The position numbers were made by a program, and so were the translations under genes. Source: Promicromonospora thailandica (GTDB taxonomy: Bacteria; Actinomycetota; Actinomycetes; Actinomycetales; Cellulomonadaceae). From it: DNA of 64,000 bases. Below the pieces are notes generated by a model that had not been told where the DNA came from, did not search any database, and worked only from the letters and a program-made list of their open reading frames with translations. How positions within the stretch are numbered: position 1 is the first letter of the stretch; every line of letters starts with the position of its first letter. Positions 1 to 64,000 of the stretch are shown piece by piece. The DNA lies in assembly GCF_024171955.1 (NCBI RefSeq), contig NZ_JAMTCS010000018.1:1-64000 (forward strand), written 5' to 3'.

Positions 1-426
1 GCCCAGGCCGGTGGCGATGTCGGTGACGGCCTTGTCGTGCACGTGGCGGTCGAACAGGAGCTGGCGGTCCTCGTCGGCCAGGTCGGCCAGGGCGGTGCGC
101 AGCATGGTGACGTCGGCCTGGCGTTCGGTGTCCAGCTCGGCGCCGTGGGCCGGTGGGGTCAGGTCCTCGAGGGTGTCGTCCTGGACGGGGGTGGTGCGGC
201 CGGCTTCGCGGGTCATGGAGATGGCTTCGTTGACCGCGGCGCGTCGCCAGTAGGGGGCGGGGTCGGTGATGGTGGCGCCGGTGGTGTGCAGGCGGACCAT
301 CTTCTCCAGGGCGCGGCTGGTGGCTTCCTCGGCGTCGATGCCGGGTACGCGGGCGGCGACCGAGCGCACGACGTTCCGGCGATGCACCACCCAGTCGTCG
401 ATGCGGAGGTCACCGGTGGTCGTCAC
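1..426 (-). CDS. Sigma-70 family (ECF-like) RNA polymerase sigma factor, C-terminus cut by window edge
   Basis: About 142 residues are visible. The GTG start at 426 has a GAGGGG ribosome-binding site about 9 nt upstream; an in-frame ATG at 450 is possible but has no good site. The N-terminal half resembles region 2 of ECF sigma factors (VVRSVAARVPGIDAEEA, then DPAPYWRRAAVNEAI). The end of the visible part looks like the start of region 4 (LADLADEDRQLLFDRHV, then DKAVTDIATGLG, a helix-turn-helix entry). It would direct RNA polymerase to a specific promoter set. No anti-sigma gene is visible on this side, and the rest lies beyond base 1. The family call rests on motif resemblance only; the subgroup cannot be set. 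Confidence 0.6.
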   Translation of the reverse strand, partial: MTTTGDLRIDDWVVHRRNVVRSVAARVPGIDAEEATSRALEKMVRLHTTGATITDPAPYWRRAAVNEAISMTREAGRTTPVQDDTLEDLTPPAHGAELDTERQADVTMLRTALADLADEDRQLLFDRHVHDKAVTDIATGLG

Positions 427-543
427 GCGGCCTTGCCCCTCTCTGCGCATAGTGTCCCGTTTTGACTCGCTGGCCAATGATCGCACCAGGTCTCCGCTTT
501 CGCACATGTCGTCGGAATTGGACATCGGTCGTTTCACCGGCGC

Positions 544-765
544 TCACCTGCGGCCGCTCGAGAACGCGGTGGACACGGCGTCGAGGCCCTCCGGGCCGGC
601 CGTCGCGTGGATCACCGCGAGGGCGACCTCGCAGGTCGCGGCGATGAGATCGCTCGCTCCCCAGGCGTCGGCGAGCCGGTACAGCTTCACGGCATCGCCC
701 TCGGCATACGCACGCAGATATTGGGCGCCCAGACGAACGAGTTCGGGGTGCTCGGTGTGTTCCAT
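544..765 (-). CDS. Small uncharacterised protein, 73 aa
   Basis: The ATG at 765 is chosen because AGGGGGG lies just upstream; longer in-frame extensions have no such site. The protein is soluble and mildly acidic. It begins MEHTEHPELVRLGAQYLRA and contains a helical stretch ending in ATAGPEGLDAVSTAFSSGRR. There is no signal peptide or membrane segment. It is co-directional with the downstream sigma factor gene (118 nt gap), so the two may be co-transcribed; a small partner or anti-sigma-like role is conceivable but unsupported. I do not recognise the family. Confidence 0.55.
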   Translation of the reverse strand: MEHTEHPELVRLGAQYLRAYAEGDAVKLYRLADAWGASDLIAATCEVALAVIHATAGPEGLDAVSTAFSSGRR

Positions 766-793
766 GCCCCCCTGACGCGCGAGCTCTCCGGAT

Positions 794-968
794 GTCACAG
801 CACTTGAGGAAATTTCTTCGATTGCTCCCGTCCTGTCCGGTTGGGCCCCGTCTGACGGCCTGTTGGGGACGGTAGATGCCTCGGGCAGCAGTTCGCCGTG
901 CATCCGGATCCCGTTTCCGGTAAGCCTGTGAACAGGCCGTATGAATCTGCATCGAGAAGTGCTGTGAC
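794..968. repeat. Widely spaced 12-bp inverted repeat upstream of the small gene
   Basis: GTCACAGCACTT (794-805) recurs perfectly in inverted orientation as AAGTGCTGTGAC (957-968). The two copies sit in the gap before the minus-strand small gene. They could be paired operator half-sites for one regulator, or relics of a larger element. Function is inferred only. Confidence 0.4.
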
Positions 969-1009
969 TTCCGGGACGTGCGCGCGTCTGAGCTGTGACG
1001 CGGACGAAG

Positions 1010-1149
1010 TTCGGACCTCGCTGGGGGCGGGCCGAGCTCCGGCGCGTCGGCGGGACCCGTGGTTCGGAGTGCGCTGGGGGCACGCCGAGCCACGGGCTCC
1101 CGTCCACCGGCGCGGGCGCCGGCTCGGACCTCGCTGGCGGCGGACCGAG
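1010..1149. repeat. Three 27-nt imperfect hairpin repeats
   Basis: Copies lie at 1010-1036, 1063-1089 and 1123-1149. Each starts (T/C)TCGGA, has a GCTGG core and ends CCGAG, so each can fold as a short stem-loop: in copy 3 CTCGGACC faces GGACCGAG with one mismatch. Spacings are 53 and 60 nt. They end about 40 nt before the leuS leader promoter. Outside these repeats and the wide inverted pair, 766-1187 holds nothing I can identify. Confidence 0.5.
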
Positions 1150-1187
1150 CCGGTGCTCGCCGTCGGGCCGCCCACCCCGCCCGGACC

Positions 1188-1216
1188 TTTACCCGGCTGC
1201 CCGGCCCCCGTATCGT
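1188..1216 (+). promoter_or_regulatory. Promoter of the leuS leader transcript
   Basis: A -35-like TTTACC (1188-1193) and a -10 TATCGT (1211-1216) are separated by 17 bp. The first base of the leader ATG (1223) is 7 nt after the -10 box, so transcription would start at the A of the ATG. The leader peptide would then be translated from a leaderless mRNA. Confidence 0.6.
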
Positions 1217-1222
1217 GGTGCC

Positions 1223-1252
1223 ATGCGCACCGCACGCTCGCTCCTTACCTAG
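1223..1252 (+). CDS. Leucine-codon leader peptide MRTARSLLT of the leuS attenuator
   Basis: A 9-codon ORF runs ATG to TAG with adjacent Leu codons CTC and CTT near its end; CTT is rare in this GC-rich genome. It has no ribosome-binding site but begins where the predicted transcript begins. Its stop codon touches the 5' arm of the first leader hairpin. This is the classic layout of ribosome-mediated attenuation, in which stalling at Leu codons when charged tRNA-Leu is scarce changes folding downstream. The layout is visible; the mechanism is inferred. Confidence 0.6.
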   Translation: MRTARSLLT

Positions 1253-1294
1253 CCGTACCGGTCCCGCCCCTCGATCGGGCACACCCGGTACGGC
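1252..1294 (+). promoter_or_regulatory. First leader hairpin (pause/antiterminator region) upstream of leuS
   Basis: GCCGTACCGG (1252-1261) pairs perfectly with CCGGTACGGC (1285-1294). The 5' arm starts at the last base of the leader stop codon, so a ribosome stalled on the Leu codons would cover or free it. The alternative antiterminator pairing could not be fixed by eye. Confidence 0.55.
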
Positions 1295-1295
1295 C

Positions 1296-1319
1296 GCCCC
1301 TCCCTGCGAGGGGCTTTTT
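1296..1319 (+). terminator. Intrinsic terminator (attenuator) in front of leuS
   Basis: GCCCCTC (1296-1302) and GAGGGGC (1308-1314) form a 7-bp stem with a 5-nt loop, followed directly by TTTTT. It is one of the few hairpins in the window with a true U-tract, and it lies 38 nt before the leuS start. This supports conditional termination rather than an end-of-gene signal. Confidence 0.75.
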
Positions 1320-1357
1320 CGTGCCCGGACCCGATCGACGCACCGGAGCGAGAACCC

Positions 1358-3244
1358 ATGAGCGACATCCACGCCACCACTCAGGCCACTGCCGCCGACC
1401 CCACCGGGCCGGGCGCGTTCGAGGCCGCCGACGACGGCACCCGCCCCCGCCGCTACCTGCTGACGATGTTCCCGTACCCCTCGGGGGACCTGCACATGGG
1501 TCACGCCGAGGTGTTCGCGATCACCGACGTCGTGGCCCGCCACTGGCGGGCCAAGGGCTTCGACGTGCTCAACCCCGTGGGCTGGGACTCGTTCGGCCTG
1601 CCGGCCGAGAACGCAGCGATCCGTCGCGGCGAGCACCCTGCCGTGTTCACCGAGGCGAACATCGCCACCCAGGCGGCGTCGATCCGGCGCTACGGCGTCT
1701 CGTTCGACTGGTCGCGGCGCCTGCACACCCACGAGCCCGGGTACTACCGGTGGACGCAGTGGCTGTTCGCGCGGCTGCACGAGCGTGGCCTGGCCTACCG
1801 GGCCGAGGCGGACGTCAACTGGTGCCCCGCCGACCGCACGGTGCTGGCCAACGAGCAGGTGGTCGACGGCGCGTGCGAGCGCTGCGGCACCACCGTCGTG
1901 TCCCGCAGCCTGACGCAGTGGTTCTTCCGGATCACGGCGTACGCGGACCGGCTGCTGGACGACATGTCCCTGCTGGAGGACGGCTGGCCGCCGCACGTGC
2001 TGACCATGCAGCGGAACTGGATCGGCCGCGAGCCGGGTCCGCACGGCCCGACCTACCGCCTGCACGACTGGCTGGTGTCGCGGCAGCGCTACTGGGGTGC
2101 GCCGATCCCTGTCGTGCACTGCCCGGCCTGCGGGGAGGTGCTGGTGCCGGACGACCAGCTGCCCGTGGAGCTGCCCCACCTGGAGGGTGCGGCGCTGGTG
2201 CCGGGGGACGTCTCGCCCCTGGCCGGGGCCCGGGACTGGGTGCGGACGACGTGTCCCCGCTGCGGCGGGCCGGCCGAGCGGGACACGGACACCATGGACA
2301 CGTTCGTGGACTCGTCCTGGTACTTCCTGCGCTACCTGTCGCCCGGGTACGACGGCGGCCCCTTCCGCCGCGAGGACGCCGCCCGCTGGATGCCCGCCGC
2401 GCTGTACGTGGGCGGCGTGGAGCACGCCACCATGCACCTGCTGTACGCGCGGTTCGTCACCAAGGTGCTGTACGACATGGGCCTGGTGCCGTCGCCCGAG
2501 CCCTACGCCCGGCTGCTGAACCAGGGGCAGGTCATCAACCGGGGCAAGGCGATGAGCAAGTCGCTGGGCAACGGCGTCGACCTGGCGACGGAGCTGGACG
2601 CGCACGGCGTGGACGCCGTCCGCCTGGCGATCCTGTTCTCGGGGCCGCCGCAGGACGACGTCGACTGGGCCGACGTCTCGCCCGAGGCGATGCGCCGGTT
2701 CCTGACCCGGGCCCTGCGGCTGGCGGAGACGCCCGGCCGGGCCGGAGCCGCCGGCGCGGCGGGCGACCCGGCCGCCCTGCGCCGCGCGGTGCACCGCGCC
2801 GTGCACGAGGTCGACGAGCTGGTCGAGGACGGGCGGTTCAACGTGGCGATCGCCCGCCTGATGGAGCTGGTGGGGGAGGTCCGCCGGTCGGCGGTGGCGG
2901 GGCCGGAGCGCGCGGAGGCGGTCGCGGCGGTCGCCGTGCTGCTGAGCCTGTTCGCCCCGCACGCCGCGCAGGAGCTGTGGGAACGCCTGGGCCGGACGAC
3001 GCCGGTCGCGGACCGGCCGTGGCCCGAGGTCGACCCGGCACTGCTGGTGGTGTCCGACGTCGAGGCCGTGGTCCAGGTGGGCGGCAAGGTCCGGGACCGG
3101 CTGACGGTGGGCGCCGACGTCACCGCCGAGGCGCTGGAACGGGCGGCGCTGGCACGGCCCGCCGTCGCCCGCGCGGTCGGGGACCGGGTGGTGCGGCGGG
3201 TCGTGGTGCGGCCGCCGCACCTGGTCAGCGTGGTGCTGGGCTGA
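1358..3244 (+). CDS. leuS: Leucyl-tRNA synthetase lacking the CP1 editing domain (628 aa)
   Basis: A class Ia aminoacyl-tRNA synthetase charging tRNA-Leu. The ATG at 1358 follows GGAG by 10 nt. Visible in order: HMGH (HIGH motif, residues 46-49), [13 protein letters not shown], a Cys-containing zinc module (CPAD to CERC, about 156-176), MQRNWIGR (217-224), then after about nine residues [15 protein letters not shown], a second Cys pair (CPAC...CPRC), [19 protein letters not shown] (KMSKS motif, 398-402), the anticodon-binding region and a C-terminal module ([11 protein letters not shown]). In ordinary bacterial LeuRS (about 800-970 aa) the CP1 editing domain of roughly 185 residues sits between RNWIGR and YRLRDW; here it is absent. 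The leucine-specific insertion before KMSKS is also missing. The protein should charge tRNA but cannot proofread norvaline or isoleucine in the usual site. A canonical LeuRS may exist elsewhere in the genome. Confidence 0.93.
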
Positions 3245-3250
3245 GGGGGC

Positions 3251-4090
3251 CTAGCCGGCCGTGGGGCCGCCGTCCTCGTCGAGCCTCGTGCGCAGCGCGC
3301 GGAGCTCGTCGAGGATCTCCCGGTTCTGCGCCGCGAGGGCGTCGAGGCGCTCGTCCTTCTGCGCGTCGTCCTGGCGCTCCTCCTCGGAGATCTCCTCCAT
3401 GCCGCTCACGATCACCGCGATGAAGAGGTTCAGCACCGCGAAGCTGACCACCAGGATGTAGAGCACGAAGAAGATCCAGGCGGAGGGGTGCTCGGTCATC
3501 ACGGCGCGCGCGATGTCGGGCCAGGCCTCGCCCGTCATGGCCTGGAACAGCGTGAACAGCGTGGTCCACAGGTCGCCGAAGTACTCGGGGGCCGTCCTGC
3601 CGAACAGGCCGGTCGCGATCACCGCGGACACGTACATGACCAGCACGAGCAGCGCGCCGACGGCGCCCATGCCCGGCACCGCGCGCAGGAGGCCGTCGAC
3701 CACCCGGCGCAGCGCCGGTACCGCCGAGACCACCCGCAGCACCCGGAGCACGCGCAGCGCACGCAGCGCGGACAGGGACTCCGTGGCCGGCAGCAGCGCG
3801 ACGCCGACCACGGCCAGGTCGAAGACGGCCCACGGGTCGCGGAAGAACCGCCAGCCCGTGGCCACGAGCCGCAGCAGGAGCTCGACCACGAAGAAGGCGA
3901 GCATGACGTGGTCGACGGTGCGCAGCACCTCCAGTGCCGCTCCGGTCACCATCGTCTCGGCGCCGAGCACGAGGGCGTTGGCGAGGATCACGCCGAGCAC
4001 GAGCCGGGTGAACCAGCGCTGCTCGAGGAACGCCCGGAGCCGGTCCCGCCAGGTTCGCCGCCCTGCGAGCGCGCCGATCTCCTGGTCCAT
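3251..4090 (-). CDS. Single-domain voltage-gated cation channel (NaChBac/Nav-like)
   Basis: A 279-aa six-helix ion transport protein of the plasma membrane, expected to work as a tetramer. S1 lies near residues 28-46. S4 is clear, with Arg every third residue (R110, R113, R116, R119). The pore loop is FQAMTGEAWPD (183-192), aligning with the TLESW filter of bacterial sodium channels but reading T-G-E-A-W. S6 (about 204-230) is followed by an acidic, Glu-rich coiled coil, typical of bacterial Nav C-termini. ATG at 4090 has GAGGAG about 10 nt upstream. It converges on leuS with only 6 nt between stops. Ion selectivity (Na versus Ca or non-selective) cannot be read from the sequence. Confidence 0.85.
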   Translation of the reverse strand: MDQEIGALAGRRTWRDRLRAFLEQRWFTRLVLGVILANALVLGAETMVTGAALEVLRTVDHVMLAFFVVELLLRLVATGWRFFRDPWAVFDLAVVGVALLPATESLSALRALRVLRVLRVVSAVPALRRVVDGLLRAVPGMGAVGALLVLVMYVSAVIATGLFGRTAPEYFGDLWTTLFTLFQAMTGEAWPDIARAVMTEHPSAWIFFVLYILVVSFAVLNLFIAVIVSGMEEISEEERQDDAQKDERLDALAAQNREILDELRALRTRLDEDGGPTAG

Positions 4091-4295
4091 GCGTCGTCAT
4101 CTCCTCACGTGCCCGGGACCGCCCGGCCCCGGTCTCCCCCACTCGTGCCCGGGCGAACTATAGCCCGTGGACGTCATGACCCTCTTGTACGCAATGTCCC
4201 GATATAACCGTGATTCGGCGGGTCCGGTGGCAAGTCGGAACGATCAGTGCTGGAGTAGAGGTCAAGCAAGCCGAACAACTCTGGAGGAAAACGCC

Positions 4296-4562
4296 ATGGG
4301 CTTCTGGGCCTTTCTCATCCTCGGACTGATCGCGGGCGTCATCGCCCGAATCATCCTCCCGGGCAAGCAGCCGGGCGGGTTCTGGGTCACGCTGCTCCTG
4401 GGCGTGCTCGGCGCCATGCTCGGTGGCTGGCTCGGCGGGCTTCTCTTCAACGTCAGCTTCGACGAGTTCTGGTCGTGGCAGAGCTGGCTGTTCTCGGTGA
4501 TCGGCGCGATCATCGTCATCCTGATCGTGCAGGCGATCTTCGGCCGGCGTCAGAAGGCTTGA
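4296..4562 (+). CDS. GlsB/YeaQ/YmgE family small membrane protein
   Basis: 88 aa with three hydrophobic segments: MGFWAFLILGLIAGVIARI, a Gly-rich segment with LLGVLGAMLGGWLGG, and SVIGAIIVILIVQAIFG. Family hallmarks are the LPGKQPGGFW loop and the GxxGAxxGG pattern. Members are general-stress or transglycosylase-associated inner-membrane proteins of unclear biochemistry. The start is set by TGGAGG about 7 nt upstream. Its stop overlaps the next gene's TTG start, so the two are translationally coupled. Confidence 0.85.
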   Translation: MGFWAFLILGLIAGVIARIILPGKQPGGFWVTLLLGVLGAMLGGWLGGLLFNVSFDEFWSWQSWLFSVIGAIIVILIVQAIFGRRQKA

Positions 4563-5482
4563 TCGCAGCATCCGGCGGCCGCGCCGTCACCGTCGTCCTC
4601 GTGACGGCGGTGATCGGCGCGGCCGCCGTCGCGTGCACGGCGGGCGGCCCGGCGACGTCGTCCACCGCCGGCCCGGTGCCCGACGACGTCGTCGCGCACC
4701 TCTCCGTCGACGTGGCCCAGGGACGCGAGCAGTACGCCGCGCGGGAGGTCCGGCTCGAGGTGGCCAACGACTCCGCCGAGACGCTGACGCTGCTGTCGGG
4801 AGCGCTGGACGCCGACGGCTTCGGGCCGTCGCACCCGGCCAAGGAGGGGCGCGAGCTGGTGCTGCGGCCGGGGACGACGCGCGCCGTGTACGTCGGGCTG
4901 GGCGATCCCGTGTGCACGGGGGCGACGCGGCGTCCGGCGTCCGCCACCGTGACGCTCGCCCTCGGTGCGGGCGACGGCCGGGGTCCGGCCACCGACGTCG
5001 TCGTCGACGAGGTGGGCGATCCCGTGGGGCATCTCGCGCGCAACCACGAGGCCGACTGCGCCCGGGCCGCCGTCGCGGCGGGAGCGCACCTGTCCGTGGA
5101 CCGCGAGGTCCGCGTGGAGACGCGCGACGGGGTGCCGACCGCGCTGGTCACCCTGCGTGTCGAGCCGGTGGACGGCGGTCCGCGGGTGACGATCGACCGG
5201 ATCGCCGGGACGACCCTCATGAGCAACCCCGAGCCGGCGGACGGAGCCTCCGGCTGGACGGGCCGGGACCTGGCGGGGCAGAGCTCCGGCGTCGTGGTGC
5301 TCGCCGTCGTGCCGGCCCGGTGCGACGTGCACGCCGTGGCCGAGGACAAGCGCGGCACGTTCCTGCCCGTGTCGGCGACGGTCGACGGCGATCCCCAGCC
5401 CACGGTCCACGTGCCGATGCCTGATGCCGCGCGCTCCGCGTTCTACGACTTCGTCGGAGACCACTGCGCCTGGCCGGAGTGA
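4559..5482 (+). CDS. Predicted lipoprotein of unknown function (307 aa)
   Basis: The TTG at 4559 overlaps the previous stop (TTGA) and has AGAAGG just upstream. It gives a short n-region with Arg, a hydrophobic stretch (VVLVTAVIGAAA) and a lipobox ending VAC, as expected of a type II signal peptide. The mature part is beta-rich, with two repeated halves that each begin with an AHLSVD segment (AHLSVDVAQGREQYAARE and AHLSVDREVRVETRDG). That suggests two Ig-like or DUF4232-like modules. Four Cys in the mature region could form disulfides. Expected to sit on the outer face of the membrane; role unknown. Confidence 0.6.
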   Translation: MIAASGGRAVTVVLVTAVIGAAAVACTAGGPATSSTAGPVPDDVVAHLSVDVAQGREQYAAREVRLEVANDSAETLTLLSGALDADGFGPSHPAKEGRELVLRPGTTRAVYVGLGDPVCTGATRRPASATVTLALGAGDGRGPATDVVVDEVGDPVGHLARNHEADCARAAVAAGAHLSVDREVRVETRDGVPTALVTLRVEPVDGGPRVTIDRIAGTTLMSNPEPADGASGWTGRDLAGQSSGVVVLAVVPARCDVHAVAEDKRGTFLPVSATVDGDPQPTVHVPMPDAARSAFYDFVGDHCAWPE

Positions 5483-5497
5483 TCCGACCAGGCGCAG
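5464..5497. terminator. Convergent-gene hairpin
   Basis: CTGCGCCTGG (5464-5473) pairs with CCAGGCGCAG (5488-5497); the loop contains the lipoprotein stop codon. There is no U-tract. It lies between two convergent genes and may end both transcripts. Confidence 0.5.
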
Positions 5498-5516
5498 CGA
5501 GGGAGTGCGGGGTGCG

Positions 5517-6251
5517 TCAGGCGACGCGGACGAACGTCGGGCTGTTCTGCCACATCTCGGTGTAGCGGACGGGCATGCCGGCGGCCCAGGCCTCGATGAT
5601 CATGCCGTCGCCGGCGTAGATGGCCACGTGGCCCGGCGTCCAGACGATGTCGCCGGGCTCGGGGTAGGTCACCTGGTAGCCGGCGCCGAGCAGCGCACCG
5701 GACGAGTGCGGGAGCGAGTAGCCGAGCTGCGCGTACACGTACTGGACCAGGCCCGAGCAGTCGAAGCCCGCGGACGGCGAGGCGCCGCCCAGCACGTACG
5801 TGATGCCGAGGTAGTTGAGCGCGATGTTGACGGCCTGCGTGCCGACCGGGACCGGGTCCGGCGCGTCGACCGAGACGACGGCGGGGCCGTCGCCCTTCTC
5901 GCCCTCGGCGCCTGCCGAGGCCCCGAGGACCTCCATCTCCATCGGCATCTTCGCGTCGACGGGGACGGTCACGGTGGGGGCGGCGGCGAGGGACTGCTTG
6001 GCCACGGCGGTGAGGGACTGCAGGTCCGTCGCGTTGAGCTTGGCGGTCTTGACGTCCGTCTTGAGGTCCATCGCGGGCGCCGCGTGGGCGGTGGTGGCGA
6101 TGGTCGAGATGAGGACGCCGCCTGCGGCGGCGGCGAGGGCGCCACGGCGGGCCACGGTGCCTGCGTTCTCGGTGGCGGTACGAGCGAGGATGGTCAGCGG
6201 AGTCTGAGCGGGCCGGCTGTCGCGATGCCGGCCGCGGGTGGAGTTCGTCAC
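5517..6251 (-). CDS. Secreted NlpC/P60 peptidoglycan hydrolase under a c-di-AMP riboswitch
   Basis: 244 aa. The GTG at 6251 has GGAGA 8 nt upstream. A long, Arg-rich twin-stretch N-terminus leads to an AAAAGGVLISTIATTAHA signal region. A linker of about 80 residues precedes the C-terminal NlpC/P60 domain, with catalytic Cys in GFDCSGLVQYVY, LPHSS, and His in PGHVAIYAGDGM. Such enzymes cut D-glutamyl-diaminopimelate bonds in the cell wall. A ydaO riboswitch sits directly upstream, so expression should respond to cyclic di-AMP, as known for cell-wall hydrolases in actinobacteria. A paralogue lies at 8775-9521. Confidence 0.88.
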   Translation of the reverse strand: MTNSTRGRHRDSRPAQTPLTILARTATENAGTVARRGALAAAAGGVLISTIATTAHAAPAMDLKTDVKTAKLNATDLQSLTAVAKQSLAAAPTVTVPVDAKMPMEMEVLGASAGAEGEKGDGPAVVSVDAPDPVPVGTQAVNIALNYLGITYVLGGASPSAGFDCSGLVQYVYAQLGYSLPHSSGALLGAGYQVTYPEPGDIVWTPGHVAIYAGDGMIIEAWAAGMPVRYTEMWQNSPTFVRVA

Positions 6252-6263
6252 CTAATGTCTCCT

Positions 6264-6445
6264 GTACCGCCTACGAGGTCAGCTGTCGGGTTCGGGTAGG
6301 AGTACTCACCCGGCCGCACGGCTACTGGGGGGTTCCGTCCGGCTTCACCCCGAGGACGACGATCCTGCTGTCGCCCGGAAGTGGGTCCCCCGCTCCTGTC
6401 TTGAACGTCTGGTCATGAGCCGGTGACAGGACTCGGCGTCCGACT
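6264..6445 (-). promoter_or_regulatory. ydaO/yuaA c-di-AMP riboswitch
   Basis: Reading the minus strand, conserved blocks appear in order: CGCCGAGTCCTGTCA (near 6440), GGGGGACCCA (near 6390), GGGGTGAAGCCGG (near 6345), AACCCCCC, TACTCCTACCCGAACC (near 6295), then CCCGACAGCTGACC and TCGTAGGCG (6268-6290). The last two blocks are near-invariant in actinobacterial ydaO RNAs. The 3' end is only a few nt before the ribosome-binding site of the NlpC gene. No U-tract terminator is evident, so control could be at elongation or translation. Confidence 0.85.
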
Positions 6446-6613
6446 CACGACTCCACCGATGCGGTGGAGCAGAAGTCAAAGTACACACCTTCACCGAAAA
6501 AGTCACGATCGGGTTACGCATTACGGTCTGACCCAACGAAGGCGCAGATTTACGCCCTTCCGGTCTTCTTGCGTTATGACCGACTTCACGTAAATCCGCT
6601 ACGGTGCGGCGGC

Positions 6614-7507
6614 ATGGGCGACAGCGAGCATCGGATCTCCGCCTGGTGGGTGGTTCCCCTCAGTGCACTCGCCTGGTGGGCGGGAGGCTTCCTCCCGTGG
6701 ATCGCGCAGGTGTCGTACGAGGTCACAGGCCTGGCCGAGGGCGCGACGGCGGGAGTGCGCGGATTCCTCCCGCTGCCCTTCACCGGTGACGACGCCGTGG
6801 TCGGCCTCGTCGTGATGGCGCTCGTCGGCGGTCTTCTCGCGGGTGCGCTGGCGCGCGTCCCGGCGTCGGCCGGTGCGGGCGCGGGTGCCGCGATCGGCGG
6901 CGCGCTCCTCGCCATGGCGGCCACCGGCGGCTCGTCCTGGTGGCTCGTGACGCGCGGCGGCCTGCCGGACGACGGGGCCCCGCTCGGCATGCTCGTCGTC
7001 ACGGGCGTCGCCGGCCTGGTCGGCCTCGGCGCGGGCCTCCTGGCCGGGCTCGGCCCCGCCCCGCTGCGCGGGCTCGCGCTCGCGCTGCCCGTGGTGCTCC
7101 TCGACGCCTGGTTCTGGGGCTTCGTGCCAGGGCATCCCGTGGCACCCGTCGGCACCTGGTGGGTCTTCGCCGTCGCGCTGGGCATCGCGTTCGGTCTTGC
7201 CGTGGACAGCAGGCCCATCGAGCTGCTCGGGTGGCTGCCCACCGCGGGTGCGGTGTGGGTGCTCCAGGCCGCCGGACCGGCGCTGCTGGCCGTCCAGGAG
7301 AACATCTGGCCCGGGTCGCCGCTGTCCGAGGACCCGCTGTCCGCGGTGGGTGTCGTCTGGAGCGAGATGGCCCCGGCGGCGATCGCCTCCGAGGGGCACC
7401 AGCTCGGCGCCTGGGTGGTGGCCCTCCTGCTGGGCGCCGCCGTCGCGGCACTGCGCCTCTCCCGGGAGGCGTCGGACGAGGCCGAGCTCTCCGAGGCGTG
7501 GGCCTGA
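6614..7507 (+). CDS. Polytopic membrane protein of unknown function (297 aa)
   Basis: About eight hydrophobic segments rich in Gly, Ala, Leu and Trp, with short charged loops and a C-terminal acidic tail (SREASDEAELSEAWA). Conserved-looking features are WWAGGFLPWIAQ near the N-terminus and an AWFWGFVPGHPV segment mid-protein. The ATG at 6614 lies 8 nt after TACGGT, so the mRNA may be almost leaderless. It is divergent from the riboswitch-controlled NlpC gene. I see no transporter signature and do not recognise the family. Confidence 0.7.
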   Translation: MGDSEHRISAWWVVPLSALAWWAGGFLPWIAQVSYEVTGLAEGATAGVRGFLPLPFTGDDAVVGLVVMALVGGLLAGALARVPASAGAGAGAAIGGALLAMAATGGSSWWLVTRGGLPDDGAPLGMLVVTGVAGLVGLGAGLLAGLGPAPLRGLALALPVVLLDAWFWGFVPGHPVAPVGTWWVFAVALGIAFGLAVDSRPIELLGWLPTAGAVWVLQAAGPALLAVQENIWPGSPLSEDPLSAVGVVWSEMAPAAIASEGHQLGAWVVALLLGAAVAALRLSREASDEAELSEAWA

Positions 7508-7643
7508 GGGTCGCAGCTGATTGCGATTGGGTAAATTTTCACCCCCGCGGCTCCCTCGAGTCTGTCCGGGCCTAGTCCGATACTCCTAGGTTTGCCCCAG
7601 TTCGGGGGCAATCCAGCCCTCGTGCGACCACTGGGGGCTTGAT

Positions 7644-8705
7644 ATGAGAAGGAAGAAACTCGTCGACGCCGCGGGCACCGCGGCGCTCGCCGTGGCCGTG
7701 CTGCTGGCGATGGCGCCGGGCGCGCACGCCGCCACCAGCGACCCGCTCCGGGGCAAGCAGTGGGGCCTGGACCAGGTCGACGCGGAGGCCGCCTGGCCCG
7801 TCACCACCGGCAAGGGTGCGGTGGTGGCGGTGGTCGACACCGGTGTCGATCTCGAGCAGCCCGACCTCGCGGGGCAGCTGTTGCCGGGTGCCACCTTCAC
7901 GGGGTGCGCGGACGTCCGCCCGTGCGGCAACGGGGACTTCCGGGGGCCGGACGGCAGGAACGACGGCGACGAGCACGGGACGCACGTGGCAGGCATCGTC
8001 GCCGCCGCGGCGGACAACGGCATCGGTGTCGCGGGGGTGGCGCCGGGCGCCAAGATCCTCCCGGTCAAGGTGCTCGAGGCGGGCTCCGGCTCGTCGCAGG
8101 ACATCGCGGACGGCATCCGGTGGGCCGCGGACCACGGCGCCGACGTCATCAACCTCTCGCTCGGCACCGCGCCGGGCGGGCAGCTGCTGACGATCATCGG
8201 CATCGACACGCTGATGCGGGACGCCATCACGTACGCGCGGCAGCAGGGCGCGCTCACCGTGGCGGCGGCCGGCAACTCCTCGACGCCGCTGTGCAGCGAC
8301 CCGGCGTTCACCAGCGTCGCGATCTGCGTGGGGGCCACCGACTCGGCGCGCATCCACTCCTACTACTCGGAGCTGCCGATCAAGCTCGACCTGAAGAGCG
8401 TCTCGGCGCCCGGCGGTTCGGGCGGCCTGACGGGCTGCGACGGCGACGTCTGGTCCACCGTGCCGGTCGGTACCGGGTCCGACACGTGCGGCGGCGGCAG
8501 CTACGACTCCTACGCGGGCACGTCCATGGCCACGCCGCACGTGGCCGGCGTGGCCGCGCTCCTGTTCAGCCAGGGCCGGAGCGTGACGGAGGTGGAGAGC
8601 GCCATCCTCCACACCGCGCGCGACCCGCTGCTGGGCCTGGTCGGGGTCTGGACCCCGCTCTACGGCTACGGCATCGTCGACGCGGCGGCGGCCGTGGCGT
8701 ACTGA
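7644..8705 (+). CDS. Secreted S8 family (subtilisin-like) serine protease, 353 aa
   Basis: The signal peptide (MRRKK, then an Ala/Leu core ending AHA) is followed at once by the catalytic domain; there is no I9 propeptide, unusual for a secreted subtilase but seen in mycosins. The catalytic triad is visible: Asp in VAVVDTGVD (about residue 65), His in DEHGTHVAG (about 111), Ser in AGTSMATPHVAG (about 294), with the oxyanion Asn in AAAGNSS. Four to six Cys could form disulfides. No C-terminal membrane anchor is present, unlike mycosins, so it is probably released or wall-associated. Substrate unknown. Confidence 0.88.
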   Translation: MRRKKLVDAAGTAALAVAVLLAMAPGAHAATSDPLRGKQWGLDQVDAEAAWPVTTGKGAVVAVVDTGVDLEQPDLAGQLLPGATFTGCADVRPCGNGDFRGPDGRNDGDEHGTHVAGIVAAAADNGIGVAGVAPGAKILPVKVLEAGSGSSQDIADGIRWAADHGADVINLSLGTAPGGQLLTIIGIDTLMRDAITYARQQGALTVAAAGNSSTPLCSDPAFTSVAICVGATDSARIHSYYSELPIKLDLKSVSAPGGSGGLTGCDGDVWSTVPVGTGSDTCGGGSYDSYAGTSMATPHVAGVAALLFSQGRSVTEVESAILHTARDPLLGLVGVWTPLYGYGIVDAAAAVAY

Positions 8706-8722
8706 CGGCCGGACCGCTCGCG

Positions 8723-8764
8723 TGTCAGACGCACAGGTCGCCCGAGCGGCCTGTGCGTCTGACA
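8723..8764. terminator. 15-bp hairpin between convergent genes
   Basis: The arms (8723-8737 and 8750-8764) are perfectly complementary over 15 bp, containing GACGCACAGG and CCTGTGCGTC, with a 12-nt loop. There is no U-tract. The same stem core recurs at 15026-15062. Likely a bidirectional terminator. Confidence 0.6.
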
Positions 8765-8774
8765 GGTGGAGGGA

Positions 8775-9521
8775 TCAGTAGGGGCGGATATAGACCGCGT
8801 AGTCCTGCCACTGGGCGGTGTGGCGCACCGGGGTGCCGTAGTTCGCGGCCTCGACGACCATGCCGTCGCCCGCGTACAGCGAGACGTGGCCCTGGGTCCA
8901 CACGATGTCGCCGGGGATGGGCGACGCGACCTGGTAGCCCGCCGACACCATCGAGGACGACGAGTGCGGCAGGTGGATGCCGAGCTGGGCGTACACGTAC
9001 TTGATCAGCCCCGAGCAGTCGAAGCCCGAGGACGGCGACTCGCCGCCGTACGTGTAGGCGATCCCGATGTACTGCATGGCGATCGCGACGGCCTGGGCGC
9101 CGATCGAGCCGTCGGACGCGTAGTCCGGCGTCGCGGGCGCCTCGGTCTCCGTGGCCGTCGCGGCCGGCTCGGTGTACGAGGTGGTCTCCACGACAGGCTC
9201 GGGCTCGGGCTCCGGAGCGGGGGTGACCTTGACGGCCTTGCTCTCGATCCGCAGCTTCGCGTCGCTCGCGACCTGCACGGCGGGTGCGGTCGGCACCTCG
9301 TGACGGGTCTCCTGCGTCAGCGTCGTCTTGTCGACGCTCGCCAGGCGGTGGGAACCGTCTCCCGCGACGGCGTGTGCGCTGGGTGCGAGGGCCGTCGCAA
9401 GAAGTCCGGACGATGCCGCGATCAGCGCGCCCGAGCGGGCGGCCGTACGGGTCACGGTCATCAGGGGAGTGCTGGGAGCATGAACGGCGCGGTGTCGGCC
9501 GCGTCGGACGGTGGTACTCAC
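8775..9521 (-). CDS. Secreted NlpC/P60 peptidoglycan hydrolase (paralogue)
   Basis: 248 aa. The GTG at 9521 is preceded by GGAGAA about 9 nt away; a longer reading to 9602 lacks a site. A signal sequence (SGALIAASSGLLATALA, ending AHA) precedes a Pro/Glu-rich linker (PAPEPEPEPVVETTSYTEP) and a C-terminal NlpC/P60 domain with Cys in GFDCSGLIKYVYAQLG, LPHSSSS and QGHVSLYAGDGM. The catalytic domain closely resembles the 5517-6251 paralogue. Unlike that gene I see no ydaO riboswitch in its 5' region (9522-9800), so the two differ in control. Confidence 0.87.
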   Translation of the reverse strand: MSTTVRRGRHRAVHAPSTPLMTVTRTAARSGALIAASSGLLATALAPSAHAVAGDGSHRLASVDKTTLTQETRHEVPTAPAVQVASDAKLRIESKAVKVTPAPEPEPEPVVETTSYTEPAATATETEAPATPDYASDGSIGAQAVAIAMQYIGIAYTYGGESPSSGFDCSGLIKYVYAQLGIHLPHSSSSMVSAGYQVASPIPGDIVWTQGHVSLYAGDGMVVEAANYGTPVRHTAQWQDYAVYIRPY

Positions 9522-9783
9522 CGAAGTTCTCCAAGTCGCCGGTCTCGCGGGCCCGTACCCGTCGGAGGAATGGGGCCCGTGGCTGCGCCTCCGGTGGCGC
9601 AACGGATCCGACGCTACATACGGGTCACCACTCTGTCTCGATCAGATAACGGTTGTTGTGAAGTATCGAGGCGCGCAAAGCCCGGGTAACTTTTCTCCCG
9701 AATGCGTTTTCGCAGCGTAAGGGTCAATCTTGGGCCAGAAATGACGCTCTGGCGGCCTTGTGGAAAGGTCGCAGGAAATGATG

Positions 9784-9811
9784 TGACACGCCGGTAGCGA
9801 GCGGCGTGTCA
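9784..9811 (-). terminator. Hairpin overlapping the stop of the SRPBCC gene
   Basis: TGACACGCCG (9784-9793) pairs with CGGCGTGTCA (9802-9811) around an 8-nt loop. It contains the minus-strand stop codon and probably ends that transcript. The remainder of 9522-9783 shows no gene. Confidence 0.5.
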
Positions 9812-10270
9812 GCCCTTTTCCCGGGCCAGGCGCTCCGCCTCGGCCCTGAGACCCGCCAGCTCGGCGTCCACCAGCTCGCGCATCCGGGAGCCGAGCGCGA
9901 GGTTGGTCAGCCCGGCCAGCATCCCGCTCTGGGCCACGACGAGCGTCACGTCGCACGCCTCCGCGCCGTCGCTCCCGGCGCCGGGTAGGGGGGAGACGAG
10001 GTGGGCCGCCCCTGTGCGGACACCGGGCGTGCTGCTCGACCACGAGAAGCTGCGCCCGTCGGTCAGGCCGTCCACCTCCCACGTCGCGCGCGGCAGGCCG
10101 GGCTGCTCGATCTCCACCCGGGCGCCGAGCGCCAGCGCCGAAGCGTCGAGGAGCGTCACGCGCGTCATCGACCGCGTCCAGGAGGGCATGCGCTCGACGT
10201 CGGACAGGACCTGCCACACGACGACGGCGGGAGCGTCGACGCGTGCGCTGGTGCGATAGGCGTGGGCCAC
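9809..10270 (-). CDS. SRPBCC (START/polyketide cyclase-like) family protein
   Basis: 153 aa with the helix-grip pattern: an N-terminal strand (AYRTSARVDAPAVVVWQVLSD), VERMPSWTRSMTRV, a GARVEIEQPGLP turn, and a long C-terminal helix (RMRELVDAELAGLRAEAERLA). Such proteins bind hydrophobic ligands in a cavity; many are annotated as polyketide cyclase/dehydrase without evidence. The start is GTG at 10270. It is divergent from the AlkZ-like gene with a 48-nt gap. Confidence 0.75.
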   Translation of the reverse strand: MAHAYRTSARVDAPAVVVWQVLSDVERMPSWTRSMTRVTLLDASALALGARVEIEQPGLPRATWEVDGLTDGRSFSWSSSTPGVRTGAAHLVSPLPGAGSDGAEACDVTLVVAQSGMLAGLTNLALGSRMRELVDAELAGLRAEAERLAREKG

Positions 10271-10306
10271 CGCCCCAGGCTACGGGCTCGTGTCGGTGCC
10301 GTTCCG

Positions 10307-10312
10307 TATCCT
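10307..10312 (+). promoter_or_regulatory. -10 box of a leaderless promoter
   Basis: TATCCT is followed by exactly 6 nt and then the ATG of the AlkZ-like gene at 10319, so transcript and ORF should start together. No convincing -35 was seen. Confidence 0.5.
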
Positions 10313-10318
10313 CGCCGC

Positions 10319-11428
10319 ATGGCCCCTCACCGGCTCACCGTCCAGCAGGCCCGGCGCGTCATGCTGCGCGCCCAGCTGCTGGAGGCGCACCGCCCGGTGG
10401 ACCTGGTGCACCTGGTGGAGGACCTCACGTTCCTCGCGGTGGACCCGACGTCGGCGGTGGCGCCCGCCGTGGACCTCGTCGCCTGGTCTCGCCTGGGCGG
10501 CTCGTACTGGCCCGGCGCGGTGGACGATGCGGTCGCCGACCGCATGCTGTTCCAGCTTCGCGGCACCGTGCGGTCGATGGGCGACCTGCCCCTCTACCTG
10601 GAGCAGATGGCCCGCTGGCCGCAGAACGAGACGATGCGGCAGTGGCTCGCCGACAACGCCGCGTTCGAGCGCGAGGTGCTGGCCCTGGTCGAGGCTGAGG
10701 GGCCGGTGCTCGCCAAGGATGTGCCCGATACCGCCCGCGTGCCGTACACGTGGGGCGCCGACGGCTGGAGCAGCCGCCGCAGCGTGGCCGAGATGCTCGA
10801 GGCGCTCAACATGCAGGGCAAGCTCGCGGTCGTCGGGCGCAAGGGCCGGCAGCGGCTCTGGGACCTCGGCGAGCGCGTGTACCCGCGCGTCGACCCGGTG
10901 CCTCTCGAGCAGGCGCTCGAGGAGCGGACCGGCCGCCGGCTGGCGGCCGAGGGCATCGCGCGGCGCCGGGTGCAGGGCCGGTCGGGGGACGGCGCCTGGT
11001 GGGTGGACCTGCCTGGCGAGCCGGTGGAGGTCGAGGGTGTCGACGGCGAGTGGCGCGTGGACCCCGAGCTGCTGGAGCACGCCGACGACCCGTTCGAGCC
11101 CCGCACCGCCCTGCTGTCCCCGTTCGACGCGACCGCCGCCGACCGGGCCCGTCTCCTGGACCTCTTCGGCTACGAGTACGTGCTGGAGATGTACAAGCCC
11201 CGGGCCGCGCGGCGCTGGGGCTACTTCGCGCTGCCGATCCTGCACGGCGAGCGGTTCGTGGGAAAGCTCGACGCCAAGGCGGACCGGAAGAAGGGCGTGC
11301 TGGACGTCTTCGCGGTGCACGAGGACCTGCCGTTCGACGGCGCCACCATGGACGCCGTGCACGCCGAGATCGAGGCGCTCGCGACCTGGCTCGGGCTGGG
11401 CCGCGTCGACTACGCCCGGGACGCGTGA
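10319..11428 (+). CDS. Winged-helix DNA-binding protein, AlkZ/YcaQ (HTH_42) family, catalytic Gln apparently missing
   Basis: 369 aa with tandem winged helices: LTVQQARRVMLRAQLL at the N-terminus, a second HTH around SSRRSVAEMLEALNMQGKL, and the conserved C-terminal module with DPFEPRTALLSPFD and ALPILHGERFVGKLD. Family members are DNA glycosylases that unhook alkylated or cross-linked bases using a QxQ or QxD motif. Here the corresponding position reads LAVDP (about residues 42-46), so the Asp is kept but Gln appears to be Ala. Activity is uncertain; it may act on another lesion or only bind DNA. It follows a leaderless promoter. Confidence 0.75.
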   Translation: MAPHRLTVQQARRVMLRAQLLEAHRPVDLVHLVEDLTFLAVDPTSAVAPAVDLVAWSRLGGSYWPGAVDDAVADRMLFQLRGTVRSMGDLPLYLEQMARWPQNETMRQWLADNAAFEREVLALVEAEGPVLAKDVPDTARVPYTWGADGWSSRRSVAEMLEALNMQGKLAVVGRKGRQRLWDLGERVYPRVDPVPLEQALEERTGRRLAAEGIARRRVQGRSGDGAWWVDLPGEPVEVEGVDGEWRVDPELLEHADDPFEPRTALLSPFDATAADRARLLDLFGYEYVLEMYKPRAARRWGYFALPILHGERFVGKLDAKADRKKGVLDVFAVHEDLPFDGATMDAVHAEIEALATWLGLGRVDYARDA

Positions 11429-11451
11429 GCATCACCCGACCACTATCTGGT

Positions 11452-11462
11452 TGAAACTTTCA
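11452..11462. promoter_or_regulatory. Small palindrome (possible LacI-type operator) upstream of the GNAT gene
   Basis: TGAAACTTTCA is a 5-1-5 palindrome between two genes. It resembles the GAAA...TTTC operators of LacI-family sugar regulators, but it is short and no sugar gene is adjacent. Confidence 0.25.
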
Positions 11463-11489
11463 CGAATCCCGGGCGCGTCGACAGGCGGC

Positions 11490-11495
11490 TATCAT
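11490..11495 (+). promoter_or_regulatory. -10 box of a leaderless promoter
   Basis: TATCAT lies 7 nt before the GTG start of the acetyltransferase gene. Confidence 0.45.
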
Positions 11496-11502
11496 CCGCG
11501 AC

Positions 11503-12006
11503 GTGACATCGATGACGATCGACCTGGTGCCCGTCGACGACGACGTGCTCGAGGCGCTGCTCGCGGTAGCCGTGGCCGAGGCCCGGCCCGACGAGGTGCT
11601 GCCCCCGGCGCCCGGTGTGGCAGCGCCCGGGTGGACCGCCCCGCACCACGACGCGTTCCGCGAGTACCACCGGCGGTGCCGGGTGAACCTGCACGCGCCG
11701 GTGCCCGAGGTGACCTGGGCGGTCACGGCCGACGGCCGGATCGCGGGCGCCGCGCGCCTGGCCCTGGTCGACGACGACCCGGGGGCCCGGGAGGTCGGCC
11801 TCTGGCTCGGCCGGTCGCATCGCGGGCGGGGCATCGCGGGCGAGGTGGCCTACTGGGCCATGGCGGCGGCGCGGACGATGGACGCCGAGCGGCTGGTCGC
11901 CCGTCCGGCGCCGGGCGACGCCCCGGCCCGGCGGTCGCTCGAGCGCATCGGCTTCGAGCTCGCGGAGCGCGACGGCACGCTCGTCGGCACCCTCGCTCTG
12001 CCCTGA
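11503..12006 (+). CDS. GNAT family N-acetyltransferase
   Basis: 167 aa. The GNAT core is visible: a central strand pair (VTWAVTADGRIAGAARLALV), the acetyl-CoA pyrophosphate loop LGRSHRGRGIAGEVAYWAM (the RxxGxG/A pattern), and the terminal SLERIGFELAERDGTLVGTL typical of the RimJ/RimL branch. It would acetylate an amine, perhaps a protein N-terminus or small molecule. The GTG at 11503 is used, with an in-frame ATG three codons on; translation is probably leaderless. Confidence 0.8.
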   Translation: MTSMTIDLVPVDDDVLEALLAVAVAEARPDEVLPPAPGVAAPGWTAPHHDAFREYHRRCRVNLHAPVPEVTWAVTADGRIAGAARLALVDDDPGAREVGLWLGRSHRGRGIAGEVAYWAMAAARTMDAERLVARPAPGDAPARRSLERIGFELAERDGTLVGTLALP

Positions 12007-12093
12007 GGTCGCGGCCACGGGACGTCATGGACAAAGCGGGCATCTCAGCAAAGACTGTGCCGGTTCGTCCGGTCGTCGTCGTGAGGAGAGCTC

Positions 12094-13284
12094 GTGGAAA
12101 CCCTGGTGCTGGATGCTGCCGGCAGGGCGCCGTTGGAGGAGGTCGCGCGGCTGCGTGCGCGGGGTCCCGTGACCCGGGTGGGGCTGCCGGGCGGCGTGGA
12201 GGCGTGGGCCGTCACGGACCTGGCGCTGCTGCGCCCGATGCTGGTGGACCCGCGGATCTCCAAGGACTCGCACCAGCACTGGACCGCGCTCGTCGACGGT
12301 GAGATCACGCGGGAGTGGCCCCTGTTCACGTGGGTCACCAGCAAGTCCATGTTCAACTCGTACGGTGCCGAGCACCGGCGGCTGCGCAAGGTGGCCGCAC
12401 GCGCGTTCACGGCGCGCCGCACGCGGGCCATGCAGCCGAAGATCGAGGCGGCGACGGCGGGTGCGCTGGACCGGCTCGCGGACGCGGGGGCCGACGGCGC
12501 GGTGGTGGACCTGCGCGAGCAGTTCGCCTACCCGATCCCGATCGAGGTCATCTGCGACCTGCTCGGCGTGCCGGACGAGCACCGCGACGACATGCGGCAC
12601 TACGCCGACGTGCTCATGGACACGAGCGCGACGGCGGAGGACGCCCTGGCGACCCAGATGGCTCTGCGCGCGCTGATCGTCCAGCTCGTCGAGGCCAAGC
12701 GCGACGCGCCGGGCGAGGACCTGACCAGCGTGCTGGCCGCGGAGCTCCCGGCCCTGGAGGCGGCGGGCACCGCCCAGCTCGGCCTGATCGCCGGGCACGA
12801 GACCACGGTGAACCTGCTGGCCTCGGCCGTGCGGCTGCTGCTCACCCACCCGGACGCGCTGGCCGCGGCACGGGCGGGCGAGGTCACGTGGGCGGCGGTG
12901 GTCGACGAGACGCTGCGCGTCGCCCCGCCCGTGGTCTACATCCCGCTGCGCTTCGCCGTGGAGGACCTCGAGCTCGGCGGCGTGCGGATCGCCCAGGGCG
13001 ACCCGATCATCGCGGTGTTCGGCGCACCCGGGCGGGATCCCGGCCTGCACGACCGGCCGGAGGTCTTCGACCCGGCCCGTGCGGACCACACCCATCTCGC
13101 GTTCGGCGCGGGGGCCCACCACTGCCCGGGGGAGCCCCTCGCCCGGCTGGAGGCCGAGATCGCCCTGCCCGCCCTGTTCGAGCGCTTCCCCGGCCTCCGG
13201 CTCGCCGACCCGGACGGCGACCACGGCGCGGTGCCCGGCTTCGTCGCGAACGGTCCGGTCCACCTCCCGGCACTGCTGTCCTAG
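12094..13284 (+). CDS. Cytochrome P450 (complete motif set)
   Basis: 396 aa, soluble bacterial P450. The GTG at 12094 has GAGGAG about 6 nt upstream. The C-helix contains EHRRLRK. The I-helix oxygen-binding motif is AGHETT (about residue 232), the K-helix ExxR is ETLR (about 272), and the heme loop is FGAGAHHCPGEPLAR with the thiolate Cys near 343. No redox partner gene is adjacent. It converges on a second P450 with only 47 nt between stops. Substrate unknown. Confidence 0.93.
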   Translation: METLVLDAAGRAPLEEVARLRARGPVTRVGLPGGVEAWAVTDLALLRPMLVDPRISKDSHQHWTALVDGEITREWPLFTWVTSKSMFNSYGAEHRRLRKVAARAFTARRTRAMQPKIEAATAGALDRLADAGADGAVVDLREQFAYPIPIEVICDLLGVPDEHRDDMRHYADVLMDTSATAEDALATQMALRALIVQLVEAKRDAPGEDLTSVLAAELPALEAAGTAQLGLIAGHETTVNLLASAVRLLLTHPDALAAARAGEVTWAAVVDETLRVAPPVVYIPLRFAVEDLELGGVRIAQGDPIIAVFGAPGRDPGLHDRPEVFDPARADHTHLAFGAGAHHCPGEPLARLEAEIALPALFERFPGLRLADPDGDHGAVPGFVANGPVHLPALLS

Positions 13285-13305
13285 TCGACGAACGAGCCGA
13301 CGAAC

Positions 13306-13333
13306 GAGCCGGGCCGACGGCCCGGCCCGGCTC
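13306..13333. terminator. Hairpin between the convergent P450 genes
   Basis: GAGCCGGGCC (13306-13315) pairs with GGCCCGGCTC (13324-13333). It includes the start of the minus-strand stop codon. No U-tract. Confidence 0.55.
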
Positions 13334-14615
13334 ACTCGTCGATCTCGCCGTTCACCGTCGCGCGCCGGTAGCTGACGGGCATCCGCGCCGGGTGCCGTAC
13401 CCAGGGCGACGGCGCCCACGGCAGCCCCTCGTCCGGCACGTGGAGCGTCACGTCCATGTTGCGCAGCAGCTCGTCGACCGCGACCCCGGCGATGAGCCGG
13501 GCCTGGCGCGGGGCCGGGCACCGGTGCAGGCCGGTGCCCCACGACAGGTGGGCGCGGTTGTCCACCTGGTCCCACGGGTCGTCGGTGTGCACGGACGGGT
13601 CGGCGTTGGCCGCGGCGATCGACAGCACGAGGGCGTCGCCCTTGCGGATGAGCCGCCCGCCCAGCTCGACGTCGTTGCGCGCGAACCGCAGCGCCGGGGA
13701 CTGCGCGATGGGCGACTCGCGCCAGAGCACCTCGTCGAGCGCGCCGTCCAACGTGATCCGGCCGCCGGCCACACGGGCGCCGAGCGTCGGGTCGGACAGC
13801 ACGAGGTGCACCGTCTGCGTGATCCACGCCGTCAAGAAGATCGCGGCCGCGTGCATGGGCACCACCGCGCTGGCCGCGATCTCGCCGTCGTGCGCGAAGT
13901 TGGGATGCACCGCCATGTGGGCGATCAGGTCCCTGCCGCCGTGCGCGCGCCGCTCGGTGATGTGCTCGAGGATGGTCCCGGCGACCCGCCCCTGCGCGGC
14001 GGCCACCTCGTCCCCGTCGCCGACGACGACCTTCGCCGAGTCGGTCATGAGCCGGCCGCCGGTCTCGAGGTCGAACCCGAGCAGCGTCGTCATCGCGAGG
14101 AACCCGGCGGGCTGGCAGTAGGCGCGCACGAGGTCGGTGGTCCCGGAATCGCCCATCCGGTCGATGATCCGCTCGCACATGTCCTTGGTCTGCTCGCGGA
14201 CGCGGCGCTCGTCCAGCGCGGACAGGGCGTCGTCCAGCGGCTCGCGCAGCCGACGCCGCTCCTCGCCGTCGTGGTGGAAGGACGCCGGACGGGGCTCGGC
14301 GGGCGCGAAGGTGGAGATCGCGGTGCCCGGCGGCAGCAGGTCCTCCTCGTTCCAGCGCCAGGTGCGCGGGTCCTTGGCGAACTGCGCCTCGGAGCGCATC
14401 ACGTGGCACATCTCCTGGTGGCCCATGACCAGCCAGCCGGGCACGACGTCGTCGCCCACGCTCTCGATCTCGACCGGTGCCACCGGGCCCCACTGGGCGT
14501 GCAGGGCGGCGTAGGCCGCCTCCTGGTCGGGGCTGCTGGTCAGCGCCGTCAGGGAGACCAGCCCCGAGAGATCCTCCAGCGCGACCGATTCGTCCTGAAT
14601 TATCCGCTGAGCCAT
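13332..14615 (-). CDS. Cytochrome P450 with an atypical K-helix (ExxW instead of ExxR)
   Basis: 427 aa from the ATG at 14615. The heme loop is SWGTGLHRCPAPRQAR (Cys near residue 364), so the P450 fold is clear. The K-helix segment reads LDEVLWRESPIAQ: Glu is kept but the Arg of ExxR is Trp. The I-helix region (MHAAAIFLTAWITQTVHLVL) also lacks the usual acid/Thr pair. Loss of ExxR is documented for the CYP157 family of Streptomyces, to which this protein looks related. Such enzymes often have no known reaction. It is divergent from a small unknown gene at 14725. Confidence 0.88.
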   Translation of the reverse strand: MAQRIIQDESVALEDLSGLVSLTALTSSPDQEAAYAALHAQWGPVAPVEIESVGDDVVPGWLVMGHQEMCHVMRSEAQFAKDPRTWRWNEEDLLPPGTAISTFAPAEPRPASFHHDGEERRRLREPLDDALSALDERRVREQTKDMCERIIDRMGDSGTTDLVRAYCQPAGFLAMTTLLGFDLETGGRLMTDSAKVVVGDGDEVAAAQGRVAGTILEHITERRAHGGRDLIAHMAVHPNFAHDGEIAASAVVPMHAAAIFLTAWITQTVHLVLSDPTLGARVAGGRITLDGALDEVLWRESPIAQSPALRFARNDVELGGRLIRKGDALVLSIAAANADPSVHTDDPWDQVDNRAHLSWGTGLHRCPAPRQARLIAGVAVDELLRNMDVTLHVPDEGLPWAPSPWVRHPARMPVSYRRATVNGEIDE

Positions 14616-14724
14616 GGCTGCATCCGACCACACCGACCCCGTGCACGGGAAGGGTTCCCGGTATCGACTCGAACTCGGACCTCGAAGTGGTGTGACATCG
14701 GGGCGGTCCGCGCGTCCTGAGGGC

Positions 14725-14976
14725 ATGACACAGACGACGCAGACCAGGCGCACGACCTACGGCCTCGCCTCCAACCCGTCGGAGTGGGCCGCGCACCGCC
14801 GCGCGGTCGTCTTCTCCGTGCACCGCCTGTACCCCGGTGTGGACGCCGAGCGGGCCGCGACCGAGGGGCTCGGCGAGCTGTGCCGCCAGATCGTGGTGCA
14901 CGGTGCGGTCGACCGGCCCGCCGTGGTGTGGTGCGAGGCCGCCGTCGCGGCGGCCGCCCGGATGCGCGCCGCATGA
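14725..14976 (+). CDS. Small uncharacterised protein, 83 aa
   Basis: The ATG at 14725 follows GAGGG closely. The protein is helical: NPSEWAAHRRAVVFSVHRLY, then ATEGLGELCRQIVVHG and AVVWCEAAVAAAARMRAA. It has two Cys and no membrane segment. It sits head-to-head with the ExxW P450, so they may share control. Not recognised. Confidence 0.5.
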   Translation: MTQTTQTRRTTYGLASNPSEWAAHRRAVVFSVHRLYPGVDAERAATEGLGELCRQIVVHGAVDRPAVVWCEAAVAAAARMRAA

Positions 14977-15025
14977 ACCGGCGGTGGTGCGTCCCCGCCC
15001 CGGCCCTGCGGCCGCACCCGCGGCT

Positions 15026-15062
15026 GTCGGACGCACAGGCCTCAGGGACCTGTGCGCCCGAC
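15026..15062. terminator. Hairpin with the same stem core as 8723-8764
   Basis: A 14-bp stem with one A-C mismatch (15026-15039 / 15049-15062), containing GACGCACAGG and CCTGTGCG, with a 9-nt loop. Again placed between convergent genes and without a U-tract. Confidence 0.6.
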
Positions 15063-15069
15063 GCGAAGG

Positions 15070-15576
15070 TCAGCGCGTGCTGCCGACCTCTGCCACGAAC
15101 CGCGCGGCGCGTTCGCGCAGACCGGCGATGCGCCGGTCGGTGATCAGCTCACGCATCGCGGGGTCGTTGCCGGCCTCCGTGAAGGTGGGCGTGCGCCGCA
15201 CGTTGCGCGAGCACGTGAACTCGGTGCAGATCAGCGTGCCGATCGTGTTGCCGTTGCGGCCCGCCGCGCCGCCACGGCGGGCGACGTACAGCGACACCTG
15301 GTCGGTCACGACCACGTCCTCGCACCACGCGCAGACGCCCTTGCCGCGGGCGCGGCCCGTCTTGGCGTCGGAGGAGCGCAGCAGCACCCCGGTCGGCGCA
15401 CCGTCGAGCTCGAGCACCACGTACGAGGACAGCGGCGCCTTGCGGTCGTGCCAGCCCAGGTAGTCCAGGCGCTCCCAGTCGAGGGCGTCGAGGTCGGGCA
15501 GGGTGGCCTGGGCGGCCTCCCGCTTGCTCGCGTTGAGGAAGGACGCGCGGATCTGCTTCTCGGTCAGGGGATTCAT
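15070..15576 (-). CDS. FBP-domain protein (FusB-like C-terminal zinc finger, EF-G-binding family)
   Basis: 168 aa. An N-terminal helix (MNPLTEKQIRASFLNASKRE) leads to a domain with two Cys pairs, CAWC (in GKGVCAWCED) and CTEFTC (in GTLICTEFTCSRN), forming the treble-clef zinc finger of the FusB/FBP_C family. FusB proteins bind elongation factor G and release it from stalled ribosomes, causing fusidic acid resistance in staphylococci; actinobacterial homologues are mostly untested. ATG at 15576 has only a weak ribosome-binding site. A small ORF with a good site lies upstream on the same strand. Confidence 0.8.
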   Translation of the reverse strand: MNPLTEKQIRASFLNASKREAAQATLPDLDALDWERLDYLGWHDRKAPLSSYVVLELDGAPTGVLLRSSDAKTGRARGKGVCAWCEDVVVTDQVSLYVARRGGAAGRNGNTIGTLICTEFTCSRNVRRTPTFTEAGNDPAMRELITDRRIAGLRERAARFVAEVGSTR

Positions 15577-15767
15577 CAGGTTTCGGCTTCCGGTCGTTCG
15601 GAGGCCGCCGCCGGCGCTCGCCGTCGGCACGTTCGTGCACGACGACGCCACGGTCACCTCGGCAGGGAGGGCACCGGTCCGGCGGGCGGCAGGGCAGGGG
15701 ACGACGCCGCGCCCGCCCTCCGACACACGACCGGCGCACGCACGACGGCGTGGCTGCCGGGCCGGTC

Positions 15768-15848
15768 TCAGGGAGTCGCGACGCGGGTACGGGTGCTGCC
15801 CGAGCAGGCCTGGACGGCCGCCCCGCATCCCGCGGTGAGTTCCCGCAT
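15768..15848 (-). CDS. Possible 26-aa leader ORF upstream of the FBP gene
   Basis: ATG at 15848 is preceded by GGAGCGAGAG, the best ribosome-binding site in this gap. The product would be MRELTAGCGAAVQACSGST followed by seven more residues, with two Cys. It lies about 190 nt before the FBP gene. It could be a leader peptide (staphylococcal fusB is known to be controlled by one) or a chance ORF. The rest of 15577-15957 is GC-rich with several possible stems and no other gene. Confidence 0.3.
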   Translation of the reverse strand: MRELTAGCGAAVQACSGSTRTRVATP

Positions 15849-15957
15849 CTCTCGCTCCTGTGTCCGGTGGAGACGGCCGGGGTGATTCGCCACCCGGCCG
15901 ACCTCTCGATGCTATGCCACGGAGGGCGAGAAGGGCACGTGCATTAGCCCACACCCG

Positions 15958-16314
15958 CTACTCCCACACCGCCGCCTCCGGGTCGACGCCGTGCGCCCGG
16001 GCGTTGGCGTCGACCACGTCGCGGAGCCACACGGCCAGGCCGGGCGCGACGCCGTCGTAGAACGCGCGGTAGCCCGGGTCGGTCACGAACGGGCGACCCA
16101 GGCAGACCTGCATCGAGTGCGCGCAGTCGAAGTACGCGCCGACCGAGGCCCGGTGCCGCTCGGCGAGCTCGTTCGCCGCCGCGCTGCCCGGCCGCACCCC
16201 GGCCCGCGCGTCCGTCATCCCGCCCGGCGCTCCTGCAGGGTCATGACGTGGGCCCCTCGATGCCCAGCTCCGCAGGTGCTGCGCCTCGGCACTCGCGGGG
16301 TAGATGTCTGTCAT
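15958..16314 (-). CDS. TipAS antibiotic-recognition domain protein without a DNA-binding part (118 aa)
   Basis: The C-terminal part reads ELAERHRASVGAYFDCAHS, then RPFVTDPGYRAFYDG and APGLAVWLRDVVDANARAHG, the pattern of the TipAS domain of MerR-type TipAL. TipAS binds thiopeptides such as thiostrepton. The expected MerR HTH is absent. The N-terminus (MTDIYPASAEAQHLRSW) keeps a PASAEAQ element often found at the MerR-TipAS joint, then has an atypical stretch. This may be a stand-alone TipAS protein or a decayed TipA gene. It starts 4 nt after the DUF3817 stop, so the two form an operon. Confidence 0.55.
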   Translation of the reverse strand: MTDIYPASAEAQHLRSWASRGPRHDPAGAPGGMTDARAGVRPGSAAANELAERHRASVGAYFDCAHSMQVCLGRPFVTDPGYRAFYDGVAPGLAVWLRDVVDANARAHGVDPEAAVWE

Positions 16315-16318
16315 ACCG

Positions 16319-16702
16319 TCAGCGTGCGGCCTCACGCGACGTGAGGTTCAAGTCCGCGTCGTCCGCCGGGCGCGTGGAGTCCGTCCGGTGCGCCGGGTCG
16401 GCGAGGTGACCCGAGCGCTCGAGCCACCGCTCGGCGAGCAGCGTCGTGAGCGGCGGCACGGACGAGGCCAGCGCCACGAGCGTGCGGAACCAGCCCCACC
16501 GGAGCCGGACCGCCACGACCAGCGTCACCACGCCGAAGAGCACGAACGCCCCGCCGTGCAGCCGCCCGAACAGCCACACCCCCGCCTCGGTGGTCTCCGT
16601 GACGTACTTGAGGAACATCCCCACGAGCAGCCCGGCCCAGGTGAACGCCTCGATCCAGGCGACGACGGCGAACAGGCGGCCCAGGCGGGACTTCGGGGGC
16701 AT
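16319..16702 (-). CDS. DUF3817 membrane protein
   Basis: 127 aa with three to four membrane helices. The family pattern is seen in VVAWIEAFTWAGLLVGMFLKY and GRLHGGAFVLFGVVTLVVAV, where EA and LHG are conserved in the DUF3817 (YdzA-like) family. The C-terminal tail is polar and Asp-rich. Function unknown. Confidence 0.75.
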   Translation of the reverse strand: MPPKSRLGRLFAVVAWIEAFTWAGLLVGMFLKYVTETTEAGVWLFGRLHGGAFVLFGVVTLVVAVRLRWGWFRTLVALASSVPPLTTLLAERWLERSGHLADPAHRTDSTRPADDADLNLTSREAAR

Positions 16703-16765
16703 GCGGGATCCTTCCGGAGGCAGGTCGGGTGTGTGCCCAGTCTGCCCGACGCCGGGCCGCGCACG

Positions 16766-17707
16766 TCAGCGCGGCGGCCGCAGGCGGGTGCGGACCGCAC
16801 CGGCCGCGCAGAGCACCACGGCCGCCCCGCCGAGCACCGTGACCCCGCCGACCTGCTCGTGCAGGAGCAGCGCGGCCCACCCGACGCCCAGGACGGGCTG
16901 GACCAGCTGCACCTGGCTGACCTGGGCCATGGGGCCGATCGCGAGGCCGCGGTACCAGGCCACGAAGCCCAGGAACATGCTCACCACGCCGAGGTAGCCG
17001 AACAGCGCCCAGTCCAGCGGTCCGCCCGACGGCGGCTGGCGCACCAGCGAGACGCCCGTGAGCACCGCCATCGGCGCCGCGGCGAGCACGAGCGCCCAGG
17101 AGATGGTCTGCCACGCCCCCAGCTCGCGCGCCAGCAGACCACCCTCCGCGTAGCCGACGCCGCACGCCAGGACCGCGCCGAGCAGCAGCAGGTCCGCGGC
17201 GTGCAGGCCGCTCTGTCCGCCGCTCGGCCCGCCGCCCTGCACGACGGCGAAGGTGACGGCCGCCGTCGCGCCCAGCGCGGCCGTCGCCCAGAACGAGACC
17301 GGCGGGCGCTCCCGCACCCGCAGCACGGCGAGCACCGCCGTGGCCGCGGGGAGCAGCGCGACGACGACGACGCCGTGGCTCGCGGACGCGGTCGTCAAGG
17401 CGTACGACGTCAGCACGGGGAAGCCCACCACCACACCGGCCGCGACCACCGCGAGCCGCGCCCACTGGGTGCCCCGCGGACGGCGCTGGCGGGTGGCCGT
17501 GAGCGCGACGGCCGCGAGCAGGGCGGCGACGACCGCGCGTCCGCAGGACACGAACAGGGGCGACATGCCGGCGTCGTCCACCACGAGGCGGGTGAAGGGG
17601 ATCGTGAACGAGAAGGCCGCGACCCCGAGCAGGCCCCAGCCGAGGCCGGCGCGGACGGTGGGTAGCGGGGCGGGCGCGGAGAGGGTAGCGCTACTGTCTG
17701 GTCTCAT
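16766..17707 (-). CDS. EamA/DMT-superfamily exporter
   Basis: 313 aa with ten predicted membrane helices in two EamA repeats (first GLLGVAAFSFTIPFTRLVV, second LLLLGAVLACGVGYAEGGLL). Typical end-of-repeat motifs are seen (VALLPAATAVLAVLRVRERP; QLVQPVLGVGWAALLLHE). Such carriers export amino acids or other small metabolites. The ATG at 17707 overlaps the start codon of the divergent MocR gene (CATG shared), and a TATCGT box lies 5 nt upstream inside that gene. The pairing suggests the regulator controls the exporter. Confidence 0.85.
   Translation of the reverse strand: MRPDSSATLSAPAPLPTVRAGLGWGLLGVAAFSFTIPFTRLVVDDAGMSPLFVSCGRAVVAALLAAVALTATRQRRPRGTQWARLAVVAAGVVVGFPVLTSYALTTASASHGVVVVALLPAATAVLAVLRVRERPPVSFWATAALGATAAVTFAVVQGGGPSGGQSGLHAADLLLLGAVLACGVGYAEGGLLARELGAWQTISWALVLAAAPMAVLTGVSLVRQPPSGGPLDWALFGYLGVVSMFLGFVAWYRGLAIGPMAQVSQVQLVQPVLGVGWAALLLHEQVGGVTVLGGAAVVLCAAGAVRTRLRPPR
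17685..17694. promoter_or_regulatory. Palindromic operator GTAGCGCTAC between EamA and MocR genes
   Basis: A perfect 10-bp palindrome inside the start of the exporter gene, overlapping the TACTGT -10 box (17692-17697) of the MocR gene. Binding here would affect the regulator's own promoter. Site function inferred. Confidence 0.4.
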
Positions 17708-19118
17708 GAATGACGATAGCAGTGCCCGCATCGTCGACGACCTCCGCGACTGGCTGGCCACGGCGGCGCCGGGTGCGCGGCTGCCGTCCAGCCGCGCCCT
17801 CGTGGAGCGGTACGCGGCCAGTCCCGTCACCGTGCAGAAGGCGCTGCGCACCCTCGTGGCTCAGGGTGCGGTCGAGACGCGGCCGGGCGTGGGCACGTTC
17901 GTCCGCGCGGTGCGCACGGCCCGGCCGCACGACTACGGCTGGCAGACGGCGGCGCTCGGCCCGCGCCCGGCACCCGGCCGGCCGCTGCCCCGGGCGCAGC
18001 ACCCTGCGCCGAACGACGCCGTCGCCCTGCACTCCGGATACCCGGACCGTGAGCTGCTGCCCGAGCGCCTGGTCCGGGCGGCCCTCGCCCGGGCCGCCCG
18101 GGGTGACGCCGCCGTCACGCGGTCCCCCGCGGCGGGCCTGCCGGGGCTGCAGGCGTGGTTCGCGGCCGAGCTCGGCGCCGCCACGCCCGTCGGCGTCGCG
18201 CCGCCCGCGCCCGGGGACGTCGTGGTCTTCCCCGGCAGCCAGAGCAGCCTCGGCATCACCTTCCGCGCCCTGGTCGGTGCGGGCCGGCCGCTGCTCGTGG
18301 AGTCGCCCACGTACTGGGGCGCGCTCCTCGCCGCCGAACGCGTGGGTGTCGAGGTGGTGCCCGTGCCCAGCGGCCCGCACGGGCCCGATCCCGCTGCGCT
18401 CGCCCGCGCGTTCGAGCAGACCGGCGCCCGAGCCTTCTACGCCCAGCCGCACTTCGCCAACCCGACCGGCGCCCGCTGGTCGACCGGGCTCGCCGACGAG
18501 GTGCTGCGCCTGGTGCGCCGGCACGGCGCCTACCTGATCGAGGACGACTGGGCGCACGACTTCGGCATCGACCAGGACGTGGTGCCCCTCGCCGCGCGCG
18601 ACGACGCGGGGCACGTGGTCTACCTGCGCTCCCTGACCAAGAGTGTCTCGCCGGCGCTGCGGGTGGCGGGGCTGGTCGCGCGCGGCCCGGCCCGGGAGCG
18701 CATCCTCGCCGGGGCGCAGGCCGAGTCGATGTACGTGAGCGGCCTGCTGCAGGTGGCGGCGCTCGACGTGGTGACCCAGCCCGCCTGGCGCACGCACGTG
18801 CGCGGGCTGCGCCAGCAGCTCGCGGCCCGCCGCGACCTGCTGGCGGGGGCGCTCCGCGAGCACGTGCCGCAGGCGCGGGTCGAGGTGCCGCCCGGCGGGC
18901 TGAACCTGTGGGTGCGGCTGCCCGACACCACGGACCTGCCGCGGCTGGTCCGCGACTGCGAGAAGGCCGGCGTGGTCGTGGCGGCGGGTGACGAGTGGTT
19001 CCCCGCCGAGCCCACGGGCGCGTACCTGCGGCTCGGCTACGCGGGTCCGGACCCCGGCGCGTTCCCGGCCGGTGCGCGGGTGCTGGCGGAGGCGCTGGGG
19101 CGGCAGGAGGTCCGGTAG
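17706..19118 (+). CDS. MocR-type (GntR-aminotransferase fusion) transcriptional regulator
   Basis: 470 aa. The N-terminal GntR winged helix (RLPSSRALVERYAASPVTVQKALRTL) is followed by a fold-type I aminotransferase domain. The PLP lysine is in RSLTKSVSPALRVAG (about residue 312), with NPTG in AQPHFANPTGARW and the IEDDWAHDF segment. MocR proteins sense amino acids, GABA or pyridoxal phosphate through the PLP domain. The ATG at 17706 overlaps the start of the divergent EamA exporter, its probable target. Confidence 0.92.
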   Translation: MNDDSSARIVDDLRDWLATAAPGARLPSSRALVERYAASPVTVQKALRTLVAQGAVETRPGVGTFVRAVRTARPHDYGWQTAALGPRPAPGRPLPRAQHPAPNDAVALHSGYPDRELLPERLVRAALARAARGDAAVTRSPAAGLPGLQAWFAAELGAATPVGVAPPAPGDVVVFPGSQSSLGITFRALVGAGRPLLVESPTYWGALLAAERVGVEVVPVPSGPHGPDPAALARAFEQTGARAFYAQPHFANPTGARWSTGLADEVLRLVRRHGAYLIEDDWAHDFGIDQDVVPLAARDDAGHVVYLRSLTKSVSPALRVAGLVARGPARERILAGAQAESMYVSGLLQVAALDVVTQPAWRTHVRGLRQQLAARRDLLAGALREHVPQARVEVPPGGLNLWVRLPDTTDLPRLVRDCEKAGVVVAAGDEWFPAEPTGAYLRLGYAGPDPGAFPAGARVLAEALGRQEVR

Positions 19119-19120
19119 GC

Positions 19121-19612
19121 CTACGTGCCGGGTCGGCGTTCGAGGCGGAACAGCCGGACCGTGCGGCCGGACGTGCGCTCGTAGCCGCGGTACCCGGGCC
19201 ACTGGCGCTCGATCCGTGCCCAGACCGCGTCCCGCTCGTCGTCGCCCACGAGTGTCGCGCGCACGGGGATGCGGCGTCCCCCGACGCTGATGCTCGCGTC
19301 GGGGTGGGCCAGCAGGTTGTAGGTCCACGCGGGGTGCCGGTCCTGCGCGAACGCGGAGCCCGCGACGATCGCCCGGCCCGGGCCGTCGGGCGTGTACATG
19401 AGGTAGGTGGAGCGGGGTTCGCCGGACCGCGCCCCGGTCGTGTGCAGCACGAGGGACGGCACCAGGAGCGCGCTGACCTGCAGCCGCCCGCCGGAGACCC
19501 GCGCGAGCGCCCGCTCGGCCGGCGGCAGCAGCACGGGGCCGACGGCGCGGAAGAGCCGCGTCCGCGTCAGGGGCGCCACCGCGGAGCGGACGGCGCGCAG
19601 CAGGCCGGTCAT
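19121..19612 (-). CDS. Nitroreductase/deazaflavin-dependent oxidoreductase family protein
   Basis: 163 aa with the split-barrel fold of Ddn-like F420-binding proteins: LVLHTTGARSGEPRSTYLMY, RAIVAGSAFAQDRHPAWTYN and LAHPDASISVGGRRIPVRAT are diagnostic. Members reduce quinones, nitroaromatics or other compounds with F420H2. The gene converges on MocR with 2 nt between stops. Its start region abuts the beta-galactosidase promoter. Confidence 0.85.
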   Translation of the reverse strand: MTGLLRAVRSAVAPLTRTRLFRAVGPVLLPPAERALARVSGGRLQVSALLVPSLVLHTTGARSGEPRSTYLMYTPDGPGRAIVAGSAFAQDRHPAWTYNLLAHPDASISVGGRRIPVRATLVGDDERDAVWARIERQWPGYRGYERTSGRTVRLFRLERRPGT

Positions 19613-19675
19613 CTGCCCATGGTCCGTCGGGCTGCGGCGGGTCGCCTCCCGGGCGGGCACGTCGGCGGCAGGCAC

Positions 19676-19687
19676 TTCAACGTTGAA
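19676..19687. promoter_or_regulatory. Palindrome TTCAACGTTGAA upstream of the beta-galactosidase gene
   Basis: A perfect 12-bp palindrome with a central CG, the form of a LacI/GalR-family operator. It lies 69 nt before the lacZ ATG and 64 nt before the divergent gene. No LacI regulator is encoded in the window. Confidence 0.45.
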
Positions 19688-19755
19688 CGGGTCCCGGTGT
19701 AGCGTCGCGACGGGCGTCCGCCCGCGTCCCCCGACCGCTGCCGCCTGGAGGAGCC

Positions 19756-22737
19756 ATGACCCTTGCCCACGAGTCCGTCGCCACGCCGGACGGCGTCGTC
19801 CCGCCGCGGTTCCGCCCGCCGGCCGGCTCGGGTGACGCACCGGTCGTGTCGCTGGACGGCGAGTGGCGGTTCCGGCTGTTCCCGCGGGCCGACACCGGCG
19901 TGGACCGTGCCGACCCGGGTACGGACTGGGACCGTCTGGCGGTGCCCGGCCACTGGCAGCTCGCGGGGGCCCCGCACACGTGGCCGTACGGCACGCCGGC
20001 GTACACGAACGTCGTCTTCCCGTTCCCGGTCGACCCGCCGCACGTGCCCGACGAGAACCCGACCGGCGAGTACCGCACCACGGTCCGGCTGCCCGCGGAC
20101 TGGCCGGCCGACGGCCGCACGGTGCTGCGGTTCGAGGGCGTGGACTCCTGGTTCCAGGTGGCTCTCGACGGTGAGCTGCTCGCGACGTCGCACGGTTCCC
20201 GCCTGCCCACCGAGGTGGACCTGACCGGCCACCTGCGCCCGGGCGCGGACCACGTGCTCGCGGTCCGCGTGACCCAGTGGTCGGCCCTGTCGTACGTCGA
20301 GGACCAGGACCAGTGGTGGCTCTCGGGCATCTTCCGTGGCGTCAGCCTGGAGCACCGCCCCGACGGAGGGCTCGACGACGTGCGGGTGCACGCGGCCTAC
20401 GACCACACCTCGGGCACGGGCACGCTGCGGGTGGACGCGGCCGCCGTGGTCGGCGCGGAGGGGGTCGTGGACGCGCGGGTGACGGTGCCCGAGCTCGGCC
20501 TGGAGGGCCGGTCCGGCGAGGAGCTGACGGCCCTGGTCGAGCCCTGGAGCGCCGAGAGGCCGCGGCTGTACGACGTGGTCGTCGCGACGGACACCGAGAC
20601 CGTCACGCTCGCGGCCGGCTTCCGTACCGTGGCGATCGAGGACGGCGTGTTCCTCGTCAACGGGCGCCCCGTGAAGCTGCGCGGCGTCAACCGGCACGAG
20701 TTCGACCCGCTGCGCGGCCGTGCGGTGACCCCCGAGCGGATGCTGGAGGACGTGCTGCTCATGAAGCGGCACCACGTGAACGCCGTGCGCACGAGCCACT
20801 ACCCGCCGCACCCCCGCTTCCTCGACCTGTGCGACCGGTACGGCCTGTACGTGGTGGACGAGAACGACCTGGAGACGCACGGGTTCGAGGTGGACGGCTG
20901 GGTCGCGAACCCGACCGACGACCCGGCCTGGACCGACGTGCTCGTCGACCGCGTGACCCGGATGGTGCGCCGCGACGCGCACCACCCCAGCGTGATCATG
21001 TGGTCGCTCGGCAACGAGGCGGGGACCGGCCAGAACGTCGCGCGGATGGCGCAGGCCGTGCGCGAGCTCGACCCGACGCGGCCGATCCACTACGAGGGCG
21101 ACTGGTCCAGCGAGCACGTGGACGTCTACTCGCGGATGTACGCCCCTACCGAGGAGGTCGAGCTCATCGGCCAGGGCATCGAGCCCCCGTTCGAGCGCGC
21201 CGACGCCGACGGCCGCCGCCGGGGCCTGCCGTTCGTGCAGTGCGAGTACGCGCACGCGATGGGCAACGGGCCGGGCGGCCTGTCGGAGTACGACGCGCTC
21301 TTCGACCGCTACCCGCGCCTCATGGGCGGGTTCGTCTGGGAGTGGATCGACCACGGGCTCACGCGTACCGACGACGCCGGCCGCGAGTTCGCCGCGTACG
21401 GCGGTGACTTCGGCGAGGCGCTGCACGACGGCACGTTCATCGCCGACGGCCTGCTCCTGCCCGACCGCACGCCGTCGCCGGGCCTGGTCGAGCTGGCGGC
21501 GGTGTACGCGCCGGTCCGCGTCGACGCGCGGGACGACGGCTCGCTGCTGGTGCGTAACCGTTACGCGTTCCGCGACACCGGCCACGTGGAGCTGCGCTGG
21601 ACGCTGCACCGGGGCGCGGACGAGCTCGCGGCGGGCGCGCTGGACCTGGTGCTGGAGCCCGGGACCGAGGCGGTCGTGCGGCCACCCGCGGACCTGATGC
21701 TGCCGGACCCCGGCCCGGAGCCGGTGTGGTGGACCGTGCGCGCGGTGCAGGACAAGGCCGACGCGCTCGACGAGGGCTGGGTGGAGCCGGGCCTGGTGCT
21801 CGGCGCGGGCCAGCTCCTGCTCGTGGACCGGGCGCCGCTCGCGGCGCCGTCGGGCCGCGTGACGGCGACGGACGAGGGCGGGTTCCGCGCCGGTCCGGCC
21901 CTGCTCGGGGCCCGCGGCGAGCTGCTCGAGCTCGCGGGCCGCACGGTGCACGCCTTCCGGGTGGACGCCTGGCGCGCGCCCACCGACAACGACCGCCGGC
22001 CGGGCCGCGGCCAGGGGCAGTCCGACGAGCAGACCTGGTACCGGGCGGGCCTGACGCTGCTCGGTGAGCGGGTCTCGGGTGTGGAGACGCTCCCGGACGG
22101 GGCGCTCCAGGTGGCCTCGCGGGTGTCCGGGCCGGCGGTCCGCACCGGGTTCGACGTCCGCACCCGCTGGCAGCCGTCCGGCGCGGGGGACGACGCCGTC
22201 GACCTGGTGGTCGACGTCCGCCCGGAGGGTCCTGCACCGGAGAACGTCGCCCGCCTGGGTCTGCTGCTCGCGCTCGACGTGCCGGAGGCGGCCGGGACGG
22301 GCGTGCGGTGGGCCGGCCTGGGGCCGGAGGAGTCGTACGCGGACTCGACGCGGGCGGCGCTCGGCGGTGCGTGGCAGCACACCGTCACCGACTGGCAGAC
22401 GCCGTACACCCATCCGCAGGAGAACGGCGCGCGGCGCGGTGTCACGAGCGCCGTCCTGACGTTCGCCGACGGTTCCGGCCTGCGGATCGACGCCGGCGAC
22501 ACGACGGTGGGTGCGTCGACCCGGCAGGGGATCGAGCTGTCGCTGCGCCCCTGGTCCGACCAGGCGCTGGACCGGGCGGCCCACCCGCACGAGCTGGTGC
22601 CCGACGGCCGCCTCTGGCTGCACCTGGACGCCGCGCAGCACGGCGTGGGCAGCGCGGCCTGCGGACCGGGCGTGCTGCCCGACGCCCGGCTGCGTGCGAC
22701 GCCCTTCCGGCTGCGGCTGCGGTTTACCGCCGTCTGA
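19756..22737 (+). CDS. lacZ: Beta-galactosidase, glycoside hydrolase family 2 (LacZ type)
   Basis: 993 aa, close to E. coli LacZ length, cytoplasmic (no signal peptide). ATG at 19756 follows GGAGGAG. In order: jelly-roll sugar-binding domain (LDGEWRFRLFPRAD), Ig-like domain, TIM barrel with acid/base Glu in WSLGNEAGTG (about 420) and nucleophile Glu in QCEYAHAMGNG (about 496), a second Ig-like domain and the C-terminal Bgal_small_N domain (DAWRAPTDND...). It hydrolyses terminal beta-galactosides. Followed by a terminator and by uxuA. Substrate could be lactose or plant galactosides. Confidence 0.95.
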   Translation: MTLAHESVATPDGVVPPRFRPPAGSGDAPVVSLDGEWRFRLFPRADTGVDRADPGTDWDRLAVPGHWQLAGAPHTWPYGTPAYTNVVFPFPVDPPHVPDENPTGEYRTTVRLPADWPADGRTVLRFEGVDSWFQVALDGELLATSHGSRLPTEVDLTGHLRPGADHVLAVRVTQWSALSYVEDQDQWWLSGIFRGVSLEHRPDGGLDDVRVHAAYDHTSGTGTLRVDAAAVVGAEGVVDARVTVPELGLEGRSGEELTALVEPWSAERPRLYDVVVATDTETVTLAAGFRTVAIEDGVFLVNGRPVKLRGVNRHEFDPLRGRAVTPERMLEDVLLMKRHHVNAVRTSHYPPHPRFLDLCDRYGLYVVDENDLETHGFEVDGWVANPTDDPAWTDVLVDRVTRMVRRDAHHPSVIMWSLGNEAGTGQNVARMAQAVRELDPTRPIHYEGDWSSEHVDVYSRMYAPTEEVELIGQGIEPPFERADADGRRRGLPFVQCEYAHAMGNGPGGLSEYDALFDRYPRLMGGFVWEWIDHGLTRTDDAGREFAAYGGDFGEALHDGTFIADGLLLPDRTPSPGLVELAAVYAPVRVDARDDGSLLVRNRYAFRDTGHVELRWTLHRGADELAAGALDLVLEPGTEAVVRPPADLMLPDPGPEPVWWTVRAVQDKADALDEGWVEPGLVLGAGQLLLVDRAPLAAPSGRVTATDEGGFRAGPALLGARGELLELAGRTVHAFRVDAWRAPTDNDRRPGRGQGQSDEQTWYRAGLTLLGERVSGVETLPDGALQVASRVSGPAVRTGFDVRTRWQPSGAGDDAVDLVVDVRPEGPAPENVARLGLLLALDVPEAAGTGVRWAGLGPEESYADSTRAALGGAWQHTVTDWQTPYTHPQENGARRGVTSAVLTFADGSGLRIDAGDTTVGASTRQGIELSLRPWSDQALDRAAHPHELVPDGRLWLHLDAAQHGVGSAACGPGVLPDARLRATPFRLRLRFTAV

Positions 22738-22761
22738 ACCCGTCCGGTCCCCGAACACCGT

Positions 22762-22786
22762 GCCCGCCCCGCCCGCCGGGGCGGGC
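22762..22786 (+). terminator. Hairpin after the beta-galactosidase gene
   Basis: GCCCGCCCC (22762-22770) pairs with GGGGCGGGC (22778-22786) around a 7-nt loop, 25 nt after the lacZ stop. It separates lacZ from uxuA. No U-tract. Confidence 0.55.
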
Positions 22787-22790
22787 ATGA

Positions 22791-22798
22791 TGTATACA
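22791..22798. promoter_or_regulatory. TGTATACA operator upstream of uxuA
   Basis: An 8-bp palindrome in the context ATGATGTATACAAGA. FadR-subfamily GntR regulators of hexuronate genes bind sites centred on GTATAC. It lies 47 nt before the uxuA start and may also serve as a -10 (TATACA). Confidence 0.45.
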
Positions 22799-22845
22799 AG
22801 AACGCCCGGGCGACGACGACCGGGACGACGACGAGGAGAACCGCT

Positions 22846-23967
22846 GTGAAGATGGGCTTCCGCTGGTACGGCGAGGGCAACGACACCGTGACCCTGGACC
22901 AGGTGCGCCAGATACCCGGCGTGGAGACCATCGTGTGGAGCCTGCACCACAAGCAGGCCGGCGAGGTGTGGGAGCAGGAGGAGATCGACGCGGAGGTCGC
23001 GCGCATCACCGGCCTGTCGGACGAAGCGCGCGCCCGCGGCGTCACCCGGACGTTCGACGCCGAGGTCGTGGAGTCCGTCAACGTCCACGAGTCGATCAAG
23101 CTGGGCCGCACCGTGCTCGGGCTGAGCCGCGACGAGGCCATCGAGAACTACGTGACGACGATCCGCCGGCTGGGGCGGGCCGGCGTCAAGGTGGTCTGCT
23201 ACAACTTCATGCCCGTCTTCGACTGGCTGCGCACCGACCTGTGGCACCCGCTGCCGGACGGCTCCACCGCGCTGTACTACGAGAAGGCCGTCGTGGACCG
23301 GATGTCGCCCGAGAGCCTCATCGCCGACATGGAGGCCAACACCCACGGCCTCACCCTCCCGGGCTGGGAGCCCGAGCGGCTGGCGAGCTTCCAGGAGCTG
23401 AACGCGGCGTACGAGGGCGTGACGCACGAGGACATGTACGCGAACTACAGGTACTTCCTCGACGCCGTGGTCCCCGCGTGCGAGGAGGCCGACGTGAAGC
23501 TCGGCGTGCACCCGGACGACCCGCCGTTCGACGTCTTCGGCTGGCCGCGCGTGGTCTCGAGCAAGGAGCGCCTCGCGCGCGTCCTCGACCTGCACCCCAG
23601 CCCGTACCACGGCCTCACGCTGTGCCTGGGCAGCTTCTCGGCCAACCCGGAGCACGATGCCGTCGACGCGGTGCGCACGTTCATGGACCGGATCCACTTC
23701 ACGCACGTGCGCAACATCAAGCACTTCGACAACGGCGACTTCACCGAGGTCGGGCACCGGGCGGCGGAGGGCAGCGTCGACACCACGGGCATCATGAAGG
23801 CGTACGCCGAGGCCGACTACCAGGGCTACGTGCGCCCCGACCACGGTCGCCACCTCTGGGACGAGAACACCACCAACAAGCCCCGCCCCGGCTACGGCCT
23901 GTACGACCGGGCGCTCGGCATCCAGTACCTGCTCGGCGCGTGGGACGCGTTCCGCTACCAGGGGTGA
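22846..23967 (+). CDS. uxuA: Mannonate dehydratase
   Basis: 373 aa. UxuA converts D-mannonate to 2-keto-3-deoxygluconate in hexuronate catabolism. It is a TIM-barrel metal enzyme; visible family segments are MGFRWYGEGNDTVTL at the N-terminus, IVWSLHHKQAGEVW, KVVCYNFMPVFDWLRTDL, LGVHPDDPP, HFTHVRNIKHFDNGDFTE and RPDHGRHLWDE. GTG at 22846 has GAGGAG upstream; the ATG two codons on is less well placed. No other uxu gene is adjacent. The stop codon lies in a tandem 16-bp repeat. Confidence 0.95.
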   Translation: MKMGFRWYGEGNDTVTLDQVRQIPGVETIVWSLHHKQAGEVWEQEEIDAEVARITGLSDEARARGVTRTFDAEVVESVNVHESIKLGRTVLGLSRDEAIENYVTTIRRLGRAGVKVVCYNFMPVFDWLRTDLWHPLPDGSTALYYEKAVVDRMSPESLIADMEANTHGLTLPGWEPERLASFQELNAAYEGVTHEDMYANYRYFLDAVVPACEEADVKLGVHPDDPPFDVFGWPRVVSSKERLARVLDLHPSPYHGLTLCLGSFSANPEHDAVDAVRTFMDRIHFTHVRNIKHFDNGDFTEVGHRAAEGSVDTTGIMKAYAEADYQGYVRPDHGRHLWDENTTNKPRPGYGLYDRALGIQYLLGAWDAFRYQG

Positions 23968-24003
23968 CGAATACCAGGGGTGACGAATACCAGGGGTGAC
24001 GAA
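23956..24003. repeat. Three perfect tandem copies of a 16-bp unit across the uxuA stop
   Basis: The unit TACCAGGGGTGACGAA occurs at 23956-23971, 23972-23987 and 23988-24003 without mismatch. The first copy encodes the last codons and TGA of uxuA; each further copy repeats that ending. It looks like a recent slippage expansion. Confidence 0.85.
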
Positions 24004-24022
24004 ATCACGTGGCGTCCCGGCT

Positions 24023-24036
24023 GTGACCGGGGTCAC
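24023..24036. promoter_or_regulatory. 14-bp perfect palindrome upstream of the DinB gene
   Basis: GTGACCGGGGTCAC is a GTGACC/GGTCAC inverted repeat with a GG centre, ending 9 nt before the ATG at 24046. Its position fits a repressor site. No ribosome-binding site is evident between it and the ATG. Confidence 0.35.
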
Positions 24037-24045
24037 CCTGGGCGC

Positions 24046-24654
24046 ATGGAGCCACGAGAACAGGCCGAGGAGCCCGAGACCAGCCGCTGGACGAGCGCGA
24101 CCGTCTTCCCCGACATGTGGACGGACCCGGACGACGACCCGCGCGAGACCGCCCAGACGCCCACGGACGAGCGCGGGATGCTGCTCGAGTACCTGCGGTA
24201 CTACCGGCTGACCCTCGAGATGAAGTGCGCGGGGCTCGACGCCGAGCAGCTCGCCCGCCGTTCGGCGCCGCCGTCCACCATGTCCCTGCTGGGCCTGCTG
24301 CGGCACCTGACCGACGGCGAGCGGCACCTGCGGCGCGTCATGGCGGGCGAGGACGCACCGCCGCTGTACCGCACCGAGGACGACCGGGAGGCGGAGTGGA
24401 CCGGCGCCGTCGCGGACCAGGCGGTGGTGGACGACGCGTGGCGGCAGTGGCGCGCCGAGACGGCCGCCACCGACCGGTACCTGGCCGGCATCACCGACCT
24501 CTCGGCGTGGAACACCGGCGTCTCCGACCTCGGTCCCGAGGGCGGCGACCTCCAGGTGCGGGACGGCATCATGTCGCAGATCGTCGAGTACGCGCGGCAC
24601 TGCGGCCACGCCGACCTCCTCCGCGAGCGCGTCGACGGCCGGGTGGGCCAGTGA
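24046..24654 (+). CDS. DinB-like (DUF664, putative mycothiol-dependent) protein
   Basis: 202 aa four-helix-bundle protein. The metal-binding His pattern of the DinB/YfiT fold is seen: His in LLGLLRHLTDGERHLRR and in EYARHCGHADLLRER. Actinobacterial members are proposed thiol (mycothiol) transferases for detoxification. An acidic N-terminal extension (about 45 residues) precedes the domain. Substrate unknown. Confidence 0.8.
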   Translation: MEPREQAEEPETSRWTSATVFPDMWTDPDDDPRETAQTPTDERGMLLEYLRYYRLTLEMKCAGLDAEQLARRSAPPSTMSLLGLLRHLTDGERHLRRVMAGEDAPPLYRTEDDREAEWTGAVADQAVVDDAWRQWRAETAATDRYLAGITDLSAWNTGVSDLGPEGGDLQVRDGIMSQIVEYARHCGHADLLRERVDGRVGQ

Positions 24655-24732
24655 CCGTGGGCGCGCGGTAGGGCGGGCCCGGCATCCGCGGACTTCCTGG
24701 TCAACGGAGGTCTCCGCTGGCATGATCCGGTC

Positions 24733-25815
24733 ATGTCGACGAGCGAGGGGACCCGGCCGGCCGACGCCCCGCCGGCCGGTGAGGTCACCGCGGACGACGC
24801 CGTCGGCGGCGTCGAGCCCGGGTACGCATCGTGGCTCCACCGGGTCGTCGCCGCCGTGCTCGACGACGCGATCCTCGCCGGCGTCGTCTGGCTCGTGCTC
24901 GGCACGGGCTTCGTACAGCCCACCCTGACGCCTGTCCTCGGGGCCGACGGCGCGAGCTGGCCCAGTGACCCGCTCGTCCTCGTGCCCGTCGGAGTCGCCC
25001 TGGTCCTGCTGGTGCTGCAGGGCACGACCGGATGGACGCCGGGCAAGCTCGTGGCGGGCATCCGGGTGGTCGACGCGGCGACGCGGGAACCGATCGGCGT
25101 CGGGCGCACGATCGGACGCTGGCTGCTGCACCTGCTCGACGCCATGCTGTTCATCGGGTACCTGCGCCCCCTGTGGCACCGGCGGCGGCAGACGTTCGCC
25201 GACTCGATCACAGGCACCGTGGTGGTGCCGGCCGTACCCGACCTGCCGCGCCGGCCCCGGATCGTCCTGTACTCGGCGGCCCTGGTGGTCTGCGTGCTCG
25301 GCCTCGGCTACGGATGCGTGCCCCTCGGCAGCGAGGGCACGTCGAGCCTGGAGATCGGCGCGACCTGCGAGATCGACGGCACGGGCCCGGCCCTGACCAC
25401 AGGGACCATCACGCTGAGCGGATCCGTGTGGACGAGCGGGGAGCGCCGGCTGTGGACCGTGCGCGAGACGCGCACGGTCCAGCCGGTGGCCCGCCTCACC
25501 TGGACGAGCGCCGCGTCCGCGCGCGACGTCGGGTACCGCGTCGAGCTCGACGCTCGCCCGCCCGAGGGCGGGCCCTCCCGCGGGTTCACGGAGTCCTGGG
25601 ACATCGGGACCGGCTCCACCGACGGGACGGTGGAGGGCGAGGACACCCTGCACACCCGGAGCCTCGGCCCGGACGGCGACCGCCACGACGTCGAGGTGCA
25701 GGCGTCGCAGGACGACGCCCTCGGTGACCTCCGGGGCGTACGCCTCACGGCCCGTCTGCTCGCCGACGGCGAGCCGGTGGCGGTCTGCGAGACCGTCACC
25801 GACCACGGCGCCTGA
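24733..25815 (+). CDS. RDD family membrane protein with a large extracytoplasmic C-terminal domain
   Basis: 360 aa. An acidic N-terminus leads to an RDD domain (ASWLHRVVAAVLDDAILAGV; in this copy the eponymous R-D-D residues are R, D, D), GWTPGKLVAGIRVVD, and a helix followed by RRRQTFADSITGTVVV. Another helix (LYSAALVVCVLGLGYGC) precedes about 160 residues of polar, beta-rich sequence unlike usual RDD proteins, which end at the membrane domain. RDD proteins have been linked to ion transport. The tail may bind an external ligand; this is inference. Confidence 0.75.
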   Translation: MSTSEGTRPADAPPAGEVTADDAVGGVEPGYASWLHRVVAAVLDDAILAGVVWLVLGTGFVQPTLTPVLGADGASWPSDPLVLVPVGVALVLLVLQGTTGWTPGKLVAGIRVVDAATREPIGVGRTIGRWLLHLLDAMLFIGYLRPLWHRRRQTFADSITGTVVVPAVPDLPRRPRIVLYSAALVVCVLGLGYGCVPLGSEGTSSLEIGATCEIDGTGPALTTGTITLSGSVWTSGERRLWTVRETRTVQPVARLTWTSAASARDVGYRVELDARPPEGGPSRGFTESWDIGTGSTDGTVEGEDTLHTRSLGPDGDRHDVEVQASQDDALGDLRGVRLTARLLADGEPVAVCETVTDHGA

Positions 25816-25830
25816 CGGCGCCCCGCCGCC

Positions 25831-26742
25831 TCAGGCGGTCGGTCTCGACAGGACGACCTTGCCCGCGGGGTGGCCCTGCTCGCTGCGGGCCAGCGCCCGG
25901 TCGACGTCCTCGAACGGGTGCACCGAGTCGATCCGGACCGCGAAGCTCCCCTGCGCCGCCAGCGCGAGCACCGGGCCGATGGCCTCGGCGGTCAGCCGCG
26001 CCGGGTCGCCCGCCGTCACGATCGCCCCGGCCTGCGCCGCGGCGAAGTCGGTGATCGTCACGACACGCCGCGCCGGGACCAGGTCCGCCACGCGGGCCAC
26101 GAAGTCCCGGCCCGCCGTGTCCACCGCGGCGTCGACGCCACCGGGCGCCGCCGCGCGCAGCTCCTCCACCATCGTCTCGCCGTAGGTCACCGGCGTGGCA
26201 CCCCACGACCGGACCACGTCGTGGTTGGCGGCGCTCGCGGTCCCGACCACGTGGTGCCCGGCCGCCGCGAGGAGCTGCACCGCGGCGCTGCCCACCGAGC
26301 CCGCCGCGCCGTTGACCACGACGGTCGACCCGGGAGCCAGGTCCAGCAGGTCGATCGCGCGCCGGGCCGTCTCCGCCGCGGTCACCAGGGCGGCCGCGGA
26401 CACCAGGTCGAGCCCGTCGGGTACGCGGGTGACGCGCTCGCGGCGCGTCACCGCCAGGGCGGCGTACGCCCCGGAGTCGACGAAGCCGGCCACGCGGTCA
26501 CCCACCGTGAGGTCGTCGACGCCGGGTCCGGTCTCGACGACGGTGCCCGCGACGTCGGTGCCGAGCACCAGCGGGAGGGTGACCATCTGGGGCACGTAGC
26601 CCTTGCGGATCTTCCACTCGAGCGGGTTGACGCCGATCTGCTCCACGCGGACCTTGACCTGTCCGGGTCCGGTCGCGGGCTCGGGCACGTCGGTGAGGGC
26701 GAACCCGTCGGGCTCGTAGGAGGTGAGTCGGTATGCGCGCAT
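25831..26742 (-). CDS. NADP-dependent quinone oxidoreductase-like (MDR superfamily) protein
   Basis: 303 aa, zinc-free medium-chain reductase. Visible: VRVEQIGVNPLEWKIRKGY, LGTDVAGTVVETGPGV, and the nucleotide-binding loop VVNGAAGSVGSAAVQLLAAAG. ATG at 26742 has AAGGAG upstream. It is second in a two-gene operon behind the OYE gene (49-nt gap), under the divergent MarR regulator. The pair fits an electrophile- or quinone-detoxifying response. Confidence 0.85.
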   Translation of the reverse strand: MRAYRLTSYEPDGFALTDVPEPATGPGQVKVRVEQIGVNPLEWKIRKGYVPQMVTLPLVLGTDVAGTVVETGPGVDDLTVGDRVAGFVDSGAYAALAVTRRERVTRVPDGLDLVSAAALVTAAETARRAIDLLDLAPGSTVVVNGAAGSVGSAAVQLLAAAGHHVVGTASAANHDVVRSWGATPVTYGETMVEELRAAAPGGVDAAVDTAGRDFVARVADLVPARRVVTITDFAAAQAGAIVTAGDPARLTAEAIGPVLALAAQGSFAVRIDSVHPFEDVDRALARSEQGHPAGKVVLSRPTA

Positions 26743-26791
26743 GGTGGTGCTCCTTCCGGATCGGTCGGTGTCCTGCGGTGGCCGTCGGGGC

Positions 26792-27877
26792 TCAGACGAG
26801 CTGCGGCTGGAGGGCCGGGTAGTCGGTGTAGCCGGTGTGGTCCCCGCCGTAGGCCTTGGTCAGGTCGGGCTCGGCCAGCGGGGCACCGGTGGCCAGCCGG
26901 TGCGCCAGGTCGGGGTTCGCGATGAAGAGGCGGCCGAACGAGACGGCGTCGGCCACGCCGTCGGCCACCAGGCCCACGCGCGCGGGGTGTGCCGCGGTGT
27001 CGGCGTCGGCGGGGTTGAGGATCAGCGTCCCGGACCACAGGTCGCGCACCACGGGCGTCAGGCCCGGGTCGCCGGCCTCGACGAGGTGCAGGTAGGCGAG
27101 GCCCAGCGTGTCCAGCTCGCGGACCAGCAGCGGGTAGACCACCCGGTGGTCGTCCTCCACCGTGTCGCCGAGCCCGTTCGCGGGCGAGATCCGCAGCCCG
27201 GTGCGGTCGGCTCCGATCGCGGCCGACACGGCCCGGGCGACCTCGACGGCGAACCGGATGCGGTTCTCGGGGGAGCCGCCCCAGCGGTCGGTGCGCTGGT
27301 TGGTGTTGGTGGCGAGGAACTGGTGCAGCAGGTAGCCGTTCGCCCCGTGGATCTCGACGCCGTCGAAGCCGGCCACGATCGCCTTGCGCGCGGCGTCGGT
27401 GAAGTCGGCGATCGTCCGCTCGATGTCCTCGGCCGTGAGCGCCTTCGGCACCACGGGGTCCCGGTGGCCGTCCGGGGTGTGGACGCGACCCGCCGCCGGG
27501 ACGGCCGACGGCGCGACCGGCGTGAGCGGGCCGTGCCCCACGGCCTCCGTGATGGCGGGGTGCCCGATGCGCCCGGTGTGCATGAGCTGCGCGACGATCG
27601 TGCCGCCCGCCTCGTGCACCGCGTCGGTCACCCGGCGCCACGCCGCGACCTGCTCGTCGGTGTGCAGCCCTGGCGTGTCCACGTACCCCTGGCCGATCGC
27701 GGACGGCTGGATGCCCTCCGTGACGACGAGGCCGGCCCCGGCCCGCTGGGCGTAGTAGTCGGCGGTGTCCGTCGTCGGGAGGGTGCCGTAGGCCCGCCGG
27801 CGCGTCATCGGCGCCATCACCACCCGGTTGCGCAGTGCGAGGCGGCCGGCGGCGAGCGGTTCGAAAGCGGTGGTCAT
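26792..27877 (-). CDS. Old yellow enzyme family alkene reductase (NemA-like)
   Basis: 361 aa FMN TIM barrel. Diagnostic segments are RNRVVMAPMTRRRA, GLVVTEGIQPS, QLMHTGRIGHP, FDGVEIHGANGYLLHQFL (His and Asn binding the substrate carbonyl) and DRWGGSPENRIRF. Such enzymes reduce the double bond of enones, N-ethylmaleimide or nitro compounds with NAD(P)H. In E. coli nemA is controlled by an adjacent repressor; here a MarR gene is divergent. Confidence 0.92.
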   Translation of the reverse strand: MTTAFEPLAAGRLALRNRVVMAPMTRRRAYGTLPTTDTADYYAQRAGAGLVVTEGIQPSAIGQGYVDTPGLHTDEQVAAWRRVTDAVHEAGGTIVAQLMHTGRIGHPAITEAVGHGPLTPVAPSAVPAAGRVHTPDGHRDPVVPKALTAEDIERTIADFTDAARKAIVAGFDGVEIHGANGYLLHQFLATNTNQRTDRWGGSPENRIRFAVEVARAVSAAIGADRTGLRISPANGLGDTVEDDHRVVYPLLVRELDTLGLAYLHLVEAGDPGLTPVVRDLWSGTLILNPADADTAAHPARVGLVADGVADAVSFGRLFIANPDLAHRLATGAPLAEPDLTKAYGGDHTGYTDYPALQPQLV

Positions 27878-27909
27878 CTGTGTCTCTTCCAGGTCGTGCG
27901 GTCAGATAC

Positions 27910-27954
27910 TTGGCCGAACAACAAAGGGCCGGACCGTATTCCTTGTCCGGCCAA
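27910..27954. promoter_or_regulatory. Inverted repeat between OYE operon and marR
   Basis: TTGGCCGAACAA (27910-27921) and TTGTCCGGCCAA (27943-27954) are inverted copies with one mismatch, separated by 21 nt. They occupy the 102-nt divergent gap and are the likely MarR operators. Confidence 0.55.
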
Positions 27955-27967
27955 CTTTCGCGGCGCG

Positions 27968-27973
27968 TAGGCT
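27968..27973 (+). promoter_or_regulatory. -10 box of the leaderless marR promoter
   Basis: TAGGCT lies exactly 6 nt before the ATG at 27980. Upstream, the inverted repeat would overlap the -35 region, fitting autorepression. Confidence 0.5.
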
Positions 27974-27979
27974 GACGCG

Positions 27980-28417
27980 ATGAGCGTCTCCTCGATCGGC
28001 CCGCTGAGCCACGCGGTCTTCCGGGTCGCCCGTCTGCACAAGGCTCTGGCTGGGCGGTTGCTGCGCGAGACCGGCCTCCACCCGGGCCAGGAGCTGGTGC
28101 TGATGACGCTGTGGGCGGACGGTCCGCAGCGGCAGGTCGACCTCGGCGAGACGATCGACTGGGATGCGCCGACCGTCGCACGCAGCCTGAGCCGGCTCGA
28201 ACGGAACGGCCTGGTCCGGCGCTCGCCGTCGCCGTCCGACCGGCGTGTGCTGATCGTCGAGGCCACCGAGGCGAGCCTCGCCCTGCGTCCCCAGGTCGAG
28301 CGCGCGTGGACGGAGCTGGAGCGGCTCACCGTCGGAGCCCTGAGCGGCCCGCAGCAGGCGGAGATCCGCGAGGCCCTCGATCTCCTGGAACGGACGCTGC
28401 AGCGCACCGACGGCTGA
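27980..28417 (+). CDS. MarR family transcriptional regulator
   Basis: 145 aa winged helix. The HTH reads QVDLGETIDWDAPTVARSLSRLERNGL and the wing RRSPSPSDRRVLIVEATEASLA, typical of MarR. There is no Cys, so oxidation sensing is unlikely and ligand binding more probable. It is divergent from the OYE/quinone reductase operon, its likely target. Confidence 0.9.
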   Translation: MSVSSIGPLSHAVFRVARLHKALAGRLLRETGLHPGQELVLMTLWADGPQRQVDLGETIDWDAPTVARSLSRLERNGLVRRSPSPSDRRVLIVEATEASLALRPQVERAWTELERLTVGALSGPQQAEIREALDLLERTLQRTDG

Positions 28418-28508
28418 CGCCGTCCGCCCCGCGCATGCGAATTCAGGTGAAATGCGCGAATGTGGAGGTCGCCGCAGTCCCCCGTGCGGCCAGACGGAGG
28501 TGTCCCCC

Positions 28509-29330
28509 ATGTCCCCCCAGTCCTCGCCTCCCGCAGGTGCCGCCCGGCGCGCCCGGAACAACGGCGCGGTCCGCGCCCTGGCCCGGAGCGGGTACGCCGC
28601 CTCGGGCGTGCTGCACCTGCTCATCGGCTGGCTCGCCGTCCAGCTCACGCTGGGCCGGTCGTCCGGCCAGGCCGACCAGTCCGGAGCCTTCGGCACGCTG
28701 GCGCAGATGCCCGGCGGCGACGCGGTGCTCTGGGCGGTCGCTGTGGGGTTCGGCGCGCTCGCGCTCTGGCAGCTCACCACCGCCGTCGTCGGCGTGCCGA
28801 ACGCGGACAACCAGGCCGCGGAACGGGCCGAGAGCGTGGCCAAGGCCGTGCTCTACGGCGTGCTCGCCGTGAGCAGCGCGCGGTACGCGCAGGGCGGCGG
28901 TGGTTCAGGCGGCAGCTCGGGCAGCGAGGAGAGCCTGACGGGACGCGTGCTGGCCCTGCCCGGTGGCCCCTGGATCGTGGGTGTCGCGGGCGCGGTGATC
29001 GTGGGTGTCGGCGTCTACCACGTGGTCAAGGGCGCCCGGAAGAAGTTCCTCGAGGACCTCAAGGGCACGGGCGGTGGCGCGGTCGGGCAGGCGGTGGTGC
29101 GGCTCGGACAGGTGGGCTACGTGGCCAAGGGGATCGCGCTCGGCGTGGTCGGCGGCCTCGTGATCGCGTCGGCGGTCACCACCGACCCGGAGCGGGCCGG
29201 CGGCCTCGACGAGGCACTGCACACGCTTCGCGACCAGCCGTTCGGCGTCGTCCTGCTGCTGGTCGTCGGGCTCGGCATCGCGGCGTACGGGGCCTACTCG
29301 TTCGCCCGCGCCCGCTACGCGCGGCTCTGA
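28509..29330 (+). CDS. DUF1206 membrane protein
   Basis: 273 aa. ATG at 28509 is chosen because GGAGG lies 9 nt upstream. It has six membrane helices in three DUF1206 pairs; each pair contains a [LV]xRxGYxAxGxxxxxxG pattern (ALARSGYAASGVLHLLIG; RLGQVGYVAKGIALGVVGG). A Gly/Ser-rich loop (GGGGSGGSSGSEE) lies mid-protein. Function unknown. Confidence 0.82.
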   Translation: MSPQSSPPAGAARRARNNGAVRALARSGYAASGVLHLLIGWLAVQLTLGRSSGQADQSGAFGTLAQMPGGDAVLWAVAVGFGALALWQLTTAVVGVPNADNQAAERAESVAKAVLYGVLAVSSARYAQGGGGSGGSSGSEESLTGRVLALPGGPWIVGVAGAVIVGVGVYHVVKGARKKFLEDLKGTGGGAVGQAVVRLGQVGYVAKGIALGVVGGLVIASAVTTDPERAGGLDEALHTLRDQPFGVVLLLVVGLGIAAYGAYSFARARYARL

Positions 29331-29392
29331 GACCGCCGGCGGAACGGCGCACCCCTGGCCGGCCGCGCCCAGTCGCGGTCGGTGGGGACTCT

Positions 29393-29718
29393 CCGTGCGG
29401 CGGTTCGGTCGGTTGCGTATTGCCCGGGCGTGGGTTCGGTCAGTTGCCCTGAGATCGGTCCTTTGAAGGACCGATCTCGAGACAACCGACCGAGCTCACT
29501 GCCGCACGGGTGCAGAGGACCGACGTCGGCGTGGGTGGGGCCAGTCGTGGGTGGGGCGTGAGGGTTGGCGGTAGGGCTCCCCGTGCGGCGGTTCGGTCGG
29601 TTGCATATTGCCCGGGCGCGGGTTCGGTCGGTTGCCCTGAGATCGGTCCCTTGAAGTACCGATCTCGAGACAACCGACCGAGCTCACTGCCGCACGGGTG
29701 CAGAGGACCGACGTCGGC
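29393..29718. repeat. Tandem duplication of a 138-bp palindrome-bearing unit
   Basis: 29393-29530 and 29581-29718 match over 138 bp with a few substitutions (period 188 bp). Each unit holds a nested hairpin: inner GAGATCGGT facing ACCGATCTC, and outer TCGGTC(A/G)GTTG facing CAACCGACCGA. In copy 1 the inner stem is 11 bp (29451-29461 / 29468-29478). The same palindrome occurs at 51248-51311. No gene is recognised in 29331-29751, which lies between convergent genes. Confidence 0.85.
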
Positions 29719-29751
29719 CGCCAGCACGCGCCCCGCACCGGTGCGGGCGGC

Positions 29752-30912
29752 TCAGACGGTCTCGGCGCGCTTCTGGCGGGCGAACCTCGCCGGCAGGTCC
29801 GGGCCGTCCCACACCTGGATCGCCCGCCAGATCGACGCGGCGATCGGCACGGCGAGCACGGCACCCGTGATACCCACCAGCACGGTCCCCGCGGTCAGGG
29901 CGAACAGGATCACCAGCGGGTGCAGGCGCAGGGTGCGGCCCATGACGACGGGCTGCAGGAAGTCCCCCTCGAGCTGGTTCACGACGATCACGATCGCGAC
30001 CACGATCAGTGCCTCCACGGGGCCGACGGCGACCAGGGTCACCAGGGCGGCGAGGATGCCGGCGACGGTGGCGCCCACCAGGGGGATGAAGGCCAGCAGG
30101 AAGACCAGCACCGACAGCGGGATCACCAGCGGCACGCCGACGATCGCGAGGCCGATACCGATGCCCACCGCGTCGACCAGCGCCACGATCGCCGTGCCCC
30201 GGACGTAGCCGCCCAGCGTGCTGATGGTCGCCGCGCCGACGCGCCGGCCGCGCTCGTACCGGTGCCCCTCGAAGGGCCGCAGCAGGAACTCCCACATCGC
30301 CGGGCCGTCCTTCAGGAAGAAGAACAGCACGACGATCATGATGAAGAAGCCCGCCACGAAGTCGGCGGTCTGGGAGACGCCGGCCAGCGCGCCGGACCCC
30401 ACGGCGTCCGACTGCAGCAGGCCCACGGCCGCGTCGCGGACCGACGCGATCTGCTCGTCCGAGATGTCGAACGGCAGGTCCTGGACGTACGTCTGCAGGG
30501 AGTCGAACCCGTCGAGCGCCTGGGCCTGCAGCTCGTCCCACTGGTTCACCACGGCCCGCACGACCAGCCACACGATCGCCGACAGCAGCGCGACCAGCGC
30601 CAGCAGGGCGATCCAGGTGGCGAGCATCGAGGGCAGGCCACGGCGGCGCAGCAGGGAGACGAGCGGGGAGATGGCAGCGGCCAGCACGAGCGCGATGAGC
30701 ACGGGGATGACGACGAGCGTCAGGCGCGTGCCCACGTACCCGGCGACGGCGACGACGGCGACCACGGCGAGGATCTGCAGCGACCGCGTGCCCACGCGGC
30801 CGAACCCGTCGGACCACAGCCGCGCAGACGCGCTCTCGGCCGGTTCGGTCGGAGTTGGCTGCTGCACGGTGTCCGGCAGGGTGCGGGGTGCGCGCCGGCC
30901 GAAGAGACCCAT
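29752..30912 (-). CDS. AI-2E family transporter (PerM/TqsA-like)
   Basis: 386 aa with about eight membrane helices. The family pattern includes a leading helix pair, a long soluble segment (QAQALDGFDSLQTYVQDLP), FFIMIVVLFFFLKDGP and the C-terminal block VLVFLLAFIPLVGATVAGILAAL, then LEGDFLQPVVMGRTLRLHPL. Substrates vary: autoinducer-2 in a few members, Na+/H+ exchange in others. ATG at 30912 follows GAGGAG. Confidence 0.87.
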   Translation of the reverse strand: MGLFGRRAPRTLPDTVQQPTPTEPAESASARLWSDGFGRVGTRSLQILAVVAVVAVAGYVGTRLTLVVIPVLIALVLAAAISPLVSLLRRRGLPSMLATWIALLALVALLSAIVWLVVRAVVNQWDELQAQALDGFDSLQTYVQDLPFDISDEQIASVRDAAVGLLQSDAVGSGALAGVSQTADFVAGFFIMIVVLFFFLKDGPAMWEFLLRPFEGHRYERGRRVGAATISTLGGYVRGTAIVALVDAVGIGIGLAIVGVPLVIPLSVLVFLLAFIPLVGATVAGILAALVTLVAVGPVEALIVVAIVIVVNQLEGDFLQPVVMGRTLRLHPLVILFALTAGTVLVGITGAVLAVPIAASIWRAIQVWDGPDLPARFARQKRAETV

Positions 30913-31039
30913 CGCTCGTCCTCCTCGTGCTGCCCTGATGGGCGGCCCTGATGGTGCGGCCCGGCGGGTGCCTGACCTGCCCCGACGTTAGCCCGCCACC
31001 CACTCACCCGCCCCCGGAGACGCCGAGATCTGGTGTCCG

Positions 31040-31075
31040 CGCCGAGATCTGGTCGTGCATGACCAGATCTCGGCG
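31040..31075. terminator. 15-bp perfect hairpin between convergent-side gene ends
   Basis: Arms 31040-31054 and 31061-31075 pair over 15 bp around a GTGCAT loop; the stem core is GAGATCTGGTC. An additional direct copy of the 5' arm (CGCCGAGATCTGGT) lies at 31021-31034 and could pair instead. It sits 21 nt before the end of the SnoaL gene. Confidence 0.55.
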
Positions 31076-31095
31076 GGTGTGTCGGGGTGTGTCGG

Positions 31096-31524
31096 TCAGG
31101 AGGCGAGCTGGGTCTGCAGCGCGACGCCGTCCATGAGGTACCACATGTGCTTGAACCGGCCGTCGACGACCTCGTAGAACGCGGTCTCGGCGAAGGTGAC
31201 GGTCGCACCGGTCGGCGCGAGGCCGTTCCACTCGGCCACCGGCGTGCCGGTATCGATCAGGCGAGCCGCCACGTGGGTGCCGTCGACCAGCAGCTCCTGG
31301 ACCTCCCAGTGCAGGTCGGGGACGGCGTCCGTGTGCCGCCGGAACTCGGCCACCATGTCGTCCCGGGCCACCGGGGTGCCGTTCATGATGACCTCGTCGT
31401 GCGCGAACTCCGACATGCGGTCGAAGTCACGGGTGTTCGCCAGCTCGATGTAGCGGCGGTAGAAGTCGCGCAGCTCCTCCGCGGTCATGCCGGCGGTCTG
31501 CGTTCCTGTCGTGTCAGTGCTCAT
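31096..31524 (-). CDS. SnoaL-like (NTF2 fold) polyketide cyclase/ester cyclase family protein
   Basis: 142 aa. The cone-shaped NTF2 fold is seen in LRDFYRRYIELANTRDFDRM, HDEVIMNGTPVARDDMVAEFRR, HWEVQELLVDGTHVAARL and the closing FAETAFYEVVDGRFKHMWYLMD. Members may be ligand-binding or isomerase-like proteins. It is divergent from an XRE regulator, a common pairing in actinobacteria. Confidence 0.82.
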   Translation of the reverse strand: MSTDTTGTQTAGMTAEELRDFYRRYIELANTRDFDRMSEFAHDEVIMNGTPVARDDMVAEFRRHTDAVPDLHWEVQELLVDGTHVAARLIDTGTPVAEWNGLAPTGATVTFAETAFYEVVDGRFKHMWYLMDGVALQTQLAS

Positions 31525-31610
31525 GCCGACGAGTCTTGCTCCGCGCCCGCCGCGGCAGAAGAGACCGCTCAAGGGGCGTACTGGCAGGGCCACCTTCCGG
31601 GCCGTGGCGC

Positions 31611-31620
31611 GTGGTACCAC
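31611..31620. promoter_or_regulatory. GTGGTACCAC palindrome in the divergent SnoaL/HTH gap
   Basis: A perfect 10-bp palindrome ending 6 nt before the regulator's ATG at 31627. It is the likely operator for autoregulation and for control of the SnoaL gene; it overlaps the expected -10. Confidence 0.45.
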
Positions 31621-31626
31621 TGGTAC

Positions 31627-32469
31627 ATGGTCGTGAACTCCCGTGAGCTGGCAGGCAGCCTGCGCGTCTGGCGCGACAGGGTGTCGCCTGCCGACGCCGG
31701 GTTGTCCGCCGGCCCGCGCCGGCGGGTGCCGGGTCTGCGCCGTCAGGAGGTCGCCGAGCTCGCCGGACTCTCCGTCGAGTACCTCGCCCGCCTGGAGCAG
31801 GGCCGTGCCGGGCAGCCCTCGGGTCCGGTGCTGATGTCGCTGGCCCGGGTGCTGCGGCTGTCCGACCAGGAGCGCGCCCACCTCTTCCGGCTCGCCGACC
31901 AGGCCGAGCCGTTGCCGGGGCAGATCAAGCGCCACATCACGGCCAGCGTGCAGCGCATCCTGGACCGCCTGACCGACACGCCCGTCACCGTGGTCGACGC
32001 GTCGTGGCAGTGCGTGGTCTCCAACGGCATGGGCTACGCGCTGACGGGCGACACGACGGTGCTGCCGCACCGTGAGCAGAACCTCGCCTGGACCACGTTC
32101 ATGAACACGCCCACGCGCTACGTGCGGACCGACGAGGAGGAGCGCCTGCTGCGCCTCGAGGTCGTGGCCGACCTCCGCGAGGCGTGGGTGCGCTACCCGC
32201 AGGACTCGTTGCTGCGCGGCCTCATCGCGGACCTCCAGCAGGTCAGCCCCGAGTTCGTCACGTTGTGGGAGCAGCGGGTGCCGCCGCAGCCCGCGCCGGT
32301 CACCCGGACGTTCCTGCACCCCGACCTCGGCCCGATCACGCTGGAGTGCAACATCCTCACGGTCCGTGACAGCGACCTGCGCCTGCTCGTCTACACCGCA
32401 GCGCCCGGCAGCGAGGCCGCGGGGCAGCTCGACCTGCTGGCGACGATCGGCCTGGAACAGTTCAGCTGA
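31627..32469 (+). CDS. XRE-family HTH regulator with MmyB-like ligand domain
   Basis: 280 aa. The N-terminal HTH begins with the characteristic RRRVPGLRRQEVAELAGLS segment followed by VEYLARLEQGR. The C-terminal half carries the MmyB-like PAS fold (VVDASWQCVVSN, YVRTDEEERLLRLEVVADLR, TLEC). These regulators commonly control a neighbouring oxidoreductase or cyclase. Target is likely the divergent SnoaL-like gene. Confidence 0.9.
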   Translation: MVVNSRELAGSLRVWRDRVSPADAGLSAGPRRRVPGLRRQEVAELAGLSVEYLARLEQGRAGQPSGPVLMSLARVLRLSDQERAHLFRLADQAEPLPGQIKRHITASVQRILDRLTDTPVTVVDASWQCVVSNGMGYALTGDTTVLPHREQNLAWTTFMNTPTRYVRTDEEERLLRLEVVADLREAWVRYPQDSLLRGLIADLQQVSPEFVTLWEQRVPPQPAPVTRTFLHPDLGPITLECNILTVRDSDLRLLVYTAAPGSEAAGQLDLLATIGLEQFS

Positions 32470-32529
32470 CGCGCGCCGGCTGATCCCGGCGGGCTGGGTT
32501 GGGGCAGGGCGGGTGGTGGTGCACGTGGG

Positions 32530-32535
32530 TATCGT
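32530..32535 (+). promoter_or_regulatory. -10 box of a leaderless promoter
   Basis: TATCGT, then 6 nt, then the ATG of the esterase gene at 32542. Confidence 0.5.
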
Positions 32536-32541
32536 CGCGGC

Positions 32542-33327
32542 ATGAGCGGGGTGGATGTGGCGCGGCTGCGCCGCGAGGCACACGAGCGGGCAGTGGGCCG
32601 CCCGCGGCGGCCGTTCGCGGGCACGGTGACCGACGAGCGGCACGACGGCGTGCCGATGCGCCGGTACGCACCGACGACGACGGCGGCGGACGGCACCGGC
32701 CTCGTGTTCCTGCACGGCGGCTTCGGGCTGTTCGGTGACCTGGACCTGCAGGACGGGTATTGCCGGCAGGCCGCTCAGACCCTCGGCGTCGTCGTGCTGG
32801 CGGTGGACTACCGCCTCACGCCCGAGGCGTCCCTGGACGACTCCGTCGCCGACGCCCTGGCTGGGCTGGAAGCGCTCGCCGCGACGGGCTGCTCCCGGAT
32901 CGTCCTCGCCGGTGACTCCGCGGGCGGTGCGGTCGCCCGGCTCGCGGCCGGACGTGCGGCCCACCGGCCGGCCGGCCTGCTGCTCACCAACCCGAACCTC
33001 GACCTCACGCTCGGTGCCTATGACGACACCCTGCCCGGCGGTCCGGGCCGTGAGCTCTCCGAGTACGCCTTCCGGTCCTGGGCGCGTGTCACCGACCTCG
33101 CGGACGCTCCGCACCTGGAGGGGTCGGCCACGGGTCTGCCGCCCACGCTGGTCGTCGTCGGCAGCCTCGACTCGCTGCTGCCGGAGGCGCGAACCTTCGC
33201 GGCGGTGTGCGAGCGCGACGGTGTCGAGTGCCGCCTCGAGGTGCTCGACGGGGCGGCGCACGGGTTCGTCGGCACCGAGCGCGCGGACGAGGTGCTGGCT
33301 ACCGCGGCGGGGTACTTCAACCTCTGA
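32542..33327 (+). CDS. Alpha/beta hydrolase, hormone-sensitive-lipase-like esterase
   Basis: 261 aa, cytoplasmic. The oxyanion-hole HGG is in GLVFLHGGFGLFGD, the nucleophile Ser in LAGDSAGGA, the Asp in VVVGSLDSLLPEA and the His in GAAHGFVG, giving the full triad and the HSL-type HGG/GDSAG signature. Expected to hydrolyse short-chain esters. It converges on dnaB with a 23-nt gap. Substrate unknown. Confidence 0.88.
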   Translation: MSGVDVARLRREAHERAVGRPRRPFAGTVTDERHDGVPMRRYAPTTTAADGTGLVFLHGGFGLFGDLDLQDGYCRQAAQTLGVVVLAVDYRLTPEASLDDSVADALAGLEALAATGCSRIVLAGDSAGGAVARLAAGRAAHRPAGLLLTNPNLDLTLGAYDDTLPGGPGRELSEYAFRSWARVTDLADAPHLEGSATGLPPTLVVVGSLDSLLPEARTFAAVCERDGVECRLEVLDGAAHGFVGTERADEVLATAAGYFNL

Positions 33328-33350
33328 GCCACCGAGCCAGGGTGATGGTG

Positions 33351-34715
33351 TCACACCTGCATGTCGACGAAGCGCTGGTAGTGGCCCTGGAACGCCACGG
33401 TGATCACGTCGGTGGGGCCGTTACGGTGCTTGGCCACGATCAGGTCGGCCTCGCCGGCGCGCGGTGACTCCTTCTCGTAGGCGTCCTCACGGTGCAGCAG
33501 GATCACGACGTCGGCGTCCTGCTCGATGGAGCCGGACTCACGCAGGTCGGACATCTGCGGCTTCTTGTCGCTGCGCTGCTCGGCGCCACGGTTCAGCTGT
33601 GAGATCGCGATCACGGGCACCTCGAGCTCCTTCGCGAGCAGCTTGAGCGACCGCGAGAACTCGGAGACCTCCTGCTGACGCGACTCGACGCGCTTGCCCG
33701 ACGACATGAGCTGGAGGTAGTCGATGACCACCAGCTTGAGGTCGTGCTTCTGCTTGAGACGCCGGCACTTGGCCCGGATCTCCATCAGCGACATGTTCGG
33801 CGAGTCGTCGATGAACAGCGGGGCGTCGGACACCTTGCCCATGGTGGCGGCGAGCTTCTGCCAGTCGCCGTCGTCCATGTTGCCGCTGCGCATCTTGGTG
33901 AGCGGCACCCGGGCCTCGGCCGCGAGCATTCGCATGACGATCTCGTTGCGGCTCATCTCCAGGGAGAAGATGACAGACGCCATGTTCTGGTGGATCGCCG
34001 CGTGAGAAGCGACATTGATACCTAAAACGGACTTTCCGACTGCAGGTCGGGCGGCCACGACGATCATCTGGCCCGAGTGCAGGCCGTTCGTCAGGCGGTC
34101 GAAGTCGGAGTATCCCGTCGGCACCCCGGTCAGACCCTCGCCGCGGCCCTGGGCGGCGTCGATCTCGTCGAACGTGGGGCCGATGATGTCCGCGAGCGGC
34201 AGGTAGTCCTCGGCCGCGCGGCGCTCGGTCACCGCGTAGACCTCGGCCTGCGCGTTGTTCACCACGTCGTCGACGTCGCCGCCGTCGGTGGCGTAGCCCA
34301 TCTGGACGATGCGGGTACCCGCCTCGACGAGGCGGCGCATGATGGCGCGCTCGCGCACGATCTTGGCGTAGTACCCGGCGTTGGCCGCGGTGGGCACGCC
34401 CGCCATGAGGTCGTGGATGTAGGGCGCGCCGCCGACCCGGCCCAGCTCACCGCGCCGCTGCAGCTCCGCGACCACCGTGATGGCGTCGGCCGGCTCGCCA
34501 CGTCCGTACAGGTCGATGATCGCGTCGTAGACCGCCTCGTGCGCGGGGCGGTAGAAGTCGTTGCCGCGAATCTGCTCGATGACGTCGGCGATCGCGTCCT
34601 TGGACAGCAGCATGCCGCCCAGCACGCTCATCTCCGCCGCGACGTCCTGCGGTGGGGTGCGGTCGAAGCCGGGGCCGCCCCCGGTATAGCTCGACTCGAG
34701 CTCCTCGATCGACAT
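33351..34715 (-). CDS. dnaB: Replicative DNA helicase
   Basis: 454 aa, no intein. DnaB unwinds DNA at the fork as a hexamer and recruits primase. The N-terminal domain begins near PPQDVAAEMSVLGGMLLSKDA; the RecA-like domain has Walker A in ARPAVGKSVLG, Walker B in LVVIDYLQLMS, the QLNRGAEQR arginine-finger region and a terminal RNGPTDVITVAFQGHYQRF. ATG at 34715 has AGGAGGT at ideal spacing. In many actinobacteria dnaB lies downstream of rpsF-ssb-rpsR-rplI; here it is 15 kb away and inverted. A DnaA-box array lies upstream. Confidence 0.97.
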   Translation of the reverse strand: MSIEELESSYTGGGPGFDRTPPQDVAAEMSVLGGMLLSKDAIADVIEQIRGNDFYRPAHEAVYDAIIDLYGRGEPADAITVVAELQRRGELGRVGGAPYIHDLMAGVPTAANAGYYAKIVRERAIMRRLVEAGTRIVQMGYATDGGDVDDVVNNAQAEVYAVTERRAAEDYLPLADIIGPTFDEIDAAQGRGEGLTGVPTGYSDFDRLTNGLHSGQMIVVAARPAVGKSVLGINVASHAAIHQNMASVIFSLEMSRNEIVMRMLAAEARVPLTKMRSGNMDDGDWQKLAATMGKVSDAPLFIDDSPNMSLMEIRAKCRRLKQKHDLKLVVIDYLQLMSSGKRVESRQQEVSEFSRSLKLLAKELEVPVIAISQLNRGAEQRSDKKPQMSDLRESGSIEQDADVVILLHREDAYEKESPRAGEADLIVAKHRNGPTDVITVAFQGHYQRFVDMQV

Positions 34716-34941
34716 CCGCACCTCCTGCTTTCCTCGGCTCACGACACCGCTCACGACGTTCCGACCCACGCTGCGCACGCGCTCGCCGTCCTACACCTGT
34801 TCTACCCTCCACCACTGACACCCCCCGGGACGCCAGGCACGACACGCCCTCGTGTCGTGTGCCACCCTTCCCCGCGGATGCCTGACCGGTCTGCAGGCTT
34901 CGCTGACGCTAGGCCCCCGCGCAACCGAACGCAACGAGACC

Positions 34942-35041
34942 TGTGGACAAGCCTGTGTACATCCATGTGGAAAGGTGGCCCAGGGCTGTGCACAGCGGGT
35001 GGACAACCCTGTCCCCAGCTGTGGATAACCCCTGTGTAAAA
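34942..35041. promoter_or_regulatory. Phased array of DnaA-box-like 9-mers between dnaB and the MATE gene
   Basis: Seven same-orientation 9-mers: TGTGGACAA (34942), TGTGTACAT (34954), TGTGGAAAG (34966), TGTGCACAG (34987), GGTGGACAA (34998), TGTGGATAA (35020) and TGTGTAAAA (35033). The first and sixth are exact complements of the consensus boxes TTGTCCACA and TTATCCACA. Spacings of 12, 12, 21, 11, 22 and 13 nt keep them roughly on one face of the helix. DnaA binding would affect dnaB and the MATE gene or act on replication. 34716-34941 otherwise holds only leader sequence. Confidence 0.6.
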
Positions 35042-35099
35042 CATCACCATCCCCTCTGACCTGCATCGACGTAAATCCCAGCCTGTGGAGGAAAGAAAG

Positions 35100-36443
35100 T
35101 TGGGCGAGTCACGCCACACCCCCGGTTCCGGGCGGTCCATCGACCGCGAGATCCTCGCCCTCGCGATCCCCGCGCTCGGCGCGCTCGTGGCCGAACCCGT
35201 CTTCGTCCTCGTGGACAGCGCGGTGGTCGGGCACCTCGGCACCGCCGAGCTCGCGGGCCTCTCCCTGGCGAGCAACGTGCTGCTCACCGTCGTGGGGCTG
35301 TGCATCTTCCTCGCGTACACGACGACGGCGTCGGTCGCCCGGCTCACGGGTGCCGGCAAGGAGCGTGCGGCGCTGCAGTCGGGCATCGACGGTCTCTGGC
35401 TCGCGCTCGGGATCGGCGCGGTCCTCGCCGTCGGCCTGCTGCTCGCCGCACCGGCGACGGTGACCGCCCTCGGCGCCGACGGCGACGTCGCGCGGCAGGC
35501 CGTGACCTACCTGCGCTGGTCCGCCCCCGGCCTCGCCGGGATGCTCCTGGTGCAGGCGGCGACCGGTGTGCTGCGCGGCCTGCGCGACACGCGCACCCCG
35601 CTGGTCGTCGCGGTGGCGGGCGCCGTCCTGAACACCGTGCTCAACATCGTGCTCGTCTACGGCGCGGGCCTGGGGATCGCCGGCTCCGGGCTCGGCACCG
35701 CCGTCACGCAGGTCCTCATGGCGGTCGCGCTCGGGGTGATCGTCGTGCGCGGTGCCCGGGCCCGCGGTGCGAGCCTGCGCCCCCACCGGGCGGGCATCCT
35801 GTCCGGCGCCCGGGCCGGGGTCCCGCTCGTGATCCGGACGCTCAGCCTGCGCGCCGCCATCCTGCTCACGGTGGTCGTGGCCACCGACCTCGGCGCCGTC
35901 GCACTCGCCGGCCACCAGGTCGTCAGCTCGCTGTGGGCCCTGGTCGCCTTCGCGCTCGACGCGCTGGCCATCGCGGCCCAGGCCCTGGTGGGGCACGGGC
36001 TCGGCGCGGGCGACGTCGCGCGCGTGCGCACCGTGCTGCGCCGCTGCCTGCGGTGGGGCGTCGGGGCCGGCGCGGGGATCGGCGTCGTGCTCGCGGCGAC
36101 GGGCTGGTGGATCGCGCCGCTCTTCTCCGCCGACCCGGACGTGCGGGTCGCCGTCGCCCTCGCCATGGCGGTGTGCGGGCTGCTGATGCCGATGGCGGCC
36201 TGGGTCTTCGTGCTCGACGGTGTGCTGATCGGCGCGGGTGACGGGCGCTACCTCGCGTGGGCCGGGATGGCGACGCTGGTGGTCTACCTGCCCGCCGCGC
36301 TCGCGGTCGCCGCCTGGGCACCGGAGGGCGCGCAGGGGCTCGCCTGGCTGTGGTTCGCGTTCGCCGGCGTGTTCACGGCCGCTCGGGCCGTGACGACCGG
36401 CTGGCGCGCGCGGGGCGACCGCTGGCTCGTGACGGGTGCGTGA
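35100..36443 (+). CDS. MATE family efflux transporter
   Basis: 447 aa with twelve membrane helices in two six-helix halves. Diagnostic segments are EPVFVLVDSAVVGHLGTAELAGLS, LRGLRDTRTPLVVAVAGAVLNTVLNIVLV and HQVVSSLWALVAFALDALAIAAQALVG, giving a DinF-like MATE exporter driven by H+ or Na+. TTG at 35100 is preferred because GGAGG sits 8 nt upstream; GTG at 35085 is in frame but overlaps that site. It stands divergent to dnaB across the DnaA-box array. Confidence 0.87.
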   Translation: MGESRHTPGSGRSIDREILALAIPALGALVAEPVFVLVDSAVVGHLGTAELAGLSLASNVLLTVVGLCIFLAYTTTASVARLTGAGKERAALQSGIDGLWLALGIGAVLAVGLLLAAPATVTALGADGDVARQAVTYLRWSAPGLAGMLLVQAATGVLRGLRDTRTPLVVAVAGAVLNTVLNIVLVYGAGLGIAGSGLGTAVTQVLMAVALGVIVVRGARARGASLRPHRAGILSGARAGVPLVIRTLSLRAAILLTVVVATDLGAVALAGHQVVSSLWALVAFALDALAIAAQALVGHGLGAGDVARVRTVLRRCLRWGVGAGAGIGVVLAATGWWIAPLFSADPDVRVAVALAMAVCGLLMPMAAWVFVLDGVLIGAGDGRYLAWAGMATLVVYLPAALAVAAWAPEGAQGLAWLWFAFAGVFTAARAVTTGWRARGDRWLVTGA

Positions 36444-36461
36444 GCTGCCGCCGGGAGACCG

Positions 36462-37298
36462 TTACACCCGCACCTTGAGCCGGTAACCGATGCCGCGCAC
36501 GGACTCGACCTCGACCTCGCGCACCGGCGCCAGGCGCTTGCGCAGCCGCTTGACCGCCGACGTCACCGGGTCGGAGTCGCCGAGGTAGGGCAGCTGCCAG
36601 ACCTGGGCCGTGAGCTCGGCGAACGTCCACACCCGGCCGGTCTCCAGGGCGAGCGTGGCGAGCAGGTCGAACTCCCGGGCGGACAGGTACACGCGCCGGC
36701 CGCGCGTGGTGACCTCGCGGCCCGCGAGGTCCACGAGCAGGGGACCGGCCACGAGCGGGCGCGGCGTCGGCGGGGCGACCATCGGGACGGCACCGGTGAC
36801 CGCGGGCAGCGCGCCCGTCACCGTCCGCACGGCGCCGGCGACGACCGCCAGCGGGCCGGACGCCGGACGGCGCGGCGCGGGCGCGGTCTGTGCCAGGGCC
36901 CCCGACGTCGGCCGGAACCGCCGGCCCGGCGGTGCCTCGGACCGCTCTGCCGACAGCGCGCCCGGCAGCAGCTCGAGCGGCGGGCGGGGCGGCAGCTCCG
37001 TGAGGTTGTCGGTGCCGGCGGGCTCGTCCGGCTGGTCGGGCACCTGCCGGCCGTACGCGTGGTCCTCCGAGGGCCCGGGGTTGGAGAAGCGTGCGGGCGG
37101 CCCGACGTGCCGTCCGCTGCCGCCGGCACGCGGCGGCGCGGGGTTGGCGAGCACGGCGCGGGCGCCCTCGGCGTCCGGCGTGGCGAGCACGGTCGCGCGC
37201 CCGCGCAGGAGGTGGGCGATCTCGATGATCTGGTCCGGAGGGAGGCCTACGCAGACGACGAGGCCTGAGGTGGAACCTGGTGCGGGGTCGAGCGTCAC
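36462..37298 (-). CDS. Winged-helix (OmpR/PhoB-type) DNA-binding protein with a degenerate receiver-like N-terminus
   Basis: 278 aa from GTG 37298, which has GGAGG about 9 nt upstream. The N-terminus (GLVVCVGLPPDQIIEIAHLL) and ATPDAEGARAVLANP resemble a receiver fold without phosphorylatable Asp. About 110 residues of Pro/Ala-rich linker follow. The C-terminal domain is a clear PhoB-type wHTH: VDLAGREVTTRGRRVYLSA, REFDLLATLALETGRVWTF, DPVTSAVKRLRKRLAPV, ESVRGIGYRLKV. No kinase is adjacent. Probably an orphan regulator; target unknown. Confidence 0.82.
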   Translation of the reverse strand: MTLDPAPGSTSGLVVCVGLPPDQIIEIAHLLRGRATVLATPDAEGARAVLANPAPPRAGGSGRHVGPPARFSNPGPSEDHAYGRQVPDQPDEPAGTDNLTELPPRPPLELLPGALSAERSEAPPGRRFRPTSGALAQTAPAPRRPASGPLAVVAGAVRTVTGALPAVTGAVPMVAPPTPRPLVAGPLLVDLAGREVTTRGRRVYLSAREFDLLATLALETGRVWTFAELTAQVWQLPYLGDSDPVTSAVKRLRKRLAPVREVEVESVRGIGYRLKVRV

Positions 37299-37399
37299 GT
37301 GCGTCACCCTCCATGGGTCGGCCGTTCGGGCGCGTACCGGGTTAAACCTGGGCAGCGGCGTCAGTTTGCCCCCGGGGCGTACCGGTTGGGTCAATTTTT

Positions 37400-37468
37400 C
37401 GTTACCTGCCCGTTGCGTGCATGAAATGACACATTCCCGCCGAGTTGGCGCTTTTACGCCAGGTAACG
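37400..37468. promoter_or_regulatory. Separated 9-bp inverted repeat upstream of the large subtilase gene
   Basis: CGTTACCTG (37400-37408) recurs inverted as CAGGTAACG (37460-37468), about 60 bp centre to centre (near six helical turns). It could be a looping operator pair. The rest of 37299-37701 shows scattered AT-rich spots but no identifiable riboswitch or gene. Confidence 0.35.
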
Positions 37469-37701
37469 ACCCCATAGGGTGAATTTCTGGAGGGTTGGGG
37501 TGAAATGTAGTCGACGGCATTGACACGGGCAACCCTCGCGGTGCGGCCGTGTTTTGACCCGGAAGTGACCGGGACCTGACCGTGAACCGACCTTGTTCCG
37601 TCGCGCCGCTCACCCGACGGTTGGAGGCGGTCCACAGCAAGTGGACTGCCGTCGCGCGCTCCCGTGGCATCGCAACGGGTACGCCCGAGCATGGAGGCCC
37701 C

Positions 37702-41790
<4,089 letters not shown>

Positions 41791-41823
41791 CCCGCGGGGG
41801 TAACAGGGGGGTCCGCGAAAGAT

Positions 41824-41891
41824 GGGCGCCTGTCCGGCGGCCGCCACGTCGAGGTCTGGGACTCGACGAGGTGGTCGCCGGGCAGGCGCCC
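41824..41891. terminator. Long imperfect hairpin between the subtilase and ino1
   Basis: GGGCGCCTG at 41824 faces CAGGCGCCC ending at 41891; pairing continues inward for about 30 bp with a few mismatches. It lies between convergent genes. No U-tract. Confidence 0.6.
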
Positions 41892-41919
41892 TGCGGTTCT
41901 CTCCCGACGGATCAGCGCG

Positions 41920-43011
41920 TCAGCGCTCGACCTCACCGCGGATGAACGCCTCCAGCTGCGCACGGCCCGCGGTGTCCTCCATCTGCACGGGCGGCGACTT
42001 CATGAAGTACGTGGCGGCCGAGAGGATCGGGCCGCCGACCCCGCGGTCCTTCGCGATCTTGGCCGCGCGCACGGCGTCGATGATGATGCCCGCCGAGTTG
42101 GGCGAGTCCCACACCTCGAGCTTGTACTCCAGGTTGAGCGGCACCTCGCCGAACGCACGGCCCTCGAGGCGCACGTAGGCCCACTTGCGGTCGTCCAGCC
42201 AGGCCACGTAGTCCGACGGGCCGATGTGGACGTTGCGGTCCTCCTTCTTGCCGGCCAGGGGGCCGGTGAGGTTGGACGTGACCGCCTGCGTCTTCGACAG
42301 CTTCTTGGACTCGAGGCGGTCGCGCTGCAGCATGTTCTTGAAGTCCATGTTGCCGCCCACGTTGAGCTGGTAGGTGCGGTCGAGGACGACGCCGCGCTCC
42401 TCGAACAGCTTGGCCAGCACGCGGTGCGTGATGGTGGCGCCGACCTGCGACTTGATGTCGTCGCCGACGATCGGCACGCCGGCCTCCTCGAACTTCGCCG
42501 CCCACTCGGGGTCGGAGGCGATGAACACGGGCAGGGCGTTGACGAAGGCGACGCCCGCGTCGATGGCGCACTGCGCGTAGAACTTCGCGGCCTCCTCGGA
42601 GCCCACGGGCAGGTAGCAGACGAGCACGTCGACCCGGGCCTCGCGCAGCGCGGCGACGACGTCGACGGGCTCCTTGGCGGACTCGTCGATGGTGTCGCGG
42701 TAGTAGTCGCCGAGCCCGTCGAGCGTCGGGCCCCGCTGGACCAGCACGCCCGTGGGCGGCACGTCCGCGATGGTGATGGTGTTGTTCTCGGACGCGGTGA
42801 TGGCCTCGGCCAGGTCGAAACCGACCTTCTTCGCGTCGACGTCGAACGCCGCGACGAACTCGAGGTCCGACACGTGGTAGTCGCCGAACTGCACGTGCAT
42901 GAGGCCCGGCACGGTGCCCGCCGGGTCGGCGTCACGGTAGTAGTGCACGCCCTGGACCAGGGACGAGGCGCAGTTGCCTACGCCGACGATGCCCACGCGG
43001 ATGGAGGTCAT
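41920..43011 (-). CDS. ino1: Inositol-3-phosphate synthase
   Basis: 363 aa, actinobacterial/archaeal type. It converts glucose 6-phosphate to 1L-myo-inositol 1-phosphate using NAD, the first step to phosphatidylinositol and mycothiol. The NAD loop [16 protein letters not shown] lies at the N-terminus; other family blocks are [63 protein letters not shown] and [15 protein letters not shown]. Its ATG overlaps the PadR stop by 4 nt (ATGA), so the two are translationally coupled. Confidence 0.96.
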
Positions 43012-43652
43012 CCTCGCTCCTTCTTCGGTTGTTCCTGCTGGGGCGAGCGATTCTGCGCCGCGGCGCGTCCCCGCTCGGTGGAGATGAGGCCGTCGAGCCA
43101 GTGCACCTCGCGCTCGACCTTCTCGAGCCCGAAGCGCCGCAGCTCCAGCGCATATTCGTCGAGCCGCGAGCGCGGGTGCGCCGTGGACTCACGGAAGGCC
43201 TCCAGGCGCTCGGTCAGCCGGGTACGCCGGCCCTCGAGCACGCGGAGGCGGGTCTCGGCGTCGGTCTGCCCGAAGAGCGCGAACCGCACGTCGAAGTTGT
43301 CGTCCTCCCAGGCGGCCGGGCCGGCGGTGGCCAGGACGCTCTGGAGGTACTCCTTGCCCTCGGGGGTCAGCTCGTAGACGACGCGCCGTCGTCCGAGGGG
43401 GTTGGGCTTGGTGGTGCGGCCCGGGATGCCGGGCTTCGGCTTGCGGGCGGACGGCGGTGGCGCGCTCTCGGCCGTGGCGATGAGGCCCCGCGCGACCAGG
43501 CCCTTGAGGGCGGGGTAGAGGGTCCCGTAGGAGAGGGCGCGGAACGAGCCGAGCACCAGGTTGAGGCGTTTACGCAGCTCGTACCCGTGCAAGGGCGACT
43601 CGTTGAGCAGGCCGAGGACGGCGGTCTCCAGCACGTCGGACCGGCTGCGCAC
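43008..43652 (-). CDS. PadR family transcriptional regulator
   Basis: 214 aa. GTG at 43652 follows AGGAGG. The PadR winged helix reads [24 protein letters not shown], then [18 protein letters not shown] and [15 protein letters not shown]. The C-terminal half is helical ([24 protein letters not shown]) for dimerisation. It is cotranscribed with ino1 and has a 25-nt palindrome just upstream, so it likely represses its own operon. Confidence 0.92.
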
Positions 43653-43665
43653 GGTGGCCTCCTGT

Positions 43666-43690
43666 TCGATGTATCGAGTCGATACATCGA
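43666..43690. promoter_or_regulatory. 25-nt perfect palindromic operator of padR-ino1
   Basis: TCGATGTATCGA (43666-43677) and TCGATACATCGA (43679-43690) flank a single G. The ATGT...ACAT core is the known form of PadR-family sites. It ends about 13 nt from the padR start, so binding would block initiation of the padR-ino1 operon. Confidence 0.75.
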
Positions 43691-43892
43691 GAGGATAGGG
43701 GAACGTGGACGGAATGTGAAGCAGAGGCAGACGGTATGGGTCAACCCTGGGTGAAATGTCCTAGGGTGCGGTGCGTGCCCTACCCGCGTGACAGAGCGGT
43801 CACCGAGATCCCCTATGGTTTCGGGTGGTTTGCCGCCACCAGTGCGCCGACCGCACCGGCAGACCCTGGTACGAACCGAGGAAGAGGCTGAC

Positions 43893-46466
43893 GTGTCGAA
43901 CTGGAGTCCCCCTCCGATCTGGCCGCAGACGCCCCGGCGTCGGCAGGGGATCTGGAACTACCCGCGCCCGTACCGCACCGGGATCCGCGCCTGGATCCCG
44001 TCGTGGCGGTTCGTGGTGGGCGCGATCCTGACGGGGACGTCGCTCGTCGCGGGCGTCGTCGTCTCGGCCTGGATCAACCTGCCCGTGCCGGACGAGCTCG
44101 GCAGCGTGCGCTCGGAGACCACGACGGTCTACTACGCCGACGGCAAGGTGATGGGGAAGTTCGCCGCCCAGAACCGCACGATCGTCGCCCTGTCGGACCT
44201 GCCCGCGCACGTGCCGGCCGCGATCATCGCGTCCGAGGACCAGTCGTTCATGACCCACATGGGCATCAACCCGCTGGGCATCGTCCGCGCGGCGCTCAAC
44301 AACGCCTCCGGCGGCGCGCAGCAGGGCGCCTCGACGCTCACCCAGCAGTACGTCGAGAACTACTACATCGGTGTGGGCGAGGCGACCTACGCGGACAAGT
44401 TCCGCGAGGCGATCCTCGCGCTCAAGGTGACCAAGGAGCAGTCCAAGGAGCAGGTGCTCGAGGGCTACCTCAACTCCATCTACCTGGGGCGCGGGGCGTA
44501 CGGCATCGAGGCCGCGTCGCAGGCGTACTTCGGGCACCCGGCGAGCAAGATGACCATCTCCGAGTCGGCCTTCATCGCGGGCATCATCCCCAACCCCACC
44601 TACTGGGACCCGCGGCAGGGGGAGGACGCGCAGGCCCAGGCCGAGGGGCGGTGGAACCGCACGCTCGACTTCATGGTGCAGCAGGGCGCCATCACCGCCG
44701 ACGACCGCGCGGCCGCGCAGTTCCCGAAGCTGAAGAAGTACACCCAGGGCGGCAGCGACCCGCAGAGCGCCTACCTGCTCCAGGAGGTGGCCAAGGAGCT
44801 CGCCCGGCAGGACATCACCGAGGACCAGCTCACCAGCGGCGGCCTGACCATCACGACCACCATCGACTCGAAGATGCAGGCCGCGGCGGCCGAGTCGATG
44901 AAGCTCCCGGAGGACGCCGACCCGCGCATCCGGGCGTCGCTCACGTCGATCGACCCGGCCACCGGCGCGATCAAGGCGCTCTACGGCGGGCCGGACTACA
45001 GCAAGTACCCGACGAACGCAGCCACGCAGGACATCGCCCAGGCCGGCTCGACGTTCAAGCCGTTCACGCTGGTCGCCGCCCTGGAGAAGAACATCTCGCT
45101 GTACAGCCGGTGGGACGGCACGTCGCCCCAGGAGATCGAGGGCTACACCAACTGGAACGACCAGACGCAGGAGGAGGAGCAGGCGACCCTCACCAACTTC
45201 GGCACCCCGCCGTACGGTGAGAGCTACCCCAACGTCACCCTGCTCGACGCCACCGCCAACTCGGTGAACACCGCCTACGTGCACCTCAACAAGGAGGTGG
45301 GTCCCGAGAACACCAAGGACGTGGCGACCCGGGCGGGCATCCCGGAGACCGACTCCAAGGGCAACCAGATCGTCGGGTCCAACCTGGCGAACGTGCTCGG
45401 CACGGCCAGCGTGCACAACCTCGACATCGCGCACGCCTACTCGACCTTCGCGGCCCAGGGCCGGCGCACCACGCCGCACCTGGTGCAGGAGGTCAAGGAC
45501 GGCGAGCTGACGCGGTACGTGTGGAGCGGCACCGCGGAGGAGGAGTTCGACCCCGAGGTCATGGCGGCGACCACCTACGCCCTGCAGGGCGTGGTCAAGA
45601 ACGGCTCGGGCGAGCCCGCCTCCCACCTCGTGGGCCCCGACGGCTACACCGAGCGGCCCGTCGCCGGCAAGACCGGTACGTCGAACAGCAACCGCTCCGC
45701 CTGGTTCGCCGGGTACGTGCCGCAGCTCGCCACCGTCGTCGGCATGTACCAGTACGACCTCGAGTCCGGGCAGTACATGCAGATCGCGCCGTTCGGCGAG
45801 TGGAAGGAGATGGGCCTCGCCGGCATCACCGGCGGCAGCTGGCCGGTGACCGCCTGGGCGGACTACATGTCCAGGGCGACCGAGGGCATGGACGTCGTGG
45901 AGTTCCCCGACTACCAGCCGCCCGCCCCGCCCGAGCCGACGCACTCGCCCTCGCCGTCGACCAGCCCGTCGACCGAGACCGAGGAGATGGTCATGGTCCC
46001 GGCGAACCTCACCGGCCAGTCGATCATCGACGTCGCGTCGGCGCTCGCGGGGCTCGGCCTCGTGACGGAGCAGGTGGACGTGGACAGCGACCAGGAGGTG
46101 GGCGTCGTCCTCTCGGTGGCGAACGAGGGCCAGGAGGTGCCGGCCGGCTCCACCATCCGGGTCGAGGTCTCCAACGGCGCGCTCGTCGAGGAGGAGGAAG
46201 AGGAGACCACGCAGGTGCCCTGGGGCCTGACCAACCAGGACCAGGGGGACGCGGCGGCCCAGCTCGAGTCGGCCGGGCTGACGCCGGTGGTCCAGGAGGC
46301 GCCGTCGGACAGCGTGCCCGAGGGCCGGGTGATCTCCGTCGACCCGGGTGAGGGCTCGGAGGTGCCGGTCGGCAGCGAGGTCGTGCTCGTCGTCTCGACC
46401 GGGCCCGAGGAGGGTGACCCCTCCGACGACCCGTCGGACGACGGCGGGGGCGGCATCTTCGGGTAG
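43893..46466 (+). CDS. Class A penicillin-binding protein with two PASTA domains (857 aa)
   Basis: GTG at 43893 is placed 6 nt after GAGG; the earlier in-frame start lacks a site. In order: a proline-rich cytoplasmic N-terminus (SNWSPPPIWPQTPRRR), a membrane anchor, a GT51 glycosyltransferase domain with catalytic Glu in IASEDQSFMTHMGI, then a transpeptidase domain with SxxK (AGSTFKPFT), SxN (TANSVNTAY) and KTG (AGKTGTSNSN), an acidic linker, and two PASTA domains (MVPANLTGQSIIDVASAL; VPWGLTNQDQGDAAAQL). It polymerises and cross-links peptidoglycan. A close paralogue follows 185 nt later. Confidence 0.95.
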   Translation: MSNWSPPPIWPQTPRRRQGIWNYPRPYRTGIRAWIPSWRFVVGAILTGTSLVAGVVVSAWINLPVPDELGSVRSETTTVYYADGKVMGKFAAQNRTIVALSDLPAHVPAAIIASEDQSFMTHMGINPLGIVRAALNNASGGAQQGASTLTQQYVENYYIGVGEATYADKFREAILALKVTKEQSKEQVLEGYLNSIYLGRGAYGIEAASQAYFGHPASKMTISESAFIAGIIPNPTYWDPRQGEDAQAQAEGRWNRTLDFMVQQGAITADDRAAAQFPKLKKYTQGGSDPQSAYLLQEVAKELARQDITEDQLTSGGLTITTTIDSKMQAAAAESMKLPEDADPRIRASLTSIDPATGAIKALYGGPDYSKYPTNAATQDIAQAGSTFKPFTLVAALEKNISLYSRWDGTSPQEIEGYTNWNDQTQEEEQATLTNFGTPPYGESYPNVTLLDATANSVNTAYVHLNKEVGPENTKDVATRAGIPETDSKGNQIVGSNLANVLGTASVHNLDIAHAYSTFAAQGRRTTPHLVQEVKDGELTRYVWSGTAEEEFDPEVMAATTYALQGVVKNGSGEPASHLVGPDGYTERPVAGKTGTSNSNRSAWFAGYVPQLATVVGMYQYDLESGQYMQIAPFGEWKEMGLAGITGGSWPVTAWADYMSRATEGMDVVEFPDYQPPAPPEPTHSPSPSTSPSTETEEMVMVPANLTGQSIIDVASALAGLGLVTEQVDVDSDQEVGVVLSVANEGQEVPAGSTIRVEVSNGALVEEEEEETTQVPWGLTNQDQGDAAAQLESAGLTPVVQEAPSDSVPEGRVISVDPGEGSEVPVGSEVVLVVSTGPEEGDPSDDPSDDGGGGIFG

Positions 46467-46478
46467 GCCCGGCGCCGC

Positions 46479-46533
46479 GGCGGGTTCTGCCGGTAGGGGG
46501 TGAATATCACCATCTGCGCTGGTAGAACCCGCC
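46479..46533. promoter_or_regulatory. Structured gap between the two PBP genes
   Basis: GGCGGGTTCT (46479-46488) pairs with AGAACCCGCC (46524-46533); inside lies a small GGTGA ATA TCACC hairpin (46499-46511). This may terminate the first PBP transcript or act as a regulator site for the second. Confidence 0.4.
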
Positions 46534-46651
46534 CTCGAACACGGGCCGTACACAGAGAAACCGCGTTTGTGCTACTTGCCGCGAACATCGATCCTCTATC
46601 GTTTCGACGGTTCAGTGCCCTCACTGGACGGATTCGAGGAACGAGGAAGAC

Positions 46652-49231
46652 GTGGCGAACTGGAGCCCTTCGCCGATCTGGCCGCAGACTCCCCGGCGCC
46701 GGCGGGCCATCTGGAACTACCCCCGGCCGAACCGCACGGGCCTGCGTGCCTGGGTGCCGTCGTGGCGGGTCGTGGTCGGCACGATGCTGACCGGCGTGTC
46801 GCTCGCGGTGGGTGTGTTCACCGCGGGGTGGATCGGCTGGCCGGTGCCTCAGGCGCGCCCGGACATCGGTTCGGAGTCGACGACGGTCTACTACGCGAAC
46901 GACCAGGTCATGGGGAAGTTCGCGGCGATCGACCGCACGATCAGGTCGCTCGACGAGCTGCCCGACTACATCCCGGAGGCCGTGCTGGCGTCCGAGGACC
47001 AGAACTTCCGGGACCACATGGGCGTCGACCCGGTGGGCATCGTCCGCGCGTTCGTCAGCAACGTGACCGGCGGCACCCGCCAGGGCGCGTCGACGCTGAC
47101 GCAGCAATACGTGGAGAACACCTACTTCGAGCCCGGCCAGACGTCGTACGCGGACAAGTTCCGCGAGATCATCCTGGCGCTCAAGGTGGACCAGGAGAAG
47201 ACCAAGGACGAGATCCTCGAGGGCTACGTCAACAGCATCTACCTCGGCCGCGGGGCCTACGGGTTCGAGGCGGCCGCCAAGGCCTACTTCGACAAGCCCG
47301 CGGCCGAGCTCACCGTCTCCGAGACGGCGATGCTGGTGGGGATCATCCCGTCGCCGTCCTACTGGGACCCGCGTTTCGGCGAGGAGTCGCGTGCCGTGGC
47401 CGAGGAGAAGTGGGGCCGCGTCCTGCGCAACATGGTCGAGATGGGCACCATCACGGAGGAGGAGCGGGCGGCCGCCACGTTCCCCGAGCCCATCGAGTAC
47501 AAGCAGCCCTCGCGTGCCGGCCAGGTCGGCTACCTGCTGGAGGAGGTCCGCAAGGAGCTCGCGCAGCACGGGATCGCCGAGGAGGACCTCATGACCAACG
47601 GTTACGAGATCCACACGACGATCAACCCGAAGTGGCAGCAGGCGGCGGTGAAGACCGCCGACACGATCCCCTACAAGGGCGAGGGCGCCGCGTCCAAGCG
47701 GCTGCGCGTCTCCATCGTGTCCATCGACCCCAAGGACGGGGCGATCCGCGCCCTCTACGGAGGCAAGGACTACGCCGAGGTCCAGTTCAACGCCGCGACC
47801 GACGGCAAGGCGCAGGGTGGTTCGACGTTCAAGCCGTTCACGCTCGTCGGCGCGCTCGAGGACGGCCACGAGCTCAACGAGCGGTACCTCGGCAACAGCC
47901 CGATGCAGATCCCGGGGTGGACCGAGCTGGTCGACGGCGTCGAGAAGGAGAAGGAGCTCACCAACTTCGGCACCGAGGCGGGCGGTGAGTCGTTCGGCGA
48001 GATCGACCTCGTCAAGGCCACCGCGCACTCCGTGAACACGGTCTACGCGCAGCTCAACGTGGAGATCACGCCGAAGAAGTCGCAGGACGTCGCGATCCGG
48101 GCGGGCATCCCGAAGGACGCCACGAACGACACGCTGTCGAACGTGCTCGGCACGGGGAACGTGCGTCCCGTCGACCTCGCCGGCGCGTACGCCACGTTCG
48201 CGGCCCAGGGCACGCGGACCACGCCGCACATGGTGAAGTCGGTGAAGAACGGCGAGCAGCTGATCTACGAGTTCACCACCCCGCCGCAGCCCGGAGTGAT
48301 CAGCCCCGAGGTGATGACCAAGGCGACCTACGCGCTGCAGCACGTGGTCACCGAGGGGTCGGGCACGCCGGCTCAGGAGCTGCTCGGTCCGGACGGCAAC
48401 CCACGGCCGGTCGCGGGCAAGACCGGTTCGACGAACGACAACAAGGCCGCGTGGTTCGCCGGCTACATCCCGCAGCTCACGACCGTGGTGGGCCTGTACC
48501 AGGTCGCCGAGAACGGCGGCGAGGAGACCATCACACCGTTCGGCGAGTGGGCGAACTACAGCCTGACGGGTGGTACCTGGCCCGTCACGGCGTGGACGCA
48601 CTACATGCAGATGGTCACCGAGGGCATGGAGGTCCAGGAGTTCCCGGACTACACGCCGCCCGCTCCGGAGCCGACCTTCTCGCCGTCGCCGTCCACCACG
48701 CCGTCGCCGTCGGAGACGCCGGAGGACAAGGTGCTGGTGCCCGGGGGCCTCGTGGGGCAGCAGATCGCGGGTGTCATGGCGATCCTGTCCGGCTCCGGGC
48801 TGAGCCCGGTCATCGTCGAGGTCGACAACGAGGCGGACCAGGGAACGGTGGTCTCGGTGCAGCACGAGGGCCAGGAGGTGCCGCGGGGCACGCAGATCCG
48901 CGTGGAGGTCTCGAAGGGACCGGGCCAGCAGATGGCGCGCGTGCCGGGTGGCCTGGTCGGCAGCAACGAGGGCAACGCCCGGGCGCGGCTCCAGCAGGCG
49001 GGTCTCCAGCCGGCCGTCGAGTACCGGGAGTCGAGCGACGTCGGTCAGGGCGTCGTCATGGAGGTCGACCCGGGCGAGGGCAGCGAGGTGCCCGCTGGTA
49101 CCCCCGTCCGCGTGATCGTGTCCTCCGGCCCGGGCGACATCGGGATCCCGTCCGGCGAGCCGACCGGCGGTGGTCCCGGCGGCGGTGGTGGTGGCGGTGG
49201 CGGCGGAGGTGGAGGTGGCGGGGACGGCTGA
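46652..49231 (+). CDS. Class A penicillin-binding protein with two PASTA domains (859 aa, tandem paralogue)
   Basis: GTG at 46652 follows GAGGAAGA. The layout matches the upstream gene: NWSPSPIWPQTPRRR N-terminus, membrane anchor, GT51 with Glu in LASEDQNFRDHMGV, transpeptidase with GSTFKPFT, THSVN-type SVN (in TAHSVNTVYAQ) and KTGS in AGKTGSTNDN, then two PASTA domains (VPGGLVGQQIAGVMAIL; VPGGLVGSNEGNARARL). It ends in a polyglycine tail of about 20 residues (49177-49228), unlike the first copy. KTGS replaces KTGT. The duplication is clear; divergence suggests separate roles. Confidence 0.95.
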   Translation: MANWSPSPIWPQTPRRRRAIWNYPRPNRTGLRAWVPSWRVVVGTMLTGVSLAVGVFTAGWIGWPVPQARPDIGSESTTVYYANDQVMGKFAAIDRTIRSLDELPDYIPEAVLASEDQNFRDHMGVDPVGIVRAFVSNVTGGTRQGASTLTQQYVENTYFEPGQTSYADKFREIILALKVDQEKTKDEILEGYVNSIYLGRGAYGFEAAAKAYFDKPAAELTVSETAMLVGIIPSPSYWDPRFGEESRAVAEEKWGRVLRNMVEMGTITEEERAAATFPEPIEYKQPSRAGQVGYLLEEVRKELAQHGIAEEDLMTNGYEIHTTINPKWQQAAVKTADTIPYKGEGAASKRLRVSIVSIDPKDGAIRALYGGKDYAEVQFNAATDGKAQGGSTFKPFTLVGALEDGHELNERYLGNSPMQIPGWTELVDGVEKEKELTNFGTEAGGESFGEIDLVKATAHSVNTVYAQLNVEITPKKSQDVAIRAGIPKDATNDTLSNVLGTGNVRPVDLAGAYATFAAQGTRTTPHMVKSVKNGEQLIYEFTTPPQPGVISPEVMTKATYALQHVVTEGSGTPAQELLGPDGNPRPVAGKTGSTNDNKAAWFAGYIPQLTTVVGLYQVAENGGEETITPFGEWANYSLTGGTWPVTAWTHYMQMVTEGMEVQEFPDYTPPAPEPTFSPSPSTTPSPSETPEDKVLVPGGLVGQQIAGVMAILSGSGLSPVIVEVDNEADQGTVVSVQHEGQEVPRGTQIRVEVSKGPGQQMARVPGGLVGSNEGNARARLQQAGLQPAVEYRESSDVGQGVVMEVDPGEGSEVPAGTPVRVIVSSGPGDIGIPSGEPTGGGPGGGGGGGGGGGGGGGDG

Positions 49232-49252
49232 TCCTCCCTCGCCCTCCGCGAC

Positions 49253-49290
49253 CCCGAGGGGCCGTCTCCGTCGGGAGACGGCCCCTCGGG
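49253..49290 (+). terminator. 17-bp hairpin after the second PBP gene
   Basis: Arms 49253-49269 and 49274-49290 pair perfectly over 17 bp (CCCGAGGGGCCGTCTCC) with a 4-nt loop. It lies 22 nt after the stop and insulates the ribosomal operon. No U-tract. Confidence 0.7.
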
Positions 49291-49419
49291 CCGTGTGAGG
49301 GGTCTCTCGCCCGCTCGATTCCGCCGTTTCGCGTGGGGCGGGTAGGCTAGGCCACTGCTGTGAACCCTCCTGTCACGGAACGACCGTGACCGCTGAGACC
49401 AGAGGAGGTGGGTATACAC

Positions 49420-49710
49420 ATGCGTCAGTACGAACTGATGGTGATCCTGGACCCGGAGGTCGAGGAGCGCACCGTTGCCCCGTCGCTCGACAAGTACCTG
49501 TCGGTCATCACGACCGAGGGTGGCACCGTCGACAAGGTGGACATCTGGGGGCGCCGCCGTCTCGCTTTCGACATCGCGAAGAAGTCCGAGGGCATCTACG
49601 CCGTCGTCGACTTCACCGCGTCGTCCGCGACCGCCAAGGAGCTGGACCGCCAGCTCGGCCTCAACGAGGTCGTGCTCCGGACCAAGATCCTGCGCACCGG
49701 CGACAAGTGA
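49420..49710 (+). CDS. rpsF: 30S ribosomal protein S6
   Basis: 96 aa, standard length, beginning [21 protein letters not shown] at 49420 has AGAGGAGGTGGG about 10 nt upstream; an in-frame GTG at 49408 would overlap that site and is rejected. Includes [19 protein letters not shown], the conserved core. First gene of rpsF-ssb-rpsR-rplI. S6 binds S18 on the 30S platform. Confidence 0.97.
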
Positions 49711-49820
49711 GTCGTCCGGACTGAACCCTCCGCGCCCGCGCGTGTGTCAGTGTCTCGTGGTTGCATTCACCGCGAACCCGGATACCGCATACGGAACGTC
49801 GACTGAATCGAGGAATTGGC

Positions 49821-50366
49821 ATGGCTGGTGAAACTGTCATCACAGTGATCGGGAACCTCACCGGGGACCCGGAGCTGCGCTTCACCCCTTCAGGTGCTGC
49901 GGTCGCCAACTTCACGGTGGCGTCGACCCCGCGGACCTTCGACCGCCAGAGCAACGAGTGGAAGGACGGGGAGACCCTGTTCATGCGCTGCTCGATCTGG
50001 CGCGAGGCCGCGGAGAACGTCGCGGAGTCGCTGACCAAGGGCACGCGCGTGATCGTGCAGGGCCGTCTGGTCCAGCGCTCCTACGAGACCCGCGAGGGCG
50101 AGAAGCGCACCGTCGTCGAGCTGCAGGTGGACGAGATCGGTCCGTCCCTGCGCTACGCCTCGGCCAAGGTCACCCGGGCCCAGCGGTCCGGTGGCGGCGG
50201 CTTCGGTGGCGGCGGTGGCGGCTTCAACGGTGGCGGCGGCCAGCAGGGCGGCGGCTCCGGCGGAGGATTCAGCTCTTCTGGTGGCGGTCAGAGCAATGAC
50301 GACCCGTGGGCCACGGCAGGCCCCGCGTCGTCGGGCGGCTCGTTCTCGGACGACCCGCCGTTCTAA
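49821..50366 (+). CDS. ssb: Single-stranded DNA-binding protein
   Basis: 181 aa. ATG at 49821 is set by GAGGAA upstream. OB-fold ([19 protein letters not shown] to about residue 110, with [17 protein letters not shown]), a Gly-rich linker of about 45 residues, and the acidic tail SDDPPF that recruits DNA-repair and replication partners. Binds ssDNA during replication, repair and recombination. Second gene of the ribosomal operon, a conserved actinobacterial order. Confidence 0.97.
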
Positions 50367-50445
50367 CCGCTACCACCCAGTTCACCTTTTTTGCTCGTCC
50401 GGCCCGCCAGGCCGAGCGGGCAGCACCTGACGAAGGAGCAACACC

Positions 50446-50682
50446 ATGGCGAAGCCTGTGGTGCGCAAGCCCAAGAAGAAGATCAACCCGCTGAAGTCCG
50501 CGAAGATCGCCAACATCGACTACAAGGACACGGCGCTGCTGCGGAAGTTCATCTCCGACCGCGGAAAGATCCGTGCCCGTCGTGTCACCGGCGTCTCCGT
50601 GCAGGAGCAGCGTCAGATCGCGAAGGCCGTGAAGAACGCCCGCGAGATGGCCCTGCTGCCGTACACGTCGACGGCTCGCTGA
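50446..50682 (+). CDS. rpsR: 30S ribosomal protein S18 (Cys-free form)
   Basis: 78 aa with [19 protein letters not shown] and [23 protein letters not shown]. The N-terminus ([21 protein letters not shown]) has no Cys motif, so this is the zinc-independent form. Zinc-containing paralogues, if any, lie elsewhere. Partner of S6 on the 30S platform. AAGGAG lies upstream. Confidence 0.97.
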
Positions 50683-50699
50683 GGAAGGGATCGAGAATC

Positions 50700-51149
50700 A
50701 TGGCAAAGCTGATCCTGACCCACGAGGTGACCGGCCTGGGCGAGCCCGGCGACGTGGTCGAGGTGAAGGACGGGTACGCCCGTAACTTCCTCATCCCGCG
50801 TTCGCTGGCGACCCCGTGGACCAAGGGCGCCGAGTCCGACATCAACGCGATCCGCAAGGCTCGCAAGAGCCGCGAGATCGCCTCGCTGGACGAGGCGAAG
50901 GCCCTGGCCGACTCCCTGTCCGCGAAGCCCGTGACCGTCACGGCGAACGCCGGCCCCGGTGGCCGCCTGTTCGGTGCGGTGACGACGGCGGACATCGCCG
51001 GCGCGGTCGCCGCTGCCGGTGGCCCGTCGGTCGACAAGCGCAAGATCGAGATCGGCCAGTCGATCAAGTCGACCGGTGACTACACCGTCGCGATCCGCCT
51101 GCACCCCGAGGTGTCGGCGAAGATCGGCGTGAAGGTCGTCGCCGGCTGA
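50700..51149 (+). CDS. rplI: 50S ribosomal protein L9
   Basis: 149 aa. The N-terminal domain ([20 protein letters not shown], then [16 protein letters not shown]) binds 23S rRNA; a long helix and a C-terminal domain ([35 protein letters not shown]) follow. ATG at 50700 lies 17 nt after the rpsR stop, with AAGGGA upstream. Last gene of the operon. Confidence 0.97.
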
Positions 51150-51184
51150 GCTCCGGCTCGGACCGTCTGATCTGCTGATCGCGA

Positions 51185-51222
51185 GCGAGGCCCCGACCCC
51201 CGACAGGGGGCCGGGGCCTCGC
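51185..51222 (+). terminator. Operon-end hairpin after rplI
   Basis: GCGAGGCCCCG faces CGGGGCCTCGC, continuing inward as CCCCC/GGGGG around a GACA loop with one mismatch. No U-tract. Confidence 0.7.
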
Positions 51223-51247
51223 TGCGTCCACCGCAGGGCACAACCCC

Positions 51248-51311
51248 AGATCGGTCCGTTGCCCCGAGATCGGTCCATCGATGGACCGATCTCGGGGCAA
51301 CGGACCGATCT
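51248..51311. repeat. 64-bp perfect palindrome (same family as 29393-29718)
   Basis: Both 32-nt arms (51248-51279, 51280-51311) are exactly complementary with no loop. Each arm contains AGATCGGTCC twice, around GTTGCCCC. The arm from TCGGTC to GGTCC matches the element near 29436 at 24 of 26 positions. It lies between the rplI terminator and a convergent glycosidase gene. Confidence 0.9.
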
Positions 51312-51336
51312 CGACGCCTCCGCCTCAGGAGGGGGT

Positions 51337-52662
51337 TCAGGGGGTGGGGAGTGGCACCGGGTGGTGGTCGCTCGAGAGCAGCACGTCCAGGGTGAGGGCT
51401 GCCGTCCAGGAGAACTGGCGGGTGCCGCGGGGCGTGCCGGTGTCGGGGTCCACGTACTCGGGGAAGCCGCCCGGCGCCGCGGCGGCGAACTGCTCGCGCA
51501 GGCGCGCCACCAGGTCGTCGCGGCCCAGCGCCCCGACGGCCCGCAGCAGCAGCCACGACATGTTGAACCACGCGGGTCCCCGCCAGTACAGCGCGGGGTC
51601 GAACGCGGGATCGTGCCGCGAGGTGCTGGGCAGGTACCGGCCGCCGCCCAGGAACCCCGGGCCGGCGAGCGTCGCGAGGAGGCGCTCGGCACGGCCGGGG
51701 GCGAGGCGGTCCGCCAGCAGCAGCGGGACCAGCCCGTTCACGGTCGCCCGGCGTACCCGTTCACCCGTGGTGTCGTCGAGCGCCACGTACAGCCCGAGGT
51801 CCTCGTCCCAGAGGTGCTCGTCGAGCGCGGCGACGACCCGGGCCGCGGCCGCCGTGTGCGCGGTCGCCGCACCGTCGTCGGACAGGGTGGTCGCCATGCG
51901 GGCCAGCGCGAGCTCGGAGACCGCCAGCAGCGTGCCGAACAGCGGGCAGACCATCGCGAAGCCGACTGGCACGTCGTCGTCGCAGCCGGCGTCGCGGTAG
52001 GCCTCGGCCAGCCGGTAGTAGCGGCGGTAGTCGCGGCTCCCGGGGCGCTCGCCGGCTCCGGCGTGCGCCAGGTCCGGCCGGCGGACGGGGGTGCGGGCCA
52101 GCGGGGGCACGCGTTCGAGCGCGGCGTCCCACAGCGGGGAGTTGTCCGTGCCGGTCTCCCAGGGGTGCTTGGTCACGGGCAGGCCCACGCTCCCCGTGCG
52201 CCGGTTCCGCAGGTACTCGTGCCAGCGCGCGAGGCGCGGATAGGTCCGCGCCAGAAAGCCGGCGCGCACGGAGCCGGCGGGGTCTGCACAGTGCACCAGC
52301 CAGGCCGCCCAGGCATGCAGGGGCGGCTGGACCAGCCCGGACGTGGGCCGGCTCCCGGCCGGTGCGCCGCCGCGCGGCCCGCCCCAGAACTCCGGCCCGG
52401 GCGCGTAGTCGTCGCCACGCGCCGTGTCGTACACGATCTGCGGCACGCGCCCGTCGGCCCACTGGGCGTCCAGCAGCGTGCGGAGCTCCGTCCGCGCCCG
52501 GTGCGGTGCGCGGTGCCGGTTGCCGATGGCCACGAAGGCCGAGTCCCAGCTCCACTGGTGCGGGTACAGCCCCGTCGCGGGAACCGTGTGGCTGCCGGTC
52601 CAGCTCGCGTCGAGCACCCGGGAGGCGGCGTCGGCGACGTCTTCCCGCAAGTCCTTGTGCAT
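51337..52662 (-). CDS. GH63-like (MGH1-type) glycoside hydrolase
   Basis: 441 aa, (alpha/alpha)6 barrel, cytoplasmic. Diagnostic segments are LYPHQWSWDSAFVAIGN, PWETGTDNSPLWD and YWRGPAWFNMSWLLLRAVG, as in mannosylglycerate/glucosylglycerate hydrolases of the GH63 group. It likely releases glucose or mannose from glycosyl-glycerate or similar small alpha-glycosides. ATG at 52662 lies 6 nt after a TACTGT -10 box, so translation may be leaderless. Divergent from an ABC sugar importer, suggesting a shared substrate. Confidence 0.85.
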   Translation of the reverse strand: MHKDLREDVADAASRVLDASWTGSHTVPATGLYPHQWSWDSAFVAIGNRHRAPHRARTELRTLLDAQWADGRVPQIVYDTARGDDYAPGPEFWGGPRGGAPAGSRPTSGLVQPPLHAWAAWLVHCADPAGSVRAGFLARTYPRLARWHEYLRNRRTGSVGLPVTKHPWETGTDNSPLWDAALERVPPLARTPVRRPDLAHAGAGERPGSRDYRRYYRLAEAYRDAGCDDDVPVGFAMVCPLFGTLLAVSELALARMATTLSDDGAATAHTAAAARVVAALDEHLWDEDLGLYVALDDTTGERVRRATVNGLVPLLLADRLAPGRAERLLATLAGPGFLGGGRYLPSTSRHDPAFDPALYWRGPAWFNMSWLLLRAVGALGRDDLVARLREQFAAAAPGGFPEYVDPDTGTPRGTRQFSWTAALTLDVLLSSDHHPVPLPTP

Positions 52663-52668
52663 CTTTCG

Positions 52669-52674
52669 ACAGTA
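52669..52674 (-). promoter_or_regulatory. -10 box of the leaderless glycosidase promoter
   Basis: On the minus strand TACTGT precedes the ATG (52662) by 6 nt. The same 62-nt gap must also hold the divergent promoter of the ABC operon, so one regulator could control both. Confidence 0.45.
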
Positions 52675-52724
52675 GGTTAGACATAAGTGCCAGATCCACT
52701 CACTCGACGGCGAGGAGAGATGCG

Positions 52725-54143
52725 ATGTCCCGGTTCGGCACGTTCCGATACGACAGGGCGGGCGCCGTCCGCCGGACGATCGCCGCGTCGGCGGCCGCCG
52801 CGGCGGCCCTGACGGTCACCGCCTGCGGCAGCGGCGGGCCCGAGAGCGACGGGGTGGTCACCGTCTGGACGGTCGAGACCCAGCCGGAGCGCCTCGCCGT
52901 CCAGCAGGAGGCCATGGACGCCTGGGCTGCGGACGCCGGCGTCGAGACCGAGCTCGTGCCCGTCGAGGAGGACCAGGTCTCGCAGCTCCTGTCCGCCGCG
53001 GCCCTCTCGGGCGACGACATGCCGGACGTGGTCAACGCGATCAGCCCCGGGCTGGTCCGCTCGTTCGACCGCGACGGCTACCTCGACCGGGACGCCGCCG
53101 CCGAGGTGGTCGAGGCGCTCGGTGAGGACACGTTCACGTCCGTCGCCCTCGACCTGACCAGCGACGACGGCGAGCTGCTCGCCGTCCCCTCGGACGCCTG
53201 GCCCATGATGGTCTACTACCGCACCGACCTCTTCGAGGAGGCGGGCCTGGAGCCGCCCACCACGTACGACGCGCTGCGGACGGCAGCCGAGGAGCTGACG
53301 ACGGACGGCCGGTACGGCATCACGCTGTCGACCGACGCCGCCGACCCCTTCACCCAGCAGACCCTCGAGTTCCTGGCCCAGGGCAACGGCTGCGAGCTGG
53401 TGGACGACGCCGGCGAGGCGACCCTCGACAGCCCCGCGTGCACCGAGACGATCGAGCTGTACGGCGCGCTGGCCGCGGACTTCTCGCCGGACGGGACCGA
53501 GGGCGTCGAGTCGACGCGCGCCTCCTACTTCGCGGGGCAGGCGGCGATGACGGTCTGGTCGTCGTTCCTGCTGGACGAGCTGGCCGGGCTGCGCGAGGAG
53601 TTCACGCCGTCGTGCGACGAGTGCACCGAGGACCCGGGCTGGCTCGCCGAGCACACGGCGGTGGTGCCCGTCGTCGAGGGGCCGTCCGCGGGCGGCGACG
53701 CCGCCGGGTACGTGGAGCTCGTGTCCTGGGGCATCACCGACGGGGCGGACCCGGAGACCACGGACCTCGTCGAGTACATGATGTCGGACGCGTACGTGGA
53801 CTGGCTCTCCATGGCGCCCGAGGGCAAGGTGCCGGTGCGCACCGGCACGGCCGACGACCCCGCCGAGTACACCGACGCGTGGTCCGGCCTGCAGATCGGC
53901 GTCGACCAGCGGGTCACCTTCTCGGACGTGTGGCCCACCGAGGTGACGGACACGCTCGCCGCCGCCCCCGAGTCGGCGAACCGCTGGGCGCTCCCGCAGG
54001 GGCAGGGCGCCGTGCTCGGCCCGCTCACGAGCGAGCTGCCGCTCGCGAAGGCGGCCGCCGACCTGGGCTCGGGCAGCACCGACGCCGCCGGGGCGCAGTC
54101 AGCGATGCAGGAGGCCGTGTCGGAGATCGTGGGCCGCGACTAG
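52725..54143 (+). CDS. ABC sugar transporter, substrate-binding lipoprotein
   Basis: 472 aa. ATG at 52725 has GAGGAG 7 nt upstream. Type II signal peptide with lipobox ending LTVTAC. The mature part has the family 1 sugar-binding fold: VTVWTVETQPERLAVQQEAM, DVVNAISPGLVRSFDRDGYL, YYRTDLFEEAGLEPPTTYD, AAMTVWSSFLLDE. Delivers a sugar to the two permeases. Paired Cys in SCDECTEDPGW are unusual. Confidence 0.9.
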   Translation: MSRFGTFRYDRAGAVRRTIAASAAAAAALTVTACGSGGPESDGVVTVWTVETQPERLAVQQEAMDAWAADAGVETELVPVEEDQVSQLLSAAALSGDDMPDVVNAISPGLVRSFDRDGYLDRDAAAEVVEALGEDTFTSVALDLTSDDGELLAVPSDAWPMMVYYRTDLFEEAGLEPPTTYDALRTAAEELTTDGRYGITLSTDAADPFTQQTLEFLAQGNGCELVDDAGEATLDSPACTETIELYGALAADFSPDGTEGVESTRASYFAGQAAMTVWSSFLLDELAGLREEFTPSCDECTEDPGWLAEHTAVVPVVEGPSAGGDAAGYVELVSWGITDGADPETTDLVEYMMSDAYVDWLSMAPEGKVPVRTGTADDPAEYTDAWSGLQIGVDQRVTFSDVWPTEVTDTLAAAPESANRWALPQGQGAVLGPLTSELPLAKAAADLGSGSTDAAGAQSAMQEAVSEIVGRD

Positions 54144-54190
54144 CGCGTCGGCGGGGCATCGGCCCCGTGGCCGGGGGAAGGAGGGGTGGC

Positions 54191-55087
54191 GTGGGGTCCA
54201 GGCTGCGCGGGTACGAGAACCGCGACGGGATCGCGCTCGTCGTACCGGTGACGCTGGTCGTGGCCGCGATCATCGTGCTGCCGATCGTGTGGACCGTGGT
54301 GCTGTCGTTCCAGGACGCGCGGTACGTCGACGTGGCGCGCAACGGCCTGTTCAACGAGCTCACGCTCGAGAACTACGCCGACGTGCTCACCTCGGAGGCG
54401 TTCTGGCGGTCGCTGCTCACCACCGTCCAGTACTCCGTGGCCACGACCGTGGGCTCCATCGCGGTCGGGCTGGTCGCGGCGCTCGCGTTCCGCGACCGGT
54501 TCCGCTTCCGGGCGCCGCTCCGGGCCGTCATGCTGCTGCCGTACGTGGCGCCCGTCGTGGCCACCACGTTCGTCTGGCAGGTGGCGCTGAACCCGCAGTA
54601 CGGCGTGGTCAACGCCTTCGGCACCCGGGTGCTCGGGTGGGAGCACCCGGTCAACTTCCTGTCGTCGGCGCCCACGGCGCTGCTCACGGTCATCGTCTAC
54701 GACATCTGGCGGTACTTCCCGTTCGCCTTCATGTTCCTCGGGGCGGCCCTGACGGGCCTCAGCCGCGAGATCGAGGAGGCCGCGGTGGTCGACGGCGCCA
54801 CACCGCTGCAGAAGTTCTGGTTCGTGGTGCTGCCCCAGCTGCTGCCCACGGTGGCGCTGCTCGTGCTGTTCCGCATGGTCATGGCCTTCAACGAGTTCGA
54901 CGACGTGTACCTGCTCACCGGCGGTGCCGCGGGGACGCAGGTGGCGTCGGTGCGGGTGTTCGAGCAGCTCACCGGGTCGAGCGACATCGGCGGCGCGAGT
55001 GCGACCGCCGCGGTCATGGCCGTGTTCCTGGGGGTCGCGCTCGCGATCTACCTGCGGCTCACGACGCGGCAGAGGGAGACGCCATGA
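54191..55087 (+). CDS. ABC sugar transporter permease (MalF type)
   Basis: 298 aa, six membrane helices. GTG at 54191 follows GGAGGGG. The cytoplasmic EAA loop reads EEAAVVDGATPLQKFWFVVLP, which contacts the ATPase. First helix IALVVPVTLVVAAIIVLP. Overlaps the second permease by 4 nt. No ATPase gene is in this operon, so a shared multi-system ATPase is presumed. Confidence 0.92.
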   Translation: MGSRLRGYENRDGIALVVPVTLVVAAIIVLPIVWTVVLSFQDARYVDVARNGLFNELTLENYADVLTSEAFWRSLLTTVQYSVATTVGSIAVGLVAALAFRDRFRFRAPLRAVMLLPYVAPVVATTFVWQVALNPQYGVVNAFGTRVLGWEHPVNFLSSAPTALLTVIVYDIWRYFPFAFMFLGAALTGLSREIEEAAVVDGATPLQKFWFVVLPQLLPTVALLVLFRMVMAFNEFDDVYLLTGGAAGTQVASVRVFEQLTGSSDIGGASATAAVMAVFLGVALAIYLRLTTRQRETP

Positions 55088-55950
55088 GCGCGGTCACCGT
55101 GCAGTCCGGCGTGCTGCGGGTGCTGCGCGTCGTGGTCGTCGTAGGGCTCGTGCTGGCCACCGTGGTGCCGTTCGTCTACATGCTGTCGCTGAGCTTCGTG
55201 CGCATCGACGACCTGCTGCGCGACCCGCTGCGCGTGCTGCCCGCCCTCGACCGCCTCACCACCGAGACCTACCGCGAGGTGCTGGCCTCGGAGCAGGACG
55301 GCGGGTACGGGTTCGCGCGGTTCATGCGCAACTCGGCGTTCGTGGCCGTCGCGGCGTCGGCGCTGACCGTCGTGCTCGTGGTGCCGGCGTCGTACGCGCT
55401 GACCCGCCTGCGGTTCGCGGGGCGCAGGCAGGTCTCGTGGCTGTTCCTCGCCGTCTACCTGTTCCCGACGATCATCATCGCCGTGCCCGTCTTCGTCGGG
55501 TTCCAGGTGCTCGGCCTCGGGTCGTCACTGGTGGGGCTGGTGATCGCGTACGTGGCGCTGACGGTGCCCGTCTCGGTGCACATGCTGCGCAACTACCTCG
55601 CGGGCATCCCCGAGTCGATCGACGAGGCGGCGGTGATCGACGGCGCCTCCCGCCTGCAGATCCTGACCCGCATCACCGTGCCGCTCGCGATGCCCACGAT
55701 CATGTCCACGGCGCTGTACTCGTTCATGATCGCGTGGAACGAGTTCCTGTTCGCGCTCCTCTTCCTGTCCGCCAAGCAGGACCTGTGGACCGTCTCGCTC
55801 GGCCTCACCCGCCTCGCCGACGGGCAGGAGGTGTCCAAGACCGTCCTCATGGCGGGCAGCGTGCTCCTGACCGTGCCGATCGTGATTCTGTACGGGGTGG
55901 CCGAGCGCGCCCTCACCGAGGGCCTGACCGCGGGGGCGGACAAGGGCTGA
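55084..55950 (+). CDS. ABC sugar transporter permease (MalG type)
   Basis: 288 aa, six membrane helices with EAA loop DEAAVIDGASRLQILTRITVP and MalG-type segment MLRNYLAGIPESI. Translation is coupled to the upstream permease by an ATGA overlap. Completes the binding protein/two-permease unit. Confidence 0.92.
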   Translation: MSAVTVQSGVLRVLRVVVVVGLVLATVVPFVYMLSLSFVRIDDLLRDPLRVLPALDRLTTETYREVLASEQDGGYGFARFMRNSAFVAVAASALTVVLVVPASYALTRLRFAGRRQVSWLFLAVYLFPTIIIAVPVFVGFQVLGLGSSLVGLVIAYVALTVPVSVHMLRNYLAGIPESIDEAAVIDGASRLQILTRITVPLAMPTIMSTALYSFMIAWNEFLFALLFLSAKQDLWTVSLGLTRLADGQEVSKTVLMAGSVLLTVPIVILYGVAERALTEGLTAGADKG

Positions 55951-55984
55951 GCGGCACGCACCGAGCAAGGAACCGAGGAAGAAC

Positions 55985-57190
55985 GTGGCAGCAGGCGCGG
56001 GCGAGATCCTGCAGCTCATCAGGAGCGGACGCGCGACCACGCGCACCGCGGTGCTCGACGCGACGGGCCTGTCCCGCGTCACGGTCGCCCAGCGGATCGA
56101 CGCCCTCCTGGCCGCGGGCATCATCCGCGCCGCGGGCGACGCCGGAGCCACCGGCGGCCGGCGCGCCGAACGCCTCGTGTTCGACCCGGAGGACTCGCTG
56201 GTGCTCGTCGCGGCGCTGGAGCCGGCGGAACCGAGCACCCGGTCGCCGGACGGCGGTGCACCGCCGGCGGGCCCCGACGCAGCGGCGCTCGCCGTCGTCG
56301 ACCCGCACGGCACCCTCCTGGCCCGCGCCGCACTGCCCGTGGACCTGTCCGCGGGTCCGGCGGTCGTGGTGCCGCAGGTGCTCGACGGGTTCGACGCCCT
56401 CCTGGCCGACGCCGGGATCGAGCAGTCCGCCGTCGGCGGTGTCGCGCTGTCGGTGCCGGGTCCCGTCGACCCGCACGACCACCGACTGTCCGACCCGCCC
56501 GTCCTGCCCGGCTGGGGCGGCTGGCCCGTGGTCGAGGCGGTGCGGACCCGGTTCGACGTGCCCGTGCACCTCGAGAACGACGCCGATGCCACGGCATACG
56601 GCGAGTACACCGAGCTGGCCGGCCGGCACCAGGAGCGCCCGCAGCCGTTCGTGCTGGTCAAGGCGTCGAACTTCCTCGGCGCGGGGCTCGTCCTCGACGG
56701 CCGCATCTACCGGGGCACGGACGGCGGGGCGGGCGACATCGGGCACGTCGACGTCGGGGGCGACGCGGTCTGCCGGTGCGGGCGCCGCGGCTGCCTCGCG
56801 GCGGAGGCCGGTGGCGCGGCTCTGCTGCGCCGTCTCGGGAAGGCGGGGGTTGACGTCGGGTCGCTCGCCGAGCTGTGCGCGCTCGCGGAACGCGGCGACC
56901 CGCGGGTGACGGCGGAGCTGGACCGTGCGGCCGCGCTGACCGGTCGCGTCCTGGCGGTGCTGGTGGGCGTGCTCAACCCGGCCGACCTGGTGGTGACCGG
57001 AGAGCTCGCGGTGCCCACGGTCATGGCGGGGGTCCGGGCCGGCGTCTACGCGGGGGCGCAGCCCCGGGCGACGGCGCGGCTGCGGATCCGGCCGGCGGTC
57101 CTGGGGCCGGACGCCGTGCTGGTCGGGCTGGCGCGCGTCGCCGTCGACGACCGGTTCTCGGCCCCGGCCGTGGACGCGCGCCTGGGCTGA
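55985..57190 (+). CDS. ROK family transcriptional regulator
   Basis: 401 aa. GTG at 55985 follows GAGGAA. The N-terminal winged helix (TRTAVLDATGLSRVTVAQRIDALL) precedes a ROK sugar-kinase fold with GGVALSVPGPVDP, NDADATAYGEYTE, GAGLVLDGRIYRG and a zinc motif CRCGRRGCLAAEAGG. The catalytic-loop ENDAD is seen (LENDADATA). The last gene of the sugar cluster; likely represses the ABC operon and divergent glycosidase until sugar binds. Confidence 0.9.
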   Translation: MAAGAGEILQLIRSGRATTRTAVLDATGLSRVTVAQRIDALLAAGIIRAAGDAGATGGRRAERLVFDPEDSLVLVAALEPAEPSTRSPDGGAPPAGPDAAALAVVDPHGTLLARAALPVDLSAGPAVVVPQVLDGFDALLADAGIEQSAVGGVALSVPGPVDPHDHRLSDPPVLPGWGGWPVVEAVRTRFDVPVHLENDADATAYGEYTELAGRHQERPQPFVLVKASNFLGAGLVLDGRIYRGTDGGAGDIGHVDVGGDAVCRCGRRGCLAAEAGGAALLRRLGKAGVDVGSLAELCALAERGDPRVTAELDRAAALTGRVLAVLVGVLNPADLVVTGELAVPTVMAGVRAGVYAGAQPRATARLRIRPAVLGPDAVLVGLARVAVDDRFSAPAVDARLG

Positions 57191-57237
57191 CCGGGACGTG
57201 GCCGCCCCTGACCAGGGCGCGGGTGATCTTTGGGCGT

Positions 57238-57260
57238 TTTACTGAGTTGTAATCAGTAAA
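57238..57260. promoter_or_regulatory. Operator-like inverted repeat before the xxxLxxG gene
   Basis: TTTACTGA (57238-57245) and TCAGTAAA (57253-57260) are perfect inverted copies separated by 7 nt, AT-rich against the genome. The shape suits a TetR-family operator, and xxxLxxG/YhgE genes are often TetR-controlled. 57191-57413 shows nothing else. Confidence 0.5.
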
Positions 57261-57413
57261 GACGTCCGCCGTGGCGTTCTCGCGGGTACCTTCGGCCCAG
57301 ACGCCCGCGATGTCGGGCTTCGTGCCCGCCGACGGCGGCGGGCCCGGCGGCCAGGGGGACGCCGGTCGGACAACGTCCGCGGGCGATGACGCACGCGGGG
57401 CGAGAGGTGGACG

Positions 57414-59879
57414 ATGACGCAGCTTCATGCATCCCGAGCACCAGGGCCTGGACCGACGATCTTGACGGCGGTGGGAATCGCCACGCTCCTCATCGGTGCC
57501 ATCGTGGCCACGGCCGTGATGCTCCTGTTCCAGGGCAGCGTCGCCAACGGCGCGGTCCAGCTGGCCGACGGCGCGGGCGAGCTCAACGACGGTGTCCAGA
57601 ACCGGCTGGTCTCGGGCGTCGGTGAGCTCAGCGCGGGCGCCACGGAGCTCAACTCCGGTGTGCAGGACGAGGTGGTACCGGGTGTCGAGCGGCTTGCCGA
57701 GGGCGCCGGAAAGCTGGACTCCGGCGCGTCGGACCTGCGCGAGGGCGTGGTCAAGCTGCACGACGGCTCCAAGAAGATCGCCGACGGCACCGCCGAGACG
57801 GCGTCCGACGTGGCCGACCTGGCGGACGCGTCCCTGCTGCTGACCGCGGGCTCGACGCAGCTCAACGACGGCCTGGGCACGCTCAACACCGCGGCCCCGG
57901 CGCTCGCCGAGGGCGCGACGCGCCTCGCGGACGGATCGATGCTGGTCGCCGCGGGCGTGGTCACGGTCAGCGACGGCGTGACGCCGCTGGACGCCGGCGC
58001 GAAGAAGCTGGCCTCCGGGTCGGCGCTGGTGCAGGCCGGTGTGGTGAAGGTGCGGGACGGCGTGACGCCGCTGGACGCGGGTGCGAAGAAGCTGGCCGCT
58101 GGGTCCGGCGAGGTCTACGCCGGCGTCGCGCGGGTCAGTGACGGCGTGATGCCGATCGACGCCGGTGCGCGGCAGCTGGCCGAGGGTTCGCGGACCCTGG
58201 CGGCCGGCACGGGCCAGGTCCACGCCGCGGCCACGCAGCTCGCCGACGGGTCCAGCCAGGTGCTGGCCGGGAGCCAGGAGCTCAACGGCGGCCTGTCGCA
58301 GCTCGCTGCCAACAACGGGACGATTCTCGACGGCACCGAGGCGGTGCAGGCCGGCGCGAACGACGTGGCGGCAGGTGCTGCGACTCTCGACGCGGGCGCG
58401 GACCAGATCGCCGGCGGTCTCGCACAGCTGCGTTCCGGCATGCCCGCACTGGTGGACGGTGCCGCCGCGGCGGCGACGGGGGCGCAGCAGGTTGCCGACG
58501 GCGCAGCTCCGGTGGCGGCGGGCGCGGGCCAGGCCCGGGACGGTGCCGGCCAGCTCGCCTCGAGCATCGGTGGTCTGGTCGGGGGTGCCAACCAGGTCAA
58601 GGACGGCAACCAGGCGCTCCAGCAGCAGCTCACCGCGCTGGCAGGCGCCACCGACGACCCGACGCTCAAGGCTCAGCTCCACGGGCTCGCCGGGGCCTCC
58701 GGGGAGCTCGCCGCGGGTGCCGGGCAGGTGGCTGCGGGGGCGTCCCAGGCCCAGGCTGGTGCGGCCGGCCTTCGCGACAAGCTCGGCGAGCTCGAGACGG
58801 GCGCGCAGGCCGTGTCGGCCGGGGCGCAGCAGGTCGCCGGGGGCACCGCGCAGGTGTCCGGCGGCGTCAAGCAGGTCGCGGACGGGATCGCGCCGCTCGA
58901 GGCCGGTGCGCGTGACCTCGCCGCAGGCTCCGAGCAGCTCAAGGTCGGCAGTGCCACGCTGAAGGCCGGCGTCGGACAGCTCGCCCCGGGCATCCGCCAG
59001 TACGTCGGCGGCGTCGGTAGCGCGTATGCCGGGAGCAACGCACTTCTTGCGGGCACCCAGCAGGTCGCCGGCGGCACCGCGCAGCTGGCGCAGAGCACCC
59101 CGACCCTGGTCGCGGGCGCGGCCCAGGTCGCCGGCGGTAACGCCGAGCTGGCGGCGGGCACGGGCGAGCTCAAGGCGGGTCTGCCGCGGCTGCTCGCCGG
59201 CGCGTCCCAGGTGGCCGGCGGCAACGCCGACCTGGCCGCGGGGACCGGTCAGCTCAAGGGCCGGCTGCCGGAGCTCGTCTCGGGCGCCTCCCAGGTGGCC
59301 GGCGGCAACGCGGACCTGGCTGCCGGTACCGGCAAGCTCAGGGGCGGCCTCCCGGCCCTGCTCGCGGGCGCCACGCAGGTGGCCGACGGCAACGTCGAGC
59401 TCGCTGCGCAGACACCGGCCCTCGTGTCCGGCGTCGGCCGGCTCTACGACGGTTCCGGGCGCCTCGTCGACGGCATCGTCGAGGTGCGCGACCGGGTGGT
59501 CCCGAAGGTCGAGAAGTCGCAGCGCCTGGCCGACGGCTCGGTGACCCTCCGCGACGGGCTGGGGGACGCCCGCAAGGGCACCCGCACCCTGGTGGACGGC
59601 ACCGGCGCGCTCGACGACGGCACGCAGACCCTCGCCGCGGGCGCCGTGGACCTCGCCGACGGCACCCAGCGGCTCGCCGACGGCTCCTCCGAGCTGGCCT
59701 CCGGCACCACGGAGCTGGCCTCGGGTTCCGAGCGGCTCTCGGCGGGCACGGGACGGCTGCAGAGCGAGGTCGACGACGCCGTCGTCGGCCCGATCGGCAT
59801 CGGCGTGATCCTCGCGGCCGCGCTGGGTGTGCTGCTCGCCGTGGCCGGCCTGATCCTGCTGGGCCGCCGCCGGGCCTGA
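57414..59879 (+). CDS. Giant xxxLxxG heptad-repeat surface protein with a membrane helix at each end (821 aa)
   Basis: ATG at 57414 follows GAGAGG. One membrane helix (residues about 20-41), then about 750 residues of nearly unbroken 7-residue repeats with consensus [LVI]-A-x-G-[AST]-x-[QEKR] (for example LADGSSE, VAAGASQ, LAAGTGE), then a second helix (VGPIGIGVILAAALGVLLAVAGLILLG) and a GRRRA tail. The repeat is the xxxLxxG heptad known from YhgE/Pip phage-infection proteins, but the ABC-2-like multi-helix domain of those proteins is absent. Only a few units break phase (for example near 58600-58660). The repeat region should be outside the cell, forming a long helical hairpin or fibre. Role unknown. 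Confidence 0.75.
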   Translation: MTQLHASRAPGPGPTILTAVGIATLLIGAIVATAVMLLFQGSVANGAVQLADGAGELNDGVQNRLVSGVGELSAGATELNSGVQDEVVPGVERLAEGAGKLDSGASDLREGVVKLHDGSKKIADGTAETASDVADLADASLLLTAGSTQLNDGLGTLNTAAPALAEGATRLADGSMLVAAGVVTVSDGVTPLDAGAKKLASGSALVQAGVVKVRDGVTPLDAGAKKLAAGSGEVYAGVARVSDGVMPIDAGARQLAEGSRTLAAGTGQVHAAATQLADGSSQVLAGSQELNGGLSQLAANNGTILDGTEAVQAGANDVAAGAATLDAGADQIAGGLAQLRSGMPALVDGAAAAATGAQQVADGAAPVAAGAGQARDGAGQLASSIGGLVGGANQVKDGNQALQQQLTALAGATDDPTLKAQLHGLAGASGELAAGAGQVAAGASQAQAGAAGLRDKLGELETGAQAVSAGAQQVAGGTAQVSGGVKQVADGIAPLEAGARDLAAGSEQLKVGSATLKAGVGQLAPGIRQYVGGVGSAYAGSNALLAGTQQVAGGTAQLAQSTPTLVAGAAQVAGGNAELAAGTGELKAGLPRLLAGASQVAGGNADLAAGTGQLKGRLPELVSGASQVAGGNADLAAGTGKLRGGLPALLAGATQVADGNVELAAQTPALVSGVGRLYDGSGRLVDGIVEVRDRVVPKVEKSQRLADGSVTLRDGLGDARKGTRTLVDGTGALDDGTQTLAAGAVDLADGTQRLADGSSELASGTTELASGSERLSAGTGRLQSEVDDAVVGPIGIGVILAAALGVLLAVAGLILLGRRRA

Positions 59880-59900
59880 CCGGGCACGACCCGTCATACC

Positions 59901-59940
59901 CGGTCGCCGGGCCGGAGCACCCGCTCCGGCCCGGCGACCG
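59901..59940. terminator. 18-bp perfect hairpin after the xxxLxxG gene
   Basis: Arms 59901-59918 and 59923-59940 (CGGTCGCCGGGCCGGAGC and its complement) close on an ACCC loop. It lies between convergent genes, 4 nt before the DUF305 stop. No U-tract. Confidence 0.7.
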
Positions 59941-59944
59941 TCGT

Positions 59945-60661
59945 CTACAGCTCGTCGAGCATCTGGTCGAGGCGGTCGATCTCCGCCATCTGGTCGGCGG
60001 CGATGTTGTTCGCCAGCTCGAGCACCCGCTCCTGGCTGCCCGCGGCCGCGACCTCCTTGCACATGGCGAGGGCCCCCTCGTGGTGCTTGATCATGCCCTC
60101 GAGGTACAGCCGGTCGAACTCCTGCCCCGACGCGTCCTCCAGGGCCGCCATCTCGACGTCGGTCAGCATCCCGGGCATGTCGGCGGCGTCGTGACCGTGC
60201 TCCGGGGCACGCGGACCGGAGCCGTCGCCGCCCTCGGCGGTCAGCGGCACGGGGTAGTCGTTCTCCTCCAGCCAGCTCGTCATGAGGTCGATCTCGCTGG
60301 CCTGCACCACGTCGATGCGGTTCGCGAACGTCTTGAGCTGCTCCGACGCCGCCCGCTCCGGTGCGAGCACCGACATCTCGATGGCCTGGTCGTGGTGCCA
60401 GATCATGTCGGAGAGGAACTCGGCGTCAGCCCGCGAGAACGGCGCCTGCTCCGGCGCGCCCTCGTAGTCCTCGGGCGCGACGGTCTTCGCCGGCTCCCCC
60501 GGCTTGCCGGGCTGCACCACCACGGAGCTCGGGGTCGAGACCGTCTCCGGCTCCTCGTCCGGGCTGCACGCGGACAGAGCGAGCGTCGGCACCAGCACGA
60601 CCAGCCCGATCGCGGCCGTCCGGGCGCGCATCCGGCGTCCGGCACCTGTCAGCATTCCCAC
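59945..60661 (-). CDS. DUF305 lipoprotein
   Basis: 238 aa. GTG at 60661 has GAGAGG upstream. Lipobox in VLVPTLALSACSPDEE. The two DUF305 His-containing helices are seen: DMIWHHDQAIEMS and GMIKHHEGALAMCKE, plus HGHD between them. DUF305 proteins (ferritin-like bundle) are often linked to copper or other metal handling in actinobacteria. Divergent from the LVIVD gene. Confidence 0.88.
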   Translation of the reverse strand: MGMLTGAGRRMRARTAAIGLVVLVPTLALSACSPDEEPETVSTPSSVVVQPGKPGEPAKTVAPEDYEGAPEQAPFSRADAEFLSDMIWHHDQAIEMSVLAPERAASEQLKTFANRIDVVQASEIDLMTSWLEENDYPVPLTAEGGDGSGPRAPEHGHDAADMPGMLTDVEMAALEDASGQEFDRLYLEGMIKHHEGALAMCKEVAAAGSQERVLELANNIAADQMAEIDRLDQMLDEL

Positions 60662-60796
60662 GGCGATCCTCTCTGCGGGCTCACGGTCGCGTCATCGGCA
60701 GGTCATCGGCACTGCGGCCGCGGACCATCGGATGGCGTCACCCGCCGGAATCTACCAACCCCTTCCGGCACCGGCGATGCCCTGTCCGCGCCGCTA

Positions 60797-60816
60797 GGTG
60801 GTGATTTGTCACCACC
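60797..60816. promoter_or_regulatory. 8-bp inverted repeat in the DUF305/LVIVD divergent region
   Basis: GGTGGTGA (60797-60804) and TCACCACC (60809-60816) are perfect inverted copies around TTTG. It lies in the 238-nt divergent gap and could control both genes. Confidence 0.45.
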
Positions 60817-60899
60817 ATGTTAAAGATCGAGAAACTCCTGGTCCTGAGAGGTCCCTGTGAGCAACACTGCCCTCAACCGATCTAGGAGGTGTGACGCCC

Positions 60900-62306
60900 G
60901 TGCGTCGTCCAACCTTTACCCGATCTCGAGCGCGGGGCGCCGCAGGTGTCGCCCTGACCGCGATCTTCGCCGCTGCGGCGGTGGCGCTCGCGGGGCCCTC
61001 CGCGATGGCCTCCGTCGCGGACCCGGACGTCCCGCCGGGCGAGACCGCGTCCTACAACATGACCCACCTCAGCAACCAGCCGAAGAACGGCGCGCTGCAG
61101 GGGACCGGCTCGGACATCGCCTTCCAGGGCAAGTACGCCTACGCCGGCAACTACGACGGCTTCACCGTCTACGACCTGACGAACAAGGCGAACCCGAAGC
61201 AGGTCGTCCAGGTCTACTGCCCGGGCTCGCAGAACGACGTCTCGGTCTACAAGAACATCCTGGTGCTCTCCACCGACTCGTCCCGCAGCGACGACTCGTG
61301 CGCCTCGACGTCGCTCCCGGCGACCGAGAAGAGCGCGTGGGAGGGCATCAAGATCTGGGACATCTCGAACCCGCTCTCGCCGCGGTACGTGAAGTCCATC
61401 GAGACCGAGTGCGGCTCGCACACCCACTCGCTCGCACCGTCGAAGAACGGCCGGGACCTCTATGCCTACGTGTCGTCCTACTCGCCCAACGCGACGTTCC
61501 CGGACTGCCAGCCGCCGCACGACTTCATCTCGATCGTGAAGATCCCGGTGAAGCACCCGACGCAGGCGAAGCTCGTCGCCACGCCGAACCTCTTCCCGGA
61601 CGGCGGCTACGAGGGCGACCCGGACCGCAGCGCCTCGACCACGAGCGGCTGCCACGACATCACCACCTACGCCAAGTACGACCTGGCGGCCGGCGCGTGC
61701 ATGGGTGACGGCATCCTCATGGACATCAAGAACCGTGAGCGTCCGCGCGTGATCAGCCAGGTGCGGGACACGGAGAACTTCGCGTTCTGGCACTCGGCCA
61801 CGTTCAACAACGACGCCACCAAGGTCGTCTTCACCGATGAGCTCGGTGGCGGCGGTCTCGCGACCTGCACCGGCGAGTTCGCGCCGGAGCTGGGCGCCAA
61901 CGGCATCTACGACATCAAGAAGGGCCGGCACGGGACGACGGAGCTGAAGTTCCAGTCGTACTACAAGATCCCGCGCATCAACACCGAGAACGAGAACTGC
62001 GTGGCCCACAACGGCTCGCTGATCCCGGTCAAGGGCAAGGACCTCATGGTCCAGTCGTGGTACCAGGGCGGCGTCTCGGTGTTCGACTTCACCGACTCGA
62101 AGCGCCCGCGCGAGGTCGCCTGGTTCGACCGCGGCGAGGGCGTGAGCAGCGGCGGCACCTGGTCGACGTACTACTACAACGGCTACGCCTACTCGAACGA
62201 CCTCGGCATCGGTTTCGACACGTACGACATCGACGACCGGATCGACGGCAAGGCCGAGCGGGTCAAGCTCACGTCGCTCAACCCGCAGATGCAGGAGCGG
62301 TTCTGA
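60900..62306 (+). CDS. Secreted LVIVD-repeat protein (468 aa)
   Basis: GTG at 60900 is chosen because AGGAGGT lies 9 nt upstream; GTG at 60891 is in frame but abuts that site. Signal peptide (TRSRARGAAGVALTAIFAAA to AMA). The mature part has beta-propeller-like LVIVD repeats (KYAYAGNYDGFTVYDLTNKANP; GIKIWDISNPLSPRYVKSIE; GVSVFDFTDSKRPREVAWFD) and conserved His-rich spots (CGSHTHSL, GCHDI, CVAHNGSL). Often found beside DUF305 genes, which flank it here on both sides. Biochemical role unknown. Confidence 0.85.
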   Translation: MRRPTFTRSRARGAAGVALTAIFAAAAVALAGPSAMASVADPDVPPGETASYNMTHLSNQPKNGALQGTGSDIAFQGKYAYAGNYDGFTVYDLTNKANPKQVVQVYCPGSQNDVSVYKNILVLSTDSSRSDDSCASTSLPATEKSAWEGIKIWDISNPLSPRYVKSIETECGSHTHSLAPSKNGRDLYAYVSSYSPNATFPDCQPPHDFISIVKIPVKHPTQAKLVATPNLFPDGGYEGDPDRSASTTSGCHDITTYAKYDLAAGACMGDGILMDIKNRERPRVISQVRDTENFAFWHSATFNNDATKVVFTDELGGGGLATCTGEFAPELGANGIYDIKKGRHGTTELKFQSYYKIPRINTENENCVAHNGSLIPVKGKDLMVQSWYQGGVSVFDFTDSKRPREVAWFDRGEGVSSGGTWSTYYYNGYAYSNDLGIGFDTYDIDDRIDGKAERVKLTSLNPQMQERF

Positions 62307-62335
62307 CGGACGCCGGCTGACCGACGCCACGTCGA

Positions 62336-62372
62336 CGAGGCCCACCGGTGCACCCCGCACCGGTGGGCCTCG
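62336..62372 (+). terminator. 16-bp hairpin after the LVIVD gene
   Basis: Arms 62336-62351 and 62357-62372 pair over 16 bp (CGAGGCCCACCGGTGC) with a 5-nt loop. No U-tract. Confidence 0.65.
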
Positions 62373-62394
62373 CCCGTCCGCCGTCGTCCCTCCT

Positions 62395-62456
62395 CTTCGA
62401 GACCGAGGTTGCTTCGCTCTGAGCGGCCGCAAAGCGAAGCAACCTCGGTCTCGAAG
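62395..62456. repeat. 24-bp perfect inverted repeat (extra hairpin)
   Basis: Arms 62395-62418 and 62433-62456 match exactly over 24 bp (beginning CTTCGAGACCGAGG) around a 14-nt loop. It follows the terminator closely and precedes the second DUF305 gene by 60 nt. It may be a mobile palindromic element or a second terminator. Confidence 0.7.
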
Positions 62457-62516
62457 GTGGGCATGAGGGGTTTCCGTGATGGCGCGGACGGCGCTTCGTG
62501 TGGGAACCTCCCGGAC

Positions 62517-63290
62517 ATGACGCGCCAGCACTCGACGACCGAGGAGACCACCCCGCCGTCGGGCGACACGGCCGGCGAGGCGGCGCCGCCGTCCGCCTAC
62601 GGCCTGGGACGGCGGCTGCGGATCATGGGCGCCGTCCTCGCGGGCGGCCTGGCCGTGACGCTCGCGCTGCTGCTGTGGCTCGGCGTGTTCGTGCCGGCCA
62701 AGCAGGAGGCCGCCGGGTACTCCGACGCGGACTCCTCCTACGCCGCGACCGCGATCGAGCACAACGCGCAGGCGGTGCAGCTCGCGGCGCTCGCGCCCGG
62801 ACGGTCGGACGACGACGCCGTGCTCGCCCTGGCCGTCGAGGTGGGCGAGGCGTCGGCGGGCCGGGTCCGGCTGCTCGCCGACTGGCTGGAGGCGCGGGAC
62901 ATCCCGGTGCCGCCGTCAGGCCGCGAGGCGCTGGCGCTGGCCGAGAACGGGCTGGAGACCGAGCTGCCCGACGACGGCAGCGGCCCCCGCGCGGGCTCGA
63001 CCGCGCACTCCCACGAGGGCGGCAACCACGGCATGCTCACCGACGAGCAGGTCAACGGGATCGCCGCCCTGACCGCCACGGACTTCGACATCGCCCTCCT
63101 CGCCGCGCTCGTCGAGCACCACTACGGCGGGCTGCAGCCGGCCGACGAGGAGATCGAGAACGGCAAGGACGCCGAGGCCATGGCGCTGGCGCAGGCCGAG
63201 GCCGACGCCATCCGCGTCGAGGTCGAGGACGTCCGCGACCTGCTCGCCTCGGTGGGCGGGCCGGGTTCCACGAACGACCAGACGAGCTGA
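62517..63290 (+). CDS. DUF305 membrane-anchored protein
   Basis: 257 aa. ATG at 62517. The cytoplasmic N-terminus and a membrane helix (IMGAVLAGGLAVTLALLLWLGVFV) make it a type II anchored protein rather than a lipoprotein. The DUF305 pattern is weaker than in its neighbour: one His (AIEHNAQAVQLAAL) and HH (LVEHHYGGLQPAD), with HSHEGGNHGMLTD between. Probably extracytoplasmic metal or redox role, by analogy. Confidence 0.8.
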   Translation: MTRQHSTTEETTPPSGDTAGEAAPPSAYGLGRRLRIMGAVLAGGLAVTLALLLWLGVFVPAKQEAAGYSDADSSYAATAIEHNAQAVQLAALAPGRSDDDAVLALAVEVGEASAGRVRLLADWLEARDIPVPPSGREALALAENGLETELPDDGSGPRAGSTAHSHEGGNHGMLTDEQVNGIAALTATDFDIALLAALVEHHYGGLQPADEEIENGKDAEAMALAQAEADAIRVEVEDVRDLLASVGGPGSTNDQTS

Positions 63291-63297
63291 GACAGGC

Positions 63298-64000
63298 CTA
63301 CGGCGCCGTCACGAAGATGTCGAACAGCTCGGGGTGGTGCCCGTGCACCAGCACGCCGAACACCACGGCGTCGAACAGCAGGTGCACGGCCACCACGTAG
63401 CTGAGCGACTTGAACTTCGCGAAGATCCAGCCCTGGACCAGGGCGAACGGCACGGTCAGCAGCGGGCCCCACTCGCGGTAGCCGAGCTCCCAGAGGAACG
63501 ACACGAAGATGATCGACTGCAGCACGTTGGCCTGCCACACCGGGAAGTGCGTGCAGTACAGGGCGAACACCACGCAGATGAAGAACAGCTCGTCCCAGAT
63601 GCCCACGGCGTTCACGCCCACGAACAGGCGCCAGATGTCCTGCGACCCCTCCAGGTCGGGCCAGTTCAGGTAGGCGCCCGACCCTAGGAAGTAGAACGGC
63701 AGCACCAGGTAGCCCACCGCGACCACGACGACCAGGTAGGTCCACTGCCCACGGCCCCAGCGGCGTCCGGTCGCCACGGGGAACCGGATGGTGTCCTGCT
63801 TCAGCACGAACCGCGACAGCGCCCACGGCACGAGCACGGCCCCGCCGAGCGCGAGCGTGAACCGCAGCATCCCGGCGTCCGACAGGTCGGCCTCGAGGGA
63901 GATCAGCGAGATGATCCCCATGCCCACACCGACCAGCGCCAGGTCGCGCCCGAGCGCGCGGTCGGCCCAGAGCCCCAGCACGATGCCCAGCACGAGCGGC
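63298..64000 (-). CDS. CPBP-like intramembrane protein, N-terminus beyond window
   Basis: The last ~234 residues are visible with about seven membrane helices; the reading frame stays open to base 64000, so the start lies outside. Motifs of the CPBP (Abi/Rce1) family are degenerate: WDELFFICV in place of EExxxR, FLWELGYREWG in place of FxxxH, and AVHLLFDAV giving HxxxD. The changed first motif (D-E and Ile for Arg) makes protease activity doubtful. It converges on the DUF305 gene with a 7-nt gap. Confidence 0.65.
   Translation of the reverse strand, partial: PLVLGIVLGLWADRALGRDLALVGVGMGIISLISLEADLSDAGMLRFTLALGGAVLVPWALSRFVLKQDTIRFPVATGRRWGRGQWTYLVVVVAVGYLVLPFYFLGSGAYLNWPDLEGSQDIWRLFVGVNAVGIWDELFFICVVFALYCTHFPVWQANVLQSIIFVSFLWELGYREWGPLLTVPFALVQGWIFAKFKSLSYVVAVHLLFDAVVFGVLVHGHHPELFDIFVTAP

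Follow-up and report, generated by a model that had tools for sequence, protein, structure and literature searches.

Editing by leucyl-tRNA synthetase (LeuRS) is usually seen as indispensable outside reduced parasites. The parasite Mycoplasma mobile is not known to have more than one LeuRS, and that enzyme lacks the CP1 editing domain; natural loss of editing extends to another parasite group, presumably the microsporidia, in which the editing domain carries a deletion, and to our knowledge none of these editing-deficient enzymes is a second copy. Loss of editing in parasites is described as accompanied by misincorporation at Leu codons (PMC7373986), and the M. mobile enzyme is described as devoid also of the leucine-specific insertion (PMC5059758). 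Second LeuRSs include AgnB2, the plasmid-borne accessory enzyme of agrocin 84 self-immunity, which is described as lacking the leucine-specific insertion but retaining the editing domain (PMC5059758), and the archaeal duplicates, namely LeuRS-I of Sulfolobaceae, whose CP1 domain is described as disrupted (PMC9437257), and the LeuRS2 of Halobacteria, which charge poorly or not at all. Attenuators of leuS, consisting of a Leu-codon leader peptide, hairpins and a terminator before the gene, were predicted in 2005 in two Streptomyces species, and in the LEU element of leuA, described in the same source, a run of Leu codons is able to pair with the Shine-Dalgarno region (PMC1262725). CP1-less LeuRS, accessory LeuRS and predicted leuS attenuators are each already known; new in the case described here is the combination of a CP1-less, accessory enzyme with a leader, which has evolved repeatedly and is found in actinobacteria with large genomes. 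No report of a CP1-less second LeuRS in actinobacteria was found in the portions of the open-licence literature that were searched.

The window (the whole analysed stretch of 64,000 nucleotides) carries at positions 1358-3244 of the forward strand an ORF without internal stop codons that encodes a LeuRS of 628 aa, termed here LeuRS2. The protein scores 671.9 bits against the TIGR00396 (leuS_bact) profile, above the curated cut-off of 548.4, Pfam matches its catalytic and anticodon-binding domains (Anticodon_1 included), the HMGH and MSKS motifs and the zinc cysteines are all present, and 152 of the 155 columns that are invariant across 16 ordinary LeuRSs are kept. Pfam detects no match to the LeuRS editing domain (PF13603) in this protein, and in the alignments the segment between MQRNWIG and HDW is a linker of 12 residues (residues 224-235, positions 2027-2062, forward strand), where ordinary LeuRSs of this clade have 193-206 residues. 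LeuRS2 is an intact LeuRS in which a short linker replaces the CP1 editing domain. Its AlphaFold2 model (mean pLDDT 89.4, pTM 0.86) was compared with known structures by Foldseek; ordinary LeuRSs rank first, and the M. mobile LeuRS (PDB 3ziu) is the match of equal architecture (3ziu_B, TM-score 0.89 by target, rmsd 3.1). In separate searches, the M. mobile enzyme gave one continuous match over residues 27-617 and AgnB2 a two-piece match. Architecture and fold are those of the M. mobile kind of CP1-less LeuRS, but LeuRS2 shares a GC-rich genome of 5.4 Mb with another LeuRS and has a leader in front of it, and its nesting among CP1-bearing actinobacterial LeuRSs, in a tree without M. mobile, argues for a separate loss of CP1. 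From the archaeal duplicates, likewise second LeuRSs, it differs in that the core motifs are kept and CP1 is entirely gone. No match to an anti-phage defence family was found.

The other LeuRS of the same genome (G000), termed here LeuRS1, lies on contig 4 in a frame of 1106 aa and contains the sole PF13603 match found in this genome. The earlier note was right to expect a full-length LeuRS beside the CP1-less one, and an editing domain supplied in trans, which it had named as an argument against its reading, was not found outside LeuRS1 in the PF13603 search of this genome. Of 16 genomes with a CP1-less copy that were tested, 15 also have a CP1-bearing LeuRS (13 by a full PF13603 match, G255 and G423 by a separate look at LeuRS1); in the remaining one, G469, LeuRS1 is present only as fragments at contig ends. 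The two enzymes are of deeply different types: the zinc cysteines of LeuRS2 are absent from LeuRS1 of this genome, and the leucine-specific insertion of LeuRS1 is absent from LeuRS2. The missing insertion, which the earlier note had reported together with the missing CP1, is real but a separate feature. It is lacking in all 18 LeuRS2-type rows compared, and because these include CP1-bearing relatives, a tie between the two losses is rejected; judging from these rows, the absence of the insertion is older than the loss of CP1 and independent of it. Relatives of LeuRS2 that retain CP1 occur widely across the class, enzymes of Nocardioides and Thermobifida among them. A search for tRNAs in the same genome gave 51 matches, and the 13 stretches that were typed contain five tRNA-Leu species. 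One of them (G000:C5:91669-91744, loci L219 and L228) is a tRNA-Leu(UAA) of 76 bases, i.e. of class-I size and without the long variable arm. As a dedicated partner of LeuRS2 this tRNA was rejected, because similar sequences (compared by sequence, anticodons aside) occur in all 23 family genomes searched, with or without LeuRS2.

LeuRS2 is not an assembly error, because among 200 family genomes sampled CP1-less matches occur both in the window's genus (g1; 12 of 13 genomes) and in the next genus (g3; one of two), with a dN/dS of about 0.24. A gap or assembly deletion at the CP1 junction, the other objection raised in the earlier note, is ruled out by the same junction in 13 assemblies, and its description of a LeuRS without CP1 that is not a fragment holds, given the short linker, the retained motifs and the profile score. 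The 11 genus copies have a median dN/dS of 0.244 and a maximum of 0.289 (55 pairs), close to the 0.250 (15 pairs) of CP1-bearing relatives, and the g1 and g3 proteins keep 149-153 of the 155 invariant core columns; at the level of sequence, the catalytic and tRNA-binding parts are shown to be intact and under purifying selection. The 11 genus genomes compared share the gene order around LeuRS2 with each other and with G002, and in the window's genus LeuRS2 converges with a channel gene and has no same-direction partner gene. Within the genus, LeuRS2 has been lost from G077, is interrupted in G097 by an insertion at another site of the protein, and ends at a contig end in G128. In the family sample the copies in G073 and G085 are broken or truncated-looking, and in Micromonosporaceae that of G255 is shorter (557 aa). 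A clean empty site was not found in G077, where the adjoining channel gene is absent too.

In Micromonosporaceae, among the matches listed, 13 of 250 genomes possess a CP1-less LeuRS2 (that of G423 ends at a contig end and those of G457 and G255 are shorter) and 12 others possess a CP1-bearing one, while in a class-wide sample of 394 genomes CP1-less LeuRSs were present, among the matches listed, only in G000 and in G469, a member of another family. The earlier note had known of such enzymes from M. mobile and from this locus, a picture that proved too narrow, as they have arisen repeatedly in Actinomycetota. A tree was calculated with CP1 left out (62 rows, 591 columns; 26 CP1-less rows and 36 others, with G128 and many CP1-bearing copies left out), and the program flagged some long branches and unusual composition in it. 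On this tree parsimony requires 8 changes of CP1 state (bootstrap range 8-8), at least 6 of them forced by starred branches, and a single origin is rejected (one CP1-less clade, p-AU 4.6e-42). All four outgroup rows have CP1, so we read the changes as losses: CP1 was probably lost about eight separate times in related Actinomycetota. The CP1-less rows have linkers of 2-17 residues, 13 accessory CP1-bearing rows have a corresponding segment of 160-189 residues, that of G256 is down to 115 (a pattern search found no second catalytic motif in it), and other accessory rows have a full-length CP1 (204 residues in g23, 202 in g22, 193 in Nocardia and Actinophytocola). Such a series in one enzyme type, from full through shortened to absent, with some eight apparent losses, amounts to a natural experiment on the need for proofreading. 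Relative to the core, CP1 shows 1.39-1.94 times the non-synonymous difference in four of five accessory CP1-bearing sets and 0.94 times in the fifth (four of the five, and three of the four raised ones, being sets of 1-3 pairs each), compared with 0.91, 1.05 and 1.25 in three main-LeuRS sets. The Arg of the RDW motif (tree column 198) is replaced by His in 18 of the 26 CP1-less rows versus none of the 36 others, by five changes on the tree, but the association is not significant by independent pairs.

The stretch upstream of LeuRS2 is strongly conserved in g1 and g3 and has two parts of a ribosome-mediated leucine attenuator, a leader ORF containing tandem Leu codons and a terminator between leader and gene (all features are on the forward strand). 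Position and conservation point to promoter-like hexamers TTTACC (1188-1193) and TATCGT (1211-1216), spanning 1188-1216 with a 17-base spacer, which would put the transcription start on the ATG of the leader or close to it; most g1 leader rows have identical or similar hexamers, and G006 and G002 have none. The leader ORF, delineated by alignment of leaders, is MRTARSLLT-stop (1223-1252) with the tandem Leu codons CTC CTT. Conserved folding and covariation support hairpin A (1252-1294, arms 1252-1261 and 1285-1294) and a hairpin T that resembles an intrinsic terminator (arms 1296-1302 and 1308-1314) followed by a run of five T (1296-1319 in all). The Shine-Dalgarno region GGAGCGAG (1345-1352) is a perfect 8-bp complement of leader positions 1237-1244, so that in the window the Leu-codon region is predicted to pair with it, as in the leuA LEU element, with the caveat that CU-rich Leu codons complement Shine-Dalgarno sites by nature and that the start codons were chosen by rule, some of them doubtful. 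Positions 1320-1341, 3' of the terminator, are conserved and show complementarity to hairpin A (loop and 3' arm), which allows a putative alternative long helix in read-through transcripts.

Tandem Leu codons are found in 11 of 12 g1 and g3 leaders (L093 has Pro-Leu), and the hairpins in all 13 g1 and g3 loci examined. Relatives possess leaders of the form M..LLLxRPR-stop at the same place, and the pattern LLx0-4PR-stop is present in 29 of 158 LeuRS upstream regions (some loci counted twice), compared with a single one of 3160 dinucleotide shuffles. Those 29 do not include the leader of the window, which, like the other g1 leaders, does not fit the pattern; the g1 leaders are tied to the LLx0-4PR-stop leaders by position and shared hairpins. 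Twenty leaders, eight of them g1 or g3 sequences, were aligned; they had been selected for an unambiguous hairpin and T run, and G006, whose contig ends near the leader, was excluded here and from the folding set. In this alignment 95.6% of the cells of the two hairpins are paired. Six pairs and 28 cells are changed on both sides, and none of 500 shuffles was as high on four of five covariation measures, the fifth (further pair types, 10 vs a shuffle mean of 12.9) being not above the shuffles. Slid control structures gave at most one two-sided pair, in a comparison that favours the proposed structure, which was drawn from the same 20 sequences. All 20 leaders have CTT as the final Leu codon of the run. 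A covariance search of 12 leader loci revealed no T-box among the matches to E 1, and neither a T-box nor another Rfam leader was found at LeuRS2.

A covariance model built from the leaders found one copy in G000, at LeuRS2, with an E value that is circular, the window being part of the model. With the filters off, 19 kb around LeuRS1 gave no leader match up to E 1, and in the window the next best match scores 16.9 bits vs 89.4 for the LeuRS2 leader. Other weak copies may exist in this genome, because the genome-wide first look, which scored 149 of 19387 candidates, missed the LeuRS2 leaders of G288 and G469, which a targeted search finds (E 1e-9 and E 1e-7, respectively). In G200, G431, G389, G459, G441 and G288 the genome-wide leader match adjoins LeuRS1, G287 has one leader at each LeuRS, and G077 has no match better than E 0.003. 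The CP1-less LeuRS2 of the Actinoplanes type has no leader; the leader there is at LeuRS1. In G027, a g3 genome without LeuRS2, the same leader lies on the contig and strand of LeuRS1 (G027:C65:47749-47823, locus L262), about where LeuRS1 should start, as if it had changed owner.

From this anatomy and conservation we infer that the leader may regulate LeuRS2 in response to leucyl-tRNA. With a ribosome modelled on the Leu codons or on the stop codon, constrained folding of 12 leaders left the terminator at a probability of at least 0.94 in 58 of 60 leader-by-ribosome states; it revealed no classical antiterminator, that is, the LeuRS2 leader showed no mutually exclusive structure dependent on ribosome position. 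The predicted accessibility of the Shine-Dalgarno region likewise showed no clear change with ribosome position and no clear opening on stalling. The parts of the LeuRS2 leader are those of the Streptomyces leuS attenuators, but here the leader stands at an accessory CP1-less LeuRS, with none found at LeuRS1, and folding gave no transcription switch.

The codon usage of LeuRS2 is skewed: its 57 Leu codons comprise 56 CTG, one CTC and no CTT, compared with CTG shares of 42/91 in three other window genes, 53/74 in LeuRS1, and 266/509 in 18 composition-selected ORFs from window 1-20000 (Fisher p 7.4e-14 vs LeuRS2). Counts for the other genomes, from which L001, L002, L006 and L007 were omitted because their longest frames may be wrong, give CTG 580/617 in the 11 genus copies. 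Leader-bearing LeuRS2 of Micromonosporaceae use CTG in 105/106 (G287, G288) and 65/68 (G267) cases versus 369/452 and 165/203 in leaderless ones, which are from different genera; the bias is weak in the leader-bearing g7 (215/345), g23 (140/209) and g21 (155/202). CTC and CTT are both read by one tRNA (anticodon GAG). Thus, the codons that the LeuRS2 gene avoids belong to the isoacceptor that its leader would sense, as expected if LeuRS2 must be translated while the GAG tRNA is uncharged. Against this expectation stand the weak bias in g7, g23 and g21, the scarcity of CTT in other window genes as well, and the presence of CTG next to CTT in most leaders of the genus.

On balance, we lean towards the view that LeuRS2 is an active accessory LeuRS that lost CP1 and serves as an inducible back-up. 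The trigger would be a shortage of charged tRNA-Leu, caused by leucine starvation or by a blocked or failing LeuRS1; ribosomes would then stall at the Leu codons of the leader, stalling would relieve termination and/or free the LeuRS2 start site, and the LeuRS2 made in consequence would keep leucylation going. In a reserve enzyme kept beside an editing LeuRS1, proofreading may be dispensable or even a liability, which could explain why CP1 was lost again and again. A reserve LeuRS called up on under-charging of tRNA-Leu is the most economical account, and among the functional ideas of the earlier note the back-up when leucylation fails is the one that the upstream Leu-codon leader strengthens. 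In the Actinoplanes type the leader is absent, so there the idea draws on second-copy status alone. The leader, which apparently ties a CP1-less copy to the supply of leucyl-tRNA, makes the ideas of back-up, drug tolerance and mistranslation directly testable, and, if confirmed, CP1-less enzymes would be naturally insensitive to editing-site LeuRS drugs.

A related role, possible though clearly less probable, is tolerance to natural LeuRS inhibitors: LeuRS2 would be kept for resistance, with the loss of CP1 removing the target site (the one that oxaboroles use), and would work like AgnB2, an agrocin-resistant LeuRS, induced by the same failure of charging. Second LeuRS copies are patchy across genomes, LeuRS genes including agnB2 are found on plasmid records (no CP1-less one among the 30 listed out of 282 records, all 30 being two-piece matches), and an inhibitor would be expected to trigger a leader that responds to failed charging; however, no antibiotic gene was found among eight neighbour proteins scanned, seven of them from window 1-8702 (the scanned neighbours are an ion channel, NlpC/P60, a subtilase and four proteins without family), and we know of no natural inhibitor directed at CP1. 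This role is a special case of the back-up reading and cannot be separated from it here. It appears unlikely that shortage of leucyl-tRNA switches actinomycetes to an editing-free LeuRS as an evolved, repeatedly reinvented form of conditional mistranslation, in which norvaline, isoleucine and other analogues are adaptively admitted at Leu codons when leucine is scarce. Such regulation would agree with the missing CP1 and the failure to find an editing domain in trans, with a leader that suggests expression in leucine shortage, with the repetition of CP1 loss, and with the mistranslation described elsewhere on loss of LeuRS editing (PMC7373986), but relaxed constraint explains the CP1 losses equally well, and pre-transfer editing or a stricter synthetic site could preserve fidelity.

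We regard as similarly improbable a use outside translation, in which LeuRS2 would supply a different pathway, one that can do without proofreading, with leucyl-AMP or Leu-tRNA; a role of this kind has been proposed for the archaeal duplicates. In its favour are those duplicates (LeuRS-I and LeuRS2), described as having altered activity (PMC9437257), and an FAD oxidoreductase that adjoins LeuRS2 in several Actinoplanes-type genomes; on the other hand, the conserved core and the anticodon-binding domain are kept, the genus LeuRS2 faces a convergent channel gene instead of a same-direction partner, and the logic of the leader fits the supply of translation. That LeuRS2 is a redundant, decaying copy with no selected role is disfavoured and seems very improbable: the loss in G077, the defective-looking copies in G073 and G085 and the short protein of G255 would suit decay, but the low dN/dS across the genus, the gene order kept in 11 genus genomes and G002, and the leader hairpins at every g1 and g3 locus examined speak against it.

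The surroundings of LeuRS2 differ between lineages. In Actinoplanes-type genomes it adjoins an FAD oxidoreductase, e.g. L205:6583-7905 and the neighbours in L191, L193, L194, L196, L197 and L206, or has nearby genes that resemble those of histidine utilisation, as judged by eye from the beginnings of the proteins; the one FAD oxidoreductase scanned has weak similarity to tryptophan halogenases. In the window, a c-di-AMP (ydaO) riboswitch at 6253-6417 on the reverse strand lies directly upstream of the NlpC/P60 gene (5517-6251, reverse strand).
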